64,000 nt of DNA from an uncultured Bacteroidota bacterium (GCA_902515405.1 CABXUS010000002.1:33886-97885); one strand, 5' to 3'. Counted from the stretch's first letter, positions 1-64,000 are shown. Translations and numbers: made by a program. Notes: generated by a model not told the origin, from the letters alone.

Positions 1-297
1 TAAATTTTTATCTGTATCAGCAAGTAATGGGTATCTAAAGCCAAATTTATTAGAAAAATTACTTTGAGTTTTAATTTTATCGCAACTAACTCCCAAAATT
101 GAATAACCTTTTTTGGTTAGATTATCAAAATTTTCAGAAAGATTACAGGCTTCAGCAGTACAACCAGGTGTATTAGCTCTTGGATAGAAAAAAACAATTA
201 GTTTTTTACCATAGTAATCACTGCTTTTAATTAAATCCCCTTTGTCATTTAAACATTTAAATTCAGGTAATTTATCTCCAATTTCTAAAGTATTCAT
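1..297 (-). CDS. bcp: Thioredoxin-dependent peroxiredoxin, BCP/AhpC-TSA family (partial, C-terminus beyond left edge)
   Basis: Minus-strand translation from ATG at 297 reads MNTLEIGDKLPEFKCLNDKGDLIKSSDYYGKKLIVFFYPRANTPGCTAEACNLSENF..., with the BCP peroxidatic TPGCT motif; open to window edge. Confidence 0.9.
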   Translation of the reverse strand, partial: MNTLEIGDKLPEFKCLNDKGDLIKSSDYYGKKLIVFFYPRANTPGCTAEACNLSENFDNLTKKGYSILGVSCDKIKTQSNFSNKFGFRYPLLADTDKNL

Positions 298-308
298 ATA
301 TATAAAAT

Positions 309-971
309 TTGAGTAAATTTAATAAAATGAATAAATCTGAAAAAATTAATTTCATAATTAAAGTTTTAGAAGATTTCTATCCAAAAATTGAGATTCCTTT
401 AGATCATAAAGACCCATACACTCTTTTAATAGCAGTGTTATTATCTGCTCAAAGTACTGATAAAGGAGTAAACAAAATTACTCCGTTACTATTTTCCAAA
501 GCGGACAACCCTTATGATATGATAAAATTAAGCGTAGAAGAAATTAGAAATATAATTCGTCCAGTTGGTTTATCCCCAATGAAATCAAAAGGAATTTATG
601 GACTTTCAAAAATTTTAATAGAAAAATATGAAGGTAAAGTACCAAAAAGTTTTAAAGATCTTGAAAGTCTTCCTGCGGTTGGACATAAAACAGCAAGTGT
701 TGTTATGTCTCAAGCATTTGGAGTTCCATCCTTTCCAGTTGATACTCACATTCATAGACTAATGTATCGCTGGGGGCTTTCGAATGGGAAAAGTGTAAAG
801 AAGACAGAACAAGATGCTAAGAGGCTTTTTCCAAAAGAATTATGGAATAAAATTCATATTCAAATAATTCTTTATGCAAGAAGTTTTTCACCTGCCAGAG
901 CATGGAATATTAGAAACGATATTATAATGATGAAAATTGGAAGAAAATCCATTTTAAAAAAAATGATTTAA
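309..971 (+). CDS. nth: Endonuclease III-like DNA glycosylase (HhH-GPD), lacking Fe-S cysteines
   Basis: HhH and catalytic Lys region LPAVGHKTASVV and catalytic Asp in FPVDTHIHR; no C-terminal Cys cluster. Annotated start may be downstream (MNKSEKINF). Confidence 0.9.
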   Translation: MSKFNKMNKSEKINFIIKVLEDFYPKIEIPLDHKDPYTLLIAVLLSAQSTDKGVNKITPLLFSKADNPYDMIKLSVEEIRNIIRPVGLSPMKSKGIYGLSKILIEKYEGKVPKSFKDLESLPAVGHKTASVVMSQAFGVPSFPVDTHIHRLMYRWGLSNGKSVKKTEQDAKRLFPKELWNKIHIQIILYARSFSPARAWNIRNDIIMMKIGRKSILKKMI

Positions 972-1033
972 CCACAAACTATCTTATGCATAGTCCAATT
1001 GAAACAAGACTAGCAAAATCAGTAAATAATTTT

Positions 1034-1453
1034 CTAAAATAAGGTTGGATTTACAATTTTTTTCATTAAACCATTTTTTCTTAAAACTTTTCCGATCTTA
1101 TATTCCTCAATATTAATATCTAAATTACTTTCTAACCATATAGCAACTAAATGTCTGTGACAAAATTTTTTCTTTGATCCATCTGTCATGAGAATAGGTT
1201 CGTGCCCAGAAACTAATGAATTTAAGTCCTCAAAGACTGTATTAGGGTTCAAAGAGTACAATTGATGATTAAAATTCATAATAAATTTTTCTTCCGATAT
1301 TTTCTTTAATTTTAAATCTTCATATAATTTCCAATTAGGTACTAATGACTTATATTCATGCTTAACAAATTCATTGTTAGATGAGTATAAAGAAATAGAT
1401 ATAAATCCATTATTTTTCTCTTCTTTAATTTGCTTGTAAGTTCCTGTTTTCAT
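1034..1453 (-). CDS. DUF488-like protein
   Basis: Pattern LVPNWKLYEDLKLKKISEEKF...FCHRHLVAIWLE resembles DUF488 proteins. Confidence 0.6.
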   Translation of the reverse strand: MKTGTYKQIKEEKNNGFISISLYSSNNEFVKHEYKSLVPNWKLYEDLKLKKISEEKFIMNFNHQLYSLNPNTVFEDLNSLVSGHEPILMTDGSKKKFCHRHLVAIWLESNLDINIEEYKIGKVLRKNGLMKKIVNPTLF

Positions 1454-1693
1454 TAAAAATTAATATAGAAAAATTATTAATTTATTTGTTATAAATAAAT
1501 GATATTTTTTAATCTTATAAAATATTAAGAACTAATCATATAACTATAATTGAACTTAATTATAATGCTAAAAAACCATAGCAACAGCTTTTGGTTCATA
1601 CAGATATGATTATTATATCAAATTTTAATAAATTAATGCATATCCAAATATGGTTTAAAAAGTAGATTAATAATAATTAACTTCTGTTTAATT

Positions 1694-1723
1694 AAAAAAC
1701 ACGCCTACTTTGGCGGGTTTTTT
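1694..1723. terminator. Rho-independent terminator-like hairpin with no obvious upstream gene
   Basis: AAAAAACaCGCC-tactt-tGGCGgGTTTTTT with A-tract and T-tract. Confidence 0.6.
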
Positions 1724-1738
1724 GTTGTATATATTTAT

Positions 1739-3805
1739 ATGAATAAATTAAAGTTTATTTGCCTTTTATTTTTATTATTCTCAATATCTGGAATTACTCA
1801 AATTATTAATAAAAATAATATTGAGATTATAAGAGATAATTTTGGAGTGCCCCACATATATACTAAAACTGATGCAGAACTAGGATATGGATTAGCATGG
1901 GTTCATTCTGAAGATGATTTTAAAACAATTCAAGAAGCATATTTAGCTGGAAATTCTCTTTTAAGTAAGCATATTGGTTTAAGTGGAGCACCTATTGACT
2001 TTTTATCTCAACTAATTCGTTCAGGTGAAATTATTGATAGTTTGTACAATACTATAGATAAGAATTTTATTGAAGTTGTTAAAGGATATGCTCAGGGAAT
2101 TAATAGATATGCAGAGCTAAATCCAAAAGAAGTGCTTGTGAAGAAGCTATTTCCAATTACGCCTAAAAAAATGCTTAAATACTCCTTTTTACAACTATTT
2201 ATCTCAAGTGAAGGAGATCGAGCTGTTAGAGCGATATTTGAAAACAATTTTAAAAGCTTAACCTTTCAAAGAAGAAATGAACTTGGGTCAAATTTATTTT
2301 CTTTCAATACAAACAAGACAAGAAATGGTGAGACATACATGGCAGTCAACACTCATCAACCTTTAGATGGTCCAACATCTTGGTATGAAGTTCATTTAGA
2401 AAGTGAAGAAGGTACAAGCATCATTGGAGCAACATTTGCAGGAGCTCCATGTGTTTTAACAGGAACTAATAAAAACCTAGCATGGACACATACCGTTAAT
2501 AGACCTGATAAGACTGACATTTATCAATTAGAAATGGTAAAAAATAGTAAAAGAAAATATTTTTTTGATGATAAAATTTTAAAATTAAAAAAATATAGAG
2601 GAAAAGCATTCATTAAAATCTTAGGTATTCCAATAAAAGTAAGTAAAAAATACTACTCAAGTGTATATGGTCCTACATTAAAAAACAAAACTGGATTCTT
2701 CTCTGTAAGGACTGGCTCTTTATTTAAAGTTAGAGGTTTAGAGCAGTGGTGGAAAATGAATAAAGCAAGTAGTTTTAAAGAATTTTATTCAATTTTAGAA
2801 ATGAATGAAATTCCAGGATACAATATTGGATATGCGGATAAAGATGATAATATATTTTATATATCAAATGGTCTAATTCCCAAAAGAAATAATAAGTATA
2901 AATGGACAGATGTTTTACCTGGTAATACCAGTGAAACATTGTGGACTGATTACTATAAAACATCCGAACTTCCTCAAGTTATAAATCCTAAATCTGGGTA
3001 TATCTATAATGCTAATCACTCACCATTTAAATCAACATCACTGAACGAAAATCCCAATCCAAAGAATTTCAATTCAAATATGGGCTTTGAAACTTTCGAT
3101 AACAATAGAAGTACAAGAATTTTTGAACTTATAGAGTCATTCAATGCTATTGATTATAAAAATTTCAAAACTATAAAATATGACAACAAGTTTCCTAATC
3201 CATTTAATTACAATTTTATGGATATAAATAACATAATGGAAATGAATCCTAAAAATTATCCTGAAATTTCTGATTTGCTAGAGCAAATCCAAAAATGGGA
3301 CCGCGTAACTGATGCAAATTCAACTGGAGCTGGTGCCTACGCAATATTCTATTATACACTAGTTGAAAAATATTTCTACAAGAGTTATTATGATAGAAAT
3401 TTTAGTAAAGATTTAATTGCAGATTGTTTAAAGGATGTAAAAGAGAAAATGATCAAATATTTCAATTCAAGTACTGTAAAACTTGGTGAGTATCAGAAGT
3501 TGGTTAGAGGTAATAAAGAAATGCCAATTTTCGGTATGCCTGATGTAATAACAGCTATGACTGCATCAAAATATAGAAACGGTAAAATACAGGTTACACA
3601 TGGTGAGTCATATATTCAACTTGTTAAGTTTAGTAATAAAGGAGTTGAAATAGAGTCTATTATTTCATATGGAAGTAGTGATCATAAAGATTCTCCTCAT
3701 TATAATGATCAAATGGATTTATATTCTAATTTTAAAACAAAAAAAATGAGTTTTGATAAGGACTATGTTCTTAAAAATGCTAAAAAGACTTACAGCCCAA
3801 AGTAA
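1739..3805 (+). CDS. Penicillin acylase family protein (Ntn hydrolase)
   Basis: Signal peptide, then IEIIRDNFGVPHIYTKTDAELGYGLAWVHSEDDF and GSN nucleophile region (RNELGSNLFSFN), typical of the penicillin/acyl-HSL acylase family. Confidence 0.85.
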   Translation: MNKLKFICLLFLLFSISGITQIINKNNIEIIRDNFGVPHIYTKTDAELGYGLAWVHSEDDFKTIQEAYLAGNSLLSKHIGLSGAPIDFLSQLIRSGEIIDSLYNTIDKNFIEVVKGYAQGINRYAELNPKEVLVKKLFPITPKKMLKYSFLQLFISSEGDRAVRAIFENNFKSLTFQRRNELGSNLFSFNTNKTRNGETYMAVNTHQPLDGPTSWYEVHLESEEGTSIIGATFAGAPCVLTGTNKNLAWTHTVNRPDKTDIYQLEMVKNSKRKYFFDDKILKLKKYRGKAFIKILGIPIKVSKKYYSSVYGPTLKNKTGFFSVRTGSLFKVRGLEQWWKMNKASSFKEFYSILEMNEIPGYNIGYADKDDNIFYISNGLIPKRNNKYKWTDVLPGNTSETLWTDYYKTSELPQVINPKSGYIYNANHSPFKSTSLNENPNPKNFNSNMGFETFDNNRSTRIFELIESFNAIDYKNFKTIKYDNKFPNPFNYNFMDINNIMEMNPKNYPEISDLLEQIQKWDRVTDANSTGAGAYAIFYYTLVEKYFYKSYYDRNFSKDLIADCLKDVKEKMIKYFNSSTVKLGEYQKLVRGNKEMPIFGMPDVITAMTASKYRNGKIQVTHGESYIQLVKFSNKGVEIESIISYGSSDHKDSPHYNDQMDLYSNFKTKKMSFDKDYVLKNAKKTYSPK

Positions 3806-3807
3806 AG

Positions 3808-4914
3808 TTAGCTTATAAGTCTTTTATATTCTGCTTCATACATAGGAACAATATTTTCTATATTATATTTTTGAGCTTGCTTATATGAATTTAATTTAAA
3901 TCTTTCTAAAAGCTTTTCGCTGGTAAGAAGTTTGAGAATAGCTTCAACATATGCATCAATGTCATTGTAATCGCATGTAAATCCAGTTTTATTATTAATA
4001 TTAAGCTCGGGTAATCCTCCTCTATTAGATGAAATTACAGCGTTTTTGGAGGCCATTGCTTCAAGAGCAGCAAGTCCAAAACTTTCTGTTTTAGATGGTA
4101 AAATAAATATGTCAGAGTGACAAAGAACTTTTTCAACTTCATTATTATTTCCCATAAAATCAATGTTTTTAATCTTTAAATCTTTAGCCATTGATTTGGC
4201 AACTTCTAGTTCAGGCCCCTCACCTATCAAATTAAACTTACAATTGAATTGATTAGAAATTTTTGAATAAACTTTTATGAGTGTTCTTATGTTTTTAACA
4301 GGTCTAAAATTACTGACATGAGTGATTGTTTTTATATCATCCTCATTTTTACACATTTCTAGTTGATTATTAAACTTTTTTATATCTACAAAGTTTGGAA
4401 TAACTTTAATTTTTTTATTTGTATTAAAAAACTCGTGAGTGTCATTTTTCAAGCTTTTTGAAACAGAAGTAACTATATTAGATTTATCTATAGAAAACTT
4501 AACAGCATTCTTATAAAATGGATGTTTACCAACAAGTGTTATATCAGTTCCATGTAATGTTGTGATGATTGGCAGAGTAATTTTAGAGCTTTTGAGCATC
4601 TTTTGAGCCATATATGCAGCATATGCATGCGGAATAGCATAATGAACATGTATTAAGTCTATTTTATTTTTAGAGGCAACATCAACTATTTTGGTTGATA
4701 AAGCTAATTCATATGGCTGAAAATTAAACAAAGGATAGAATGGAACATTTACTTTATGAAAAAAAATCGTCCTATTATCTTCATTAAGCCTTACGGGTTT
4801 TTGATACGCAATAAAATGTACAAAATGACCTCTTTTTGCTAAATCATGACCAAGCTCAGTAGCTAAAACACCGCTCCCTCCAAAAGTTGGATAACAAACT
4901 ATTATTATTCTCAT
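3808..4914 (-). CDS. bshA: N-acetyl-alpha-D-glucosaminyl L-malate synthase (bacillithiol biosynthesis)
   Basis: GT4 fold; N-terminus RIIIVCYPTFGGSGVLATELGHDLAKRGHFVHFI is BshA-like. Confidence 0.9.
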   Translation of the reverse strand: MRIIIVCYPTFGGSGVLATELGHDLAKRGHFVHFIAYQKPVRLNEDNRTIFFHKVNVPFYPLFNFQPYELALSTKIVDVASKNKIDLIHVHYAIPHAYAAYMAQKMLKSSKITLPIITTLHGTDITLVGKHPFYKNAVKFSIDKSNIVTSVSKSLKNDTHEFFNTNKKIKVIPNFVDIKKFNNQLEMCKNEDDIKTITHVSNFRPVKNIRTLIKVYSKISNQFNCKFNLIGEGPELEVAKSMAKDLKIKNIDFMGNNNEVEKVLCHSDIFILPSKTESFGLAALEAMASKNAVISSNRGGLPELNINNKTGFTCDYNDIDAYVEAILKLLTSEKLLERFKLNSYKQAQKYNIENIVPMYEAEYKRLIS

Positions 4915-4918
4915 AAGT

Positions 4919-7804
4919 TTAATTAAAAACTATTTTTTTAATTTCTGTTCTAATATTATAATCAATTAATTTTCTATTATCCATGCTTGGAAATGTTCTG
5001 TTTGATAAGAATACATAAACAATTTCAGTTTCAGGATCAGCCCATGCATATGTACCAGTGAAACCAGAATGCCCAAAACTTTCTTTTGAAACGCAGTTAC
5101 AAGTTATGTTTTCTTGATCGTTTATTTCAGGTTTATCAAATCCTATGCCTCTTCTTACGTCATTCTTACAAAAGTGACATTTATTAAATTCATTAAATAT
5201 TTCTTCTTTAAAAAAAATACTTTTTCCATATTTTCCTTTCTGAAGATATAATTGCATTATTTTGGCAACGTCTAATGAGTTCCCAAAAAGACCTGCATGT
5301 CCAGCAACACCACCTAGCATTGCAGCCCCCATATCATGAACATATCCTTTTAAAAGCCCAAATCTAAAATAGTTATCTATTTCTGAGGGAATAATTTTTT
5401 TTTTATCTATTGTTTTATTTGGATTAAAAGTTAAAGAAGAAGCTCCAATTTTAGAATAAATCAATTTACTTATTAATGTATCTAAAGAAGTACTGTATGT
5501 CTTTTCAAAATATTTTTTAATTAAATAATATGGAAGATCACTATACTTATATTCTTTTTTTTGAAGAAGTTTTGAGTTAATAATTCTTTTAAAAATTGTA
5601 TCATTCCATGAGGACATAAATAATCCTTCTCTTACTTCATTTTTAAATAAATCAGAGTAATTATTTGAATAGAAACTTTTGATAGGTTTTTTAGTTAACG
5701 AATCTAGTGTCTCTTTATAAAAAGGAATCCAGGGTGTTAGTTTAGAATAATGTGAAAGCATTTCATCTAACTTAATATCTTTTTTATCTCCTAAATTTGT
5801 ATCAGTAAAAAGATCTTGTAAAGTAGTTTTAAAACTTAACTTATTTAATTCAAATTCATTTATAATTAAAGGAAGGGAAGCTAATATTTTAGTTAATGAT
5901 GCTAAATCATAAACATCATCATTACTTACTCGTGTTTTTTTTTCATATGTATGAAATCCATATGATTTTTGATAAATAACACTACCATTCTTTGCAATTA
6001 AAAGTTGAGCACCTGGTGTCATTTTTTCTCTTATAGAAAAATTAATTATAGAATCAATTTTTTTTAAGTTTTTAGACTTGAAACCTTTATTTAGATAATG
6101 ACCAAAGCTTAAAATTTTTTTTTTTTTTAATTTAATTGATGTATTTAATGGTATATTTTTGTTAATTGTTACTGGCAAAACACCCTTTACATTAATTCCT
6201 CCAAAAATTGCTTGTGCGGCTTTTCGTTGAAAAACATCAGAATTTTGGTATGCAATTAAAATTGATTCAATTCCATTTATATCAATATCAAGCATTGAAT
6301 ATGGCTTTGAAAAAACTACTAGAGTAATATCATTATTGTTTTTTAAATCATTAATTATTGATATCTCACCAGGTTTAAACTTATAATCACCAAAAGGAGA
6401 TTTATCAGATTTATGTAAACCAATTATTATTTTTTTATAATCTTTAGCCTTTTCGGATAAATTATCATTATTTAATGAATTTATATGATATACATCATCA
6501 TATTTTTTCATATAGCTTAAAAAAGTATCAAATGTATCATCACCGAAATTTATATATCCAATTGGTTTATCATTAGATATAGTCAACGGCAAATTAGAGT
6601 TTGAATTTTTTACGAGAGTTATTGACTCCTCAGCTAACCTATCCAATAGCGCAAAATCTTCATCTTGATTAAGATCCTCAACAATATTTTCAAGCTTAAT
6701 TGGCTTAAAATTATCTAATCCGGATTTAAACTTAGCCATTAAGTTTTTTTTGACAGCATCTTCAAGTCTTTTAGGTTTAATCTTACCTTTTTTTAATGCT
6801 TTTTTTATTTCTTTAATGCTTTTTTCGATATCAGTTGGCATCAAAAGAAGATCATTTCCTGCATTTAAAGCAGCTACATCCTGGTGTTCGCCTTTGCTAA
6901 AATCTACTATGGCTTTCATATCTAATGCATCTGTAATTACCAATCCTTTAAAATTTAAATCTTCAATTAAAAGATTGTTGATAACTTTTTTTGAAAGCGT
7001 TGAAATTTTGGTCTTATCTAAGTTTGGAATGTTTAAATGAGCGGTCATAATTCCATCAAGATTATTATTAATTAATTCTTTAAAAGGATATAATTCAACT
7101 TCATTTATTCGTTCTTTAGAAAAATTAATTGAAGGCAAGGTTAAGTGTGAGTCAGTTTCTGTGTCTCCATGACCAGGGAAATGCTTAGCAGCACCCATAA
7201 TACCATAATAATGCATTCCTTTTAAATAATTTAAAGCCTTGCTCGCTACATTAAACTTATCCTCACCAAAAGATCTGAAACCAATTATTGGGTTCCTTGG
7301 ATTAGTATTTATATCAACTACAGGAGCAAAATTTATTTGTACTCCCAATCTTTTTGCGTGATAACCAATTCTTTTTCCAACTTCATATATTAATTTGTCA
7401 TCTTGAATTGCACCAAGTGTCATATTATATGGGAATGAAAAAGCATCTCTCAATCTCATACCAATACCCCACTCGGCATCCATAGAAATTAAAAGAGGAA
7501 CTTTAGATAGTTTTTGGAATTTATTTATTGCTATTGCTTGATCTTTTATGTTACCAAGTGAAAAAATTAATCCTCCAAGATGATAATCCCTAATAAGTTT
7601 TGAAATATGTTTTATTTCTTCCTCACCATATCTGGTTGCAACCCAAACGGTATACAACTGCCCTATCCTTTCATCTAAAGAAAGATTATTATATACCCTA
7701 TCAACCCATTCTTTTTGTTTAAAACTATCCTCTGAAATTAATGGATTTTGAGAGTAGCTATAAAAAGAGATTAAAATTGATATTATTAGAAATTTATTTT
7801 TCAT
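4919..7804 (-). CDS. GH3 beta-N-acetylhexosaminidase fused to serine beta-lactamase-family domain
   Basis: GH3 KHFPGHGDTETDSH and VITDALDM; C-terminal domain with SLTK and GHSGFTGTYAWADPE. Confidence 0.92.
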   Translation of the reverse strand: MKNKFLIISILISFYSYSQNPLISEDSFKQKEWVDRVYNNLSLDERIGQLYTVWVATRYGEEEIKHISKLIRDYHLGGLIFSLGNIKDQAIAINKFQKLSKVPLLISMDAEWGIGMRLRDAFSFPYNMTLGAIQDDKLIYEVGKRIGYHAKRLGVQINFAPVVDINTNPRNPIIGFRSFGEDKFNVASKALNYLKGMHYYGIMGAAKHFPGHGDTETDSHLTLPSINFSKERINEVELYPFKELINNNLDGIMTAHLNIPNLDKTKISTLSKKVINNLLIEDLNFKGLVITDALDMKAIVDFSKGEHQDVAALNAGNDLLLMPTDIEKSIKEIKKALKKGKIKPKRLEDAVKKNLMAKFKSGLDNFKPIKLENIVEDLNQDEDFALLDRLAEESITLVKNSNSNLPLTISNDKPIGYINFGDDTFDTFLSYMKKYDDVYHINSLNNDNLSEKAKDYKKIIIGLHKSDKSPFGDYKFKPGEISIINDLKNNNDITLVVFSKPYSMLDIDINGIESILIAYQNSDVFQRKAAQAIFGGINVKGVLPVTINKNIPLNTSIKLKKKKILSFGHYLNKGFKSKNLKKIDSIINFSIREKMTPGAQLLIAKNGSVIYQKSYGFHTYEKKTRVSNDDVYDLASLTKILASLPLIINEFELNKLSFKTTLQDLFTDTNLGDKKDIKLDEMLSHYSKLTPWIPFYKETLDSLTKKPIKSFYSNNYSDLFKNEVREGLFMSSWNDTIFKRIINSKLLQKKEYKYSDLPYYLIKKYFEKTYSTSLDTLISKLIYSKIGASSLTFNPNKTIDKKKIIPSEIDNYFRFGLLKGYVHDMGAAMLGGVAGHAGLFGNSLDVAKIMQLYLQKGKYGKSIFFKEEIFNEFNKCHFCKNDVRRGIGFDKPEINDQENITCNCVSKESFGHSGFTGTYAWADPETEIVYVFLSNRTFPSMDNRKLIDYNIRTEIKKIVFN

Positions 7805-8286
7805 TTAAATAGTTGTTGATGCCAGCTATCTTTGGCGCATAATTCCCAGTTTTGGATCATGTCTTTTTTAAACTTAATTAAGTTATTAAAAACTATGGTA
7901 TTTTCATTTACTTCATTAGTCAAAACTTTCATTTTAAAATCATTTAACCGATCAATAATGATATCATTACCTTTTCTGTATGAAATATCAAGCCTGTCAA
8001 GTAATCTTAAACCATACTCCTTCTCGAGCATTTTTATAAAAGACATTAATTTATCTATTGAGCAACCAGTTGCATTTGAATTATTTTCATCTAATGCAAT
8101 AAATAAAAAAAGATTATACTTAATTGTAAATGCTGAATTTAACTCACTTCCATGAGATGTCCAGGAAGATAGAAACTGACTAATTTTTTTTTCTAAAGAA
8201 TTAATTAGCTCATCTTTAAAAGGGCGATTAGATTGATAAATCCACAACTTTGATTCATCACTAATATCATCAAATCTCACAACCAT
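7801..8286 (-). CDS. Conserved Bacteroidota protein of the kind often labelled 'ABC transporter ATPase'
   Basis: VRFDDISDESKLWIYQSNRPF...CSIDKLMSFIKMLEKEYGLRLLDR...NTIVFNNL...SWHQQLF matches the family as I remember it; no Walker motifs seen. Confidence 0.7.
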   Translation of the reverse strand: MVVRFDDISDESKLWIYQSNRPFKDELINSLEKKISQFLSSWTSHGSELNSAFTIKYNLFLFIALDENNSNATGCSIDKLMSFIKMLEKEYGLRLLDRLDISYRKGNDIIIDRLNDFKMKVLTNEVNENTIVFNNLIKFKKDMIQNWELCAKDSWHQQLFK

Positions 8287-8288
8287 AA

Positions 8289-8420
8289 TTAATCTATTGA
8301 TGCCTGTTCAACTATTTCAGCTATATCAAGTACTTTAACTTTTTGTTCAGCTTTAAGAGTTGTTGATTGAAAAACCCAAGCTTTTGAATCAATATTTAAG
8401 TTTTTAAACTCAACCGTCAC
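8289..8420 (-). CDS. 43-codon ORF, GTG start overlapping upstream stop; C-terminus resembles the end of a CCG-domain (Fe-S)-binding protein; possible remnant
   Basis: My translation: (V/M)TVEFKNLNIDSKAWVFQSTTLKAEQKVKVLDIAEIVEQASID*; GTGA overlap with the acyl-CoA dehydrogenase stop. Confidence 0.45.
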   Translation of the reverse strand: MTVEFKNLNIDSKAWVFQSTTLKAEQKVKVLDIAEIVEQASID

Positions 8421-9598
8421 GATCTAAAAGCAGATATACCGGTTATACTTTTTCCAGTGATTAAGGTGTGTATCTCCTCAGTTCCCTGATATGTTTTTAA
8501 CACCTCAAGGTTTAATATGTGACGCATGACTGGATATTCAGCAGTTACACCCATTCCACCCAAAATTGATCTAGCAATTACGGCAACTTCACTGGCCATA
8601 CTAACACTTGAACGTTTTGCTAATGATATTTGCTCAAAAGTGGCTTGAGATTCATTCATTAATTTACCTAATCTCCAAACCAAAATTTGAATTTTTGTAA
8701 TTTCAGTTATCATATCACTTAATTTTTTTTGGACCAATTGATATGATGCTATTTTTTTTCCAAATTGAATTCTTTCAGTTGAATATTTAAGTGCACAATC
8801 GTAACAGTCCATTGCAATACCTAATGCTCCCCATGCAACAGCATACCTGCCTATATTTAAACAACTCAACATTTCTTGAATGTTTTTTGTTCTAAACAAA
8901 AGGTTTTCCTTTTGAAGTTTTAAATCGTTAAAAATTAATTCACCTGTTTCTGATCCTCTAAATCCCCACTTATTTTTAATTTTTGATGTTTCAAATCCTT
9001 CAAAACCTCGCTCTACTAAAAACAAACCAAATTCATCATTGTTATTTCTGGCCCAGAATAAAGCTAAGTCACATATTGGAGCTTGACCAATCCATAACTT
9101 TGAACCATTAATTAGATAATAATCACCATGATCATCAAATCTCGTGAGCATGGATGATGGATCAGATCCATGATTTGGCTCACTCATTCCAAAACTACCC
9201 ACATTATCTCCATTTGAAAGCGACAATAAATATTTGTCCTTTTGTTTTTCATTAGCATGTTGGTATATTAATTTCATTACAAGCCCAGATTGAATAGAAC
9301 TTAAAACTCTAAGTGAAGAATCCCCCCTTTCAAGCTCTTGCATCATGAGACCATAAGAGATATAGTCTACACCTGCACCGCCATATTTTTCAGGTAAAAA
9401 AGGACCAAAACCACCAATCTCAGCAAGTCCTTTAATAAATTCCATAGGAAACTTATCGTTTTGGACCGCACTTTCTATCACAGGTGATACATTACTCTTA
9501 ACCCATTCTCTTGTAACATCTCTAATCAAAAGATTCTCCTCAGATAATAACTTATCTAAAGCAAAATAATCAGGTGAGATAAAACTATCTTTTCTCAT
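8417..9598 (-). CDS. Acyl-CoA dehydrogenase (glutaryl-CoA dehydrogenase-like)
   Basis: GSFGMSEPNHGSDPSSM..., RIQFGKKIASYQLVQKKLSDM, and C-terminal EVLKTYQGTEEIHTLITGKSITGI. Confidence 0.9.
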   Translation of the reverse strand: MRKDSFISPDYFALDKLLSEENLLIRDVTREWVKSNVSPVIESAVQNDKFPMEFIKGLAEIGGFGPFLPEKYGGAGVDYISYGLMMQELERGDSSLRVLSSIQSGLVMKLIYQHANEKQKDKYLLSLSNGDNVGSFGMSEPNHGSDPSSMLTRFDDHGDYYLINGSKLWIGQAPICDLALFWARNNNDEFGLFLVERGFEGFETSKIKNKWGFRGSETGELIFNDLKLQKENLLFRTKNIQEMLSCLNIGRYAVAWGALGIAMDCYDCALKYSTERIQFGKKIASYQLVQKKLSDMITEITKIQILVWRLGKLMNESQATFEQISLAKRSSVSMASEVAVIARSILGGMGVTAEYPVMRHILNLEVLKTYQGTEEIHTLITGKSITGISAFRS

Positions 9599-9600
9599 AT

Positions 9601-10041
9601 TTATTTTCTATCATCAAATACCTCGATTTTGGCATTTTTTTCGATAAGGTCTGTAAATTTACCATTATATCTGGTTGCTCTTACAAGGTGATTATCAATC
9701 CAGTGATAATTTCCCCCACGTGGCTTACCCATTAATAATGAATGATACTTAAACCCATTTTTATTCAACCATTCTTCAGTCACATTTCTATGACTTTCAG
9801 TTCTTGACGTAAAAAAACAAATAATATGACCTTCTTCAAACCATTTATTAAGTGTAACAAGAGCATCTGGATATACTTTCGCTGTTGACATTCTCTCGGG
9901 TTCTTCGTTTGGGATATCATCACATATTGTACCGTCAATATCAATCAAATAATTTTTCACACCATCTGGAAGTATGGGACTAATATTTTTTCCATGCTCA
10001 ACTTTATTTTTTAAAATTTTATCAAGATCTATTTTACTCAT
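9601..10041 (-). CDS. HAD-superfamily phosphatase
   Basis: DxDGT motif LIDIDGTICDD; TSR motif ICFFTSRTESHR; terminal DDR. Confidence 0.8.
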   Translation of the reverse strand: MSKIDLDKILKNKVEHGKNISPILPDGVKNYLIDIDGTICDDIPNEEPERMSTAKVYPDALVTLNKWFEEGHIICFFTSRTESHRNVTEEWLNKNGFKYHSLLMGKPRGGNYHWIDNHLVRATRYNGKFTDLIEKNAKIEVFDDRK

Positions 10042-10043
10042 TT

Positions 10044-10973
10044 TTATTTTTCTTTTATGTAGTCTTTATTTTTTTTTCCAAAGAGAGAAAAATGAACATA
10101 TCTTTTTGGGTTTAATCTCAAGTCTTCAATTAATAAATTAATATTACTACTAGCTGCATTTAAAGATTTAATTAAGTTGTCATCATAAATTAAATTACCA
10201 AGGGATCCATTTCCCGAGGATATCTCATTTACTATATTTTCTATGCTATTTGATGATTCTGAAAGATTTTCAATAATTACAGTTAAATCAGAAAAACTAT
10301 TAGATAAATCTGAAAGTTCATTTGATGATTTATTCACGTTAGTAATAATATTATTTATTTTATTTTTATTCATACTAATCATTTCATCTAAAGTGCCAGC
10401 TGAATTTTTTAAATCAGTCACAGTTGATGAAAAATTTGTAATAGTTGACTGAATCTGATCTTTTGCTTGAGTATTTAAAACTGAGTTTAAACTGATTAAA
10501 ACAGAATCTGCACTGACAACCATAGATTCAATCTTTTCTTGCAAAGGAGATAGCTTATCATTAACAAGCTCAGTTAAACCTGGTGCAATAGAGGAATTCA
10601 AAGTGTCTCCGCTTTTTGCAATTTCATTTCCATATTTTGGAATTACAGCTAAAGCTTTTCCACCGATTAGGCCTGTCTCATATATTTGAGCGGTACTTTG
10701 ATTAGAAAAATTAAAATCATTTTCAACTCTAAATTTTAATAAGAGTTTTGATGAATTATTGAAAAATTTGATATCCTGAACACTACCAACATTAAAACCG
10801 CTGATAGTTACCGGAGTACCTTTACTTACACCTTCAACATCCTCATAAACAGCATAAAAAACTCTGTCTTTAATAAAAACATCATTAGATTTTAAATAAC
10901 TAAAACCAATTATAAAGAGAATAATTCCTGTTAATACAAGGACACCAGTTTTTATTTCGTAAGATAATTTCAA
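10044..10973 (-). CDS. MlaD/MCE-family lipid transport substrate-binding protein
   Basis: N-terminal TM, then MCE domain VYEDVEGVSKGTPVTISGFNVGSV; long coiled C-terminus. Confidence 0.9.
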   Translation of the reverse strand: MKLSYEIKTGVLVLTGIILFIIGFSYLKSNDVFIKDRVFYAVYEDVEGVSKGTPVTISGFNVGSVQDIKFFNNSSKLLLKFRVENDFNFSNQSTAQIYETGLIGGKALAVIPKYGNEIAKSGDTLNSSIAPGLTELVNDKLSPLQEKIESMVVSADSVLISLNSVLNTQAKDQIQSTITNFSSTVTDLKNSAGTLDEMISMNKNKINNIITNVNKSSNELSDLSNSFSDLTVIIENLSESSNSIENIVNEISSGNGSLGNLIYDDNLIKSLNAASSNINLLIEDLRLNPKRYVHFSLFGKKNKDYIKEK

Positions 10974-11009
10974 TTAATCTTTTTTCAAATTTATAAATAA
11001 GTGTTAGTA

Positions 11010-12101
11010 TTATTCAAATTCAGACAAATATTTTTTTAAATCATAAAGACCCCCATCTTTAAAAACTGAAATAAAAGAAGATTTAAAACCTGCTTTTATC
11101 GCTTTGTTTAATAACTTTTTTGCCTCTTTATAGCTTTTTGTATTTCCATAATAATATTTAATTAAGCCATTAGAATTTATTGTTGATAAGTTATTTAAAC
11201 CTTTGAAGTTGTAAGATTTCAAGGGCAATAATTTTGAACTAGCTGAAATTTGAATTTTAAAAATATAATTATTGTCTCCTTTAAAAGACCCTTTTGTTGT
11301 ATTAATAATTGAATTGTAATTTAGTTTTTTTGCATCAATAGTACTTAAATATTTTACAATTCCGTTTGAAATAGATTTTGCAATTTCTTTTTGACCCTTT
11401 AAAGAATTTAAATATTTTCCTTCAATTTTATTTGTTAAAAATCCTGTTTCAACTAAGACACTTGGCATGTATGTATTTCTTAACACCACAAAACCAGCTT
11501 GCTTAACTTTTCTATCTTTTCTGTTTAAGTCTTTAACAAGAAAGTCTTGAATATAATCTGCTGCTATTATACTTTGATCTAAATATTCTTCTTGCATAAG
11601 AACTAAACTTATTACTGATTCTGGATTGTTTGGATCAAAACCATCATATTTTTCTTCATAATCTTCCTCCAAAAAAATTACTGAATTTTCTTTTTGAGCA
11701 ATTTTAAAGTTTCTCTCATTTGCATGCAGACCAAGAACAAAAGTACCAGCACCATATGCATTCGAATTGTGAGCGTCACAATGGATTGAAATAAATAAAT
11801 CTGCATTTGCATTATTTGCAATTTGAGCTCTTTTGTAAAGGTCTATAAATCGATCATCCTTTCTTGTATATATGACTTTTATGTTCTTGTTGTTTTTAGT
11901 TAAATCACTACCTACATTTAAGGCAATATTTAAAACAATATTTTTTTCATAATATCCATTGCCCCTGTTTCCAGGATCTTTTCCTCCGTGACCTGGATCA
12001 ATTACAACTACATAATCATTATTTGTAGATTGAGAATTAACATTAAAAGAGCAAAGAAAAACTATACATAAAAAAAAGTTAATATGTCTTAAAAAAATCA
12101 T
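11010..12101 (-). CDS. N-acetylmuramoyl-L-alanine amidase with signal peptide and C-terminal SPOR-like region
   Basis: VVIDPGHGGKDPGNRG, SIHCDAHNS, LVETGFLTN amidase_3 motifs. Confidence 0.93.
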   Translation of the reverse strand: MIFLRHINFFLCIVFLCSFNVNSQSTNNDYVVVIDPGHGGKDPGNRGNGYYEKNIVLNIALNVGSDLTKNNKNIKVIYTRKDDRFIDLYKRAQIANNANADLFISIHCDAHNSNAYGAGTFVLGLHANERNFKIAQKENSVIFLEEDYEEKYDGFDPNNPESVISLVLMQEEYLDQSIIAADYIQDFLVKDLNRKDRKVKQAGFVVLRNTYMPSVLVETGFLTNKIEGKYLNSLKGQKEIAKSISNGIVKYLSTIDAKKLNYNSIINTTKGSFKGDNNYIFKIQISASSKLLPLKSYNFKGLNNLSTINSNGLIKYYYGNTKSYKEAKKLLNKAIKAGFKSSFISVFKDGGLYDLKKYLSEFE

Positions 12102-12144
12102 CTCTTATAAAATTATCATTAATTTTGATAAATCTTTTATCACA

Positions 12145-14745
12145 TTGTATTTTAATAAAAAACATATAATAGTTTTAATTATCGCATTATGTTTTTTTAA
12201 TGTTTTTTTTAACAATCATAATTTATATTCTCAAGAAGTAGAAAAAGACACAATATCTTCAGATAGTCTTAAAACAAATTTTATATTGGATGAGGTAAGG
12301 AGAAAAGCAAAAGGATTTATACAAATCAATAACAAAGATAAGATCATCACATTATATGATAATGCTGAACTGTATTATATGGATATTGAACTTAAATCAG
12401 GTATTATTAAGTTCAATTGGGAAAGTAATATTGTTTCAGCTGGCAGAATTAGGGATTCAGTTGGCAATTACACCCAATCTCCTATTTTTAAACAAGGTGG
12501 TGATGAAATTAATCCTGATTCTTTGAGATATAACTTTGATTCTAAAAAAGCTCTTATTTGGAATTCAAGGACTAAGCAAAATGATATGAATGTTTTTTCT
12601 TCTGCCACAAAGAAAGAAAGTGATTCGATATACTTTATTAAGGAAGCTAAGGTTACAACATCTAGCAATCTTGATGATCCTGAATATTATATAAGAGTAA
12701 GATCTGGTAAGTTTATACCTAAAAATAAAATTATTGCTGGACCAAGTAATTTATATATATATGATGTACCAACTCCTATATTTCTCCCTTTTGCATATTT
12801 TCCTCTATCTGAGGACAGAAACTCAGGTTTTATTTTTCCAACAATAGGTCAAAATAATAGAAGAGGTTATTTTTTTCAAAACGGAGGATATTACTTAGCT
12901 CCATCTGAATATTTTGATCTAACATTACTGGGAGATTATTATACTAATGGAAGCTATGGAATGAGAGTTGAGTCATCTTATAGAAAGAGATATTCATTTA
13001 ATGGTAGGCTGAGTCTAAGATTTGAAAATTTAATAGATGGTGAAAGAGGCTTGCCAGGATATTCAAAATCTAATATTTATAATATTAGATGGTCACACTC
13101 TCAAGACTCTAAAGCAAATCCCTATAATAGATTTTCAGCATCTGTTAATTTAGGTAGCAGTAATTATTTTAGAGAATCTTTGAATCAAATAAATACACCA
13201 AATTTTCTAAACAATACATTAAACTCGTCGGTTTCATTTTCTAAAACATTTAGAGGTTATCCATCTGTCAATATATCATTAACAGCATCACATTCACAAA
13301 ACACAAGGTCTAATACAGTTAGTCTTGTACTTCCAACATTTCAAGGGAATGTGGAGAGAGTTTATCCATTTGTTAAAAAAAATGGACAGAAAAAAGGATT
13401 TTTTAAAAATATTAATTTTCAATATTCATTAAGAGGAGAAAATAGGATAAATACTGCTGATTCATTATTTTTTAAAAAAGGGATGTTTGATAATGCAAAA
13501 TATGGGATGAAACATACGATTCCAGTAAGCACAAATTTTAAAATTTTCAAACATTTTAGTGTAAGCATGAATGGTAGTTTTGAAGAAATATGGACAGGAA
13601 ATTCAATAATTAGAAATGATTTTAATAATGAAACTCAAGAACCTGGTGAAAGATTAATGATAAATGGTTTTGACAGATTTAATCAATATAATTTTGGAAT
13701 GAGTATAGGCACAACTATATATGGTCTATTTAATTTTAAAGAGGAAAGTAAAGTTAAGTCAGTCCGTCATGTTATAAGACCTTCAATAAGTTACAATATA
13801 AGACCTAGCTTTAAAAAATATTATGATACTTACATAATAGATGCAAATGGAAATACAGCAGAATATACAAGATTTGAAGAGAATTTCTTTGGATTGCCCT
13901 CTAGAAGATACTCAAGCTCAATTGGATTGCAATTAAGTAATAATATTGAAGCAAAAGTTAATGAAAAAGACAGCTTATCTTCTGAGGCAAGAAAGATAAC
14001 TATTCTGAATAATCTTAACTTGTCTACAAGCTATAATATAGCTGCAGATTCGTTAAGGTTATCCCCTGTTCGAATGACAACAGGCACAAACCTATTTAAA
14101 AACAAATTAAATTTAAATATATCAGCAACATTTGATCCATATAGTATTAATGAAAATGGATTAAGAATAAATAAACTCAATATAAGTGATGGAGGAAGTT
14201 TATTAAGAATGACAAGTGCAAATATTAATATGAATTTTTCAATTGACAGTAAATCTTTTAATTCAAATTCATCTAAAGAAAATAGTGAAAATTTAACTGG
14301 AGGTGGAAGAGACGATGATTTATTTGGTTCAAGTCAAGATTTAACAAAAAGTACCTTTGATGATGAAGAAAATGATGAAAAAAGAAAAGAAAACTTAAAG
14401 GAATATATTAATAATATTGGATGGGATTTAAGATTTGCCCACTCATTAACTTATTTGAATAGCCAAAAAGAGAGAAGAATTGGAAATAACTCTTTGATGT
14501 TTTCAGGAAATATTATGCTTTCAAAAAAATGGAAAATTGGAGGGTCATCAGGATATGATTTTAAAAATAAAGGCTTTACTTATACCCAACTGAGATTTGA
14601 ACGGGATTTAGATAGTTGGAAAATGAATTTTAGCTGGGTTCCATTTAGCGTAAGAGAATCTTGGTATTTTTTCATAGGAATTAAATCTGGATTTTTAAGT
14701 GATTTAAAATATGATAAGAGGAAAGAACCAGATAAAAGACTTTAA
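12145..14745 (+). CDS. lptD: LptD-like LPS assembly outer membrane protein
   Basis: Signal peptide, OstA-like N-terminal domain, then PTPIFLPFAYFPLSEDRNSGFIFPTIGQNNRRGYFFQNGGYYLAPSEYFDLTLLGDYY LptD barrel start. Confidence 0.9.
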   Translation: MYFNKKHIIVLIIALCFFNVFFNNHNLYSQEVEKDTISSDSLKTNFILDEVRRKAKGFIQINNKDKIITLYDNAELYYMDIELKSGIIKFNWESNIVSAGRIRDSVGNYTQSPIFKQGGDEINPDSLRYNFDSKKALIWNSRTKQNDMNVFSSATKKESDSIYFIKEAKVTTSSNLDDPEYYIRVRSGKFIPKNKIIAGPSNLYIYDVPTPIFLPFAYFPLSEDRNSGFIFPTIGQNNRRGYFFQNGGYYLAPSEYFDLTLLGDYYTNGSYGMRVESSYRKRYSFNGRLSLRFENLIDGERGLPGYSKSNIYNIRWSHSQDSKANPYNRFSASVNLGSSNYFRESLNQINTPNFLNNTLNSSVSFSKTFRGYPSVNISLTASHSQNTRSNTVSLVLPTFQGNVERVYPFVKKNGQKKGFFKNINFQYSLRGENRINTADSLFFKKGMFDNAKYGMKHTIPVSTNFKIFKHFSVSMNGSFEEIWTGNSIIRNDFNNETQEPGERLMINGFDRFNQYNFGMSIGTTIYGLFNFKEESKVKSVRHVIRPSISYNIRPSFKKYYDTYIIDANGNTAEYTRFEENFFGLPSRRYSSSIGLQLSNNIEAKVNEKDSLSSEARKITILNNLNLSTSYNIAADSLRLSPVRMTTGTNLFKNKLNLNISATFDPYSINENGLRINKLNISDGGSLLRMTSANINMNFSIDSKSFNSNSSKENSENLTGGGRDDDLFGSSQDLTKSTFDDEENDEKRKENLKEYINNIGWDLRFAHSLTYLNSQKERRIGNNSLMFSGNIMLSKKWKIGGSSGYDFKNKGFTYTQLRFERDLDSWKMNFSWVPFSVRESWYFFIGIKSGFLSDLKYDKRKEPDKRL

Positions 14746-14754
14746 ATATTTGTT

Positions 14755-15207
14755 ATGAAAAAAATTATTGTTTTTGTTAGTATATTTATTTCATTAACAC
14801 AATGCACCCAAAATTCAGATATGAAAAAAATTATTAAATCAGATAATGCTCCAAATCCAGTTGGACCTTATAGTCAAGCTGTAATGGTTGATAAAACATT
14901 ATACATCTCAGGTCAAGTAGCAATAAACCCAGAGAATAACGAATTGATTGTAGGTTCGATTGAAGCTGAAAGCGAACAAATAATGAAAAATATAAAATCA
15001 ATTCTGAATCAAGCAGGATATGATTTTAATAATGTAGTTAGGTCAAAAATTTATTTAACTGACATGAATAACTTTTCAAAAGTTAATAATATATATGGAT
15101 CATATTTTCAAAAAAATCAAGAACCAGCTAGAACAACTATAGAGGTAAGTGGTTTACCATTGGGTGTAAATGTTGAAATTGATATGATAGCAGTTTCTAT
15201 TGACTAG
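14755..15207 (+). CDS. RidA/YjgF family protein with N-terminal lipoprotein-like signal
   Basis: MKKIIVFVSIFISLTQC (lipobox) then MKKIIKSDNAPNPVGPYSQAV... canonical RidA. Confidence 0.9.
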   Translation: MKKIIVFVSIFISLTQCTQNSDMKKIIKSDNAPNPVGPYSQAVMVDKTLYISGQVAINPENNELIVGSIEAESEQIMKNIKSILNQAGYDFNNVVRSKIYLTDMNNFSKVNNIYGSYFQKNQEPARTTIEVSGLPLGVNVEIDMIAVSID

Positions 15208-16054
15208 AGTCATTTAAATGGTATTTAACTAAACCATCAATAGGTCTTCTTAAAATGTTACCACAATTCATGTTGTTTTTTTTCAAACACTCCTTAAGTT
15301 CATCTTGTAAATAAAAACAAATTGACCCTACAAAATGTAATGGGATTTGCTTGCAATCTTGAAACTGCTCTATCTGATTTTTAATAAATAAATTAAAACC
15401 CTTTTTAATCAGTGTTTTGGAATAGGGTTTTTCTTTGTTTTCAATTAAAAACCTTGCAAATTTAGCTAAGTATGTATTTGGGTTAGGTTTTTTATATAAG
15501 CGATCTTTTATTTCACTGGCCTCAAGGCGAAAAGATCGATAAAACTCTTTTGAAATTGATGTAGGCATTTTTTCAAAAAAATAATCTCTTATTAACTGTC
15601 TCCCAAAGTAATTTCCGCTAGCATCATCCATTAATATATAGCCAAGTGAAGTAACTTTTTGAATTATGTTTTTTCCATCAAAATATGTACAGTTTGAACC
15701 TGTGCCTAAAATTGAAACAATAGATTTTTCTTGATTTCTACATGATGCATAAACAGCAGCATATGTGTCTTCCTTTACAATTATGGATGAATTAATAAAT
15801 ATAGATTCAAATACTTTTTTGATTAACTTTTTTGGAGGTTCGGTTCCACAACCTGCTCCGTAAAAATATAAATGTGAAATCTTTTTACGATTTTGATATA
15901 AATCATAATTATTAATTACCCTCTCTTTAATTATATTACTATCTAATACTTGTGGATTTAATCCTAGTGTTTGGGTTTCAAAAAACTTATTGTTATCTGA
16001 ATCTAAACAAATCCAATCTGTTTTTGTTGATCCACTATCAACTATAAGCTTCAT
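15197..16054 (-). CDS. BadF/BadG/BcrA/BcrD ATPase family, N-acetylglucosamine kinase-like
   Basis: LIVDSGSTKTDWICLD, FYGAGCGTE, SILGTGSNC. Confidence 0.88.
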   Translation of the reverse strand: MKLIVDSGSTKTDWICLDSDNNKFFETQTLGLNPQVLDSNIIKERVINNYDLYQNRKKISHLYFYGAGCGTEPPKKLIKKVFESIFINSSIIVKEDTYAAVYASCRNQEKSIVSILGTGSNCTYFDGKNIIQKVTSLGYILMDDASGNYFGRQLIRDYFFEKMPTSISKEFYRSFRLEASEIKDRLYKKPNPNTYLAKFARFLIENKEKPYSKTLIKKGFNLFIKNQIEQFQDCKQIPLHFVGSICFYLQDELKECLKKNNMNCGNILRRPIDGLVKYHLNDSSQ

Positions 16055-16067
16055 TTAATATTAAGTT

Positions 16068-17066
<999 letters not shown>

Positions 17067-17076
17067 TTATTATAAT

Positions 17077-18063
17077 TTATGTATTCATTATTTGAGACAT
17101 TCTCAATAATTCTTTATTAATTTTTGTTTTACCTTTTAATGCTTTGTTTAATGGAGTAAATATTATTTTTCCATTGTCTATTCCTACCATTAATCCATTT
17201 TTACCTTCTATTAATGCCTCTACAGCTTTGACACCAAGTTGCGTGCCTAAAACTCTATCAAAACATGTTGGTGATCCACCTCTTTGAATGTGTCCTAGTA
17301 CTGAAACTCTAGTTTCATATTTAAGAAGATTTTCCTCAATTTTAGAAGCTAGTTCAAAAACATTCTTACCAGTTTTATCACCCTCAGCTACTACAATAAT
17401 ACTGGATGTTTTACCTGATTTTTTACTCTTTTTTAAGGATTTAATTATACTATCAAAAGACATATTAACCTCTGGAATTAAGATTTCCTGCGCCCCAATT
17501 GCTAATCCTGAATTTAAAGCAATATAACCAGCATCAGCTCCCATTACTTCAACAAGAAACAATCTGTGATGAGATATGGCAGTATCTCTAATTTTATCAA
17601 TAGCATCCATTACGGTATTTAAAGCAGTATCATAACCTAAGGTATGGCTAGTTCCAAATAAATCATTATCAATAGTTCCAGGTATTCCTATAACAGGAAA
17701 ATTAAACTCATCTTTTAGTTTTAAGGCTCCTGTGAAAGAACCATCTCCACCAATAATAATTAAACCATCAGCACCCATAGCCTTAAGGTTTTCATACGCT
17801 TTTTTTCTTCCCTCTATTGATTTAAATTCTTCGCATCTTGCAGAATATAAGAAGGTGCCACCTCTATTAATAATTCCCCTAACACTTCTAGTATTTAAAA
17901 CTTTAGTGTCATTTTCAATTAAGCCTGAATATCCTCTTATTATGCCAATACATTTTTTATTATAGTGAGCGCAAGACCTAACAACTGCTCTTATGGAAGA
18001 ATTCATTCCTGGAGCATCACCACCTGACGTTAATACAGCTATCGTATTCATAATAAGGTGCAA
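17077..18063 (-). CDS. pfkA: 6-phosphofructokinase
   Basis: VLTSGGDAPGMNSSIRA, IGIPGTIDNDL, VLGHIQRGGSPT; start probably MNTIAVL at 18051. Confidence 0.97.
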   Translation of the reverse strand: MHLIMNTIAVLTSGGDAPGMNSSIRAVVRSCAHYNKKCIGIIRGYSGLIENDTKVLNTRSVRGIINRGGTFLYSARCEEFKSIEGRKKAYENLKAMGADGLIIIGGDGSFTGALKLKDEFNFPVIGIPGTIDNDLFGTSHTLGYDTALNTVMDAIDKIRDTAISHHRLFLVEVMGADAGYIALNSGLAIGAQEILIPEVNMSFDSIIKSLKKSKKSGKTSSIIVVAEGDKTGKNVFELASKIEENLLKYETRVSVLGHIQRGGSPTCFDRVLGTQLGVKAVEALIEGKNGLMVGIDNGKIIFTPLNKALKGKTKINKELLRMSQIMNT

Positions 18064-18094
18064 AATTACGTTATATTTTTAAAAAAGTAAGAAT

Positions 18095-19237
18095 CTAAGA
18101 TTCTAAATCTATCCAAATATTTCCTTTTTTATTGGATTCAACAGCTTTTTCAATAAAATCCATTCCTCTTACTCCTTCGTCAATAGTAGGAAATTCACCT
18201 TTCTTAATTTTTTCTTTTCTGATTGCTCGAGCAACTCCACGGTAAATATTGCCCATAGCATCAAAAATACCCTCTGGATGACCAGCAGGAAGCTTTGTTC
18301 CATCAAGAGACAACTTAGAATTATAGAAATGACCAGGTTTAAGGACTTGTAATGACTTATCAGCTGTGTAATAATATAAGTAGTTTGGATTTTCTTGTTC
18401 CCATGATAAAGATCCTTTAGAACCATAAATACTAATATTTAAATTGTTTTCCAGACCTGTTGCTATTTGTGTTGATCTGATAGTGCCTTTACAACCATTT
18501 TCCATTCTTACCAGAACACTAACATCAATATCTAAAGGATTATCATCATATAAGTTATTTAAGTCAGCTAGGATATTTTTTACTTTCATACCACAAACTA
18601 ATTCAAGCATATTAAATGCATGAGTGCCAATATCTGCAAGACAGGAACTTATTCCGCTAACCTCTGGATTTAATCTCCAAGTAGAGTTTCTTTTATCTTT
18701 ATCATGAATAATGTCATTTATCCATCCTTGAAAATATGTCGAATCTACTCTTTGAATATTACCAATAACATTATCAGAAATCATTTTGGTCATTTGTCTG
18801 ACCATTGGATAACCAGTATATGTATGTGTAACAGCAAAAACTAAATTTTTTGATTTTTTTATTTCTTTTAATTCTAAAGCTTCTTTTAGAGTTACTGATA
18901 ATGGTTTTTCACATATAACATGAAAGCCATTCATAAGAAAAGTTTTTGCCATTGGAAAGTGCAAAAAATTAGGGGTTAAGATGCATACGGCTTCAATTTT
19001 TATATTTGACTCAAGTTTAGATTCTACTTCAGCCATTTCTTCATAATTATTATAAACCCTTGATAAATCTAATCCTAAATTATTGGCAGTACTTATATTA
19101 ATTTTAGAATTAGAACTAAAAACACCCCCAACTATTTCATAGCGATCAAACATTACTGCAGCGACCTTATGAAGAACTCCAATGAGTGAGTCGTTACCTC
19201 CACCTACAAAACCAAGTTTAATTTTATTGCTAGGCAT
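18095..19237 (-). CDS. Gfo/Idh/MocA family oxidoreductase
   Basis: GFVGGGNDS nucleotide-binding, CEKPLSVTLKEA motif. Confidence 0.92.
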   Translation of the reverse strand: MPSNKIKLGFVGGGNDSLIGVLHKVAAVMFDRYEIVGGVFSSNSKINISTANNLGLDLSRVYNNYEEMAEVESKLESNIKIEAVCILTPNFLHFPMAKTFLMNGFHVICEKPLSVTLKEALELKEIKKSKNLVFAVTHTYTGYPMVRQMTKMISDNVIGNIQRVDSTYFQGWINDIIHDKDKRNSTWRLNPEVSGISSCLADIGTHAFNMLELVCGMKVKNILADLNNLYDDNPLDIDVSVLVRMENGCKGTIRSTQIATGLENNLNISIYGSKGSLSWEQENPNYLYYYTADKSLQVLKPGHFYNSKLSLDGTKLPAGHPEGIFDAMGNIYRGVARAIRKEKIKKGEFPTIDEGVRGMDFIEKAVESNKKGNIWIDLES

Positions 19238-20450
19238 TTTTATATCTTATTTTTTCTAATTTTTTTCTGTTTAAATACAATATCCCAAAGAATACTACTA
19301 ATATTAATGGAAAATAGGTAATATTTCCTAGAGTTGCTTTTCCAGCTGCAAGTTCTGCTAAATCTTGTGTCAATCCTGAATCTAATGCATTCTGAGTATT
19401 TTCATCAATCCATGATCCTATTACAGGCTGCCATATTCCAGTTGCAAGCATACCAGCTCCACCAACCAATGACATACCCAAAGCACCTGTTTTTGGGAGA
19501 TATTCTGAAACAAAACCTATCATCGTTGGCCAGAAATAACAAACTCCAAAAGCAAACAATATAGCTACAAAATAAAGAGATTTTCCATCAACAACAGATA
19601 AAAGATAAATTGCTAAAGTTGAAACTATTGCAGACATAAAAAGAACTCCAACAGGATTTAATTTATGAACTATAGGGCCAGCAAAGTATCTTCCTACGGC
19701 CATAACGCCAGTCACCATAGCTAAAATCAACATTGGACTTGCTCCGGATTTATCTAATAGAGGAGCTAGCCATTGTTGAGTACCCAACTCTGTAACAGCT
19801 GTTAATGTCATACACGCGGCAATAAAAACAAACAATGGAGTTAGAGTAGATTTTAAGTTTATCATTGTATCGGTTTCAATATTTTCAGATTTTGGAAATA
19901 GTGATTTAAAAAACATATATCCATAAATTAAAGTAGGCAAAATCATAGAAGCTATTTTTATTTGCCATCCCAAAGACATAGTATTTAATAACTCAACAAC
20001 TAATGAACCAATAACAATTCCACCTGGGAACCAAACATGGAATTTATTTAACATTGTCGTTCTATTGTCTGAGTGCATATCAGCGATTAATGGATTACAA
20101 GCAGCCTCAACGGAGCCATTAGCAAATCCAATCAAAAAAGATGATAAAAGAAGTGTGGTAAACCCATCTGCATAAATTGTCATTACAAGACCTATTAAAT
20201 GAGAAAGAAAAGCTGCAACAAGTAATTTCTTTGGACCAAAATAATTATACAAAAGTCCTCCAAATATTGTAGCAACGGGAAAGCCCCAAAAGGCCATTGC
20301 ATTAATCCATCCTAGTTGAGTATTGTTCAAACCAAAATCGACACCTAGTTCTGTAAGAATACCAGCTCTAATGGCAAATGTCATTGCAGTTACAGTTAAA
20401 GCGATACATGAAGCATTAAATAATGCTTTTTTTGAAATATTTAATTCCAT
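19230..20450 (-). CDS. MFS transporter (sugar permease-like)
   Basis: 12-TM MFS profile; overlaps the Gfo/Idh gene by 8 bp. Confidence 0.88.
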   Translation of the reverse strand: MELNISKKALFNASCIALTVTAMTFAIRAGILTELGVDFGLNNTQLGWINAMAFWGFPVATIFGGLLYNYFGPKKLLVAAFLSHLIGLVMTIYADGFTTLLLSSFLIGFANGSVEAACNPLIADMHSDNRTTMLNKFHVWFPGGIVIGSLVVELLNTMSLGWQIKIASMILPTLIYGYMFFKSLFPKSENIETDTMINLKSTLTPLFVFIAACMTLTAVTELGTQQWLAPLLDKSGASPMLILAMVTGVMAVGRYFAGPIVHKLNPVGVLFMSAIVSTLAIYLLSVVDGKSLYFVAILFAFGVCYFWPTMIGFVSEYLPKTGALGMSLVGGAGMLATGIWQPVIGSWIDENTQNALDSGLTQDLAELAAGKATLGNITYFPLILVVFFGILYLNRKKLEKIRYKNA

Positions 20451-20489
20451 TGTTTTATTTGATTTAGTTGTTATTTCTAAAGATATAAA

Positions 20490-23400
20490 TTATTTCTTTT
20501 TTTTCTTCCTGATTTTTTGAATTAACTCAGAAAAGGAATCAAATTCGACATCGTAAGAAATTCCAATACCTTGTGTGTAGCCTATTTCATCTCCAAAAAA
20601 TTGATACTCATTTTCCTTGTTGAATATTCTAGCTTTTAGATTGCCGGTATCATTAAGTAAAAATTCAATTTGAACATCACCTAGAATCACATTCTCTTCA
20701 GTTCCACTTACTGGGACTCCAATTTTACCGTTAATCAATATCCTGTCACTGATTTCACTTTGCAATGATAATCCAATTCTATCTCTGTTCAATAAACTTG
20801 ATGATGAAAACTTGTCTCCTTGAGAAAAATTAATACCAACATTCATTTTATCATCAGGATTTGTAAAAATTTCATCGATTATTCCAGATGCTCGTTGGAA
20901 AAGGTTATTTGTAATTGTTTGAGATGAAACAATTGAATTGTTTCCACTTTCAGTAAAAAAACCTTGACTGATAAGAGAAATTGCTTGAGTTTGTTTATTC
21001 TCATAATCATTAAGGTAGTATTCAAGCTCAGACTTTATAGATCCTCTAGTATTAGGAAAGGAAATATCAAATTTTGGAGTTTGTAAATTTGAGAGTTCTC
21101 CTAAAAGATAAACGTTTACAAAAGTTGGAATTTTTCTGTTAAAAGATGTGTTTTGTATAAGTGCAGCGGGATTAGCTCCGCCAGGAACTTCATATATGGC
21201 CTCAGCATTGATTATACCTTTATAGGGGTCTCCATCCCATGTTATATTTGCTCCTTTTTTAATCTCAAAAATCCTTTCTACAAATCCAAAGTTTTTAAAA
21301 TGATATTTACCAACATTTGTTATAAAATCTCCTTTTATATTAAATTTTCCTGAATAATCAGACTCGAAAATAAAATCACCATTACCTCTTCCAGATATTT
21401 TTGACCCACTATTCTCATCAAAAATAATTTCAAGTTCAGCATTATCGTTTAAATTTAAATTAACATTAACCTCCAGGCCTTCATTTATTATGTTGTCTGT
21501 TGTATTATCATTAGATGAAAATTTGAGATACGAGAGATTTCCAACTCCATCATCATATTTAATTGGAATTGTAATTTTAGTTTCTTTATTTGTAGATCCT
21601 GAAATATTAATGTCTAAATCTTTACCTGGTCCATAAAATTTTGCTGATCCGTTTAAGTATCCTGTGCCATAATAAAAATCATTGTCATCATATGATGTTT
21701 TTATGGCTAATAGGTTTTCAGATATAATATTAAAATCTAAAAACCAATCTTTTAATCTATTATGATTGATTTGTCCATTTAAAATACCATGACTATTTTT
21801 CAATACATCTTGAATTTTAAATCCTTCCATATAAATAGACATTTCATTGAGCTTAAAAGAAGGATTCTCTGGGAAAGAATATCTAACACCTAGATAAGGC
21901 ACATCAAAACTTGAGTCATTTGCAGTTAAATACCCTTCAAAATTTGGTTTGTAAAAAGTACCTGTAATATTAAAATTTGAATCAAAATATCCCTCAAAGT
22001 TTTGCAATACTTCTTCACCAATTGCTGAGAATGGTTTAATTAGAAAATTATTGGTTTTAACATTCAAATCTATTGGATAATCATTGTCATCAATTTTAAA
22101 AAAACCATCTAAATGAAAAGTGTTTAAATTATTTTTAACAATTTTAAATTCAACATCATATTTATCTTTAGATTCAGAACTTATTATATCTAAAAAACCA
22201 TCACCTAAAACAAATCCATTAGATGAAAAATTTTCTAAAATTATTTTAGACTCACTTGAATATATACCATCATCTTTACTAAGTGATATATTTCCATTAA
22301 CTAAACCTTCATAAAGAATGTTTTTTGGTCTTGGTAATAGAGATGAAAAACCAACATTCTTAAAAATTGACTCAAAATCAAATTTATCTTTATTGTTTAA
22401 ATATTTAAACTCAATTATTTGATCATTGGATGTGATTTTAGTGGATTTTAATTCTTTATAATTTTTACTTAATATCAATTTGTTTTTATTTGATTGGTTA
22501 GATTTATCAAGAACCCATTTATTCTTATTATAATCAAATGAAATATCTAAGAAAGAAAATAAGGTTCTATTGTTTTCATCAATTGTATGGTTAAAACTTA
22601 TTTTATTTAATCCATTAATTGAATTAAAATTAATTAGAAAGTTTGTTTTGTCATCTTTAAAGTCTGAAACTAATTTGACATTATTTCCATTGAACAACTT
22701 AGATTTAAATCTATCTAAATTTATAACTCCATATTTATCATTAATTTTTAAATCAATATTTTCTAAGACTATATCCTTGGATTTTAAATATGAACTTGTA
22801 AAAAAAATTTCAAAGGATTTATCTAGGTTAAAATTTCCTCTGAAAAAAGTGTTTTCGTCAATTGTTATATCACTATTTATTACGCTTGCGATTTTTGGCT
22901 TCAAATTTAAATTAAAGCTAAAGTCACTAAAAAAACTTTCATCAATTGAATCAAAATTTTCATAATTTGAAAAAACATAATTTTTTAATATTTCATTAAA
23001 CTTTAGAAAATTTAAATCTCCAATAATAATCCCATTAATTGCATCCGGCGAATTAATATTATAAAATCTCTTATTATTGTTAATTCTGGATTGAGCTAAT
23101 AATTCATCAAAACTATATTTGATATCTCCTGTACTGTATATAAAATTTGAAAAAGAAACATCTCCTATTAAGTCTGAAATACTAGTGCCTCTCAATTTTG
23201 TTTTTATTTCACCTGACAAGAAATTATTTAAATCATTTGTAATTTTTAAATTACCAATTTTTGCATCAATTATTTGAGTTGAAAAATCAAAATCAATTAA
23301 TTCATCTGAATAATCAATTAAACCAGTAAAATTCATTATTAAATTATCATCATTTACCTTAAGCTCACCATTAAAAATCTTATCTGAAACATTACCAAAA

Positions 23401-24725
23401 ACAGAAATTTCGTTGTAAACATATTCGTTTATTTCTAATGACTGTATTTTTCCATTAAGTTGTGAATTCAAAAACTCAGGAATAAATCCTTGACCATCAA
23501 TTGTAAATTCAAAGTTTGATTTACCAAGAAAGGGAAGTGTAATAAAATTTGATAAATTAATGTTATCACCCTTAAAAGTGCCAACATATTTTGCATTATC
23601 TATATTATCGAAATCAGAAATATTTAATGCTGAGAATATTTTTCCATTATTATTGAAAAGCTCAAAGTTTGAAATAATATTATCATTTGAATAATTAATA
23701 AATCCCTTCAATGAAAATCTTCCTATTGATTCTAAGGAACTTGGTAATATAGACCCAAAAATATTAGGAAATGTTTTTGATATTTCAAAAGATGAGGAGT
23801 TAAACTCTTTAAAATCAAGCTCTATGTTGTTAAAAGATTTAGAAAATGGATCTTTGATGATTATTGAAGTATTTATTTCTGTGTATTCATTTTCTAATTC
23901 TAGATTATTTAAAATAATTTCATTTTTATTACCATTAAATTTTGAATTTAAATTAAATGAATTGTCAATAGAACCATAAATAAAATTTGAAGAAATTATT
24001 CTTGAATTTTTAATATCCCCATAATAAATTACGCTATCAAGATTATTAGTTTTTTCAATAAAAACATTAAGATTAATATTTGAGTTTTTATAAACTAAAC
24101 TTACATCATTTAAATTTAAATTATCTTTTGAAATATTTACATTAGAGTTAATTGAATTAATTTGATCAATTTCATTTAATTTAATATTTGAGTTTTTTAA
24201 TGAAAAATCAATGTTGTTTTTTGATATAATAAAATCATTAATGTCAAAATTAATATTGTTAGTATTATCAGAATTAATTATCCTAAAGTCGTTTAAAAGA
24301 AGTGTTTTTATTAATAGTTTATTTTCACTGTTAAGAGAATATGATTTTTCAATTTCATCAAAATCGTTAAAGTTTTCAATAAAGAATGATCCCTTTTGAA
24401 TAACTATTTTATCAAAATCATATTCATTATTTATTACAGCATTTTGAACACTTGTTGGATTTACTAAAATTTTAGGCGAATAAAAAAGAGTGTCTTTATT
24501 ATTATTAAAAATTATAACATTATCGAAGGATAAATCTCCTGAAAAATTAAAATCTACATCATCTAACTTAACCGAGTAGTTAGAGTTTTTAGAAAACTGA
24601 TTGGAAATAATATTCTGAATATTATTTTCCAAATAAGAAAGTGTTGATAAAACAATAATTATAAATAGAAATAAAAAGATTATTAATTTCTTTCTGGAAA
24701 AAATATTTTTGATAATAGATAGCAT
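20490..24725 (-). CDS. tamB: Translocation/assembly module TamB (DUF490)
   Basis: 1411 aa with N-terminal TM; C-terminal GNYHFKNFGFVERIFEIKKGANITWDGDPYKGIINAEAIYEV and terminal IGISYDVEFDSFSELI. Confidence 0.92.
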   Translation of the reverse strand: MLSIIKNIFSRKKLIIFLFLFIIIVLSTLSYLENNIQNIISNQFSKNSNYSVKLDDVDFNFSGDLSFDNVIIFNNNKDTLFYSPKILVNPTSVQNAVINNEYDFDKIVIQKGSFFIENFNDFDEIEKSYSLNSENKLLIKTLLLNDFRIINSDNTNNINFDINDFIISKNNIDFSLKNSNIKLNEIDQINSINSNVNISKDNLNLNDVSLVYKNSNINLNVFIEKTNNLDSVIYYGDIKNSRIISSNFIYGSIDNSFNLNSKFNGNKNEIILNNLELENEYTEINTSIIIKDPFSKSFNNIELDFKEFNSSSFEISKTFPNIFGSILPSSLESIGRFSLKGFINYSNDNIISNFELFNNNGKIFSALNISDFDNIDNAKYVGTFKGDNINLSNFITLPFLGKSNFEFTIDGQGFIPEFLNSQLNGKIQSLEINEYVYNEISVFGNVSDKIFNGELKVNDDNLIMNFTGLIDYSDELIDFDFSTQIIDAKIGNLKITNDLNNFLSGEIKTKLRGTSISDLIGDVSFSNFIYSTGDIKYSFDELLAQSRINNNKRFYNINSPDAINGIIIGDLNFLKFNEILKNYVFSNYENFDSIDESFFSDFSFNLNLKPKIASVINSDITIDENTFFRGNFNLDKSFEIFFTSSYLKSKDIVLENIDLKINDKYGVINLDRFKSKLFNGNNVKLVSDFKDDKTNFLINFNSINGLNKISFNHTIDENNRTLFSFLDISFDYNKNKWVLDKSNQSNKNKLILSKNYKELKSTKITSNDQIIEFKYLNNKDKFDFESIFKNVGFSSLLPRPKNILYEGLVNGNISLSKDDGIYSSESKIILENFSSNGFVLGDGFLDIISSESKDKYDVEFKIVKNNLNTFHLDGFFKIDDNDYPIDLNVKTNNFLIKPFSAIGEEVLQNFEGYFDSNFNITGTFYKPNFEGYLTANDSSFDVPYLGVRYSFPENPSFKLNEMSIYMEGFKIQDVLKNSHGILNGQINHNRLKDWFLDFNIISENLLAIKTSYDDNDFYYGTGYLNGSAKFYGPGKDLDINISGSTNKETKITIPIKYDDGVGNLSYLKFSSNDNTTDNIINEGLEVNVNLNLNDNAELEIIFDENSGSKISGRGNGDFIFESDYSGKFNIKGDFITNVGKYHFKNFGFVERIFEIKKGANITWDGDPYKGIINAEAIYEVPGGANPAALIQNTSFNRKIPTFVNVYLLGELSNLQTPKFDISFPNTRGSIKSELEYYLNDYENKQTQAISLISQGFFTESGNNSIVSSQTITNNLFQRASGIIDEIFTNPDDKMNVGINFSQGDKFSSSSLLNRDRIGLSLQSEISDRILINGKIGVPVSGTEENVILGDVQIEFLLNDTGNLKARIFNKENEYQFFGDEIGYTQGIGISYDVEFDSFSELIQKIRKKKKK

Positions 24726-24747
24726 TATATTTACAAAAACAAAGATT

Positions 24748-25752
24748 GTGCCCGTAACAATTTTAGGAATAGAATCATCTTGTGATGAAACTTCTGCAGC
24801 TATAATTTCTGATAAAAAAATATTATCAAATGTTATTGCAAACCAGGAGGTTCATAAAAAATATGGAGGGGTTGTGCCTGAATTAGCATCAAGAGCCCAC
24901 CAAAAAAATATAATTCCCGTCGTTAATCAAGCACTTTCAAAAGCAAATATCGCAAAAAATAAGATAGATGCCATAGCATACACTAGAGGTCCTGGTTTAC
25001 TTGGCTCTCTTTTAGTAGGTTCCTCTTTTGCTAAATCACTTTCAATGTCACTTAAAATTCCATTAATTGAAGTAAATCACATGCAAGCACATTTATTATG
25101 TCATTTTATCGAAGACAACTGCGATAAAAAAACAAATTTTCCATTTATAGGCGTAAATATATCAGGTGGACATACACAAATTATATTATGTAAAGATTAT
25201 TTTAATATGGATCTAATCGGAGAAACTTTAGATGATTCAATTGGCGAAGCATTTGATAAATGTGGTAAAATAATGGGTCTAGAATATCCAGCTGGTCCGC
25301 TAATAGATAAAAATTCTTTAATGGGTGATCCAGATAAGTTCAAATTTACTGTTCCTAAAGTTGAAGGATTAGATTTTAGTTTTAGTGGTTTAAAAACAAA
25401 TTTTAAAAGATGTGTTGAAAAAGGCATTAAAGCAAAAGAAAGCTTTTTAAAAGAAGAATTAAATAACCTATGCTCATCAATACAATCAACAATTGTTAAG
25501 ATACTCTCTATTAAAATTAAGGCTGCTGTTAATAAAACTGGTATTAAAAATATAGTATTTGGAGGTGGAGTTTCAGCAAATTCAGGAATAAGAAATTATT
25601 TTAACAAAAATAAAAACTTAAATGTTTTTTTTCCTAAAAGAGAATATACTACAGATAATGCTGCTATGATTGCCATGGTTGGGTATTTAAAATTTAAGAA
25701 TAATAAATTTTCAAACCTAGATGTTGTTTCAAAAGCTAGATACAAGATTTAA
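24748..25752 (+). CDS. tsaD: tRNA N6-adenosine threonylcarbamoyltransferase (start re-assigned to GTG)
   Basis: ILGIESSCDETSAAI, MQAHLLCHFIED, GGGVSANSGIR; ORF-track ATG at 24709 lies inside divergent tamB, GTG 24748 gives VPVTILGIESSCDET. Confidence 0.93.
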   Translation: MPVTILGIESSCDETSAAIISDKKILSNVIANQEVHKKYGGVVPELASRAHQKNIIPVVNQALSKANIAKNKIDAIAYTRGPGLLGSLLVGSSFAKSLSMSLKIPLIEVNHMQAHLLCHFIEDNCDKKTNFPFIGVNISGGHTQIILCKDYFNMDLIGETLDDSIGEAFDKCGKIMGLEYPAGPLIDKNSLMGDPDKFKFTVPKVEGLDFSFSGLKTNFKRCVEKGIKAKESFLKEELNNLCSSIQSTIVKILSIKIKAAVNKTGIKNIVFGGGVSANSGIRNYFNKNKNLNVFFPKREYTTDNAAMIAMVGYLKFKNNKFSNLDVVSKARYKI

Positions 25753-26450
25753 TGGAATTATTTTATAATAAACATATTGATTCTCAGACTAAAGAGTTTA
25801 TACTTGAAAAGGAGGAAAATAATCACATAATTAAGGTTTTAAGAAAAAAACAAGGCGATATAATTGAATTTACAAATGGAAATAATATTAGCTTTAAAAC
25901 TAAGATTATAACAATTGCTAAAAAAAGGTCAACTTTTAAAATAATATCTAGAAAAAAAATTAATCCTCCACCCCACTTACACATAGGTATTTCTATTTTA
26001 AAATCTCCATCTAGATTTGAAGTATTTCTTGAAAAGGCAGTTGAAATTGGAGTCTCAGAAATTACACCTATTATTTGTGAAAGGACATATAAAAAAACAA
26101 TTAATTCAAAAAGACTTAATAAAATTTTAATATCCGCTTTAAAACAATCATTTAAATATAATTTACCAAAACTTAATAACCCAATTGACTTTAAAAATTT
26201 CATTAAATTAAAAAATGAAAAAAACAAATTAATTGCTACTTGTGAGGAATATAATAAAAGTCATCTTTCAAATGAATATAATATTAAAATGAAAAATTTA
26301 ATATTGATAGGTCCTGAGGGAGATTTTAGTAAAAAAGAATTGGATGAATCAAAAAATTCTGGATTTAAGTTTGTTAGCCTTGGCGATACAAGATTAAGAG
26401 CCGAAACAGCTGGTATAATGGCCTGTGCTATTTTTTCATTTATTAAGTAA
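25752..26450 (+). CDS. rsmE: 16S rRNA (uracil1498-N3)-methyltransferase
   Basis: C-terminal LIGPEGDFSKKELDESKNSGFKFVSLGDTRLRAETAGIMA. Confidence 0.95.
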   Translation: MELFYNKHIDSQTKEFILEKEENNHIIKVLRKKQGDIIEFTNGNNISFKTKIITIAKKRSTFKIISRKKINPPPHLHIGISILKSPSRFEVFLEKAVEIGVSEITPIICERTYKKTINSKRLNKILISALKQSFKYNLPKLNNPIDFKNFIKLKNEKNKLIATCEEYNKSHLSNEYNIKMKNLILIGPEGDFSKKELDESKNSGFKFVSLGDTRLRAETAGIMACAIFSFIK

Positions 26451-26462
26451 TATATTTGTTAA

Positions 26463-27551
26463 ATGATTAAAGGAGGTTTATCTAATTCAATAACGAAGTC
26501 TATATTTTATTTAATATCTACTATCCTTGTTGGCTATCTTATAATTAAACTTAAAATAATCGTTGGTTATTTATTAATTGCTTCAATTTTAACATTATTG
26601 TCAAGACCAATTGTTAAATTTCTTTGTGATAAACTTAAATTTAGAATCACTATAGCAAGCATTTTTGCAATTATTCTGATTTTAATTATAATTTCTGGGA
26701 TTATTTCTCTTTTAATTCCTTTAGTTCTAGAACAAGGAAAGAATCTTTCTCTACTCAACGTTAATGCTTTTCAAGAAAGAGCCAACACACTTTATTCAGA
26801 GTTTGGTATTTATCTTAATAAATATAATATAAGCATTAGTGATAGTATTTTTGACATTCAAGGATTTACAAAAAATAGTGTTGAAGCCATACCAGCACTT
26901 CTTAATTCAATTGGATCAGTTTTAGGTTCATTAACTATTGGAATTCTTTCTGTTTTATTCATTACCTTTTTTTTGTTAAAAGACGGTATTTATTTTGAAA
27001 AAATATTTGTTCTTTTATTTCCTTCCAAAATGAAAAAGAGAATAGAAAATTCACTTTTACATATAAAATCTCTTCTTTCTCGTTATTTCTTAGGTCTTAT
27101 TTTTCAAATAAGTATTTTATTTTTTCTCTACACAATAATTCTTTTAATATTTGGAGTTAAAGATGCTGTTGTGATTGCATTTTTATGTGCACTTTTAAAT
27201 TTAATTCCCTATATAGGTCCTTTAATTGGTATTATTCTAATGAGTTTTTTAACAATGACAAGCTATTTAGGAGAAGATTTTAGTAGTGTTATTATTCCTA
27301 AAACTGTATATGTAATCATAGGATACATTATTGCTCAACTTGTAGATAATTTATTAAGTCAACCTTTTATATTTTCAAATTCAGTTAAATCACATCCTCT
27401 TGAAATTTTTCTTGTAATATTAACGGGAGGGATATTATTTGGAGTTGTAGGAATGATTCTAGCTATCCCATCTTACACAGTAATTAAGGTGTTTCTTAAA
27501 GTTTTTTTTAGTGAAAATAAGCTCGTAAAGAAACTTACAAAAAACCTTTAG
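26463..27551 (+). CDS. AI-2E family transporter (PerM-like)
   Basis: Multi-TM with ALLNLIPYIGPLIGIILM motif. Confidence 0.9.
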   Translation: MIKGGLSNSITKSIFYLISTILVGYLIIKLKIIVGYLLIASILTLLSRPIVKFLCDKLKFRITIASIFAIILILIIISGIISLLIPLVLEQGKNLSLLNVNAFQERANTLYSEFGIYLNKYNISISDSIFDIQGFTKNSVEAIPALLNSIGSVLGSLTIGILSVLFITFFLLKDGIYFEKIFVLLFPSKMKKRIENSLLHIKSLLSRYFLGLIFQISILFFLYTIILLIFGVKDAVVIAFLCALLNLIPYIGPLIGIILMSFLTMTSYLGEDFSSVIIPKTVYVIIGYIIAQLVDNLLSQPFIFSNSVKSHPLEIFLVILTGGILFGVVGMILAIPSYTVIKVFLKVFFSENKLVKKLTKNL

Positions 27552-27599
27552 TTTATTTTTTTACATATTAAATTAAAACTTAAATTTGGATTCCAATTT

Positions 27600-27683
27600 G
27601 GAGAGGTGCCAGAGTGGTAATGGAGCAGATTGCTAATCTGTCGACGGGAAACTGTCGCCGGGGTTCGAATCCCCGTCTCTCCG
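27600..27683 (+). tRNA. tRNA-Ser (anticodon GCT)
   Basis: GGAGAGG...TCTCTCC acceptor, long variable arm, TTGCTAA anticodon loop, GGTTCGAATCC T-arm. Confidence 0.95.
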
Positions 27684-27689
27684 CAAAGT

Positions 27690-27728
27690 AAAACCCTAAA
27701 TACTTAATAAATAAGTTATTAGGGTTTT
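27690..27728 (+). terminator. Terminator downstream of tRNA-Ser
   Basis: AAAACCCTAA...TTAGGGTTTT inverted repeat. Confidence 0.75.
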
Positions 27729-27812
27729 ATAATTTAATATCATATTTTTTGATAACAGATATTTCTGTTACTGGTATCTAAAAAACATTACATTTGCGCA
27801 AAATTATAGTAG

Positions 27813-29612
27813 ATGAACTCTATTAGAAATATTGCAATTATTGCTCATGTTGACCACGGGAAAACTACACTGGTTGATAAAATATTACATCATTGCAAAT
27901 TATTTCGAGATAATAAAGAAATAGGTGAGTTAATATTAGATAACAATGATTTAGAAAAAGAAAGAGGAATTACAATACTTTCTAAAAATGTTTCTGTTCA
28001 ATATAAAGGAGTTAAAATAAATATTATTGATACACCTGGTCACGCTGATTTTGGAGGAGAAGTTGAAAGAGTCCTAAATATGGCTGATGGAGTACTATTA
28101 TTAGTTGATGCATTTGAAGGTCCAATGCCACAAACAAGATTTGTATTGCAAAAGGCACTAGATCTAAAATTAAAACCATTGGTAATAGTAAATAAAGTTG
28201 ATAAAGAAAACTGTAAGCCTGATGAAGTTTATGAGTCTGTATTTGATTTAATGTTTGAACTAGATGCTGAAGAATGGCAATTAGATTTTCCTGTTATTTA
28301 TGGGTCAGCAAAAAACAATTGGATGTCCGAAGATTGGAAAAATCAAACAGATAGTATCGAACCACTTTTAGATTCTGTAATAAAGTATATTCCGAAACCT
28401 AAAGTTTCAGATGGAACATCACAAATGCTTATAACTTCTTTAGATTACTCCTCATTTACAGGAAGGGTTGCTGTTGGAAGATTACAAAGAGGTGTTTTAA
28501 AACAGGGTGACAATATTAGTTTAGTTAAAAGAGATGGATCAATTATAAAATCAAAAATTAAAGAGTTAAATATTTTTGATGGATTAGGTAAATCAAAAGT
28601 TAACAATGTTAATTCTGGTGATATCTGTGCAGTAGTTGGACTAGAAAATTTTGAAATTGGAGATACTATCGCTGATTTTGACAATCCAGAAGCATTAGCA
28701 ACAATAAAGATAGATGAACCAACAATGAGTATGCTATTTACAATTAATGATTCTCCATTTTTTGGAAAAGAAGGTAAATATGTTACATCAAGAAAAATCA
28801 AAGAAAGACTGGAAAAAGAATTAGAAAAGAATTTAGCAATGAATCTAAAAGAAACTGGATCGGCAGATAAATTTTTAGTTTTTGGAAGAGGTGTACTCCA
28901 TTTATCTGTACTTATTGAAACTATGAGAAGAGAAAGCTACGAGTTACAAATTGGACAACCACAGGTAATAATTAAAGAAATTAATGGTGTAAAATCTGAA
29001 CCTGTTGAAGAATTGATAATTGATTTACCAGAGCATGTTTCGGGTAAAGCAATTGAAATGGTTGCAGCCAGAAAAGGAGAAGTGATAAGTATGGATGCAA
29101 AAGGTTCAAGGATGGTATGCAAGTTTATCATACCATCAAGAGGAATTATTGGCTTAAGAAATTTGCTAATTACTGCTTCTGCTGGTGAAGCTATTATGAA
29201 TCATAGATTTATAGAATTTCAACCTTTTAAAGGAGATTTACCAAAAAGACTTAGTGGATCATTGATTTCTATGGAACAAGGAATAGCAATACCATATTCA
29301 CTAGATAAGCTAAAAGATAGAGGAAAGTTTTTTATATATCCTGGAGATGCTGTATATACAGGTCAGGTTATTGGTGAAAATAATCGAGCAGATGATATTG
29401 TAGTAAATGTTACTAAAACAAAAAAACTATCAAACGTAAGAGCTGCTGGTACTGACGATAAGGTTAAATTAGCTCCACCAATACAATTTGGGTTAGAGGA
29501 AGCATTAGAATATATCCAAAAAGATGAATATGTTGAGGTAACTCCAGAAAGTATTAGAATAAGAAAAATTTATCTTGATCAAAACGTTAGAAAAAGAGAA
29601 AGTACAGATTAA
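27813..29612 (+). CDS. typA: Translational GTPase TypA/BipA
   Basis: IAHVDHGKTTLVDKIL, DTPGHADFGGEVERVLNMADG, VNKVDKE. Confidence 0.98.
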   Translation: MNSIRNIAIIAHVDHGKTTLVDKILHHCKLFRDNKEIGELILDNNDLEKERGITILSKNVSVQYKGVKINIIDTPGHADFGGEVERVLNMADGVLLLVDAFEGPMPQTRFVLQKALDLKLKPLVIVNKVDKENCKPDEVYESVFDLMFELDAEEWQLDFPVIYGSAKNNWMSEDWKNQTDSIEPLLDSVIKYIPKPKVSDGTSQMLITSLDYSSFTGRVAVGRLQRGVLKQGDNISLVKRDGSIIKSKIKELNIFDGLGKSKVNNVNSGDICAVVGLENFEIGDTIADFDNPEALATIKIDEPTMSMLFTINDSPFFGKEGKYVTSRKIKERLEKELEKNLAMNLKETGSADKFLVFGRGVLHLSVLIETMRRESYELQIGQPQVIIKEINGVKSEPVEELIIDLPEHVSGKAIEMVAARKGEVISMDAKGSRMVCKFIIPSRGIIGLRNLLITASAGEAIMNHRFIEFQPFKGDLPKRLSGSLISMEQGIAIPYSLDKLKDRGKFFIYPGDAVYTGQVIGENNRADDIVVNVTKTKKLSNVRAAGTDDKVKLAPPIQFGLEEALEYIQKDEYVEVTPESIRIRKIYLDQNVRKRESTD

Positions 29613-29629
29613 TCATTAATGACTAATAT

Positions 29630-30640
29630 TTGAACGAACTAATAAACATAAATGAAATATATAGAGCTAAAAATAATCTTTCTAATATTGTTTTAAAATC
29701 TAGCTATTCAAAAAATAAATATTATTCTAATTTTTATGACAGTAATATCTTTATAAAAAGAGAAGATGAACAAATTGTCAAATCTTTTAAAATTAGAGGA
29801 GCATTTAACAAAATAAGCAATTTAGGAGATGACAAAACAAATAGGGGAATAGTTTGTGCAAGTGCGGGTAATCACGCACAAGGATTCGCACTTTCATGTA
29901 GTATCTTAAAAATTAAAGGAACTGTTTTCATGCCTAAATCTACACCAAATATTAAAATTAAAAAAGTCAAGAAATTTGGGAAAAAAAATGTAGAAATTGT
30001 TCTTTATGGGAATGATTTTTATGATGCTTATGACAAATCTATAGAATTTTCAATAAAAAATAATTTAACATTTATTCACCCATTTGATGATTTAAAAGTA
30101 ATTGAGGGACAATCAACATTATTTTTAGAAATTCTTAATCAATCAGTTGAAAAAATTGATTTTTTGCTAGTGCCTATTGGAGGCGGAGGACTTATTTCGG
30201 GTGCAATTAATGTATTTAAACAATTATCAAAAAATACGAAAATTATTGGAGTTGAAACAGCGGGTGCAAGTTCGATGAAAAAATCAATTGAAAAAGGAAT
30301 TATAACTGTACTTAAAAAGATTGATAATTTTGTTGATGGTGCCGCTGTAAGAAAAGTAGGAGATATACCATTTAAAATATGTAAAGACTATCTAGATGAA
30401 ATAATTATTGTTGACGAGGGGGAAATATGTAAAACAGTTATTGATTTAAAAAAGCACTTAAATATTAATGCTGAACCCTCGGGTGCAATGTCAATAACAG
30501 CTCTGCGTCAAATAAAAGAAAAAATTAAAGGAAAAAACGTTGCCTGTTTAATTTGTGGAGGAAATAATGACAAAAAACGATTGCCTGAAATAAAAATAAG
30601 ATCAAAAAAATGGATACTTAATAACTTAAAAAATATTTAA
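29630..30640 (+). CDS. Threonine/serine dehydratase (PLP type II, no C-terminal ACT domain)
   Basis: SFKIRGAFNK PLP lysine, ASAGNHAQGFAL, PIGGGGLISG; TTG start. Confidence 0.92.
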   Translation: MNELININEIYRAKNNLSNIVLKSSYSKNKYYSNFYDSNIFIKREDEQIVKSFKIRGAFNKISNLGDDKTNRGIVCASAGNHAQGFALSCSILKIKGTVFMPKSTPNIKIKKVKKFGKKNVEIVLYGNDFYDAYDKSIEFSIKNNLTFIHPFDDLKVIEGQSTLFLEILNQSVEKIDFLLVPIGGGGLISGAINVFKQLSKNTKIIGVETAGASSMKKSIEKGIITVLKKIDNFVDGAAVRKVGDIPFKICKDYLDEIIIVDEGEICKTVIDLKKHLNINAEPSGAMSITALRQIKEKIKGKNVACLICGGNNDKKRLPEIKIRSKKWILNNLKNI

Positions 30641-30683
30641 ATTAGATGTTATTTAATAAATATTTTGGATTATTACGCAACTA

Positions 30684-31691
30684 ATGAATAAACCAACAAT
30701 AATCGATATATCAAAAGCAACTGGGTTTTCAAAATCTACAATATCAAAGTCATTGAACGATAGTAAAGAAATTAGTAAAAAAACTAAAAATATTATTATT
30801 AAATATGCAAAAAAAATCAATTATAAACCAAATTTTTTTGCCAGTCATCTAAGAAAAAATATCGTAAAAAATGTTGCTATAATTATCCCCAATATTTTAA
30901 ATTATTATTTTGCCAAAGTTTTAAAAGGCGCACAACAAGAATTTTTTGATAAGGGATATGATCTTATGTGTTTTGTTAATGAGGAATCAATCTCAAGAGA
31001 AAAAAAAATACTTGAAAAGTTAAAAAACGGAAGTATTGCTGGATTAATGATATCACCTGCAAAAAATCCTTTTTCAAAAAAAATATCTAAACAACTTGTT
31101 GAAATTCAAGATTATCAAATTCCAATTGTGATGTTTGATAGAATTGTTGGTGACTTTAAATGCGATAAAGTTTTTATTGATGATTTTCAAAGCACCTATG
31201 ATATTGTGAAACATCTAGTTTCAAGAGGAAAAAGTAAAATAGCCTTAGTTTCACCAATTCATGAAACTCTTATTGGTAAAAAAAGATACGACGGTTACAA
31301 AAAGGCTCTAAAAATAGAAAAAATTGAGTATGATGAAAACTTATATATTCCTTTAAATAGTGGTAACACCATTCAAAGCGAAATTACAAAACTTGCAATC
31401 TCAAAAAAAATTGATTCAATTATTTGTATTGAACAACATATTACTGTTGCAATTCATAGTTTGATATTAAATTTAAAATTTAATATTCCTAAAGATATTG
31501 CGATAGTTGGTTTTACGGACGGACCATTATTTGAATTCATAAAGCCAAGTATAACCTCAATTAACCAACATGGTGAATATATCGGTAAATTATCAGCTAA
31601 AATTCTTATTGATAGAATAGAAAATAATAATAATTTAGATTTTGTTGAAGAAAAAGTTCCAACATCTTTAATTATAAGAGGTTCATCTTAA
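30684..31691 (+). CDS. LacI family transcriptional regulator
   Basis: N-terminal HTH TIIDISKATGFSKSTISKSLNDSKEISKKTKNII and periplasmic-binding-like domain. Confidence 0.95.
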   Translation: MNKPTIIDISKATGFSKSTISKSLNDSKEISKKTKNIIIKYAKKINYKPNFFASHLRKNIVKNVAIIIPNILNYYFAKVLKGAQQEFFDKGYDLMCFVNEESISREKKILEKLKNGSIAGLMISPAKNPFSKKISKQLVEIQDYQIPIVMFDRIVGDFKCDKVFIDDFQSTYDIVKHLVSRGKSKIALVSPIHETLIGKKRYDGYKKALKIEKIEYDENLYIPLNSGNTIQSEITKLAISKKIDSIICIEQHITVAIHSLILNLKFNIPKDIAIVGFTDGPLFEFIKPSITSINQHGEYIGKLSAKILIDRIENNNNLDFVEEKVPTSLIIRGSS

Positions 31692-31692
31692 A

Positions 31693-32799
31693 TTAATCAT
31701 ACAAAACTAGAGATGATTTTTTGTCAATTAAAGCTTTTTTTATTGCAAAAAGTGCTGGTTTAGGTCTTAACTGGTTATCAAATAAAAACCTGTTTTCATT
31801 TGTATGTTCACCAGGCCTATCAATCATTCCCCATGTATTAAAAGTAACAACACCATTGTTTCTTCTAGATATTAAAACCTTTATTACGTTTGAGTAAGCA
31901 GCTGCCTGTCTTTGGAGATCTTTATTTGATGGATTTTCTTTATTAATTCTGTAATCCATTTCCGTAACATGAAAATCTAACCCATTCCTATGAGACCAAT
32001 CAATAATGGAAGCAAAAAAATCAAGTTTTTCTTTGTTTAGTGCTAATGTTTCAAGGTCTTTAAGATGAGCTTGCCAACCTATTCCATTGACTCTAAAACC
32101 ATTTTCCTTTAAATATAATATAGTTTCAAGAACTCTTTTCCACATCAAAGGTTCCATTCCTCCATGTTGATTATAAACTAAACTAATATTTGGGGCATAT
32201 TTATTAGCAATTTCAAAGGCTTTAATTATGTATATTGGAATTCCATCATCATTTAATCCAATTTGAGTCCAAGGATTTTCCCATTTTTTAAATCCTGGTT
32301 TTTCTGCAAACCACTCCCCTTTCCTAGTGACTGTTTCATTTACAACATCCATCCATTTAACATGTGGATTATCATTGATTTTAATACATAAAGCAGTAAA
32401 AAATTCATTTAAATTTGTTAATAATTCTTGTTTTGTTCTATTATCATTTTTAGCCCACCAAGATGCCTGAGGGCTGACGGGTCCATGAATTCTCAATGTT
32501 ATATTATTATCATTAGCAAATTTTAAGTAATCGTCAAGCTTTGACCATCTCCATATACTAGGTTCAGGATGAATTTGAGCTTGCTTAGCACAATTTTCAG
32601 GCGTTGAGTAATTAAATTCATTTAGAAAAAGTTCCGAAATAGGAGTATTTAGTTGTTTGTGATTTAATGTTGCCCCAACAAAAAAAGAATCAATGCTATA
32701 ATTGTTTTCTTTTAAAATATTTTTAATTGAATATTTATCCTGGCTAAATGATAAAAAGAATCCAAATAATAATATTAAAATAGATTTCATAGATTCCAA
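31693..32799 (-). CDS. GH10 endo-1,4-beta-xylanase
   Basis: Acid/base WMDVVNETVT, nucleophile DFHVTEMDYR; N-terminal signal peptide. Confidence 0.93.
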   Translation of the reverse strand: MESMKSILILLFGFFLSFSQDKYSIKNILKENNYSIDSFFVGATLNHKQLNTPISELFLNEFNYSTPENCAKQAQIHPEPSIWRWSKLDDYLKFANDNNITLRIHGPVSPQASWWAKNDNRTKQELLTNLNEFFTALCIKINDNPHVKWMDVVNETVTRKGEWFAEKPGFKKWENPWTQIGLNDDGIPIYIIKAFEIANKYAPNISLVYNQHGGMEPLMWKRVLETILYLKENGFRVNGIGWQAHLKDLETLALNKEKLDFFASIIDWSHRNGLDFHVTEMDYRINKENPSNKDLQRQAAAYSNVIKVLISRRNNGVVTFNTWGMIDRPGEHTNENRFLFDNQLRPKPALFAIKKALIDKKSSLVLYD

Positions 32800-32800
32800 T

Positions 32801-34480
32801 TTAAAAGAATATTGGTGAAAAGAATATTAAAATACCAATAACAATTAGAACTAAAACAACTGAAAGAACAATATCTATTGTTGAATATGAATTATCTGCA
32901 TTTAACCTATCTTGGGCTGATAAAGTACCATAAGATAAACCTCGAATTTTTTGATAATCTGGTTCAGAGGTTAAAATAGATACTGAAATACATAAAATAA
33001 CAGAAAATAAGAACATCCAAATTGCCATATAAGAAAAATTAATAGAAGCAAATTCAAATAAAAAACCACTATCTATTATTCCTTCATTTGTTGCAATCTC
33101 TGAACCTAATCTTAATACAAGCAAAAACAAACCACTGAAAAGAGTAACAATAGCAGCTTGAGAATTAACTCTTTTCCATATTATTCCAAGTAGAAAAACA
33201 GTTGTTACAGGTGGTGCTATATAAGCTTGAACATTTTGAAGGTACTGATACATTACTCCACCTCCAATTTTTTCCATAATTGGAATCCAAGCAATTCCTA
33301 ATATCACAATTACTACAGTTGCGATTTTACCCACATTAACTAAGTATTGTTCAGATTTTTCAGGACTGATTTGTTTGTAAATATCAATTGTAAAAATTGT
33401 TGAGCAGGAATTAAAAACAGATGCCAAAGAACTCATTAATGCAGCCATTAATCCACCTGCTACAAGTCCTTTTAATCCTACTGGCAATAATGTAGTTACC
33501 AACATAGGAAAGGCCCTGTCAGCTCTTTCTAAGCCAGTTTCAGGGTCTATAACACTAAAAATTTCAGGGTTTTGTATAGTTAATGCATATGCAATTATTC
33601 CGGGTACAAGAAAAATAAGAATTGGTAATAGTTTTAGATAAGCACCAAAAATAGCCCCTCTTCTACCAATAGTTATGTTATTTGCAGCTAAAGTTCTTTG
33701 AACAATATACTGATCTGTACACCAATACCATATACCTACAATAGTACCTCCAAAAAGTAGTCCTGCCCATGGAAATTCTGGATCATCCCAAGGTCTCCAC
33801 ATATTAAAATGTTCAGGGCTAACTTCAGTTACAGTCTTTGTTAACTGATTCCATCCTCCAACTTCTTGAAAACCTAAATAAGTAATAATAATAGATCCAG
33901 CAATTAAAACAACAGTTTGTAATGTCTCGGTATAAACAACAGCTTTTAATCCTCCAACTATTGTATAGATTCCAGTAAATACAACTATTCCAATTGCTCC
34001 AACCCAAAAATCTAAATTTAATAGCTCAGATACAACAATTCCCCCAGCATAAATAGTAACCGAAACTTTGGTTATAACATAGGCAAATAAAGAAAAAACT
34101 GAAAGAAACCACCTTGATCTACTATCAAACCTTTTTTCCAAAAATTCAGGCATTGTAAATGCTCCACTTCTTATATAAAAAGGCAAAAACAACCAACCCA
34201 GTAAAAGAACGATCCATGCATGTAACTCATAATGTGCCAATGGAGTTCCAGATGAAAAACCAGTACCAGCAAGACCAACAACATGTTCTGATCCTATGTT
34301 AGATGCAAAAATTGATGCTCCAATTACAAACCATCCAACATTTCTTCCTGCAAGAAAATAATCTTCTGTATTTTTATTTCTCTGTAGAGCTACCCAAATT
34401 GCCACTCCAATTAGAATAGCAAAATAAATTCCTAAAACTACCCAATCTAATCCCTCAAATATTGATTTTGTTGCTTCCAT
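32801..34480 (-). CDS. Sodium:solute symporter (SSS/SGLT family), likely xylose
   Basis: Multi-TM, EDYFLAGRNVGWFVIGASIFASNIGSEHVVGLAG; between xylA and GH10. Confidence 0.92.
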   Translation of the reverse strand: MEATKSIFEGLDWVVLGIYFAILIGVAIWVALQRNKNTEDYFLAGRNVGWFVIGASIFASNIGSEHVVGLAGTGFSSGTPLAHYELHAWIVLLLGWLFLPFYIRSGAFTMPEFLEKRFDSRSRWFLSVFSLFAYVITKVSVTIYAGGIVVSELLNLDFWVGAIGIVVFTGIYTIVGGLKAVVYTETLQTVVLIAGSIIITYLGFQEVGGWNQLTKTVTEVSPEHFNMWRPWDDPEFPWAGLLFGGTIVGIWYWCTDQYIVQRTLAANNITIGRRGAIFGAYLKLLPILIFLVPGIIAYALTIQNPEIFSVIDPETGLERADRAFPMLVTTLLPVGLKGLVAGGLMAALMSSLASVFNSCSTIFTIDIYKQISPEKSEQYLVNVGKIATVVIVILGIAWIPIMEKIGGGVMYQYLQNVQAYIAPPVTTVFLLGIIWKRVNSQAAIVTLFSGLFLLVLRLGSEIATNEGIIDSGFLFEFASINFSYMAIWMFLFSVILCISVSILTSEPDYQKIRGLSYGTLSAQDRLNADNSYSTIDIVLSVVLVLIVIGILIFFSPIFF

Positions 34481-34483
34481 AAT

Positions 34484-35812
34484 TTATTTTATATAATTAA
34501 ATAATATGTTTTCTATTAGTTCTTGTTTACCACTTTTTAAATCTAATTTACCATTAAATTTTGCCAATTTATATAAGTCATCTAAACTTAATTTACCCTC
34601 TTCAAACTTCTTTCCATCTCCAGAGTCAAAACTTTTATATCTTTTATTGAGCATATCAACCAAAGGAGAATCAGTCAGTAACTTATCAGCAATAAGTAAA
34701 GCTCTTGCAAAAGTATCTGCACCTCCAATGTGAGCTAAGAACAAGTCTTCTAAATCAGTGGAATTTCTTCTAAGCTTAGCGTCAAAATTTACACCACCAC
34801 CTTTTAATCCACCGACTTTTAAAAAAACTAACATGGCCTCTGTTGTTTCCTGGATATTAATAGGAAATTGGTCAGTATCCCAGCCATTTTGGTAATCTCC
34901 TCTGTTTGCATCAATACTACCTAGCATACCGGAATTGGCAGCTACAGTTAGCTCATGTTGAAAAGTATGCTGAGCTAAAGTGGCGTGATTTACCTCAATA
35001 TTAATCTTAAAATCTTTATCTAACTCATATTCTTTAAGAAAACCAATTGATGTAGCAGTATCAAAATCATATTGATGTTTAGATGGTTCCATTGGCTTTG
35101 GTTCAATAAAAAATGTACCATTGAATCCTTTTGACCTAGCATAGTCTCTACACATTTTTAAAAATTGAGCCATATGATCAAGTTCTCTGCCCATATCAGT
35201 ATTTAGTAAAGACATGTAACCTTCTCTTCCACCCCAAAAAACATAATTCTCTCCCTCAAGTGCAATTGTAGCATCTAATGCTAATTTAATTTGACCTCCC
35301 GCTCTTGAAACTACATCAAAATCTGGGTTAGTTGCAGCCCCATTCATATAATGTGGATTTGAAAAACAATTTGCAGTTCCCCATAATAGTTTAATACCAG
35401 ACTCTTGTTTTTTCTTTTTAATATACTCCGTTATATAAAGTAACCTCTCTTCAGACTCTGAAAAGGTACTGGCCTCCTGAATCAAATCAAAATCATGAAA
35501 ACAAAAATAATCAAATCCCATTTTAGATATAAATTCAAAAGCTGCATCTGCTTTATCTTTTGCAGATTGAAAAGGGTCATTTGACTTATCCCATGGAAAA
35601 CTTTGTGTGCCAGATCCGAATGGATCTGCTCCTTGTCCACAGAAAGAATGCCAGTAAGCAACTGCAAACTTAAAGTGTTCTTTCATAGTTTTACCAGCGA
35701 CCAATTTATCTGGGTTGTAATATTTAAAAGCAAAAGGGTTTTTGGATTCTGTTCCTTCGTAATTAACTTTATTAATTCCTTTAAAAAACTCTTTATTTCC
35801 AATTGTTACCAT
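34484..35812 (-). CDS. xylA: Xylose isomerase
   Basis: FCFHDFDLI, VFWGGREGYMSLLNTD, FFIEPKPMEPSKHQYDFD. Confidence 0.98.
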   Translation of the reverse strand: MVTIGNKEFFKGINKVNYEGTESKNPFAFKYYNPDKLVAGKTMKEHFKFAVAYWHSFCGQGADPFGSGTQSFPWDKSNDPFQSAKDKADAAFEFISKMGFDYFCFHDFDLIQEASTFSESEERLLYITEYIKKKKQESGIKLLWGTANCFSNPHYMNGAATNPDFDVVSRAGGQIKLALDATIALEGENYVFWGGREGYMSLLNTDMGRELDHMAQFLKMCRDYARSKGFNGTFFIEPKPMEPSKHQYDFDTATSIGFLKEYELDKDFKINIEVNHATLAQHTFQHELTVAANSGMLGSIDANRGDYQNGWDTDQFPINIQETTEAMLVFLKVGGLKGGGVNFDAKLRRNSTDLEDLFLAHIGGADTFARALLIADKLLTDSPLVDMLNKRYKSFDSGDGKKFEEGKLSLDDLYKLAKFNGKLDLKSGKQELIENILFNYIK

Positions 35813-35818
35813 AATATG

Positions 35819-37297
35819 TTAGTTTATAATTTTTAATAGATTTTCTTTCCACAAATTGTAGGCATCTTTGTAAGAGGATTTATTATTTTCAGGTTCAAAT
35901 GATTTGACGTAATCATTTTTAGTTGTTTTTTGTGAATATGACTTAAAATTTTTTGTATTGTAACCAGCTGCTCTTGCGGCACCGTAAGCCCCTGTTGTAT
36001 CATAAATTTCTATCTCTCTTTCTAAGACTGTTGATATTGTATTAGAAAAGATTTCAGAACGAAATAAATTATCATTTCCAGCTCTTACTAATTTGGGTGT
36101 AAAATTATCATTAATTAAGATTTCCATTCCATATATAAATGAAAATGCAATTCCCTCAAGTGATGCTCTATACAAATGTTCTTTTGAGTGTCTATTAAGA
36201 TTAAGGTTTTTTAAACATGTTCCAATATTTTTATTATTGAACATTCTTTCACTACCATTTCCAAAAGGATAAACAAGCAAACCATTAGAACCTACTTTGA
36301 CTTCACTTGCAAGATTATTCATTTCATCATATTCTCTTGCCGAAGTTAGGTTTTTTAACCACTTATATTGAATTCCTGCTCCGTTTATACATAAAAGTTT
36401 ACCAATCAACTTATTAGAATTAGAATAATTTACATGTGCAAAATTATTTAAGCGTAGCGATTCCTTAGATTTAATACTGTCTGTTAAAGCATATAATACA
36501 CCAGAAGTTCCTCCAGTTGCAGCTACTTCTCCAATATTCAATACATTTAAAGTCATAGCATTGTTTGGTTGATCTCCTGCTCTATATTTTATTGGTGTTC
36601 CTTTTTCAAGTCCAGTTTCTTTAGATCCAATGTAAGAAACGTAGCATTGATCACTAAAGTTTTCTACAATATCAGGTATTAAATCATTATCAATATTATA
36701 GTAATCTAGAAGCCAATTAGCAGTTTTATTTTCTTTGAAATCCCAGAACATACCCTCGGAAAGGCCAGTTATTGTTGATGAAATATCTCCTGAAAGCTTG
36801 TAGGAAATATAATCACCTGGTAATAAAAATTTATAAATTTTCTGGTATAAATCAGGTTCATTTCTTTTTACCCACGCAAGTTTAGATGCTGTAAAATTGC
36901 CAGGAGAATTTAATAAATGATTAGAACATTTATCTGATCCAATTTCATTAAAAGCTTTATTGCCAATTTCAACAGCTCTCCCATCACACCAAATTATAGA
37001 ATTTCTTAAAGATTTTCCATTTTTATCAATAACAACTAAGCCATGCATTTGATATGAAATACCCACACCAATAATATCCTTAGAACGAATTTGACTTTCA
37101 TTAATTATTCTTTTTGTTCCTGAACATATTAAATCCCACCAGTAATCAGGATCTTGTTCAGCCCATCCATTTGACTTTGAAATAATATCCATTTCATTTT
37201 TTGGCTCTTGAATCAAGTTAACTTTCTCACCAGATTCTGCATTAGTTAATGCAATCTTGAGTGAAGAACTACCTAAATCATAGCCTATGTAATACAT
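35819..37297 (-). CDS. xylB: Xylulokinase (FGGY)
   Basis: [37 protein letters not shown]-like AGDQPNNAM, adjacent to xylA. Confidence 0.93.
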
Positions 37298-37302
37298 AAT
37301 AT

Positions 37303-38346
37303 TTATTCTATTATTGTATTTATAGTTTCTATAGAACCATCTTCTTTATGAAACATCTCAGTATATTTTACATTTCTCAAAAAATCTTTTCCTGAAATTT
37401 GAGTATCATGGTAAAAGAAATACCATTTATTATCAACTTCCAATGTTGAGTGATGGTTTGTCCACCCTTGGACAGGGTTATTCATAATTCCTTGGTAAAC
37501 AAAAGGTCCATAAGGGTTGTCACTTGTAGCATATACAATGAGATGAGTATTTCCGGTCGAATAACTTAAATAATATATACCATCTTTTTTGTGAACCCAT
37601 GCTGCTTCAAAAAATCGTCTTTCATGATCTTTTGTTAAAATTGGCATGCCTTCCTTATCAATAATTCTAACTGGTTTTGGTTCTTCAGCAAAACTTACCA
37701 TATCATCAGACATTAAAGCAATTCTTGGTGAAATTGCTGGACTATTAGGTATGCCATTATCTTGAGTTTCACAACCTGATGGTGTGTACTGATTGTTTTC
37801 ATCCCATCGTTGTAATTGACCTCCCCAAATACCTCCTATATACATGTAATATTTTCCGTCATCATCTTTATACACACTTGGATCCATGCTGTAGCTTCCC
37901 TCAATAGGATCTTTCTTAGATTTAAAAGGACCCTCAGGTTTGTTTGAGACTGCTACTCCAATTTTAAAAATATCTTCTTTATCTTTTGTAGGAAAATATA
38001 AGTAATATTTTCCATCTTTTTCAGCAGCATCTGGTGCCCAAAATTGTCTTTTAGCCCAGGGAACATCATTTAAGTCAAGTGCGACGTCGTGAATCGTCAC
38101 AGGTCCTCCAATAGAATCCATTGACAAAACCCTGTAATCTCTCATAGCATATTGGCTACCACAATCATCATATAATGGATCTTTTTCAATTATATCGTGA
38201 GAGGGATAAATGTAAATTTTTCCATTGAATAAATGCGCAGATGGATCAGCAGTGAAAATTTCCGAAACTAAGGGGTCATTTAAAAAATTTTTTTGGCAAT
38301 AAGAAAATGATGTAAAGATTAGTAATAGAATTATTATTTTTTTCAT
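37303..38346 (-). CDS. GH43 family glycoside hydrolase (beta-xylosidase/arabinofuranosidase-like)
   Basis: [57 protein letters not shown]. Confidence 0.9.
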
Positions 38347-39818
38347 TTTATAAATATTTTATTTTCTGAGAAATCTCTCATGTTTTTAAGTTTTCTTGAA
38401 TACTTTTCAACAATATTTTTATTTTCTGGATAATGTGAAATATTAATTGACTGATTTTTATCATTTTTCATATCAAATAACATTTTTTGCGTAACAATAA
38501 TTTTAGTTCCAGAAACATGTGTTTTCGCCCCATATTTATTCTTTCGTGTCTCTGGATAATAAAGAATCTCGTGATATGAGTATTCTTTATCTTGAACAAC
38601 CTCTCTAAACTGATATCTACTGTAAATTTGGTCTTTAAAATCTAGATTTGGGTTTTTTAATAATTGAACAAAACTTTTACCGTGAATGTAATCAGGAGGA
38701 TTTAATCCAGCAAGTTCACTAATAGTAGGGTATATATCTACATATTCAACCAATGCATCAGATTTCACATTTGATTTCATACCTGGTGAAGAAACAATTA
38801 ATGGGACATGAATTGCTTCTTGAAATGTATGATGTTTACACCAAAAACCATGTTCGCCTAGAAAAAAACCGTGATCACTCCAAAATACAATTGTGGTATT
38901 TTCTCTCAGATCAAGATCATCAAGAGCATTAATTAATTTACCAAGCATTGCGTCCATATAGCTTACACTTGCATAATATGACTTAATTAAATCCTTTTCC
39001 ATTTGAGCTGATACAGGGCCATTTTGGGGAATGTCTAAATAAGCGTTTCTTAACTCAGACCATTGATGATTAGCTCGTGATGGAGCGTTAATTGGAATAT
39101 CTCTTAGATTAGAATAGACAATATCATCATCACTGTACAGATCACCATATTTTTGTGGCTGGATAAAAGGTAAATGTGTGGAAATATAACCAACTGCCAG
39201 AAAAAAAGGATCACCTGACTTTTTAAAATTGCTGAGTGTTTTAATTGCATAATCAGTCAATTTGCCATCATTATAGGCATCGTCACTAACATTTGCATAT
39301 TCAAAAGCTGGACCTTTCAATTTACCATTTGATGGGTGACGTTCGTTTCTATCTTTTATAGATTTTATAGATTTAGGATTTTGATATCCAGTAAAATTTT
39401 GAAATGATTTGTGAATATCCCATTCATCAATATTATCTCTTGAATTATGATATATCTTTCCAAGAGATGCTGTTTTATATCCATTTTTTCTAAAAAGTTT
39501 TGCAAGTGTTACTGCTTTAGGTAAATCTTCATCAGCTCTTGAATAATATCTATAAAATCGAGAGTTATTTCCCCTTACTCCAGTTAAAATACTTGCTCTG
39601 CTAGCACCACAAACAGCAACATTTGTATAAGCTTGATTAAATTGAACACCTTCTCTCGCCAACTTATCAATATTTGGTGTTATCATCTGATCATAACCAT
39701 ATGAATTAATTAGAGGTCTTAAATCATCAACGCCAATAAATAATATGTTTTGCTTTTTCTCTTGTGAAAATGATGATAACCATAAAAAAAGAAACACATA
39801 GAATAGTCTAAAATTCAT
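38343..39818 (-). CDS. Type I sulfatase (iduronate-2-sulfatase-like), Cys-type
   Basis: NILFIGVDDLRPLINSYG; VCGASRASILTG formylglycine motif; ATGA overlap with GH43 gene. Confidence 0.93.
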   Translation of the reverse strand: MNFRLFYVFLFLWLSSFSQEKKQNILFIGVDDLRPLINSYGYDQMITPNIDKLAREGVQFNQAYTNVAVCGASRASILTGVRGNNSRFYRYYSRADEDLPKAVTLAKLFRKNGYKTASLGKIYHNSRDNIDEWDIHKSFQNFTGYQNPKSIKSIKDRNERHPSNGKLKGPAFEYANVSDDAYNDGKLTDYAIKTLSNFKKSGDPFFLAVGYISTHLPFIQPQKYGDLYSDDDIVYSNLRDIPINAPSRANHQWSELRNAYLDIPQNGPVSAQMEKDLIKSYYASVSYMDAMLGKLINALDDLDLRENTTIVFWSDHGFFLGEHGFWCKHHTFQEAIHVPLIVSSPGMKSNVKSDALVEYVDIYPTISELAGLNPPDYIHGKSFVQLLKNPNLDFKDQIYSRYQFREVVQDKEYSYHEILYYPETRKNKYGAKTHVSGTKIIVTQKMLFDMKNDKNQSINISHYPENKNIVEKYSRKLKNMRDFSENKIFIK

Positions 39819-39845
39819 TTAATTTGTTTTAAATTGAATTAAAAA

Positions 39846-39864
39846 AGGAGGACTTCATCCTCCT
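39846..39864 (-). terminator. Intra-PUL rho-independent terminator (minus strand)
   Basis: AGGAGGA-cttca-TCCTCCT, followed on the minus strand by a T-run; lies between the 113-aa gene and sulfatase. Confidence 0.8.
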
Positions 39865-39888
39865 ATTATGTTTACAAATAAAAATAAC

Positions 39889-40230
39889 TTACTGTTTTCT
39901 TGCCTCATTAGCTACTTTTAAAAGCTCTTGAGCTAACTTATTACCAAATCTTTTTGTAAGTTTTTCTTTAATATTATTGTAACCAACTCTATAAATTGCC
40001 TTTTTTTCTTCAGCTGAAGATGCACCACTTTGTTTAATACTATTTGCATTTTCAACAATTTGAGCTAATTGAACTTTACTAAAAAAAATAGCATCTTTTT
40101 CATTTAGATTCATTTTTTCAATTACATAATTTGATATTTTATCCGCGTTTTTTTGTTGCCATTTAGTAGCATTTTGAGAAAATGTAAAAAGTGGCAAAGT
40201 CAGAAATATTATAAATAAAATCTTTTTCAT
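39889..40230 (-). CDS. Small secreted helical protein of unknown function
   Basis: Signal peptide MKKILFIIFLTLPLFTFSQ then a charged helical region; follows susD. Confidence 0.7.
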   Translation of the reverse strand: MKKILFIIFLTLPLFTFSQNATKWQQKNADKISNYVIEKMNLNEKDAIFFSKVQLAQIVENANSIKQSGASSAEEKKAIYRVGYNNIKEKLTKRFGNKLAQELLKVANEARKQ

Positions 40231-40234
40231 ATTA

Positions 40235-41818
40235 TTAATTTATTAATTCGTTAGTATTAATTTCACTAAGTGGAATAGCAAGTTTCATTATTTCAGCTTG
40301 ATTAGTTGAAAAGGGAACTTCTCTATTTGCCGCATATTTTTTAGCACCAACGGCAACTTTTGTTGTACCAATAGCATTGTTGTGAGGTAAAATTGTATTG
40401 TCTAAAAAATATTGCATTCCTCTTCTTCTTACATGAAAAGAATCTTGCCCCTCACCGATTAATTCAATTTTATACTCATTCATAATAGCATCTCTGAAAG
40501 AAGCTTGTCCATTACTAAATTCAGCTCTAACTGGTACACCAGCTCTATCAAGAACTGGCTGTAAATATGTCATTTGCTGGCCATTACCTAATTCATTAGA
40601 TATCTCAGCTAACATTAATAAAAGTTCTGCATATCTCATATCAACAATATTTTGACTATTAAATTGATTTTTATGAGATCTATCTTTTTCTGTCCATTTA
40701 AATAAATATGGGTGAGAATTTCCAAAGTTACTTCTCCAAGTTGCTGAGGGATATGTTCTAACCCTTGCAGCTGGTTTGTCGTATCTAAAATAATCATATA
40801 AATAGGTTGCCGCATATCTTTTATCAGGCATGGTATTTAGATTATTTGGATTGTAGGTTAAGCCACCACCGTATGTTTTTAAGTGATTGTCATGTTGAAA
40901 TGCTGTAACTCTAAACCAGCCAAAATGTTGTCCAGCTTTATATTTCCACGGTGTAAAATTTCTTCCCATTTGAGAATTTGTTGCATCCTGTGAAATTTGT
41001 AATTCAAAGATAGACTCTGATGAATTTTCGCCTTCCACTGTGAATAAACTACCAAAATCAGATACAAGTGAATATTGTCCATAAGCTTTTATACCTTCAT
41101 CATATGCCATTGTCCAATAATCCATTGACCCACCAGAGGTTTGAAGACTTGCATTTGTGGCAATTGCCATATAAATTTTAGACAATAACATATTAGCGGC
41201 ATATTGTTTAGGATATCCGACACCGGCATTTCCATTCATTAAACTTGAAGCCATTTGAAGGTCAGATATAATTTGACTGTAAATATCTATTTCAGGAGAC
41301 AAAGCTTTATTAGTATTCCCTTGAGTTGGTAAGTCTGTCCATAAAGGAAGATCACCCCAAAGTGTAACTAATCTAAAATATGACCATGCTCTTACAAAAT
41401 ATGCGTGTCCAGCAACATCATTAAAAGCAACTTCGTCTTGACTTTGAGGGTCTGAAAACGTATTTACATGAGTAATAACTCCATTGGCTCTTGCAATAGT
41501 TTGGTATAATCCTTGCCACAAAAATTCAGCATCAAGGTGATACCCAGGTTTTAAAGAACACAATGTAGTCATATCTCTTGTATTGATTCTGTTTCCACCT
41601 TTGCCAGTATACATTAATCCTGAAAATAGATTTTCAATAAATAAGCGTCTTTCCTGATTATCATATGAAGTAATAGATTGATATATACCATCTCTAGCTG
41701 CCTCAGCACTTTGAACTTCTTGATATAAATTTTCAAGAAGAAAAGGAGGATTTTCTTCCAATTCACATGATATTGAAAACAACATTGGAATTATTAGAAA
41801 GTATTTTAAGTATTTCAT
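40235..41818 (-). CDS. susD: SusD/RagB family lipoprotein (start possibly 41845)
   Basis: MKYLKYFLIIPMLFSISC lipobox; SusD features (YFRLVTLWGDLPLWT, RYAELLLMLAEISNELGN). Confidence 0.93.
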   Translation of the reverse strand: MKYLKYFLIIPMLFSISCELEENPPFLLENLYQEVQSAEAARDGIYQSITSYDNQERRLFIENLFSGLMYTGKGGNRINTRDMTTLCSLKPGYHLDAEFLWQGLYQTIARANGVITHVNTFSDPQSQDEVAFNDVAGHAYFVRAWSYFRLVTLWGDLPLWTDLPTQGNTNKALSPEIDIYSQIISDLQMASSLMNGNAGVGYPKQYAANMLLSKIYMAIATNASLQTSGGSMDYWTMAYDEGIKAYGQYSLVSDFGSLFTVEGENSSESIFELQISQDATNSQMGRNFTPWKYKAGQHFGWFRVTAFQHDNHLKTYGGGLTYNPNNLNTMPDKRYAATYLYDYFRYDKPAARVRTYPSATWRSNFGNSHPYLFKWTEKDRSHKNQFNSQNIVDMRYAELLLMLAEISNELGNGQQMTYLQPVLDRAGVPVRAEFSNGQASFRDAIMNEYKIELIGEGQDSFHVRRRGMQYFLDNTILPHNNAIGTTKVAVGAKKYAANREVPFSTNQAEIMKLAIPLSEINTNELIN

Positions 41819-41848
41819 TTTATATATTGATTTTAAGTATTTCATTTT

Positions 41849-44800
41849 TTAAAAAGTTAAATTTACACCAACTAGAACAGATCTTGAGTTTGGCTTATTG
41901 TTCCAGTCAACACCTTGAATTAATCCGTCATACATAAATGTTGTTATTTCAGGATCATAACCTGAATAATTTGTCCATGTAAATAAGTTTGAACCTGTGA
42001 CATAAACATTAGCAGATTTTATAAAATTATCTGATTTCATTGGAATGTCATAATTCATTGTTATGTTTTTAAGTCTTAAATAACTACCATCTTCAACAAA
42101 TCTATCCATAGCTGCTGCAAATAAGTTTGCTGAATAGCCTAGTCTAGGATATGTTCCACTAGGATTTTCAGAGGACCATCTATCATTCCATGCCTCACTC
42201 AGAATATTTCTATAGGTACCCTCTGCAAATCCAAATCTATACATATTTCCATTTACTATATCATTCCCCTCAGTACCATTAAATAAAGCTCTAAGTGAGA
42301 AGTTTTTATAAGATATATTTAGATTAAAACCATAAATATAATCTGGGTTTGGATTACCAATTATAGTTCTATCATCTAAATCAACCACTCCATCACCATT
42401 TAAGTCTAATGCTTTGATATCGCCAGGTTGTGACATGGCCCCATTAATTATGTACATTTGGTCTCCGGATTGAAAAACACCATCTGTTTTCCATCCATAA
42501 AACAATGCTGTTTCTTGTCCTTCTAAGAAAATGTTTAAAGGAAACTTTATACTATTTCCTCTACTTGGAGCATTACCTAAATAAGACGGGATTTGTTGAA
42601 CACCATAATTACCATTACCATCATCCATTAAAACATTTCCTGGTGTAAGACCAAGATTTTCAATTTTAGTTTTATTAAATGCAATATTTCCACCAACTGA
42701 AAGATTGAAATCTCCTTTCTCATGTAGAATCACATCTAAACCTAGCTCAAGACCTCTGTTTTGCAATGTTCCTCTGTTAATTAACATATTTCTAAAACCA
42801 GATGAAGTAGGAATTGGAGTTTGTTGCAATAAATCTTTTGTGTCTTTTTCATATACATCAATAGTGCCAGAAATCTTTCCATTATTAAAACCAAAGTCAA
42901 TACCTACATTTAATTGTTCTGTAGTTTCCCATGTTAAATCTGGGTTTGGAATATTGCTTAAAATTATAGGAACAGTCGTTCCATTAGTTGGCGTTCCATA
43001 TAAACTAGATGAGGCACCATAATTAGGAAGAGTTCCATAAGGGCCAATACCATGGTTACCAATTTGTCCCCAACCTGCTCTTAGCTTGAGACTTGAAAAT
43101 AAATCTAAATTTTGAATAAACTTTTCACTTCCAGCTCTCCATGCAAGTGCAAATGAGGGAAAAAATCCATAACGATTATCCTCTGAAAACTTTGACACAC
43201 CATCCCTCCTAAAACTAGCAGTAAACACATACTTATTTTTAAAGGTATAATTTACTCTACCAAGAACCGAGAACAACTGCTGATCAGCAGCTCGTAAATT
43301 TAGTGGATTTGAAATCACTTGACCTAAAAATGGTTGATCTATTCCAAGCGAAGCTGTTACAAAATCCTGAACAGCATATGTGCTATTAGAAACATCTCTA
43401 ACATCATAAGTGATACCGAGTGTGGCATTTACCCTGTGATTTCTATTTATGTTACGATTATATCTTAAAAAATTATTTACTTGATAAGTAAGAGCATTTA
43501 ACTTCATTTGTTGATATAAACCATTAGCATTTGCTCCCTGCCAAGTTGTAAGTCCATAAAATCTTTTTCTGTCCTTATCTCTTAGGTTTCCTCCAAATCT
43601 AAATTCATATTGTAATCCAGGAATATTAAACTTGTATTTTAAAGCAAGAGAAGCAATAACCCTATTTTCATTTGATTCATCTGTAAAATCATCAATCCAA
43701 GATATGGGATTAGATAAGGCACTGCCATCAAAGAAATCGCTTAAATCCTCTAAACCATTTGCTCTAATTGGATTGTAGGTAGCTGTCTGTTGAACAAAAC
43801 TTTGATCTCCACCAATTAAGTCACCACCTTCTGCAAAATCTGATTCACTAAAAAAAGCAGAAAATCTAGCTTCAACTCTTAACTTATCATTGATATCATA
43901 GTTTAAGTTCAACCTTAAGTCAGTCGTCTTAAAACTAGCATTTTCAATTAATCCGTTCATGTCATTAAAGCCAGCTGATAAATAATAATCTCCAGCATCA
44001 CTAGCACCTGAAAATGTAACTCCTAAATTGGAACTGATTCCTTGCTTATAAATGTAATCTTGCCAGTCATAAATTAAATTTGGAGTATTATCAATCACAT
44101 CAGATGGGGTTCCATCTGGATTAGTTAAAAATGAATAAACATTATCTCCATCTATTCTATACCTTGGACTTTCATCAGCAGCAAGCCTAGCTGCATTAGA
44201 ATAATTTGCATATCCAACCCCATCTAGCATATCATATGTTTTTGTTATTTCTGTAACACTTGTAGTAAAATATGCGTTAAATTTTCCTTTTCCATCCTCC
44301 TTTGATCCAGATTTTGTTGTAATTAAGACAACACCATTTGCTCCTCTAGAACCATAAATTGCAGTTGCAGATGCATCTTTTAAAATTTCTATTCTTTCAA
44401 TATCACGTGGATTAATACCATTTAAACCACTTTGAGCATCCTGGCCAGTATTTCCCGTTCCAACAGCACTAACATCTTCTCCAGCAGATGATATGATAAC
44501 ACCATCAATAACATAAAGAGGCTCATTATTTCCTCTCAAGCTGTTTGTTCCTCTAATTCTAACACTAACACCTGAGTTAGGATTTGCAGCATTTTGAGTT
44601 ACTTGAACACCTGCTGCTCTTCCTTGCAATAGCTGATCAACAGTATTAGAAGCTCTGGAAACATCATCGGAAATCTTTACGGAACTAACAGAACCTGTTA
44701 AATCTCTTTTAAGTACTGTACCGTAGCCTACAACTACAACTTCATCAAGAGCTTCAGTGTCGGGTTGAAGATTTACTGATATAGAAATTTGGTTTGAAAC

Positions 44801-45076
44801 ATCAACTTCTTCATTCAAGTATCCGATATAGGAGATTATCAAAGTTTGTTCTGCATCAAGAGGAATTGAAATTGAAAAGTTACCATCAAAATCGGTGATA
44901 GCACCAATAGTTTCTGATCCTTTAAGCTGAACTGTTGCACCAGGTAGTGGTGAACCATTTTCATCATTTACTAAACCAGTAACCGTTTTAGATTGTGCTA
45001 AAACAAAGAATGGTAATAGTAAAAAAAGTATAATAATTTTTTTGATTTTCATTTTATTTTTTTTAGGGATCGCCAA
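41849..45076 (-). CDS. susC: SusC/RagA TonB-dependent receptor
   Basis: Carboxypeptidase-like domain, VVVGYGTVLKRDLTGSVSSV, plug LRIRGTNSLRGNNEPLYVIDGV and SATAIYGSRGANGVVLITTK. Confidence 0.97.
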   Translation of the reverse strand: MAIPKKNKMKIKKIIILFLLLPFFVLAQSKTVTGLVNDENGSPLPGATVQLKGSETIGAITDFDGNFSISIPLDAEQTLIISYIGYLNEEVDVSNQISISVNLQPDTEALDEVVVVGYGTVLKRDLTGSVSSVKISDDVSRASNTVDQLLQGRAAGVQVTQNAANPNSGVSVRIRGTNSLRGNNEPLYVIDGVIISSAGEDVSAVGTGNTGQDAQSGLNGINPRDIERIEILKDASATAIYGSRGANGVVLITTKSGSKEDGKGKFNAYFTTSVTEITKTYDMLDGVGYANYSNAARLAADESPRYRIDGDNVYSFLTNPDGTPSDVIDNTPNLIYDWQDYIYKQGISSNLGVTFSGASDAGDYYLSAGFNDMNGLIENASFKTTDLRLNLNYDINDKLRVEARFSAFFSESDFAEGGDLIGGDQSFVQQTATYNPIRANGLEDLSDFFDGSALSNPISWIDDFTDESNENRVIASLALKYKFNIPGLQYEFRFGGNLRDKDRKRFYGLTTWQGANANGLYQQMKLNALTYQVNNFLRYNRNINRNHRVNATLGITYDVRDVSNSTYAVQDFVTASLGIDQPFLGQVISNPLNLRAADQQLFSVLGRVNYTFKNKYVFTASFRRDGVSKFSEDNRYGFFPSFALAWRAGSEKFIQNLDLFSSLKLRAGWGQIGNHGIGPYGTLPNYGASSSLYGTPTNGTTVPIILSNIPNPDLTWETTEQLNVGIDFGFNNGKISGTIDVYEKDTKDLLQQTPIPTSSGFRNMLINRGTLQNRGLELGLDVILHEKGDFNLSVGGNIAFNKTKIENLGLTPGNVLMDDGNGNYGVQQIPSYLGNAPSRGNSIKFPLNIFLEGQETALFYGWKTDGVFQSGDQMYIINGAMSQPGDIKALDLNGDGVVDLDDRTIIGNPNPDYIYGFNLNISYKNFSLRALFNGTEGNDIVNGNMYRFGFAEGTYRNILSEAWNDRWSSENPSGTYPRLGYSANLFAAAMDRFVEDGSYLRLKNITMNYDIPMKSDNFIKSANVYVTGSNLFTWTNYSGYDPEITTFMYDGLIQGVDWNNKPNSRSVLVGVNLTF

Positions 45077-45108
45077 TTTATTAATAAGATTTTATTTTAA
45101 AAAATTAC

Positions 45109-45120
45109 GAAATCGATTTC
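45109..45120. promoter_or_regulatory. Putative LacI-family operator upstream of susC
   Basis: Perfect 12-bp palindrome GAAATCGATTTC in (A)CGAAATCGATTTCA(T), central CG as in LacI/cre-type sites. Confidence 0.5.
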
Positions 45121-45350
45121 ATTTAACATAAACAATTTGTTATGACTAATTAACTTGGTAATATATTAAATATATTTAAAATTACGAAACCATTTTCTTA
45201 AAAATTCCACAAAAAAAAGTTAGTTTTTATATTAAAACAATAATAATTAATAACATTATTTGAGGAATTTTGATTTTTCAATATTGATTAAATGAGTTAA
45301 TAAAAGAATTGGAAAGAAGATATAATTAATTAAATTTGCCATCATTATTT

Positions 45351-45424
45351 GGTCGCGTAGCTCAGCTGGATAGAGCATCTGCCTTCTAAGCAGACGGTCG
45401 CACGTTCGAATCGTGCCGCGATCA
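45351..45424 (+). tRNA. tRNA-Arg (anticodon TCT)
   Basis: GGTCGCG...CGCGATC acceptor, AGCTCAGCTGGATAGAGC D-arm, CTTCTAA anticodon loop, CGTTCGAATCG T-arm. Confidence 0.95.
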
Positions 45425-45428
45425 CTTT

Positions 45429-45457
45429 AAACCTCACTTTCTTGTGAGGTTTTTTTG
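45429..45457 (+). terminator. Terminator downstream of tRNA-Arg
   Basis: AAACCTCAC-tttctt-GTGAGGTTTTTTT. Confidence 0.85.
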
Positions 45458-45578
45458 TGTATTTATAATAAAAGAAATTAATATTAAAAATGGTCATTTT
45501 TTTGATTATTATAAAATAATTTGTAACTAGTTACGAATTAAACAAACAACTATGAAAAATATATTATCAATCCTAATG

Positions 45579-45604
45579 AAGCCTCTAATTTTTGGGGCTT
45601 TTTT
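45579..45604 (+). terminator. Terminator/attenuator candidate upstream of GH20 operon, overlapping a 19-codon ORF (45552-45611)
   Basis: AAGCCTC-TAATTTTT-GGGGCTT plus T-tract; ORF MKNILSILMKPLIFGAFLF* ends in the T-tract. Confidence 0.6.
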
Positions 45605-45730
45605 ATTTTAAACCATAGAATTATTTTTATAATTATATAACTGATAATTAACGAAATATGTTAACCTAACTTTAAAGTGAGTTTTTTTTTATTTTAATAT
45701 TTACTAAATTCAGAGTATACATATTACGTT

Positions 45731-47767
45731 ATGAAAATTGTCCTAAAAATAATATTAATACTTATCTTTTTTTCTTCATGTCAAAAAAACAAAATTGGAG
45801 AAAATTTTATTTTATTACCATCTGTAAAAAAAGCAGAATACAATGGAAAATTATCATTATTTAACAGTAAATCAGATTTTGTTTTTTATTCTGAATCAAA
45901 TGAACTTCCAGTTTTATTAAGTCAAACATTCAATCTGAAAAAAGGCACAACAAGTAAACATAACTTATCATTTAGAATTGACAATGAATTAGACATACCT
46001 GATGAGGGTTATCATTTAAATATTTCAAAAGAAAATATTGAAATTATAGCAAAGGATAAAGCTGGATTGTTTTATTGTTTTAATTCATTAAACCAGTTAA
46101 TTACTGATTCAAATAATCAAAACATCAATTTACCAATTATTTCAATTAAGGACTTTCCTTCTTTAAAGTATAGATCAATTCATATAGATGTTAAGCACCA
46201 TACTGAAAAAAAAGAATATTATTTAAAACTTATTGACGAATTAGCTTCTTTAAAAATCAATGGCATAATCATAGAATTTGAAGATAAACTTGGATACGAA
46301 AAAAGACCAATTATTGCTGCTCCGGATAGTTATTCGATTTCTTGGTGGAAGAGCTTAAGTTACTATGCTAATGAAAGGAATATTAAGATAAGTCCCCTAA
46401 TCCAAGGTTTGGGGCATGCCTCTTTTATTCTTAAACATGACAAGTACAAAGCTTTAAGAGATGTATCAGATAATGATTGGGCTTTCAATCCCCTTAATAC
46501 AGAAACATATGATGTTCAATTTGATCTTTACAAAGATGCAATTGAAGCTACCCCTTATGGTCAATTTTTACATGTAGGAGGTGATGAAGTAAGAGTTATT
46601 GATAGAGATGGAAAAAAGGGATTCGAGCTTAATCTACTGTGGTTAAATAAAGTTTCAGATTTCGCTAAAAAAAATAATAGAATACCAATATTTTGGGATG
46701 ATATGTATCTAAAACATGGTGGTGTTTGGAATATTACAAGGAATACAAGTCTTTCAAAGAATGATGTAAATAATATTTGGAAAAAAAATAAAAAACAACT
46801 TACTGAGTATATTGATGATTTTCCAAAAAACTGCATATATATGAGATGGAATTATTTTTACCCATTGGCTGAAGGAAATCTAAAAACAATAGACTGGTAT
46901 AAAGAAAATAACATGAAAGTAATGGGGGCTACTGCTGGACAAACAAGATGGATATTAATGCCTCAAGATTATAGTAATATTGAATCGATTAAATCATTTT
47001 CATTGACATCTGTTAAAAAAAATTTAGATGGTTTATTATTAACTCTATGGGATGATGATTCTCCGCATTTTGAGTTGTACAAAAGAGGTATTTATTCCTT
47101 TGCTGAATATACCTGGGGAGGAAAAGATTTGAATCCTAATGATTTTAAATCAAATTTTAGACATCGATATTTTTCTCCAGATTTTAGTGATATTGAGTAT
47201 AGTTTTATTGATGAATTAGATATGCCAGTTAGAGATTGGGCTAATTTATTTGTTGTTGAAAAAAAGCATAGAAATCAAATTACTAAAACTAGTTTGCCAT
47301 TAGAAACTCATATTGTAGAGCTTCCAGAAATAAACAATTCAGGAAAATGGAATCAAAAATTTGATAAAAAAATATCTATTGCCAAAAACCACATTAAAGA
47401 TCTAAAAATAATAATTGAAAAAATAAAACTGCAACAAACGAAAACAATAAGAGGAAGTTATGCATTAGAAGTTTATGAGCAAGTTGCAAAAGTGGCTTTA
47501 TTTAGCTATGAAACTTTTATTGCTATTTCAAATTTTGACAACGGAAAAAATGATCTAAGTAGTTTGTTAAATAAAGGAAATGAATTTGTTTCAATCAGAA
47601 ATAATTTTGAAGAAGTATACTCAAAAAGTAGAAACATTATCAAGCCAGACAACTATATTCTTGATCAAGATCATCACAATCACACAGCTAATCAAACATT
47701 AAATATGGATTGGCAATTTATAGCTGAAATTAAACTTTTTGAAAAAATTAACTTAACTTATAAGTGA
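45731..47767 (+). CDS. GH20 beta-N-acetylhexosaminidase-like lipoprotein
   Basis: Lipobox FFSSCQK; GH20 catalytic pair in FLHVGGDEVRV; preceding small domain and FPSLKYRSIHIDVKHH. Confidence 0.85.
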   Translation: MKIVLKIILILIFFSSCQKNKIGENFILLPSVKKAEYNGKLSLFNSKSDFVFYSESNELPVLLSQTFNLKKGTTSKHNLSFRIDNELDIPDEGYHLNISKENIEIIAKDKAGLFYCFNSLNQLITDSNNQNINLPIISIKDFPSLKYRSIHIDVKHHTEKKEYYLKLIDELASLKINGIIIEFEDKLGYEKRPIIAAPDSYSISWWKSLSYYANERNIKISPLIQGLGHASFILKHDKYKALRDVSDNDWAFNPLNTETYDVQFDLYKDAIEATPYGQFLHVGGDEVRVIDRDGKKGFELNLLWLNKVSDFAKKNNRIPIFWDDMYLKHGGVWNITRNTSLSKNDVNNIWKKNKKQLTEYIDDFPKNCIYMRWNYFYPLAEGNLKTIDWYKENNMKVMGATAGQTRWILMPQDYSNIESIKSFSLTSVKKNLDGLLLTLWDDDSPHFELYKRGIYSFAEYTWGGKDLNPNDFKSNFRHRYFSPDFSDIEYSFIDELDMPVRDWANLFVVEKKHRNQITKTSLPLETHIVELPEINNSGKWNQKFDKKISIAKNHIKDLKIIIEKIKLQQTKTIRGSYALEVYEQVAKVALFSYETFIAISNFDNGKNDLSSLLNKGNEFVSIRNNFEEVYSKSRNIIKPDNYILDQDHHNHTANQTLNMDWQFIAEIKLFEKINLTYK

Positions 47768-47768
47768 A

Positions 47769-48569
47769 ATGAAAAATATTTATAATTGGCACAAAAATTT
47801 TACCGAAAAAAAGAGATTGTATTGGGATTTATCTCACTACCAAGCTTATTGGATATCTTGGTTTAAAGGAATAGTAATGGGTTTAATAATTGCTTTTCTT
47901 GTTTCTTGTAATTCCTTAAACAATAATGCTGAATGGATATACTTATTTGATGGAGAAAGCACAAATGGCTGGAGAGCATATAATGGAGAAGAAATTCCAA
48001 GTAAATGGGCAGCTGTAGATGGGAATTTAACTTTTGACACTCAGTTGAAGAAAGAAGAAAATTGGGAAGGTGGTGGAGATATCATATATTACCTTGAAGA
48101 ATTTGATAATTTTGAATTATACCTAGAATGGAAATTACCAGTTGGTGGTAACAGTGGAGTTTTTTATCATGTAAAAGAAGGTTATTCAGCTCCATATGCT
48201 GTTTCTCCTGAATATCAATTAATTGATGATTTTGGATGGGGAAAATTAAACAACTCTGAACTTGAGGATTGGCAAAAAGCTGGAGCAGACTATGCAATGT
48301 ATTCTGCAGATGAAAAAATCAAAAAATTAAAACCTGCAGGTGAATGGAATACTTCAAAAATAAAATACACTGAAGAAAAAGTAGAACACTGGATGAATGG
48401 TGAACTTATAGTTTCTTTTACTCCCTACTCTAAAGATTGGTTTGAAAGAAGAAACTCTGGAAAATGGGATCAGTATCCTGATTACGGAAAATTCAAAAAA
48501 GGCTACATAGCACTACAAGACCATGATAGTCCCATATGGTTCAGAGAAATAAAAATCAAAAAATTATAA
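47769..48569 (+). CDS. DUF1080/3-keto-disaccharide hydrolase domain lipoprotein
   Basis: WIYLFDGESTNGWRAYNGEEIPSKWAAVDGNLTF... GNSGVFYHVKEG... WNTSKIKYTEEKVEHWMNGELIVSF; IALQDHDSPIWFREIKIKKL. Confidence 0.92.
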   Translation: MKNIYNWHKNFTEKKRLYWDLSHYQAYWISWFKGIVMGLIIAFLVSCNSLNNNAEWIYLFDGESTNGWRAYNGEEIPSKWAAVDGNLTFDTQLKKEENWEGGGDIIYYLEEFDNFELYLEWKLPVGGNSGVFYHVKEGYSAPYAVSPEYQLIDDFGWGKLNNSELEDWQKAGADYAMYSADEKIKKLKPAGEWNTSKIKYTEEKVEHWMNGELIVSFTPYSKDWFERRNSGKWDQYPDYGKFKKGYIALQDHDSPIWFREIKIKKL

Positions 48570-48570
48570 A

Positions 48571-49914
48571 ATGATAAATAGAAGAAAGTTTTTAAAAAAT
48601 TCATCCATTTTTGGAATTGCTCCTTTTTTACCTAATTATAATATTTTTAAGTCTATGAATAAAAAAATAAGAACAGCTCATATTGGAGTTGGAGGAATGG
48701 GAAAAGCAGATTTAAATGATATAGCTTCTCATAAAAAAGCTCAAATAGTTGCCTTATGTGATGTCGACAACAAAGCTCTTGTTGAAGCTGGAAAATTATT
48801 TCCAGAGGCAAAACTTTTTAAAGACTATAGGGTTATGCTGAAAAATATTCATGATGAAATTGATGCAGTTATTGTTTCAACACCAGATCACACTCATGCA
48901 CCAGCATCTATTATGGCAATGGAGCTAAATAAACACGTTTATTGTCAAAAACCTCTAACTCACCATGTTTCAGAAGCTAGAGCGATGAAAAAGCTAGCTG
49001 AAGAAAAAAATCTAGTTACACAAATGGGTATCCAAGTTCATTCTTTTTATGATTATAAACTTGCAACATTGTTAATTAAATCTGGTATAATTGGAAAAGT
49101 TGACAAAGTTAGAGCATGGTGTCCAAAGAATTGGGGTTATGATGGTCCAGAACCCTCAGGAAATGACCCAATTCCAAATTATCTAGACTGGAATTTATGG
49201 TTAGGAACTTCAAAAGAAAGACCATTTAAAGATAAAATTTATCATCCAGGGATGTGGAGAAAACTGGTTGATTTTGGATGTGGAACATTAGGCGACATGG
49301 GAGTTCATATTTTTGATACTCCATATAATGCTTTAGACCTAGACGTACCTTACACTATAAAGAATAAATGTAGAAAACCAAACAATTTTGGCTTTCCGGA
49401 AAAAAATTATGTTGAGTATGTTTTTCCTGGAACTAAATATACCACAGATACATTAACATGGATATGGGAAGATGGAAAAGATTCTCCAAAAAAACATAAA
49501 GATTTAAAATTACCTAATGGTGATAAACTTCCATTACAAGGAGCTATGTTTATGGGAGAAAAAGGAAAATTACTTCTTCCACATTTTATGGAACTACCTA
49601 AATTGATTGTAGATAATGAATATAAAGATTTTGATGTTTCAAAATTTGTTGATAACGGAGAATTAAGTGAAATACCTGTCAGAGATTATGGTAAAGAGTC
49701 GCACCTACATTATCATCAATTTATTGATACATGTCTTGGGGAAGATGAGTGTACTGCTCCATTTTCATATTCATCAAGATTAACTGAAACTATTCTTTTA
49801 GGAGTAATAGCTGGAAGATTTCCAGGGAAAACATTGCACTGGGATAGCTTAAAAGCAAAATTTAAGGAAGAAGAGGCTAATAAATATTTAGATTCTACTT
49901 ATAGAAAATTTTAA
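48571..49914 (+). CDS. Gfo/Idh/MocA family oxidoreductase with Tat-type signal
   Basis: NRRKFLKNSS Tat-like motif; AHIGVGGMGKADL; YCQKPLTHHVSEA. Confidence 0.92.
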   Translation: MINRRKFLKNSSIFGIAPFLPNYNIFKSMNKKIRTAHIGVGGMGKADLNDIASHKKAQIVALCDVDNKALVEAGKLFPEAKLFKDYRVMLKNIHDEIDAVIVSTPDHTHAPASIMAMELNKHVYCQKPLTHHVSEARAMKKLAEEKNLVTQMGIQVHSFYDYKLATLLIKSGIIGKVDKVRAWCPKNWGYDGPEPSGNDPIPNYLDWNLWLGTSKERPFKDKIYHPGMWRKLVDFGCGTLGDMGVHIFDTPYNALDLDVPYTIKNKCRKPNNFGFPEKNYVEYVFPGTKYTTDTLTWIWEDGKDSPKKHKDLKLPNGDKLPLQGAMFMGEKGKLLLPHFMELPKLIVDNEYKDFDVSKFVDNGELSEIPVRDYGKESHLHYHQFIDTCLGEDECTAPFSYSSRLTETILLGVIAGRFPGKTLHWDSLKAKFKEEEANKYLDSTYRKF

Positions 49915-49917
49915 TTT

Positions 49918-51294
49918 ATGAATAATTTTAGGAGAAGAGATTTTTTAAAATCATCAACACTTTTTGCAGGAGCAACCTTATTTAGCCCCTATTTACTTAG
50001 CTGTCAAAACCCAAACAATAAATTAAATATTGCCGTTATTGGTGTTGGAGGAAGAGGAGGCGCTAATTATAGTCCTATTTTAAAATCTGAAAACATAGTT
50101 GCCATGTGCGATGTTGATGACATTAGGGCAAAAGATGGATATGAGAAAATTAAATCTCAATTTCCAAATGTCAAAAAATTTACTGATTTCAGAGTGATGT
50201 ATGATAAAATGCATAATGAGATTGATGCTGTTATAATAAGTACGCCTGACCACACTCACTTTGCTCCTGCCATAATTGCAATGGAATTGGGGAAACATGT
50301 GTATATGGAAAAACCATTGGCTCATAATGTATGGGAATGTAGGACTTTAAAAAAAGCCGCAAATTATTATAAAATTGTTTCTCAGATGGGCAACCAAGGC
50401 CATACAACTAATGGTGTTAGACAAATTAAAGAATGGTATGATGCAGGAATATTAGGTGAAGTTGAAGAAGTTCATGCTTGGATTGGGGAATTTAATTTTA
50501 GACCTGGACATTATTGGACACTGCCTGATAGCTTTCCCCCACCAAAAAATGAAATACCAAATCATTTAGATTGGGATTTATGGCTTGGTCCTGCTAAGAA
50601 AAGAGATTATAACCCAGTATATGTTCCTAAATCATGGAGAGGGTTTTTTGATTTTGGAAACGGTCAATTAGGAGATTGGTCATGTCACACACTAGATGGT
50701 CCATTTTGGACGCTAAATTTAGGTATGCCCACTGAAGTTGACTCTTATGTTGAGAACAGAATAAATAATCATCATTTTGTTTGTGAAAAATCAATTGTCA
50801 CATATAATTTTCCCAAGAAAGATGAAAGACCTTCGGTTAAAATGAAATGGTATGAAGGAGGATTTAAACCAGAAATTGACCCGTCATGGCCAATAAAGGA
50901 ACTTTGGGGTGGTGGAATGATAATGGTTGGATCAAAAAATTCCTTAATTACTGGGGGAAGACCAAATAATCCAAGGCTATTAATTTCTGATAATGAATGG
51001 GAAGAATTTCAAAATAATATTCCAGAACAGACAATTCCAAGACTCAAATGGGGAGATGAGACCCCTGTTCAAGAATGGATAGATGCAATTAAAAATAATT
51101 ACCTGCCTGAATCAAATTTTAATTATGGAGCTGACCTAACAGAAATGGCACTACTTGGAACCCTATCACAAAGATTTGGTGCTAAAATAATATATGATTC
51201 ACAAAACATGAAAATAACTAATCGTCCTGATATTGATGCATATATAAAAGAGCCAGCAAGAGAAGGATGGGAATACGGTAATTCAATTACTTAG
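49918..51294 (+). CDS. Gfo/Idh/MocA family oxidoreductase with Tat signal and lipobox
   Basis: FRRRDFLKSSTLFAGATLFSPYLLSC; AVIGVGGRGGANY; MEKPLAHNVWE. Confidence 0.92.
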   Translation: MNNFRRRDFLKSSTLFAGATLFSPYLLSCQNPNNKLNIAVIGVGGRGGANYSPILKSENIVAMCDVDDIRAKDGYEKIKSQFPNVKKFTDFRVMYDKMHNEIDAVIISTPDHTHFAPAIIAMELGKHVYMEKPLAHNVWECRTLKKAANYYKIVSQMGNQGHTTNGVRQIKEWYDAGILGEVEEVHAWIGEFNFRPGHYWTLPDSFPPPKNEIPNHLDWDLWLGPAKKRDYNPVYVPKSWRGFFDFGNGQLGDWSCHTLDGPFWTLNLGMPTEVDSYVENRINNHHFVCEKSIVTYNFPKKDERPSVKMKWYEGGFKPEIDPSWPIKELWGGGMIMVGSKNSLITGGRPNNPRLLISDNEWEEFQNNIPEQTIPRLKWGDETPVQEWIDAIKNNYLPESNFNYGADLTEMALLGTLSQRFGAKIIYDSQNMKITNRPDIDAYIKEPAREGWEYGNSIT

Positions 51295-52350
51295 ATTTTT
51301 AAAATAAGCTTGGACTCTATTTATAGAGTTTTGTCTTATATCTTCCCAAAATAAATTAATATCTCCCTTATGGTAATCTTTTAAAGTTGATATTAAAATT
51401 GTATTAATTAAACCAACTTTTGGAGTTTTTAAAAAAACACCTTTGTCAATATTATCAATTTTTAATGCTTTAGAAAAAACCTTGCCGTTTAGAAATAATA
51501 GGCCTTTGTGATTGGAAAAATTAGATGTTTTTTTTGAATCCCAAGTTATTGGGTTAGAGCACAAAGCATCAGAAAGCCATTGCTTTTCAATTGTATAATT
51601 ATATTTATCTTCTCTCTTAAATATTTTAAAAGTATTCCATGTGACAAAACCACCTGTTTCATTTGGATTTTCCATAAACTGCAAATCAAAAAAATCATTA
51701 TCTGTTATTTTAGTACCAGGCAAATAGGCAGCTATTAGCTTGTTTTTTAATTCTTTACCGTCAAAAAAATCTTGTAGTAATCTTTTAGCATGTCCAGAAC
51801 CTTGACTATGACCTGCAATTATAATTGGCTTACCATGATTGTAATTTTTAAGAAATGTTTCAAATGATCTTTTTATATCTTCATATGCTAGATTATATGC
51901 CTTTTCTCCCCCATTTTCCCATCTAAACTCATCAAATACTCTAAAATGGGCTTGTCTGTAATTTGGAGAATAAAGATTGCCTGAATCTAACCATGCAGTT
52001 GATTGATATTTAATAGAAGATTGCAATAAAACATTAGAGAAATCATTATCATATATATCTGAATTCCAATTAATATTTTTTCTATCAGTAAATAATGTTG
52101 GAACAATAAAAAAAACATCTACCATCATCAGGCCATTATTTTTATTTAAAAAAGTTAAATCAGATTTTTTTTCAGGATGAACTAGCCAATCATCTAAATT
52201 TAAATATGTTGGTTGCTTAGGTTTAGGATGTTTGTTAAAATCTGTTGTCTTATATTTAATCTCACCATTATTATCTTTTAATAAACCACATGATGATGAA
52301 CTAATAATTATAAGAAAAATGAACAATAATTTACTACTTTTAAAAAACAT
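51283..52350 (-). CDS. DUF3089 family alpha/beta-hydrolase-like lipoprotein (start re-assigned)
   Basis: MFFKSSKLLFIFLIIISSSSC lipobox from ATG 52350; VDVFFIVPTLF, IIAGHSQGSGHAKRLL nucleophile elbow. Confidence 0.85.
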   Translation of the reverse strand: MFFKSSKLLFIFLIIISSSSCGLLKDNNGEIKYKTTDFNKHPKPKQPTYLNLDDWLVHPEKKSDLTFLNKNNGLMMVDVFFIVPTLFTDRKNINWNSDIYDNDFSNVLLQSSIKYQSTAWLDSGNLYSPNYRQAHFRVFDEFRWENGGEKAYNLAYEDIKRSFETFLKNYNHGKPIIIAGHSQGSGHAKRLLQDFFDGKELKNKLIAAYLPGTKITDNDFFDLQFMENPNETGGFVTWNTFKIFKREDKYNYTIEKQWLSDALCSNPITWDSKKTSNFSNHKGLLFLNGKVFSKALKIDNIDKGVFLKTPKVGLINTILISTLKDYHKGDINLFWEDIRQNSINRVQAYFKNLSN

Positions 52351-52371
52351 TAAATCTAATTTATAATAAAT

Positions 52372-53100
52372 ATGAGAATTCAATTAAAAAAAATTTTTCT
52401 AATAACACAAATTTTTATTTTTCTAGCTTGTAATTCAAAAATAGATCAAAAGATCACAATTTCGAAAATAGAAGGATCTCCATCATTTGAAAGTTCTAAA
52501 CTCTCATTAACTGAACAAGTTAAAGTTGATGATGAATATCAATTTTCTTTTGACGTTTTTGAGTATGAACTAGGTATTAAAACTGAAACAGAATATGATT
52601 ATCACCTTGCTAATTCAGACAAAGGTCAACATATCCATTTTATTATAAATAATGAACCTTATTCTGCCTACTACTCTGAGAATTTTTTAAAAAAAATGGA
52701 TGACGAAAACAATGTAATTCTAGCATTTTTGTCTAGATCACATCATGAATCAGTCAAGAATCAAAATGCATATATTTTAACTCAAATTAGTGATGAGCCT
52801 ATTGATTTAAATAATGAATTTCTTTTTTACAGTAGACCAAAAGGCACTTACAAAGGGAAGGATACTGAAAAAGTTCTTCTAGATTTCTATTTAGTAAATA
52901 CAGATATATCTACTAATGGAAACAAGGTTAGAGCTACAATTGGCGATACTGTTTTCTTTATAGATGAATGGGCTCCATATTATATTGAAGGTTTAGAGGA
53001 AGGAGATACTCAAATTAAATTAGAGCTTATAGATTCGAACGGAAATTTAATCGATGTACCATTCAATCCATCAATAAAAACTGTAACCATTGAGAAATAA
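52372..53100 (+). CDS. Conserved hypothetical lipoprotein
   Basis: Lipobox IFLACNS; beta-rich with HIHFIINNEPYSAYY. Confidence 0.7.
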   Translation: MRIQLKKIFLITQIFIFLACNSKIDQKITISKIEGSPSFESSKLSLTEQVKVDDEYQFSFDVFEYELGIKTETEYDYHLANSDKGQHIHFIINNEPYSAYYSENFLKKMDDENNVILAFLSRSHHESVKNQNAYILTQISDEPIDLNNEFLFYSRPKGTYKGKDTEKVLLDFYLVNTDISTNGNKVRATIGDTVFFIDEWAPYYIEGLEEGDTQIKLELIDSNGNLIDVPFNPSIKTVTIEK

Positions 53101-53907
53101 TTAATTCTTAGACCACTTTCTTAGTTTATTCATCTTTTCATACTCCACTAAAACTTCTTTTGATATAACCTTTAAAAATGAAGGATGTTGTTCAATAGCA
53201 AATTCAATTTTTTCAACTATGGATTCAACAGAATCATTTTCATAATCAATTTTTAAAGGCTCTTTAATTTCCATAGATTGTAATATACCTTTTTTCTTGA
53301 TTCTTATTCCTCTTTTATCAAATGAACGTCTGAAGCCATCAATTACAATAGGAATAACTACTGGCTTAAATTCTTTTATTATATGTGCTGTACCTTTCCT
53401 AATTGGTTTAAATGGTGTAGTAGTACCTTGGGGGAAAGTTATAACCCATCCGTCATTTAGTGCTATTCCTATATTTGAAATATCACTCATTTTTACTTTT
53501 CTATTAACATCTTTCCCTTTATCCCTCCATGTCCTTTCAATTGAAACTGAACCTGCGTATGAAAAGATTCTTGGAAGTGGTCCAGATTTCATTGTTTCCC
53601 TAGCTGCAACAAAGTATATGTTAAGTTTTGGCTTCCATAAATAACCAACATTTTTTATTGAGTCTACTCTTCCGCTTAACCCAGCGTTAAAAACATGGAA
53701 CATAGCTACCACATCAGCAAAATATGTTTGGTGATTTGAAACAAACAAAACATTTTTTTCTGGTAATTTTCTTAAGATTTCTGATCCTTCAATTTTAAGC
53801 CTATTGAAACCCTTAAATCTTTGATGAGTTAGTATACCTAAAATTCTTATTAACCAAGTTTTAATAAAAAGTATATGACCAAACGGGTTTCTTTTGAAAA
53901 ATGGCAC
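53101..53907 (-). CDS. 1-acyl-sn-glycerol-3-phosphate acyltransferase (PlsC)
   Basis: NHQTYFADV (NHxxxxD) and FPQGTTTPF motifs. Confidence 0.88.
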   Translation of the reverse strand: MPFFKRNPFGHILFIKTWLIRILGILTHQRFKGFNRLKIEGSEILRKLPEKNVLFVSNHQTYFADVVAMFHVFNAGLSGRVDSIKNVGYLWKPKLNIYFVAARETMKSGPLPRIFSYAGSVSIERTWRDKGKDVNRKVKMSDISNIGIALNDGWVITFPQGTTTPFKPIRKGTAHIIKEFKPVVIPIVIDGFRRSFDKRGIRIKKKGILQSMEIKEPLKIDYENDSVESIVEKIEFAIEQHPSFLKVISKEVLVEYEKMNKLRKWSKN

Positions 53908-54042
53908 CTTATAAATTTGTCGACAAATATATAAACAATAAATTAGGACTTAATTATGGATATAAATTCATTTAAAATCATAAGCTAAATGAACGTATAA
54001 TTTAATGATATGACAAAAAAATTTTTTTAATTTTAACAATCT

Positions 54043-54741
54043 GTGTTTAAAATCTTCAAACTTCACCCAATTAATTTATTGATATGGATTGTTATTATTT
54101 TAATTTCATGTCAAGATACACCAAAAACAAAAAATAACAATAAAAATAAAGCTATTGAAAATAAACAGAAAGTTAAATCAGTTGCCGATCAGTTTGTTTT
54201 GAGTGATGAAAATGCAATTCCATTTTTTTTCGAATACAACAAAAAAAATAAAGAAAATAAAGTGCGAATTGAGACTAGGTTTGGAAATATAGATCTATTA
54301 TTATTTAACGAAACTCCATATCATAGATCCAATTTTATTTATTTAACCAAAAAAAAATATTTTGATGGAACCTCTTTTCATCGTGTGGTTAGAGATTTTA
54401 TTATTCAAGGCGGAAATTCAGATTCATATGAAATATCTAAAAGAAGAAAAAAAATTGGTAGATATTTATTACCTCCTGATACAAAGAAAGGATTTAAACA
54501 TCATAGAGGGGTAATATCTATTCCTAGCAGTGATATTGACAATCCATATAAACTTGCATCTCCTTATGAGTTTTTTATAGTTGTTGATATAAATGGTGCT
54601 TATCATTTAGATGAGAACTATACACCTTTTGGCAAAGTAATTAATGGAATGGAGGTAGTTGATTTAATTTCAAATATAGAAACAGACAGAAGAGAATGGC
54701 CAATAGATAATGTAAAGATTAAAGTTAAAATTCTTAACTAA
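54043..54741 (+). CDS. Cyclophilin-type peptidyl-prolyl cis-trans isomerase lipoprotein
   Basis: GTG start; IETRFGNIDLLLFNETPYHRSNFIYL, FDGTSFHRVVRDFIIQGG, TPFGKVINGMEVVD. Confidence 0.92.
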   Translation: MFKIFKLHPINLLIWIVIILISCQDTPKTKNNNKNKAIENKQKVKSVADQFVLSDENAIPFFFEYNKKNKENKVRIETRFGNIDLLLFNETPYHRSNFIYLTKKKYFDGTSFHRVVRDFIIQGGNSDSYEISKRRKKIGRYLLPPDTKKGFKHHRGVISIPSSDIDNPYKLASPYEFFIVVDINGAYHLDENYTPFGKVINGMEVVDLISNIETDRREWPIDNVKIKVKILN

Positions 54742-54920
54742 ACAACGCCAATTAAATGTGGATGCTTATTAATATAATTTTCAACCCAAATTTCTAACTC
54801 TTCATATTCGTGAGGAAGTAAAACTTTAGATGCTTTATCCAATTCCTTTTTAAATAAAGTAAAACTAAAAGTTACTTTTTTAAGAACATTTTTTGTGTAT
54901 TGAAATACTTGACGAGCCAT
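54738..54920 (-). CDS. Conserved small hypothetical protein
   Basis: 60 aa MARQVFQYTKNVLKKVTFSFTLFKKELDKASKVLLPHEYEELEIWVENYINKHP; resembles a small flavobacterial family as I recall. Confidence 0.65.
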   Translation of the reverse strand: MARQVFQYTKNVLKKVTFSFTLFKKELDKASKVLLPHEYEELEIWVENYINKHPHLIGVV

Positions 54921-54965
54921 GCTTAAATTTAGGATTTGTTTTAGACTTTTAAATTTAAAGAAATG

Positions 54966-55418
54966 TTAAAATTTTCTTTTTATACTCCATTCATAGGTAA
55001 ATTCAGAAACAATATCTCCAACACTATCATAACCTTTTGAACTAAGTTTTATTACAGCTGTAGTGTTATTTTTTGTTAAGTTTTGGAATGAATCTTTAAT
55101 GACTTTTAAATCATTGCATTCAAAAACAATTTTTCCTTTGGCTTTTTTTAAAAATTTTGAAGAGTTTGAAACAACCAGCATAGAAATATTAAAGTCAAAA
55201 TTATCTTTTTCTTTAATTATTAACATTCCTGTTGTTAATTCAGAGGCCATACCTTGAACTGCCCAATATAGAGACCTAAATGGATTACTATTAAACCAAT
55301 TGTGTTTAACTCTTACTAAACATTTTTTATTGTTTAATTCACAAACTCTAATTCCACATAACCAAGCTGATGGAAGATATTTAAATAAAAATAAGTTGTA
55401 TTTAAACATATTAGTCAC
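54966..55418 (-). CDS. DUF4442 domain (hotdog thioesterase-like) protein
   Basis: CLVRVKHNWFNSNPFRSLYWAVQGMASELTTGMLI. Confidence 0.8.
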   Translation of the reverse strand: MTNMFKYNLFLFKYLPSAWLCGIRVCELNNKKCLVRVKHNWFNSNPFRSLYWAVQGMASELTTGMLIIKEKDNFDFNISMLVVSNSSKFLKKAKGKIVFECNDLKVIKDSFQNLTKNNTTAVIKLSSKGYDSVGDIVSEFTYEWSIKRKF

Positions 55419-56355
55419 CTATTGATGCCAAGTATCTCTCTGCATCTAATGCAGCCATACATCCTGTTCCAGCAGCTGTAACTGCTTGACGATATTCTTT
55501 ATCTTGAACATCACCAGATGCAAATACGCCAGGAATATTAGTTTTAGTTGTCTTTCCATTGGTAATTATATAACCAGTTTTGTCCATATCAAGCTGACCC
55601 CTAAATAAATCAGTGTTGGGCTTATGCCCTATTGCAACAAAAAAACCAGTAATATTAATCTCTTCAGTTTTTTGCGTTTTATTGTTTATGATTTTCAAAC
55701 CTTCAACAACATTATTACCAAGAACTTCAACAACTTCAGAATTATACTTTAAATCAATATTTTCTTTTGAATTTACACGATGTTGCATAGCTTTTGAAGC
55801 TCTCATTTCATCTTTTCTAACAAGCATTGTGACTTTAGAACATATGTTTGATAAATAAGTTGCTTCTTCTGCTGCAGTATCACCTCCTCCAACAATTGCA
55901 ACTTCTTGTCCTTTGTAGAAAAAACCATCACATACGGCGCATGCAGAAACACCTCCGCCAATTAATTTCTGTTCACTTTCTAGACCTAAATATTTTGCAG
56001 ATGCACCCGTTGAAATAATAATAGTTTTAGCATGAAGAACTGTTTCATGATTAATTATAACTTCATGAATTTCATCAGATTTTTTAGCAAAGGTTACTTT
56101 AGTTGCTTCTCCAATTCTAACATCTGTCCCAAACCTCTCTGCTTGAGCTTTTAATTCTTCCATCATTTTAGGACCATCAATTCCATTCGGATAACCAGGA
56201 AAATTATCAACATCAGTGGTTGTCGTAAGTTGTCCGCCTGGTTCCATTCCAGTATAAAGAACAGGGTTTAAATCAGCTCTTGATGCATATATTGCTGCTG
56301 TATATCCAGCAGGCCCTGAGCCTATAATTAAGGTTTTGATTTTTTCAATCGACAT
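55411..56355 (-). CDS. trxB: Thioredoxin-disulfide reductase (start re-assigned)
   Basis: MSIEKIKTLIIGSGPAGYTAAIYASRA, CAVCDG redox motif, GVFASGDVQDKEYRQAVTAAGTGCMAA. Confidence 0.96.
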   Translation of the reverse strand: MSIEKIKTLIIGSGPAGYTAAIYASRADLNPVLYTGMEPGGQLTTTTDVDNFPGYPNGIDGPKMMEELKAQAERFGTDVRIGEATKVTFAKKSDEIHEVIINHETVLHAKTIIISTGASAKYLGLESEQKLIGGGVSACAVCDGFFYKGQEVAIVGGGDTAAEEATYLSNICSKVTMLVRKDEMRASKAMQHRVNSKENIDLKYNSEVVEVLGNNVVEGLKIINNKTQKTEEINITGFFVAIGHKPNTDLFRGQLDMDKTGYIITNGKTTKTNIPGVFASGDVQDKEYRQAVTAAGTGCMAALDAERYLASIGD

Positions 56356-56424
56356 GCCTCCAAAATTAATATAAAAATTTGTGTTTGTTGTTAATCTAAA
56401 GAGTTTTATATTAGCACCCGTCTT

Positions 56425-56499
56425 CGGGGTGTAGCGTAGCCCGGTTATCGCGCCGCGTTTGGGACGCGGAGGTCGTAGGTTCGAATCCTGCCACCCCGA
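56425..56499 (+). tRNA. tRNA-Pro (anticodon TGG)
   Basis: CGGGGTG...CACCCCG acceptor, CCGCG-TTTGGGA-CGCGG anticodon arm, GGTTCGAATCC. Confidence 0.95.
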
Positions 56500-56505
56500 C
56501 ACTTT

Positions 56506-56533
56506 AAAGCAGTCAGATGGCTGCTTTTTTTTT
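56506..56533 (+). terminator. Terminator downstream of tRNA-Pro(TGG)
   Basis: AAAGCAG-tcagatgg-CTGCTTTTTTTTT. Confidence 0.7.
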
Positions 56534-56581
56534 ATAACATAAAGTCTATTATATTAAATGAGTAAAATATATTTACATAAT

Positions 56582-56656
56582 CGGGATGTGGCGCAGCTCG
56601 GTTAGCGCACACGGCTGGGGGCCGTGGGGTCGCAGGTTCAAATCCTGTCATCCCGA
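56582..56656 (+). tRNA. tRNA-Pro (anticodon GGG)
   Basis: CGGGATG...CATCCCG acceptor, CACGG-CTGGGGG-CCGTG anticodon arm, GGTTCAAATCC. Confidence 0.94.
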
Positions 56657-56677
56657 CATTTTTTATATTTTTATATA

Positions 56678-57778
56678 ATGAAGAGATTTATTTTAATTTT
56701 TACTTTTTTTATATCATGTGCACAAAATGATGATACAATCGTTACTCCATCGGAAATTAATTATACAATATCTAATATTCATGAAACAGCGTATGTTCCA
56801 TGGAGTATTGAATTTATTGATAATGAAACAATAATTTACACTGAAAGAAGAGGTAAATTATTTCTATTGAAAAATGGAATTGCAACTGAAATTAATGGAT
56901 TACCTGATGTTTTTCATAAAAACCAAGGGGGATTACTTGATATTGAGTTACATCCAAATTTTTCTAATAATAAAAAAATATATATATCTTTTTCAAAAGC
57001 TAATGATAAAGATGAGACAAATACTGCAATAGCAAGTGCAAAGCTAATTGAAAACAAATTAGAAGATTTAGAAATTATTTATTTAGGAGAAGAAATGACT
57101 TCAAAGTCTCTACACTTTGGATCTAGACTTCAATTTGATAATAATGGATATTTATATTTTACTATAGGTGATAGAGGAAATAGAGATCAAAATCCACAGG
57201 ATATTTCAAGAGATGGAGGGAAAGTTTATAGAATTAATGAAGATGGTTCTATACCTGAAGACAACCCTTTTATTAATGAAAAAGGTGCTAAAACAGCAAT
57301 ATATTCTTTCGGACATAGGAATCCACAAGGAATGTTTAAGCACCCAGTTACAGGGAAAATATGGACTAATGAACATGGTCCAAGAGGAGGAGATGAAATA
57401 AATATTATTGAAAGTGGAAAAAACTATGGTTGGCCAAAAATTACATATGGAATTAATTATAGTGGAACAACAATCACTAATGATAAATCCTTAGAGGGGA
57501 TGGAGCAACCTCTTTATTATTGGGTTCCATCAATTGCCCCAAGTGGTTTTGAATTTATAAGTTCAGAAAAATATGATAACTGGAATGGTAGTATTTTAGT
57601 TGGATCATTAAAATATATGTACTTAGAAAGATTAGTTTTAAACAAAAATAATAACATTAAGTACAGAGAAAAAGTTGCAGAAAAGATTGGCAGAGTTCGT
57701 GATGTAAAGCTTAGCCCTGACGGATACATTTATTTAGCAGTTGACAATAAGGGTATTTTTAAAGTTATTCCTAATTAA
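56678..57778 (+). CDS. PQQ-dependent sugar dehydrogenase (soluble glucose/aldose dehydrogenase-like), start re-assigned
   Basis: MKRFILIFTFFISC lipobox; VPWSIEFIDNETIIYTERRGKLF, GHRNPQGMFKHPVTGKIWTNEHGPRGGDEINIIESGKNYGWP. Confidence 0.93.
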   Translation: MKRFILIFTFFISCAQNDDTIVTPSEINYTISNIHETAYVPWSIEFIDNETIIYTERRGKLFLLKNGIATEINGLPDVFHKNQGGLLDIELHPNFSNNKKIYISFSKANDKDETNTAIASAKLIENKLEDLEIIYLGEEMTSKSLHFGSRLQFDNNGYLYFTIGDRGNRDQNPQDISRDGGKVYRINEDGSIPEDNPFINEKGAKTAIYSFGHRNPQGMFKHPVTGKIWTNEHGPRGGDEINIIESGKNYGWPKITYGINYSGTTITNDKSLEGMEQPLYYWVPSIAPSGFEFISSEKYDNWNGSILVGSLKYMYLERLVLNKNNNIKYREKVAEKIGRVRDVKLSPDGYIYLAVDNKGIFKVIPN

Positions 57779-58401
57779 TGATTATTGTTGCAGTTTCAGG
57801 TGGAACAGGGTCTGGTAAAACAACACTTGCAAAAAAAATCTTAAAAAATTATTCTAATCTTAAAGTAAATTATTTATCTCTAGATTTCTACTATAAAGAT
57901 TATAGTGAACTATCTTTCAACAAAAGATCAAAAATTAACTTTGATCATCCAAATTCAATTGACTTTAAATTATTTTATCAACATATTAGTAAACATAGAA
58001 AAGGGGATGATATTAATACCCCCACATACTCATATAAAAAACATAAAAGACTAAAAAAAACTAACTTATTAAAACATGGAGATCTACTAGTTTTAGACGG
58101 TATTTTAATATTGTTAAAAAATAATATTAGAGAATTTTTTGATTTAAGTATATTTTTGGACTTGGATTCTTCTAAACGTTTACAAAGAAGGATTTCAAGA
58201 GATAATAGAGAAAGAGGAAGAAGTAAAGCTGAAGTAGAAGAAAGGTATTTAAAAATGATAAAGCCAATGCACAACAAATATGTTGAGTCTTCTAAAAATT
58301 TTGCAGATATTATTTTGAATGAAGATTATGACTTTGAATTGATTAAAAATAAAATCGATCAAAAATTATATGGAAATAATCAAAAAAATAAAAGATTCTA
58401 A
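57778..58401 (+). CDS. udk: Uridine kinase
   Basis: VAVSGGTGSGKTTLAKKIL, LDFYYKDYSEL, NFDHPNSIDF, RRISRDNRERGRS. Confidence 0.94.
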   Translation: MIIVAVSGGTGSGKTTLAKKILKNYSNLKVNYLSLDFYYKDYSELSFNKRSKINFDHPNSIDFKLFYQHISKHRKGDDINTPTYSYKKHKRLKKTNLLKHGDLLVLDGILILLKNNIREFFDLSIFLDLDSSKRLQRRISRDNRERGRSKAEVEERYLKMIKPMHNKYVESSKNFADIILNEDYDFELIKNKIDQKLYGNNQKNKRF

Positions 58402-58681
58402 ATTTTTTAAACTTTTAAGTAATATATATATTCTAACAACTTTGATTTTTTTTATTTGGATTTTTTTTATTGACTCTAATTCAATTTTAGTAAATCTTAA
58501 ATTAAAAAAAGAAATTAATGAGTTAAGAGATAGAAAAGAAGTTTTGCAGAGACAGATAGAAGTTGATAAAAAAATTATATCTAATTTGAAAAACCCTGAT
58601 AGTCTTGAAAAATATGCCAGAGAAAAACTTTATATGAAAAAAGATAATGAAGAAATTTACATAATAGAATTTAAAGAATAA
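58370..58681 (+). CDS. FtsB/DivIC septum formation initiator
   Basis: Single TM then coiled coil and NPDSLEKYAREKLYMKKDNEEIYIIEF. Confidence 0.9.
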   Translation: MEIIKKIKDSKFFKLLSNIYILTTLIFFIWIFFIDSNSILVNLKLKKEINELRDRKEVLQRQIEVDKKIISNLKNPDSLEKYAREKLYMKKDNEEIYIIEFKE

Positions 58682-59442
58682 TGGGTAAAATAATTTCAGT
58701 ATCAAATCAAAAAGGTGGTGTTGGAAAAACTACAACATCATTAAGCTTGGCAGCATCCTTAGGGGTTTTAGAAAAAAAAGTTCTTTTAATTGACGCTGAC
58801 CCTCAGGGAAATGCAACATCGGGTATTGGAATTTCAAGCAAAGATTTTGACAAATCTAGTTATGATGTTTTACTTAATCAATGTAAAATTCAAGATTGTA
58901 TAATTAATACAAAAAGCCCAAACCTTGATATAATTCCTGCAAATATTGATTTAGTTGCAATTGAAATTGAAATTGTTGATGTTGAAAAAAGAGAATTAAT
59001 GCTTAGTAAAATGACTAGTGATGTTAAAGATAAATATGATTTTATTGTTATTGATTGTCCACCATCACTAGGATTAATAACTATTAATGCTCTTACTGCA
59101 TCAGACTCAGTTATTATTCCTATACAATGTGAATACTATGCCTTAGAAGGGCTTGGTAAATTATTAAATACTATCAAAGGTGTTCAAAAAGTACACAATG
59201 AAAAGCTTGAAATTGAAGGAATCCTGCTAACAATGTTTGATTCAAGGTTAAGACTTTCTAATCAAGTAAAAGAGGATGTAAAAAAACATTTTGGGAATAT
59301 GGTTTTTTCAACAATTATCCCTAGAAATGTCAGTTTAGGTGAAGCTCCAAGTCATGGAAAAAGTATAATTGTGTATAACTCAACTAGCAAAGGCTCAAAA
59401 AGTTATATTAAATTTGCTCAGGAAGTAATAAATTTAAATTAG
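58681..59442 (+). CDS. parA: ParA family ATPase (chromosome partitioning)
   Basis: SNQKGGVGKTTTSLSLAASL, DADPQGNATSGIG, DCPPSLG. Confidence 0.98.
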   Translation: MGKIISVSNQKGGVGKTTTSLSLAASLGVLEKKVLLIDADPQGNATSGIGISSKDFDKSSYDVLLNQCKIQDCIINTKSPNLDIIPANIDLVAIEIEIVDVEKRELMLSKMTSDVKDKYDFIVIDCPPSLGLITINALTASDSVIIPIQCEYYALEGLGKLLNTIKGVQKVHNEKLEIEGILLTMFDSRLRLSNQVKEDVKKHFGNMVFSTIIPRNVSLGEAPSHGKSIIVYNSTSKGSKSYIKFAQEVINLN

Positions 59443-59443
59443 T

Positions 59444-60310
59444 TTGGCAAAAGCATATAGAAAAAGAGTTCTGGGTAGAGGCTTATCAGCCATTTTAAGC
59501 GATGATGAAAATAATAGGTTTAAAAACTCTGATTCATCAACAAGCTTTAATGAAATTTCAGTTGATTCAATTGATTTGAATCCATTTCAACCACGAACAA
59601 ACTTTAATAAAAAAGATATAGACAACTTAGCTTCTTCTATAAAAGTTTTAGGTTTAATTCAGCCTATAACTGTTAAAGTTGATAATGATAGGTATGAATT
59701 AATTTCTGGAGAAAGAAGACTCAGAGCATTTAAACTATTAAAAATCACTAATATTCCTGCCTACGTAAGAAAAGCTGATGATCAAGCTTCATTGGAAATG
59801 GCTCTTGTTGAAAACATACAAAGAAAAGATCTTGACCCAATCGAAATTGCGATTTCCTACAATAGATTAATTGATGAGTTGAATATTTCTCAAGAAGACA
59901 TGAGTAAAAGAGTTGGAAAGGACAGATCTACAATTTCAAATTATATTAGATTACTAAGATTAGATCCAATCATACAAAGTGGAATTAGAGATAATTTTAT
60001 ATCAATGGGTCATGGTAGAACTTTAATAAATATAGATTCAAAACAGAAGCAATTAATTATTTACGAAAAGATATTGAGAAGCGGACTTTCAGTTAGGCAA
60101 ACAGAAAAGATTGTAAAAGATTTAAATAAAAAAAAGAAGAAAAAAGAATTTTCAAAAAATGATTTTTCCTTTGAAAAACAAATAAAGATTCTACAGAAAA
60201 AATATAATTTAATTATTGATTTAAAATTAAAAAATGAAAAAGGACATCTTTCATTTAAATTTGATAGTATTTCTCAATTAAACAAATTAATTAAAAAGCT
60301 AGATGAATAA
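59444..60310 (+). CDS. parB: ParB/Spo0J chromosome partitioning protein
   Basis: RVLGRGLSAIL, NPFQPRTNF, ISGERRLRAFK, LVENIQRKDLDPIE; TTG start. Confidence 0.97.
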   Translation: MAKAYRKRVLGRGLSAILSDDENNRFKNSDSSTSFNEISVDSIDLNPFQPRTNFNKKDIDNLASSIKVLGLIQPITVKVDNDRYELISGERRLRAFKLLKITNIPAYVRKADDQASLEMALVENIQRKDLDPIEIAISYNRLIDELNISQEDMSKRVGKDRSTISNYIRLLRLDPIIQSGIRDNFISMGHGRTLINIDSKQKQLIIYEKILRSGLSVRQTEKIVKDLNKKKKKKEFSKNDFSFEKQIKILQKKYNLIIDLKLKNEKGHLSFKFDSISQLNKLIKKLDE

Positions 60311-60836
60311 TAGATTTATTATTGTTTACTTTTTATTTTTTTTCTTTTACAATCTTATGTTTAGTCAAGAAGAAAATTCAAAAAATGAAATTGATATTTT
60401 GAGACCCTCAAAAGCTGCTTTTTACTCTGCAGTAATTCCTGGGCTTGGTCAGATTTACAATAAAAAAGCGTGGAAAGTACCAATTGTTTATGCAGCTATT
60501 GGTATTTCAGGATATTCATATGATTACAATAGAAAAAAGTTTTGGTCTTACAGAGATGCCTATAAAAGAAGAAAAGCTGGATTTTCAGATGATCAATATC
60601 AGGGTATAATTATAAATGATGATAGACTACTTGATGGTCAAGATTTTCATAAAAAATATAAAGATTTATCTATGGTATTTCTTGTGGGATTTTATTTTTT
60701 GAATATTTTAGATGCAAATATTGATGCTCACCTTTTAGATTTCAATGTTAATGAAAACTTGTCTTTTGAACCATACTTTGAAAATGATATAGTATTTGAA
60801 CAAAGCATTGGTTTAAAAGTTAAAATGAATTTATAA
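60303..60836 (+). CDS. DUF5683 domain membrane protein
   Basis: RPSKAAFYSAVIPGLGQIYNKKAWKVPIVYAAIG, position after parB. Confidence 0.88.
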   Translation: MNNRFIIVYFLFFFFYNLMFSQEENSKNEIDILRPSKAAFYSAVIPGLGQIYNKKAWKVPIVYAAIGISGYSYDYNRKKFWSYRDAYKRRKAGFSDDQYQGIIINDDRLLDGQDFHKKYKDLSMVFLVGFYFLNILDANIDAHLLDFNVNENLSFEPYFENDIVFEQSIGLKVKMNL

Positions 60837-60837
60837 T

Positions 60838-61548
60838 ATGAATGCTGCAATTATTGGTTATGGGAAGATGGGTAAAGAAGTTGAAAAAGTTTTAATTTCT
60901 AGAGGTCATAAAGTCTCAAAAATTATAGACTTAAGCAATACTAATTTTGATTTAGAGGACTCAGATGTTGCAATCATTTTTTCTTCCCCTGAAAGTGTTT
61001 ATAAGAACATAAGGAATTGTTTAGATTTGAAAATTCCTGTTATATGTGGATCTACAGGATGGACTGATGATCTCAAAGAAATTGAGGAATATTGTAAATC
61101 TTTGAATGGTACATTTTTATTTTCTCCAAACTTTAGCATTGGAGTAAACTTATTTTTTGAGTTAAATAAATATCTTTCTAAAATGATGAAAAACCATGAG
61201 GATTATAAATTAAATATAAATGAAAAACACCATATTGAAAAGGAAGACAAGCCTAGTGGTACAGCTATAAAATTAGCAAATGATATAATAAAAAACTCTA
61301 ACTACTCTAGCTGGATATTAGATTGTAACACCACAAAAAATGATATAAATATTGATTCATACAGAGAAGGAAATGAAAAAGGTTTTCATGAAATAAAATA
61401 TACTTCTAAAAATGATGAAATTACAATTAGTCATAATGCAAAAAACAGATTTAGTTTTGCGTTAGGCTCTGTGTTATCAGCTGAGTATGTAATTGGTAAA
61501 AAAGGAGTATTTACCATAAATGATGTGATTAATAACATAAAACTATAA
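60838..61548 (+). CDS. dapB: 4-hydroxy-tetrahydrodipicolinate reductase
   Basis: AAIIGYGKMGKEVE, CGSTGWTDDL, SPNFSIGVNLFFELN, EKHHIEKEDKPSGTAIKLA. Confidence 0.95.
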   Translation: MNAAIIGYGKMGKEVEKVLISRGHKVSKIIDLSNTNFDLEDSDVAIIFSSPESVYKNIRNCLDLKIPVICGSTGWTDDLKEIEEYCKSLNGTFLFSPNFSIGVNLFFELNKYLSKMMKNHEDYKLNINEKHHIEKEDKPSGTAIKLANDIIKNSNYSSWILDCNTTKNDINIDSYREGNEKGFHEIKYTSKNDEITISHNAKNRFSFALGSVLSAEYVIGKKGVFTINDVINNIKL

Positions 61549-61551
61549 TAT

Positions 61552-63249
61552 ATGAGTTGGTTTGGATGGTTTATATTTTTTTTGATTATTCAAATCATCC
61601 ATGCTTTAGGTACATTTAATCTATATAAGAAAGCAGGTTTTAATCCTTTTTTATCAATCATCCCGATATACAATGGTTTAGTTTTAATGAAAATTATAAA
61701 AAGACCGTGGTGGTGGATTGTTTTATTGTTTCTTCCTGTAGTAAATCTTCTAATTTTCCCAATAATATGGATTGAAACTGCTAGAAGTTTTGGCAGAAAG
61801 TCCTTACTTGATACTATATTAGTTGTTTTATCACTTGGACTTTACATTTATATAATAAATTACAACAATAAGTCTGAATATTTAGAAAACAGAAATTTGA
61901 ATCCACAAAGTGGATTTGAAGAATGGTTTAGTTCAATAATTTTTGCAGTAATATTAGCAACTGTTGTTCATACATATTTTATTCAACCTTTTATAATCCC
62001 AACTGGATCATTGGAGAGAACTTTACTGGTTGGAGATTTTCTTTTTGTAAGCAAGTACAACTATGGCGCAAGAGTTCCTAAAACACCTGTTGCATTTCCA
62101 ATGGTGCATGATACAATTGTTGGAACCGGACTAAGATCATATCTAAATAAACCACAGTTACCATATCTAAGGCTTCCAAAACTTCAAAAAATTAAAAGAA
62201 ATGATATAGTAACATTTAATTGGCCAGCAGATACAGTTAGACAATTTTTTGTGAAAGAAAAAGGTGTAAAAAAACCCATTGATAAAAAATCAAATTACGT
62301 AAAAAGATGTGTAGCTGTTCCTGGAGATACTTTATTGATTTTAAATGGTGATTTAATTATTAATAACAAAAAAAGTATTCTTCCATACAGAGCAAAACCA
62401 TTATTTAAGTATATAGCATATAATTCAAATGGGATATCAAGTCAAAAACTAAAAAAATTAGGTTTATATGATTTTCAAAGAAAATTTAAAATAAATAATA
62501 TTAATCAAAAATCATTTGATGATATAAAAACTAATATTTTAAGTTTGGTTGACAACAGTTTAGAAAATTTTACAATTATTACAAATTCAAATGGTATTCC
62601 TATAGAAAAAATCAGAATAAATAGAATGTCAATTTCAGAAATAACTGAGAGAAAAAAAAGATTAACAATAACTCAAAAAGATTATGATTTAATTCTTTCA
62701 AGTAATGTTGTTGATAGTATAAAAAGAGACTTTAAAATGAATAAGTCTTACAATACATCATATTTTCCAAATAATATTACCTATGATTGGAATGAAGATA
62801 ATTTTGGACCTTTAATAATTCCAAAAAAAAATAACATAGTTAATTTAAATTTATTTAATATTCCACTATATAAAAAAATCATTAGAGATTATGAAAAAAA
62901 TAATCTTGAAATAATAAACAATAAAATTTTTATTAATGGACAAGAAACTAATGAATATACCTTCAAAATGGATTATTACTGGATGATGGGAGATAATAGA
63001 TATAGCTCAGAGGATAGTCGTATGTGGGGCTTTGTTCCAGATGATCATATTGTTGGAAAACCAGTTTTTATTTGGATGAGTATTGATGGTATAAATGATG
63101 GAATTAAAAATTGGAAAATTAGATGGAATCGTGTGTTTACTACAATTCATAATGATGGTGAGCCAAAGTCATATTTAGTACATTTTTTAGTTTTTTGCTT
63201 ATTGACATGGATTGTAAATAAATTTTTTTTAAAAAAAACTAAGCCTTAA
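61552..63249 (+). CDS. lepB: Signal peptidase I with N-terminal multi-TM extension and large insert
   Basis: IIPTGSLERTLLVGDFLFVSK, NYVKRCVAVPGDTL, YYWMMGDNRYSSEDSRMWGFVPDDHIVGKPVF. Confidence 0.95.
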   Translation: MSWFGWFIFFLIIQIIHALGTFNLYKKAGFNPFLSIIPIYNGLVLMKIIKRPWWWIVLLFLPVVNLLIFPIIWIETARSFGRKSLLDTILVVLSLGLYIYIINYNNKSEYLENRNLNPQSGFEEWFSSIIFAVILATVVHTYFIQPFIIPTGSLERTLLVGDFLFVSKYNYGARVPKTPVAFPMVHDTIVGTGLRSYLNKPQLPYLRLPKLQKIKRNDIVTFNWPADTVRQFFVKEKGVKKPIDKKSNYVKRCVAVPGDTLLILNGDLIINNKKSILPYRAKPLFKYIAYNSNGISSQKLKKLGLYDFQRKFKINNINQKSFDDIKTNILSLVDNSLENFTIITNSNGIPIEKIRINRMSISEITERKKRLTITQKDYDLILSSNVVDSIKRDFKMNKSYNTSYFPNNITYDWNEDNFGPLIIPKKNNIVNLNLFNIPLYKKIIRDYEKNNLEIINNKIFINGQETNEYTFKMDYYWMMGDNRYSSEDSRMWGFVPDDHIVGKPVFIWMSIDGINDGIKNWKIRWNRVFTTIHNDGEPKSYLVHFLVFCLLTWIVNKFFLKKTKP

Positions 63250-63848
63250 TGGTTAGGCTAATTAAGCCAACATATTTTCCTCCTATTTCACATTGGAAAC
63301 ATATTTTATCTGGTAATATATTATGGGATATTAAATCAAGTTACAATAAGCAAACTTTAACAAATAGAACATATATAGATTCTCCTAATGGTGAGCTAAT
63401 GCTTTCAGTTCCTATAAAACACTCTGGTAATGTTAGTCCAAGAGCATATTCTGAAGTAAAAATTGACTATAGTTTTAATTGGAAAAAAAATCATTTTAAA
63501 TCAATTAAAATATCATATCAATCATCTCCATATTTTGAGTTTTATGAATCTGATTTGCTCAATCTTTATCAATCAAATTTTGAGTACTTGTACAAGTTTA
63601 ACTTAGCATCAATAAACTTAATATCTAAATGGATGGACGAAACAATTGATGAAAAAAAAATAAACCTTAATGATTTTAATAATGATGAGATTAATGATTT
63701 AACATTTCTGTCTAAAACCAAAAAAACAAAAAATAAAATAAGAAAAAAATATACTCAAAATTTTGAAGTAAAAAATGGTTTTATTAATGATTTGAGTGTG
63801 TTAGATTTAATTTTTAACTGCGGTCCAAATTCAAAAGAGTATATGTAA
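63249..63848 (+). CDS. WbqC family protein
   Basis: IKPTYFPPISHWKHIL, TYIDSPNGELMLSVPIKHSG, conserved position after lepB. Confidence 0.88.
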   Translation: MVRLIKPTYFPPISHWKHILSGNILWDIKSSYNKQTLTNRTYIDSPNGELMLSVPIKHSGNVSPRAYSEVKIDYSFNWKKNHFKSIKISYQSSPYFEFYESDLLNLYQSNFEYLYKFNLASINLISKWMDETIDEKKINLNDFNNDEINDLTFLSKTKKTKNKIRKKYTQNFEVKNGFINDLSVLDLIFNCGPNSKEYM

Positions 63849-63851
63849 AAA

Positions 63852-64000
63852 AAGGCAGGCCTATAAGCCGGATTCTGTCTAGCCTTATCATTTATCTTGA
63901 CGCAATATTACTATTACATTCTAACCGCCTACCCTTCAACATAGAACGAGCAGCTCTATAAGTTGATTTACTTGGCGTTTCACCTTACAGAGTTTACATG
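63852..64000 (-). ncRNA. rnpB: RNase P RNA, class A (3' part; 5' part beyond right edge)
   Basis: Reverse complement contains GGTGAAACGCCAAGTAAATCAACTTATAGAGCTGCTCG, GGGTAGGCGG, and 3' end GACAGAATCCGGCTTATAGGCCTGCCTTTTTTT. Confidence 0.92.

Follow-up and report, generated by a model that had tools for sequence, protein, structure and literature searches.

Four genes packed end to end in a 64,000-nucleotide stretch of DNA from an uncultured Bacteroidota bacterium (the window) encode a GH20-type protein, a DUF1080 protein and two Gfo/Idh/MocA proteins, here called GfoA and GfoB. Do they constitute a single oxidoreductive pathway for hexosaminides, as the original prediction proposed, or an assembly of parts with separate histories? 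Oxidoreductive glycan cleavage has been recognized only recently, and we addressed the question by assigning each protein to its family and by comparing the locus with its counterparts in other genomes.

Results

Layout of the operon

The operon consists of four plus-strand ORFs with junctions of 1, 1 and 3 bp (Table 1), exactly as first described. The host assembly comprises 1.12 Mb and is 72% complete; since the four genes stand in the same order in G334 (85-89% identity) and the single-cell genome AG-901-C03 (locus L103), the operon is neither a product of chance nor an assembly artifact. ARAGORN was run on the window and on the loci of G334, AG-901-C03 and a further genome, G151. A SusC/SusD pair on the minus strand (40235-45076) is directly divergent from the operon. 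The earlier statement that no Sus pair is included overlooked this adjacency and yet holds for the module itself: the pair is part of a xylan-type PUL and, in G151, where the module is absent, is still found among xylan-type genes; it was therefore excluded as a module component.

Table 1. Features of the window discussed in the text
Feature	Coordinates	Strand	Basis or remark
Cytoplasmic-type Gfo/Idh, probable 3-keto-sugar reductase (by inference)	18095..19237	-	59% identity to G017 gene beside GfoB orthologue
MFS transporter paired with the Gfo/Idh at 18095..19237	19230..20450	-	PF07690; 68% identity to G017 gene
tRNA-Arg (TCT)	45351..45425	+	ARAGORN; precedes the operon as a fixed landmark in four genomes
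GH20 beta-N-acetylhexosaminidase-like lipoprotein, uncharacterized ~700-aa subfamily	45731..47767	+	Pfam, D285-E286, model, fold matches
N-terminal segment of DUF1080 ORF, 47 codons	47769..47909	+	Homologous to free-standing 48-aa ORF of G151
DUF1080 / 3-keto-disaccharide hydrolase family, presumed eliminase-hydratase	47769..48569	+	PF06439 (1.6e-46); PDB 3u1x, 8tda
GfoA, Tat-motif Gfo/Idh/MocA, presumed sugar 3-dehydrogenase and DUF1080 partner	48571..49914	+	NF058561; PDB 8tdf; AL3 fold; conserved pair
GfoB, Tat-motif and lipobox Gfo/Idh/MocA, presumed canonical glycoside 3-dehydrogenase	49918..51294	+	NF058561; PDB 8tdf (1e-76)

Family membership of the four proteins

The first protein contains GH20 domains by Pfam (PF00728, 5.8e-13; PF02838, 7e-12) and a lipobox-like FFSSC motif at its N-terminus, in agreement with its description as a GH20 lipoprotein. 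It belongs to a subfamily of roughly 700 residues present in 27 of 400 genomes of the host's family, and D285-E286, the catalytic Asp-Glu pair, is invariant among 26 subfamily members. GH20 hexosaminidases are the nearest folds to its structural model (pLDDT 88), and all 50 fold matches listed are GH20-type hexosaminidases or lacto-N-biosidase. By its catalytic pair and modeled fold the protein qualifies as a GH20 enzyme with predicted HexNAc-ase activity. While it shares fold and Asp-Glu pair with GH20 beta-N-acetylhexosaminidases (PDB 4pys, 8qk1), it is only about 22% identical to 4pys in the fold match, and its subfamily is set apart from these enzymes by a conserved C-terminal helical extension and by a gene link to DUF1080. 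A DUF1080 gene lies no more than 3 kb away in 10 of the 26 full-length loci of the subfamily (in five loci a same-strand gene of the window type, in the other five a divergently transcribed gene of a second type), and the other 16 have none within that distance.

The second ORF matches PF06439 over the entire profile (1.6e-46; 159 bits versus a gathering threshold of 26.8; positions 1-187 of 187) and thereby classifies as a full-length member of the '3-keto-disaccharide hydrolase' family, with 3-keto-glycoside cleavage as its putative activity. Its PDB matches are 3u1x (4e-46) and 8tda (1.4e-30). The domain and a lipobox-like LVSC motif speak for the lipoprotein originally proposed, but the motif sits late, at residues 44-47, behind an unusually long N-terminus. 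A homologue of this N-terminus exists in G151 as a free-standing ORF of 48 aa; the same 48-codon ORF forms the start of DUF1080 in the window, G334 and AG-901-C03, whereas the DUF1080 orthologue of G241 (53%) begins with an ordinary short signal.

Pfam places the remaining two ORFs in the Gfo/Idh superfamily (PF01408, 9.5e-21 and 1.2e-17), and both proteins possess a Rossmann domain and a KP motif (QKP/EKP). The RRxFLK Tat signals and the single lipobox attributed to them are found as MINRRKFLK and NFRRRDFLK and as a lipobox-like LLSC in GfoB. An RRxF[LIV]K-type motif recurs in 55 of the 62 GfoA proteins among the relatives listed. With TatC encoded in the window genome and two congeners, these twin-arginine motifs predict Tat export of both proteins. 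GfoA and GfoB share only about 36% identity and fall into separate conserved groups. In NCBIfam, both score best against NF058561 (BT_2158-family glycoside 3-dehydrogenase), at 296 bits for GfoA and 371 for GfoB, far under the equivalog cutoff of 750 bits; by sequence they are relatives of BT_2158, not equivalogs. Likewise, the top PDB matches of both are 8tdf/8tdh, the Alistipes glucoside-3-dehydrogenase AL3 (1e-76 for GfoB against 8tdf), and a fold search with the GfoA model (mean pLDDT 80, first 29 residues unreliable) returned AL3 first at a TM of 0.77, other Gfo/Idh families scoring about 0.6. Best family and structure matches thus assign both proteins to the BT2158/AL3 family, with C3 oxidation as the predicted reaction.

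A GH109 identity, which had been raised for the Gfo/Idh proteins, is ruled out for both. Pfam finds the GH109 C-terminal domain (PF21252) in a neighbor-type protein from locus L089 and in neither GfoA nor GfoB; the GGHGG-type catalytic loop, seen as SGHGG in the GH109 proteins of loci L078 and L089, is likewise absent from the two; and GH109 structures match them weakly (E 1e-7 to 1e-4). The comparison with known 3-dehydrogenases placed both nearest to BT2158/AL3, and the Pfam, NCBIfam, PDB and fold matches together bear out the assignment of DUF1080 and both Gfo/Idh proteins to 3-keto-glycoside machinery.

The DUF1080-GfoA pair across Bacteroidota

A GfoA profile scan of genome contigs from 84,980 species recovered at least 80 loci (60-88% identity) in records labeled as Bacteroidota groups. 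Of the 78 listed loci with sequence upstream of GfoA, 62 have DUF1080 as the next gene upstream in the same orientation, mostly across gaps of <60 bp; among the other ORFs of these loci, taken as controls, the figure is 4 of 1008. The unit that is conserved is DUF1080-GfoA, and the four-gene operon is a lineage-specific assembly. The notion of four genes forming one conserved module did not survive this co-occurrence survey, in which the pair alone proved widely co-conserved.

Two DUF1080 subtypes (48 and 14 loci) pair with one GfoA clade. Within each subtype, GfoA and DUF1080 distances are correlated (Mantel r 0.39 and 0.81; none of 2000 permutations as high), values that also carry shared species history. 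Pooling all pairs abolished the correlation (r 0.08), because both subtypes partner the same GfoA clade, and we dropped pooled co-divergence, which was not significant until the pairs were split by subtype. A correlation within subtypes but not across them is as expected if the DUF1080 partner was exchanged once or more.

GH109 genes, called at ≥50% identity to a Muriicola protein that itself matches PDB 6t2b at 6.5e-167, occur within 10 kb on the same strand in 14 of the 80 listed GfoA loci. GH20-subfamily genes are found near GfoA in five of the 80, spread over Muriicola, genus g5 and the window's genus, three lineages in all. The g5 and Muriicola clusters usually read GH20-GH109-DUF1080-(GH2)-GfoA; among the g5 genomes, G393 has no GH109 in the cluster and G241 contains an extra reverse-strand Gfo gene. 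In G334, GH109 is found away from the operon, in a block (SUMF-like, isomerase, Gfo, esterase-like, GH109) similar to the remaining half of the g5 cluster; GH109 was not found in the incomplete genome G000. A literature search retrieved no paper naming DUF1080 together with GH109. The remaining identified neighbors of GfoA vary and are mostly housekeeping genes. At some loci only, a PQQ dehydrogenase with cytochrome c lies near GH20, or GfoA is accompanied by a DUF1501/DUF1553 pair with a cytochrome domain. A universal electron-transfer partner is ruled out, as candidates are restricted to some loci.

GfoB and the history of the tRNA-Arg site

GfoB belongs to a different gene setting. Its orthologue in G017 (58%) is part of an operon with the order AraC, isomerase, MFS, Gfo, isomerase, DUF1080, GfoB, ThuA, and the MFS-Gfo pair holds the same operon place in four genomes besides G017. 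These two G017 genes are orthologous to the window's own MFS and Gfo/Idh pair at 18-20 kb (Table 1), which supports the suspected connection of that pair with the operon. Since a DUF1080 gene and two isomerase genes of the G017 operon type are located on contig C3 of the window genome, the canonical 3-keto pathway appears to be present there, but dispersed.

G151, a congener with an 87% complete genome, shows the site without the module. Its gene order is XylB, GH43, sulfatase, SusD, SusC, tRNA-Arg(TCT), the 48-codon ORF, GfoB and a DUF3089 gene; GH20, DUF1080 and GfoA are missing despite the same surroundings. Conversely, the GH20-DUF1080-GfoA clusters of g5 and Muriicola contain no GfoB orthologue, only paralogues at 36-38% identity or none. 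An ancient four-gene module is ruled out by these two observations, and GfoB was probably the first of the four at the tRNA-Arg site. In the simplest account, GH20 was inserted ahead of the small ORF and DUF1080-GfoA between that ORF and GfoB, with in-frame fusion of the small ORF to DUF1080. It is possible that the three genes were instead lost in G151, yet such a loss would need to have left the small ORF with its own stop codon; the comparison of gain and loss draws on three or four genomes.

Discussion

We consider it reasonably probable that the operon joins a GH20 exo-hexosaminidase to an exported two-protein oxidoreductive glycosidase, GfoA and DUF1080, acting on a HexNAc glycan, with GfoB as a second dehydrogenase of canonical type that was resident at the site. 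We infer the reactions and their redox neutrality, as well as the substrate and the direction in which genes were gained. C3 of a non-reducing sugar would be oxidized by GfoA, which probably binds NAD tightly; DUF1080 would then remove the aglycone by elimination and rehydrate the product, and the 3-keto sugar would be reduced by GfoA or else taken up and reduced in the cell, the reduction regenerating NAD+. GH20 would act in parallel by ordinary hydrolysis. GfoB would function as a second glycoside 3-dehydrogenase of the BT2158/AL3 type, with partners elsewhere (the MFS-Gfo pair at 18-20 kb; the DUF1080 and two isomerases on C3). Work from 2024 on the oxidoreductive pathway reportedly found that the dehydrogenase module runs both oxidation and reduction; by analogy, external cofactor recycling in the periplasm may therefore be unnecessary, which would settle the question about recycling raised with the original prediction.

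A HexNAc-bearing glycan is the likely substrate because GH109 and GH20 recur as partners, and the hexosaminide link that was originally drawn through GH20 is plausible from gene context. nagB was present in all five module-bearing genomes tested and was not found in G151, a pattern from incomplete assemblies that offers weak support for HexNAc use; nagB also serves amino-sugar recycling. Alternatively, GfoA-DUF1080 could act on neutral glucosides or galactosides like BT2158/BT2157, with GH20 a co-regulated neighbor and nothing more. BT2158 is by genetics a periplasmic glycoside 3-dehydrogenase required for trehalose, leucrose and palatinose (PMC11300592), and PMC9007349 cites BT2157 as a 3-ketotrehalose hydrolase. 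These characterized preferences, together with the scarcity of GH20 near GfoA and the variable, mostly unrelated housekeeping genes that otherwise surround it, lend this alternative some weight; against it stand the frequency of GH109 at the listed loci, the joining of GH20 in three lineages and, weakly, the nagB distribution, and we regard it as unlikely.

The close packing of the four genes in the window, G334 and AG-901-C03, and the predicted status of GfoA and GfoB as exported relatives of one enzyme family, would also suit one dedicated hexosaminide pathway in which one Gfo/Idh oxidizes and the other reduces. Three observations make this very improbable: G151 has GfoB at this site but none of the other three genes, GfoB orthologues occupy another operon type, and all four genes occur together in only three genomes of one genus. 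Least credible to us is a GfoA that works alone as a GH109-like, NAD-dependent glycosidase, with DUF1080 a carbohydrate-binding protein or unrelated hydrolase. GfoA does share its superfamily and kind of Tat export with GH109, and true GH109 genes neighbor related loci, but the missing C-terminal domain and GHGG loop and the weak structure matches argue against it.

A GH20 enzyme working beside a GfoA-DUF1080 glycosidase, the reading we favor, has close precedents. The BT2156-BT2160-type pathway (BT2158 with the DUF1080 protein BT2157; AL3 in Alistipes) likewise combines an exported Gfo/Idh 3-dehydrogenase with DUF1080, as predicted here, and supplies the nearest solved structures for both parts. 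It differs in several ways: GfoA forms a clade of its own, with about 30% identity to AL3; the window DUF1080 is nearer 3u1x than 8tda; and the window operon has no isomerase or MFS gene, the partner being GH20 or GH109. The Caulobacter LacABC-DUF1080 route for 3'-ketolactose (PMC9007349) shares the sequence of 3-oxidation in the periplasm and subsequent hydrolysis by a DUF1080 protein; its dehydrogenase, LacABC, is a membrane-bound complex, whereas the presumed oxidant here is a soluble or anchored Gfo/Idh protein. With GH109, an NAD-dependent alpha-N-acetylgalactosaminidase, the predicted common ground is a Tat-exported Gfo/Idh fold and transient oxidation chemistry, but GH109 performs all steps in one protein. 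We place DUF1080-GfoA within a known oxidoreductive system, as a variant that probably leans toward amino sugars, and not in a new class.

Whether the pair has a general role is a more tentative matter. We hold as a possibility, somewhat doubtful at present, that GfoA-DUF1080 is a Bacteroidota-wide, two-protein, Tat-exported oxidoreductive glycosidase specialized for N-acetylhexosaminides, operating alongside GH20 and GH109. The locus probably also provides an example of module movement into a tRNA-flanked site with fusion to a new N-terminal segment. A uniform DUF1080-GfoA pair recurrently found beside GH109 or GH20 is apparently new to assay, comes with a likely substrate class, and has orthologues in named culturable strains of Maribacter, Zobellia, Algoriphagus and Muriicola. 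Specialization for N-acetylhexosaminides, if true, would bring amino-sugar glycans within reach of the 3-keto route.

The genome to which the window belongs is small and carries seven DUF1080 domains in total. Two further pairs of neighbouring DUF1080 and Gfo/Idh genes are found in it, at loci L188 and L190 on contigs C20 and C8, respectively. Downstream of the operon, the end of GfoB, the second of its two Tat-motif Gfo/Idh/MocA proteins, overlaps a convergent DUF3089 gene by 12 bp. The xylan-type polysaccharide utilization locus in the window is adjoined by a LacI regulator. Near the MFS-Gfo/Idh pair, the assignment of the BadF/GlcNAc-kinase-like protein is a weak match that falls under the cutoffs.

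Features of the window surrounding or lying within the operon
Feature	Position	Content or orientation
BadF/GlcNAc-kinase-like protein, GAPDH and PFK	15197-20450, including the MFS-Gfo/Idh pair	Directly adjoining that pair
Xylan-type PUL	31693-45076	SusC/D, sulfatase, GH43, xylulokinase, xylose isomerase, SSF symporter, GH10
Single-helix segment	47769-47909	Joined to DUF1080
DUF3089 gene	51283-52383	Convergent with the operon

The segment at the DUF1080 N-terminus corresponds to a single-helix ORF of 43-50 aa (consensus WHKNFTEK...SHYQ.YWISW.KG; five loci, L193-L196 and L198), which stands free in several small-genome flavobacteria and is joined to a heavy-metal-associated-type lipoprotein in two genomes (G056 and G277). 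It is a recurrent, putative N-terminal membrane module.

Near GfoA, the first Gfo/Idh protein of the operon, a DUF1501 and DUF1549/DUF1553 gene pair recurs (seven loci: L104-L107, L113, L115 and L148), the latter member of which carries a planctomycete-type cytochrome c domain. In five genomes (loci L086, L087, L089, L094 and L095), the gene of the operon's GH20 subfamily lies near or adjoins one for a PQQ dehydrogenase that bears a cytochrome c domain, possibly providing additional periplasmic sugar oxidation.
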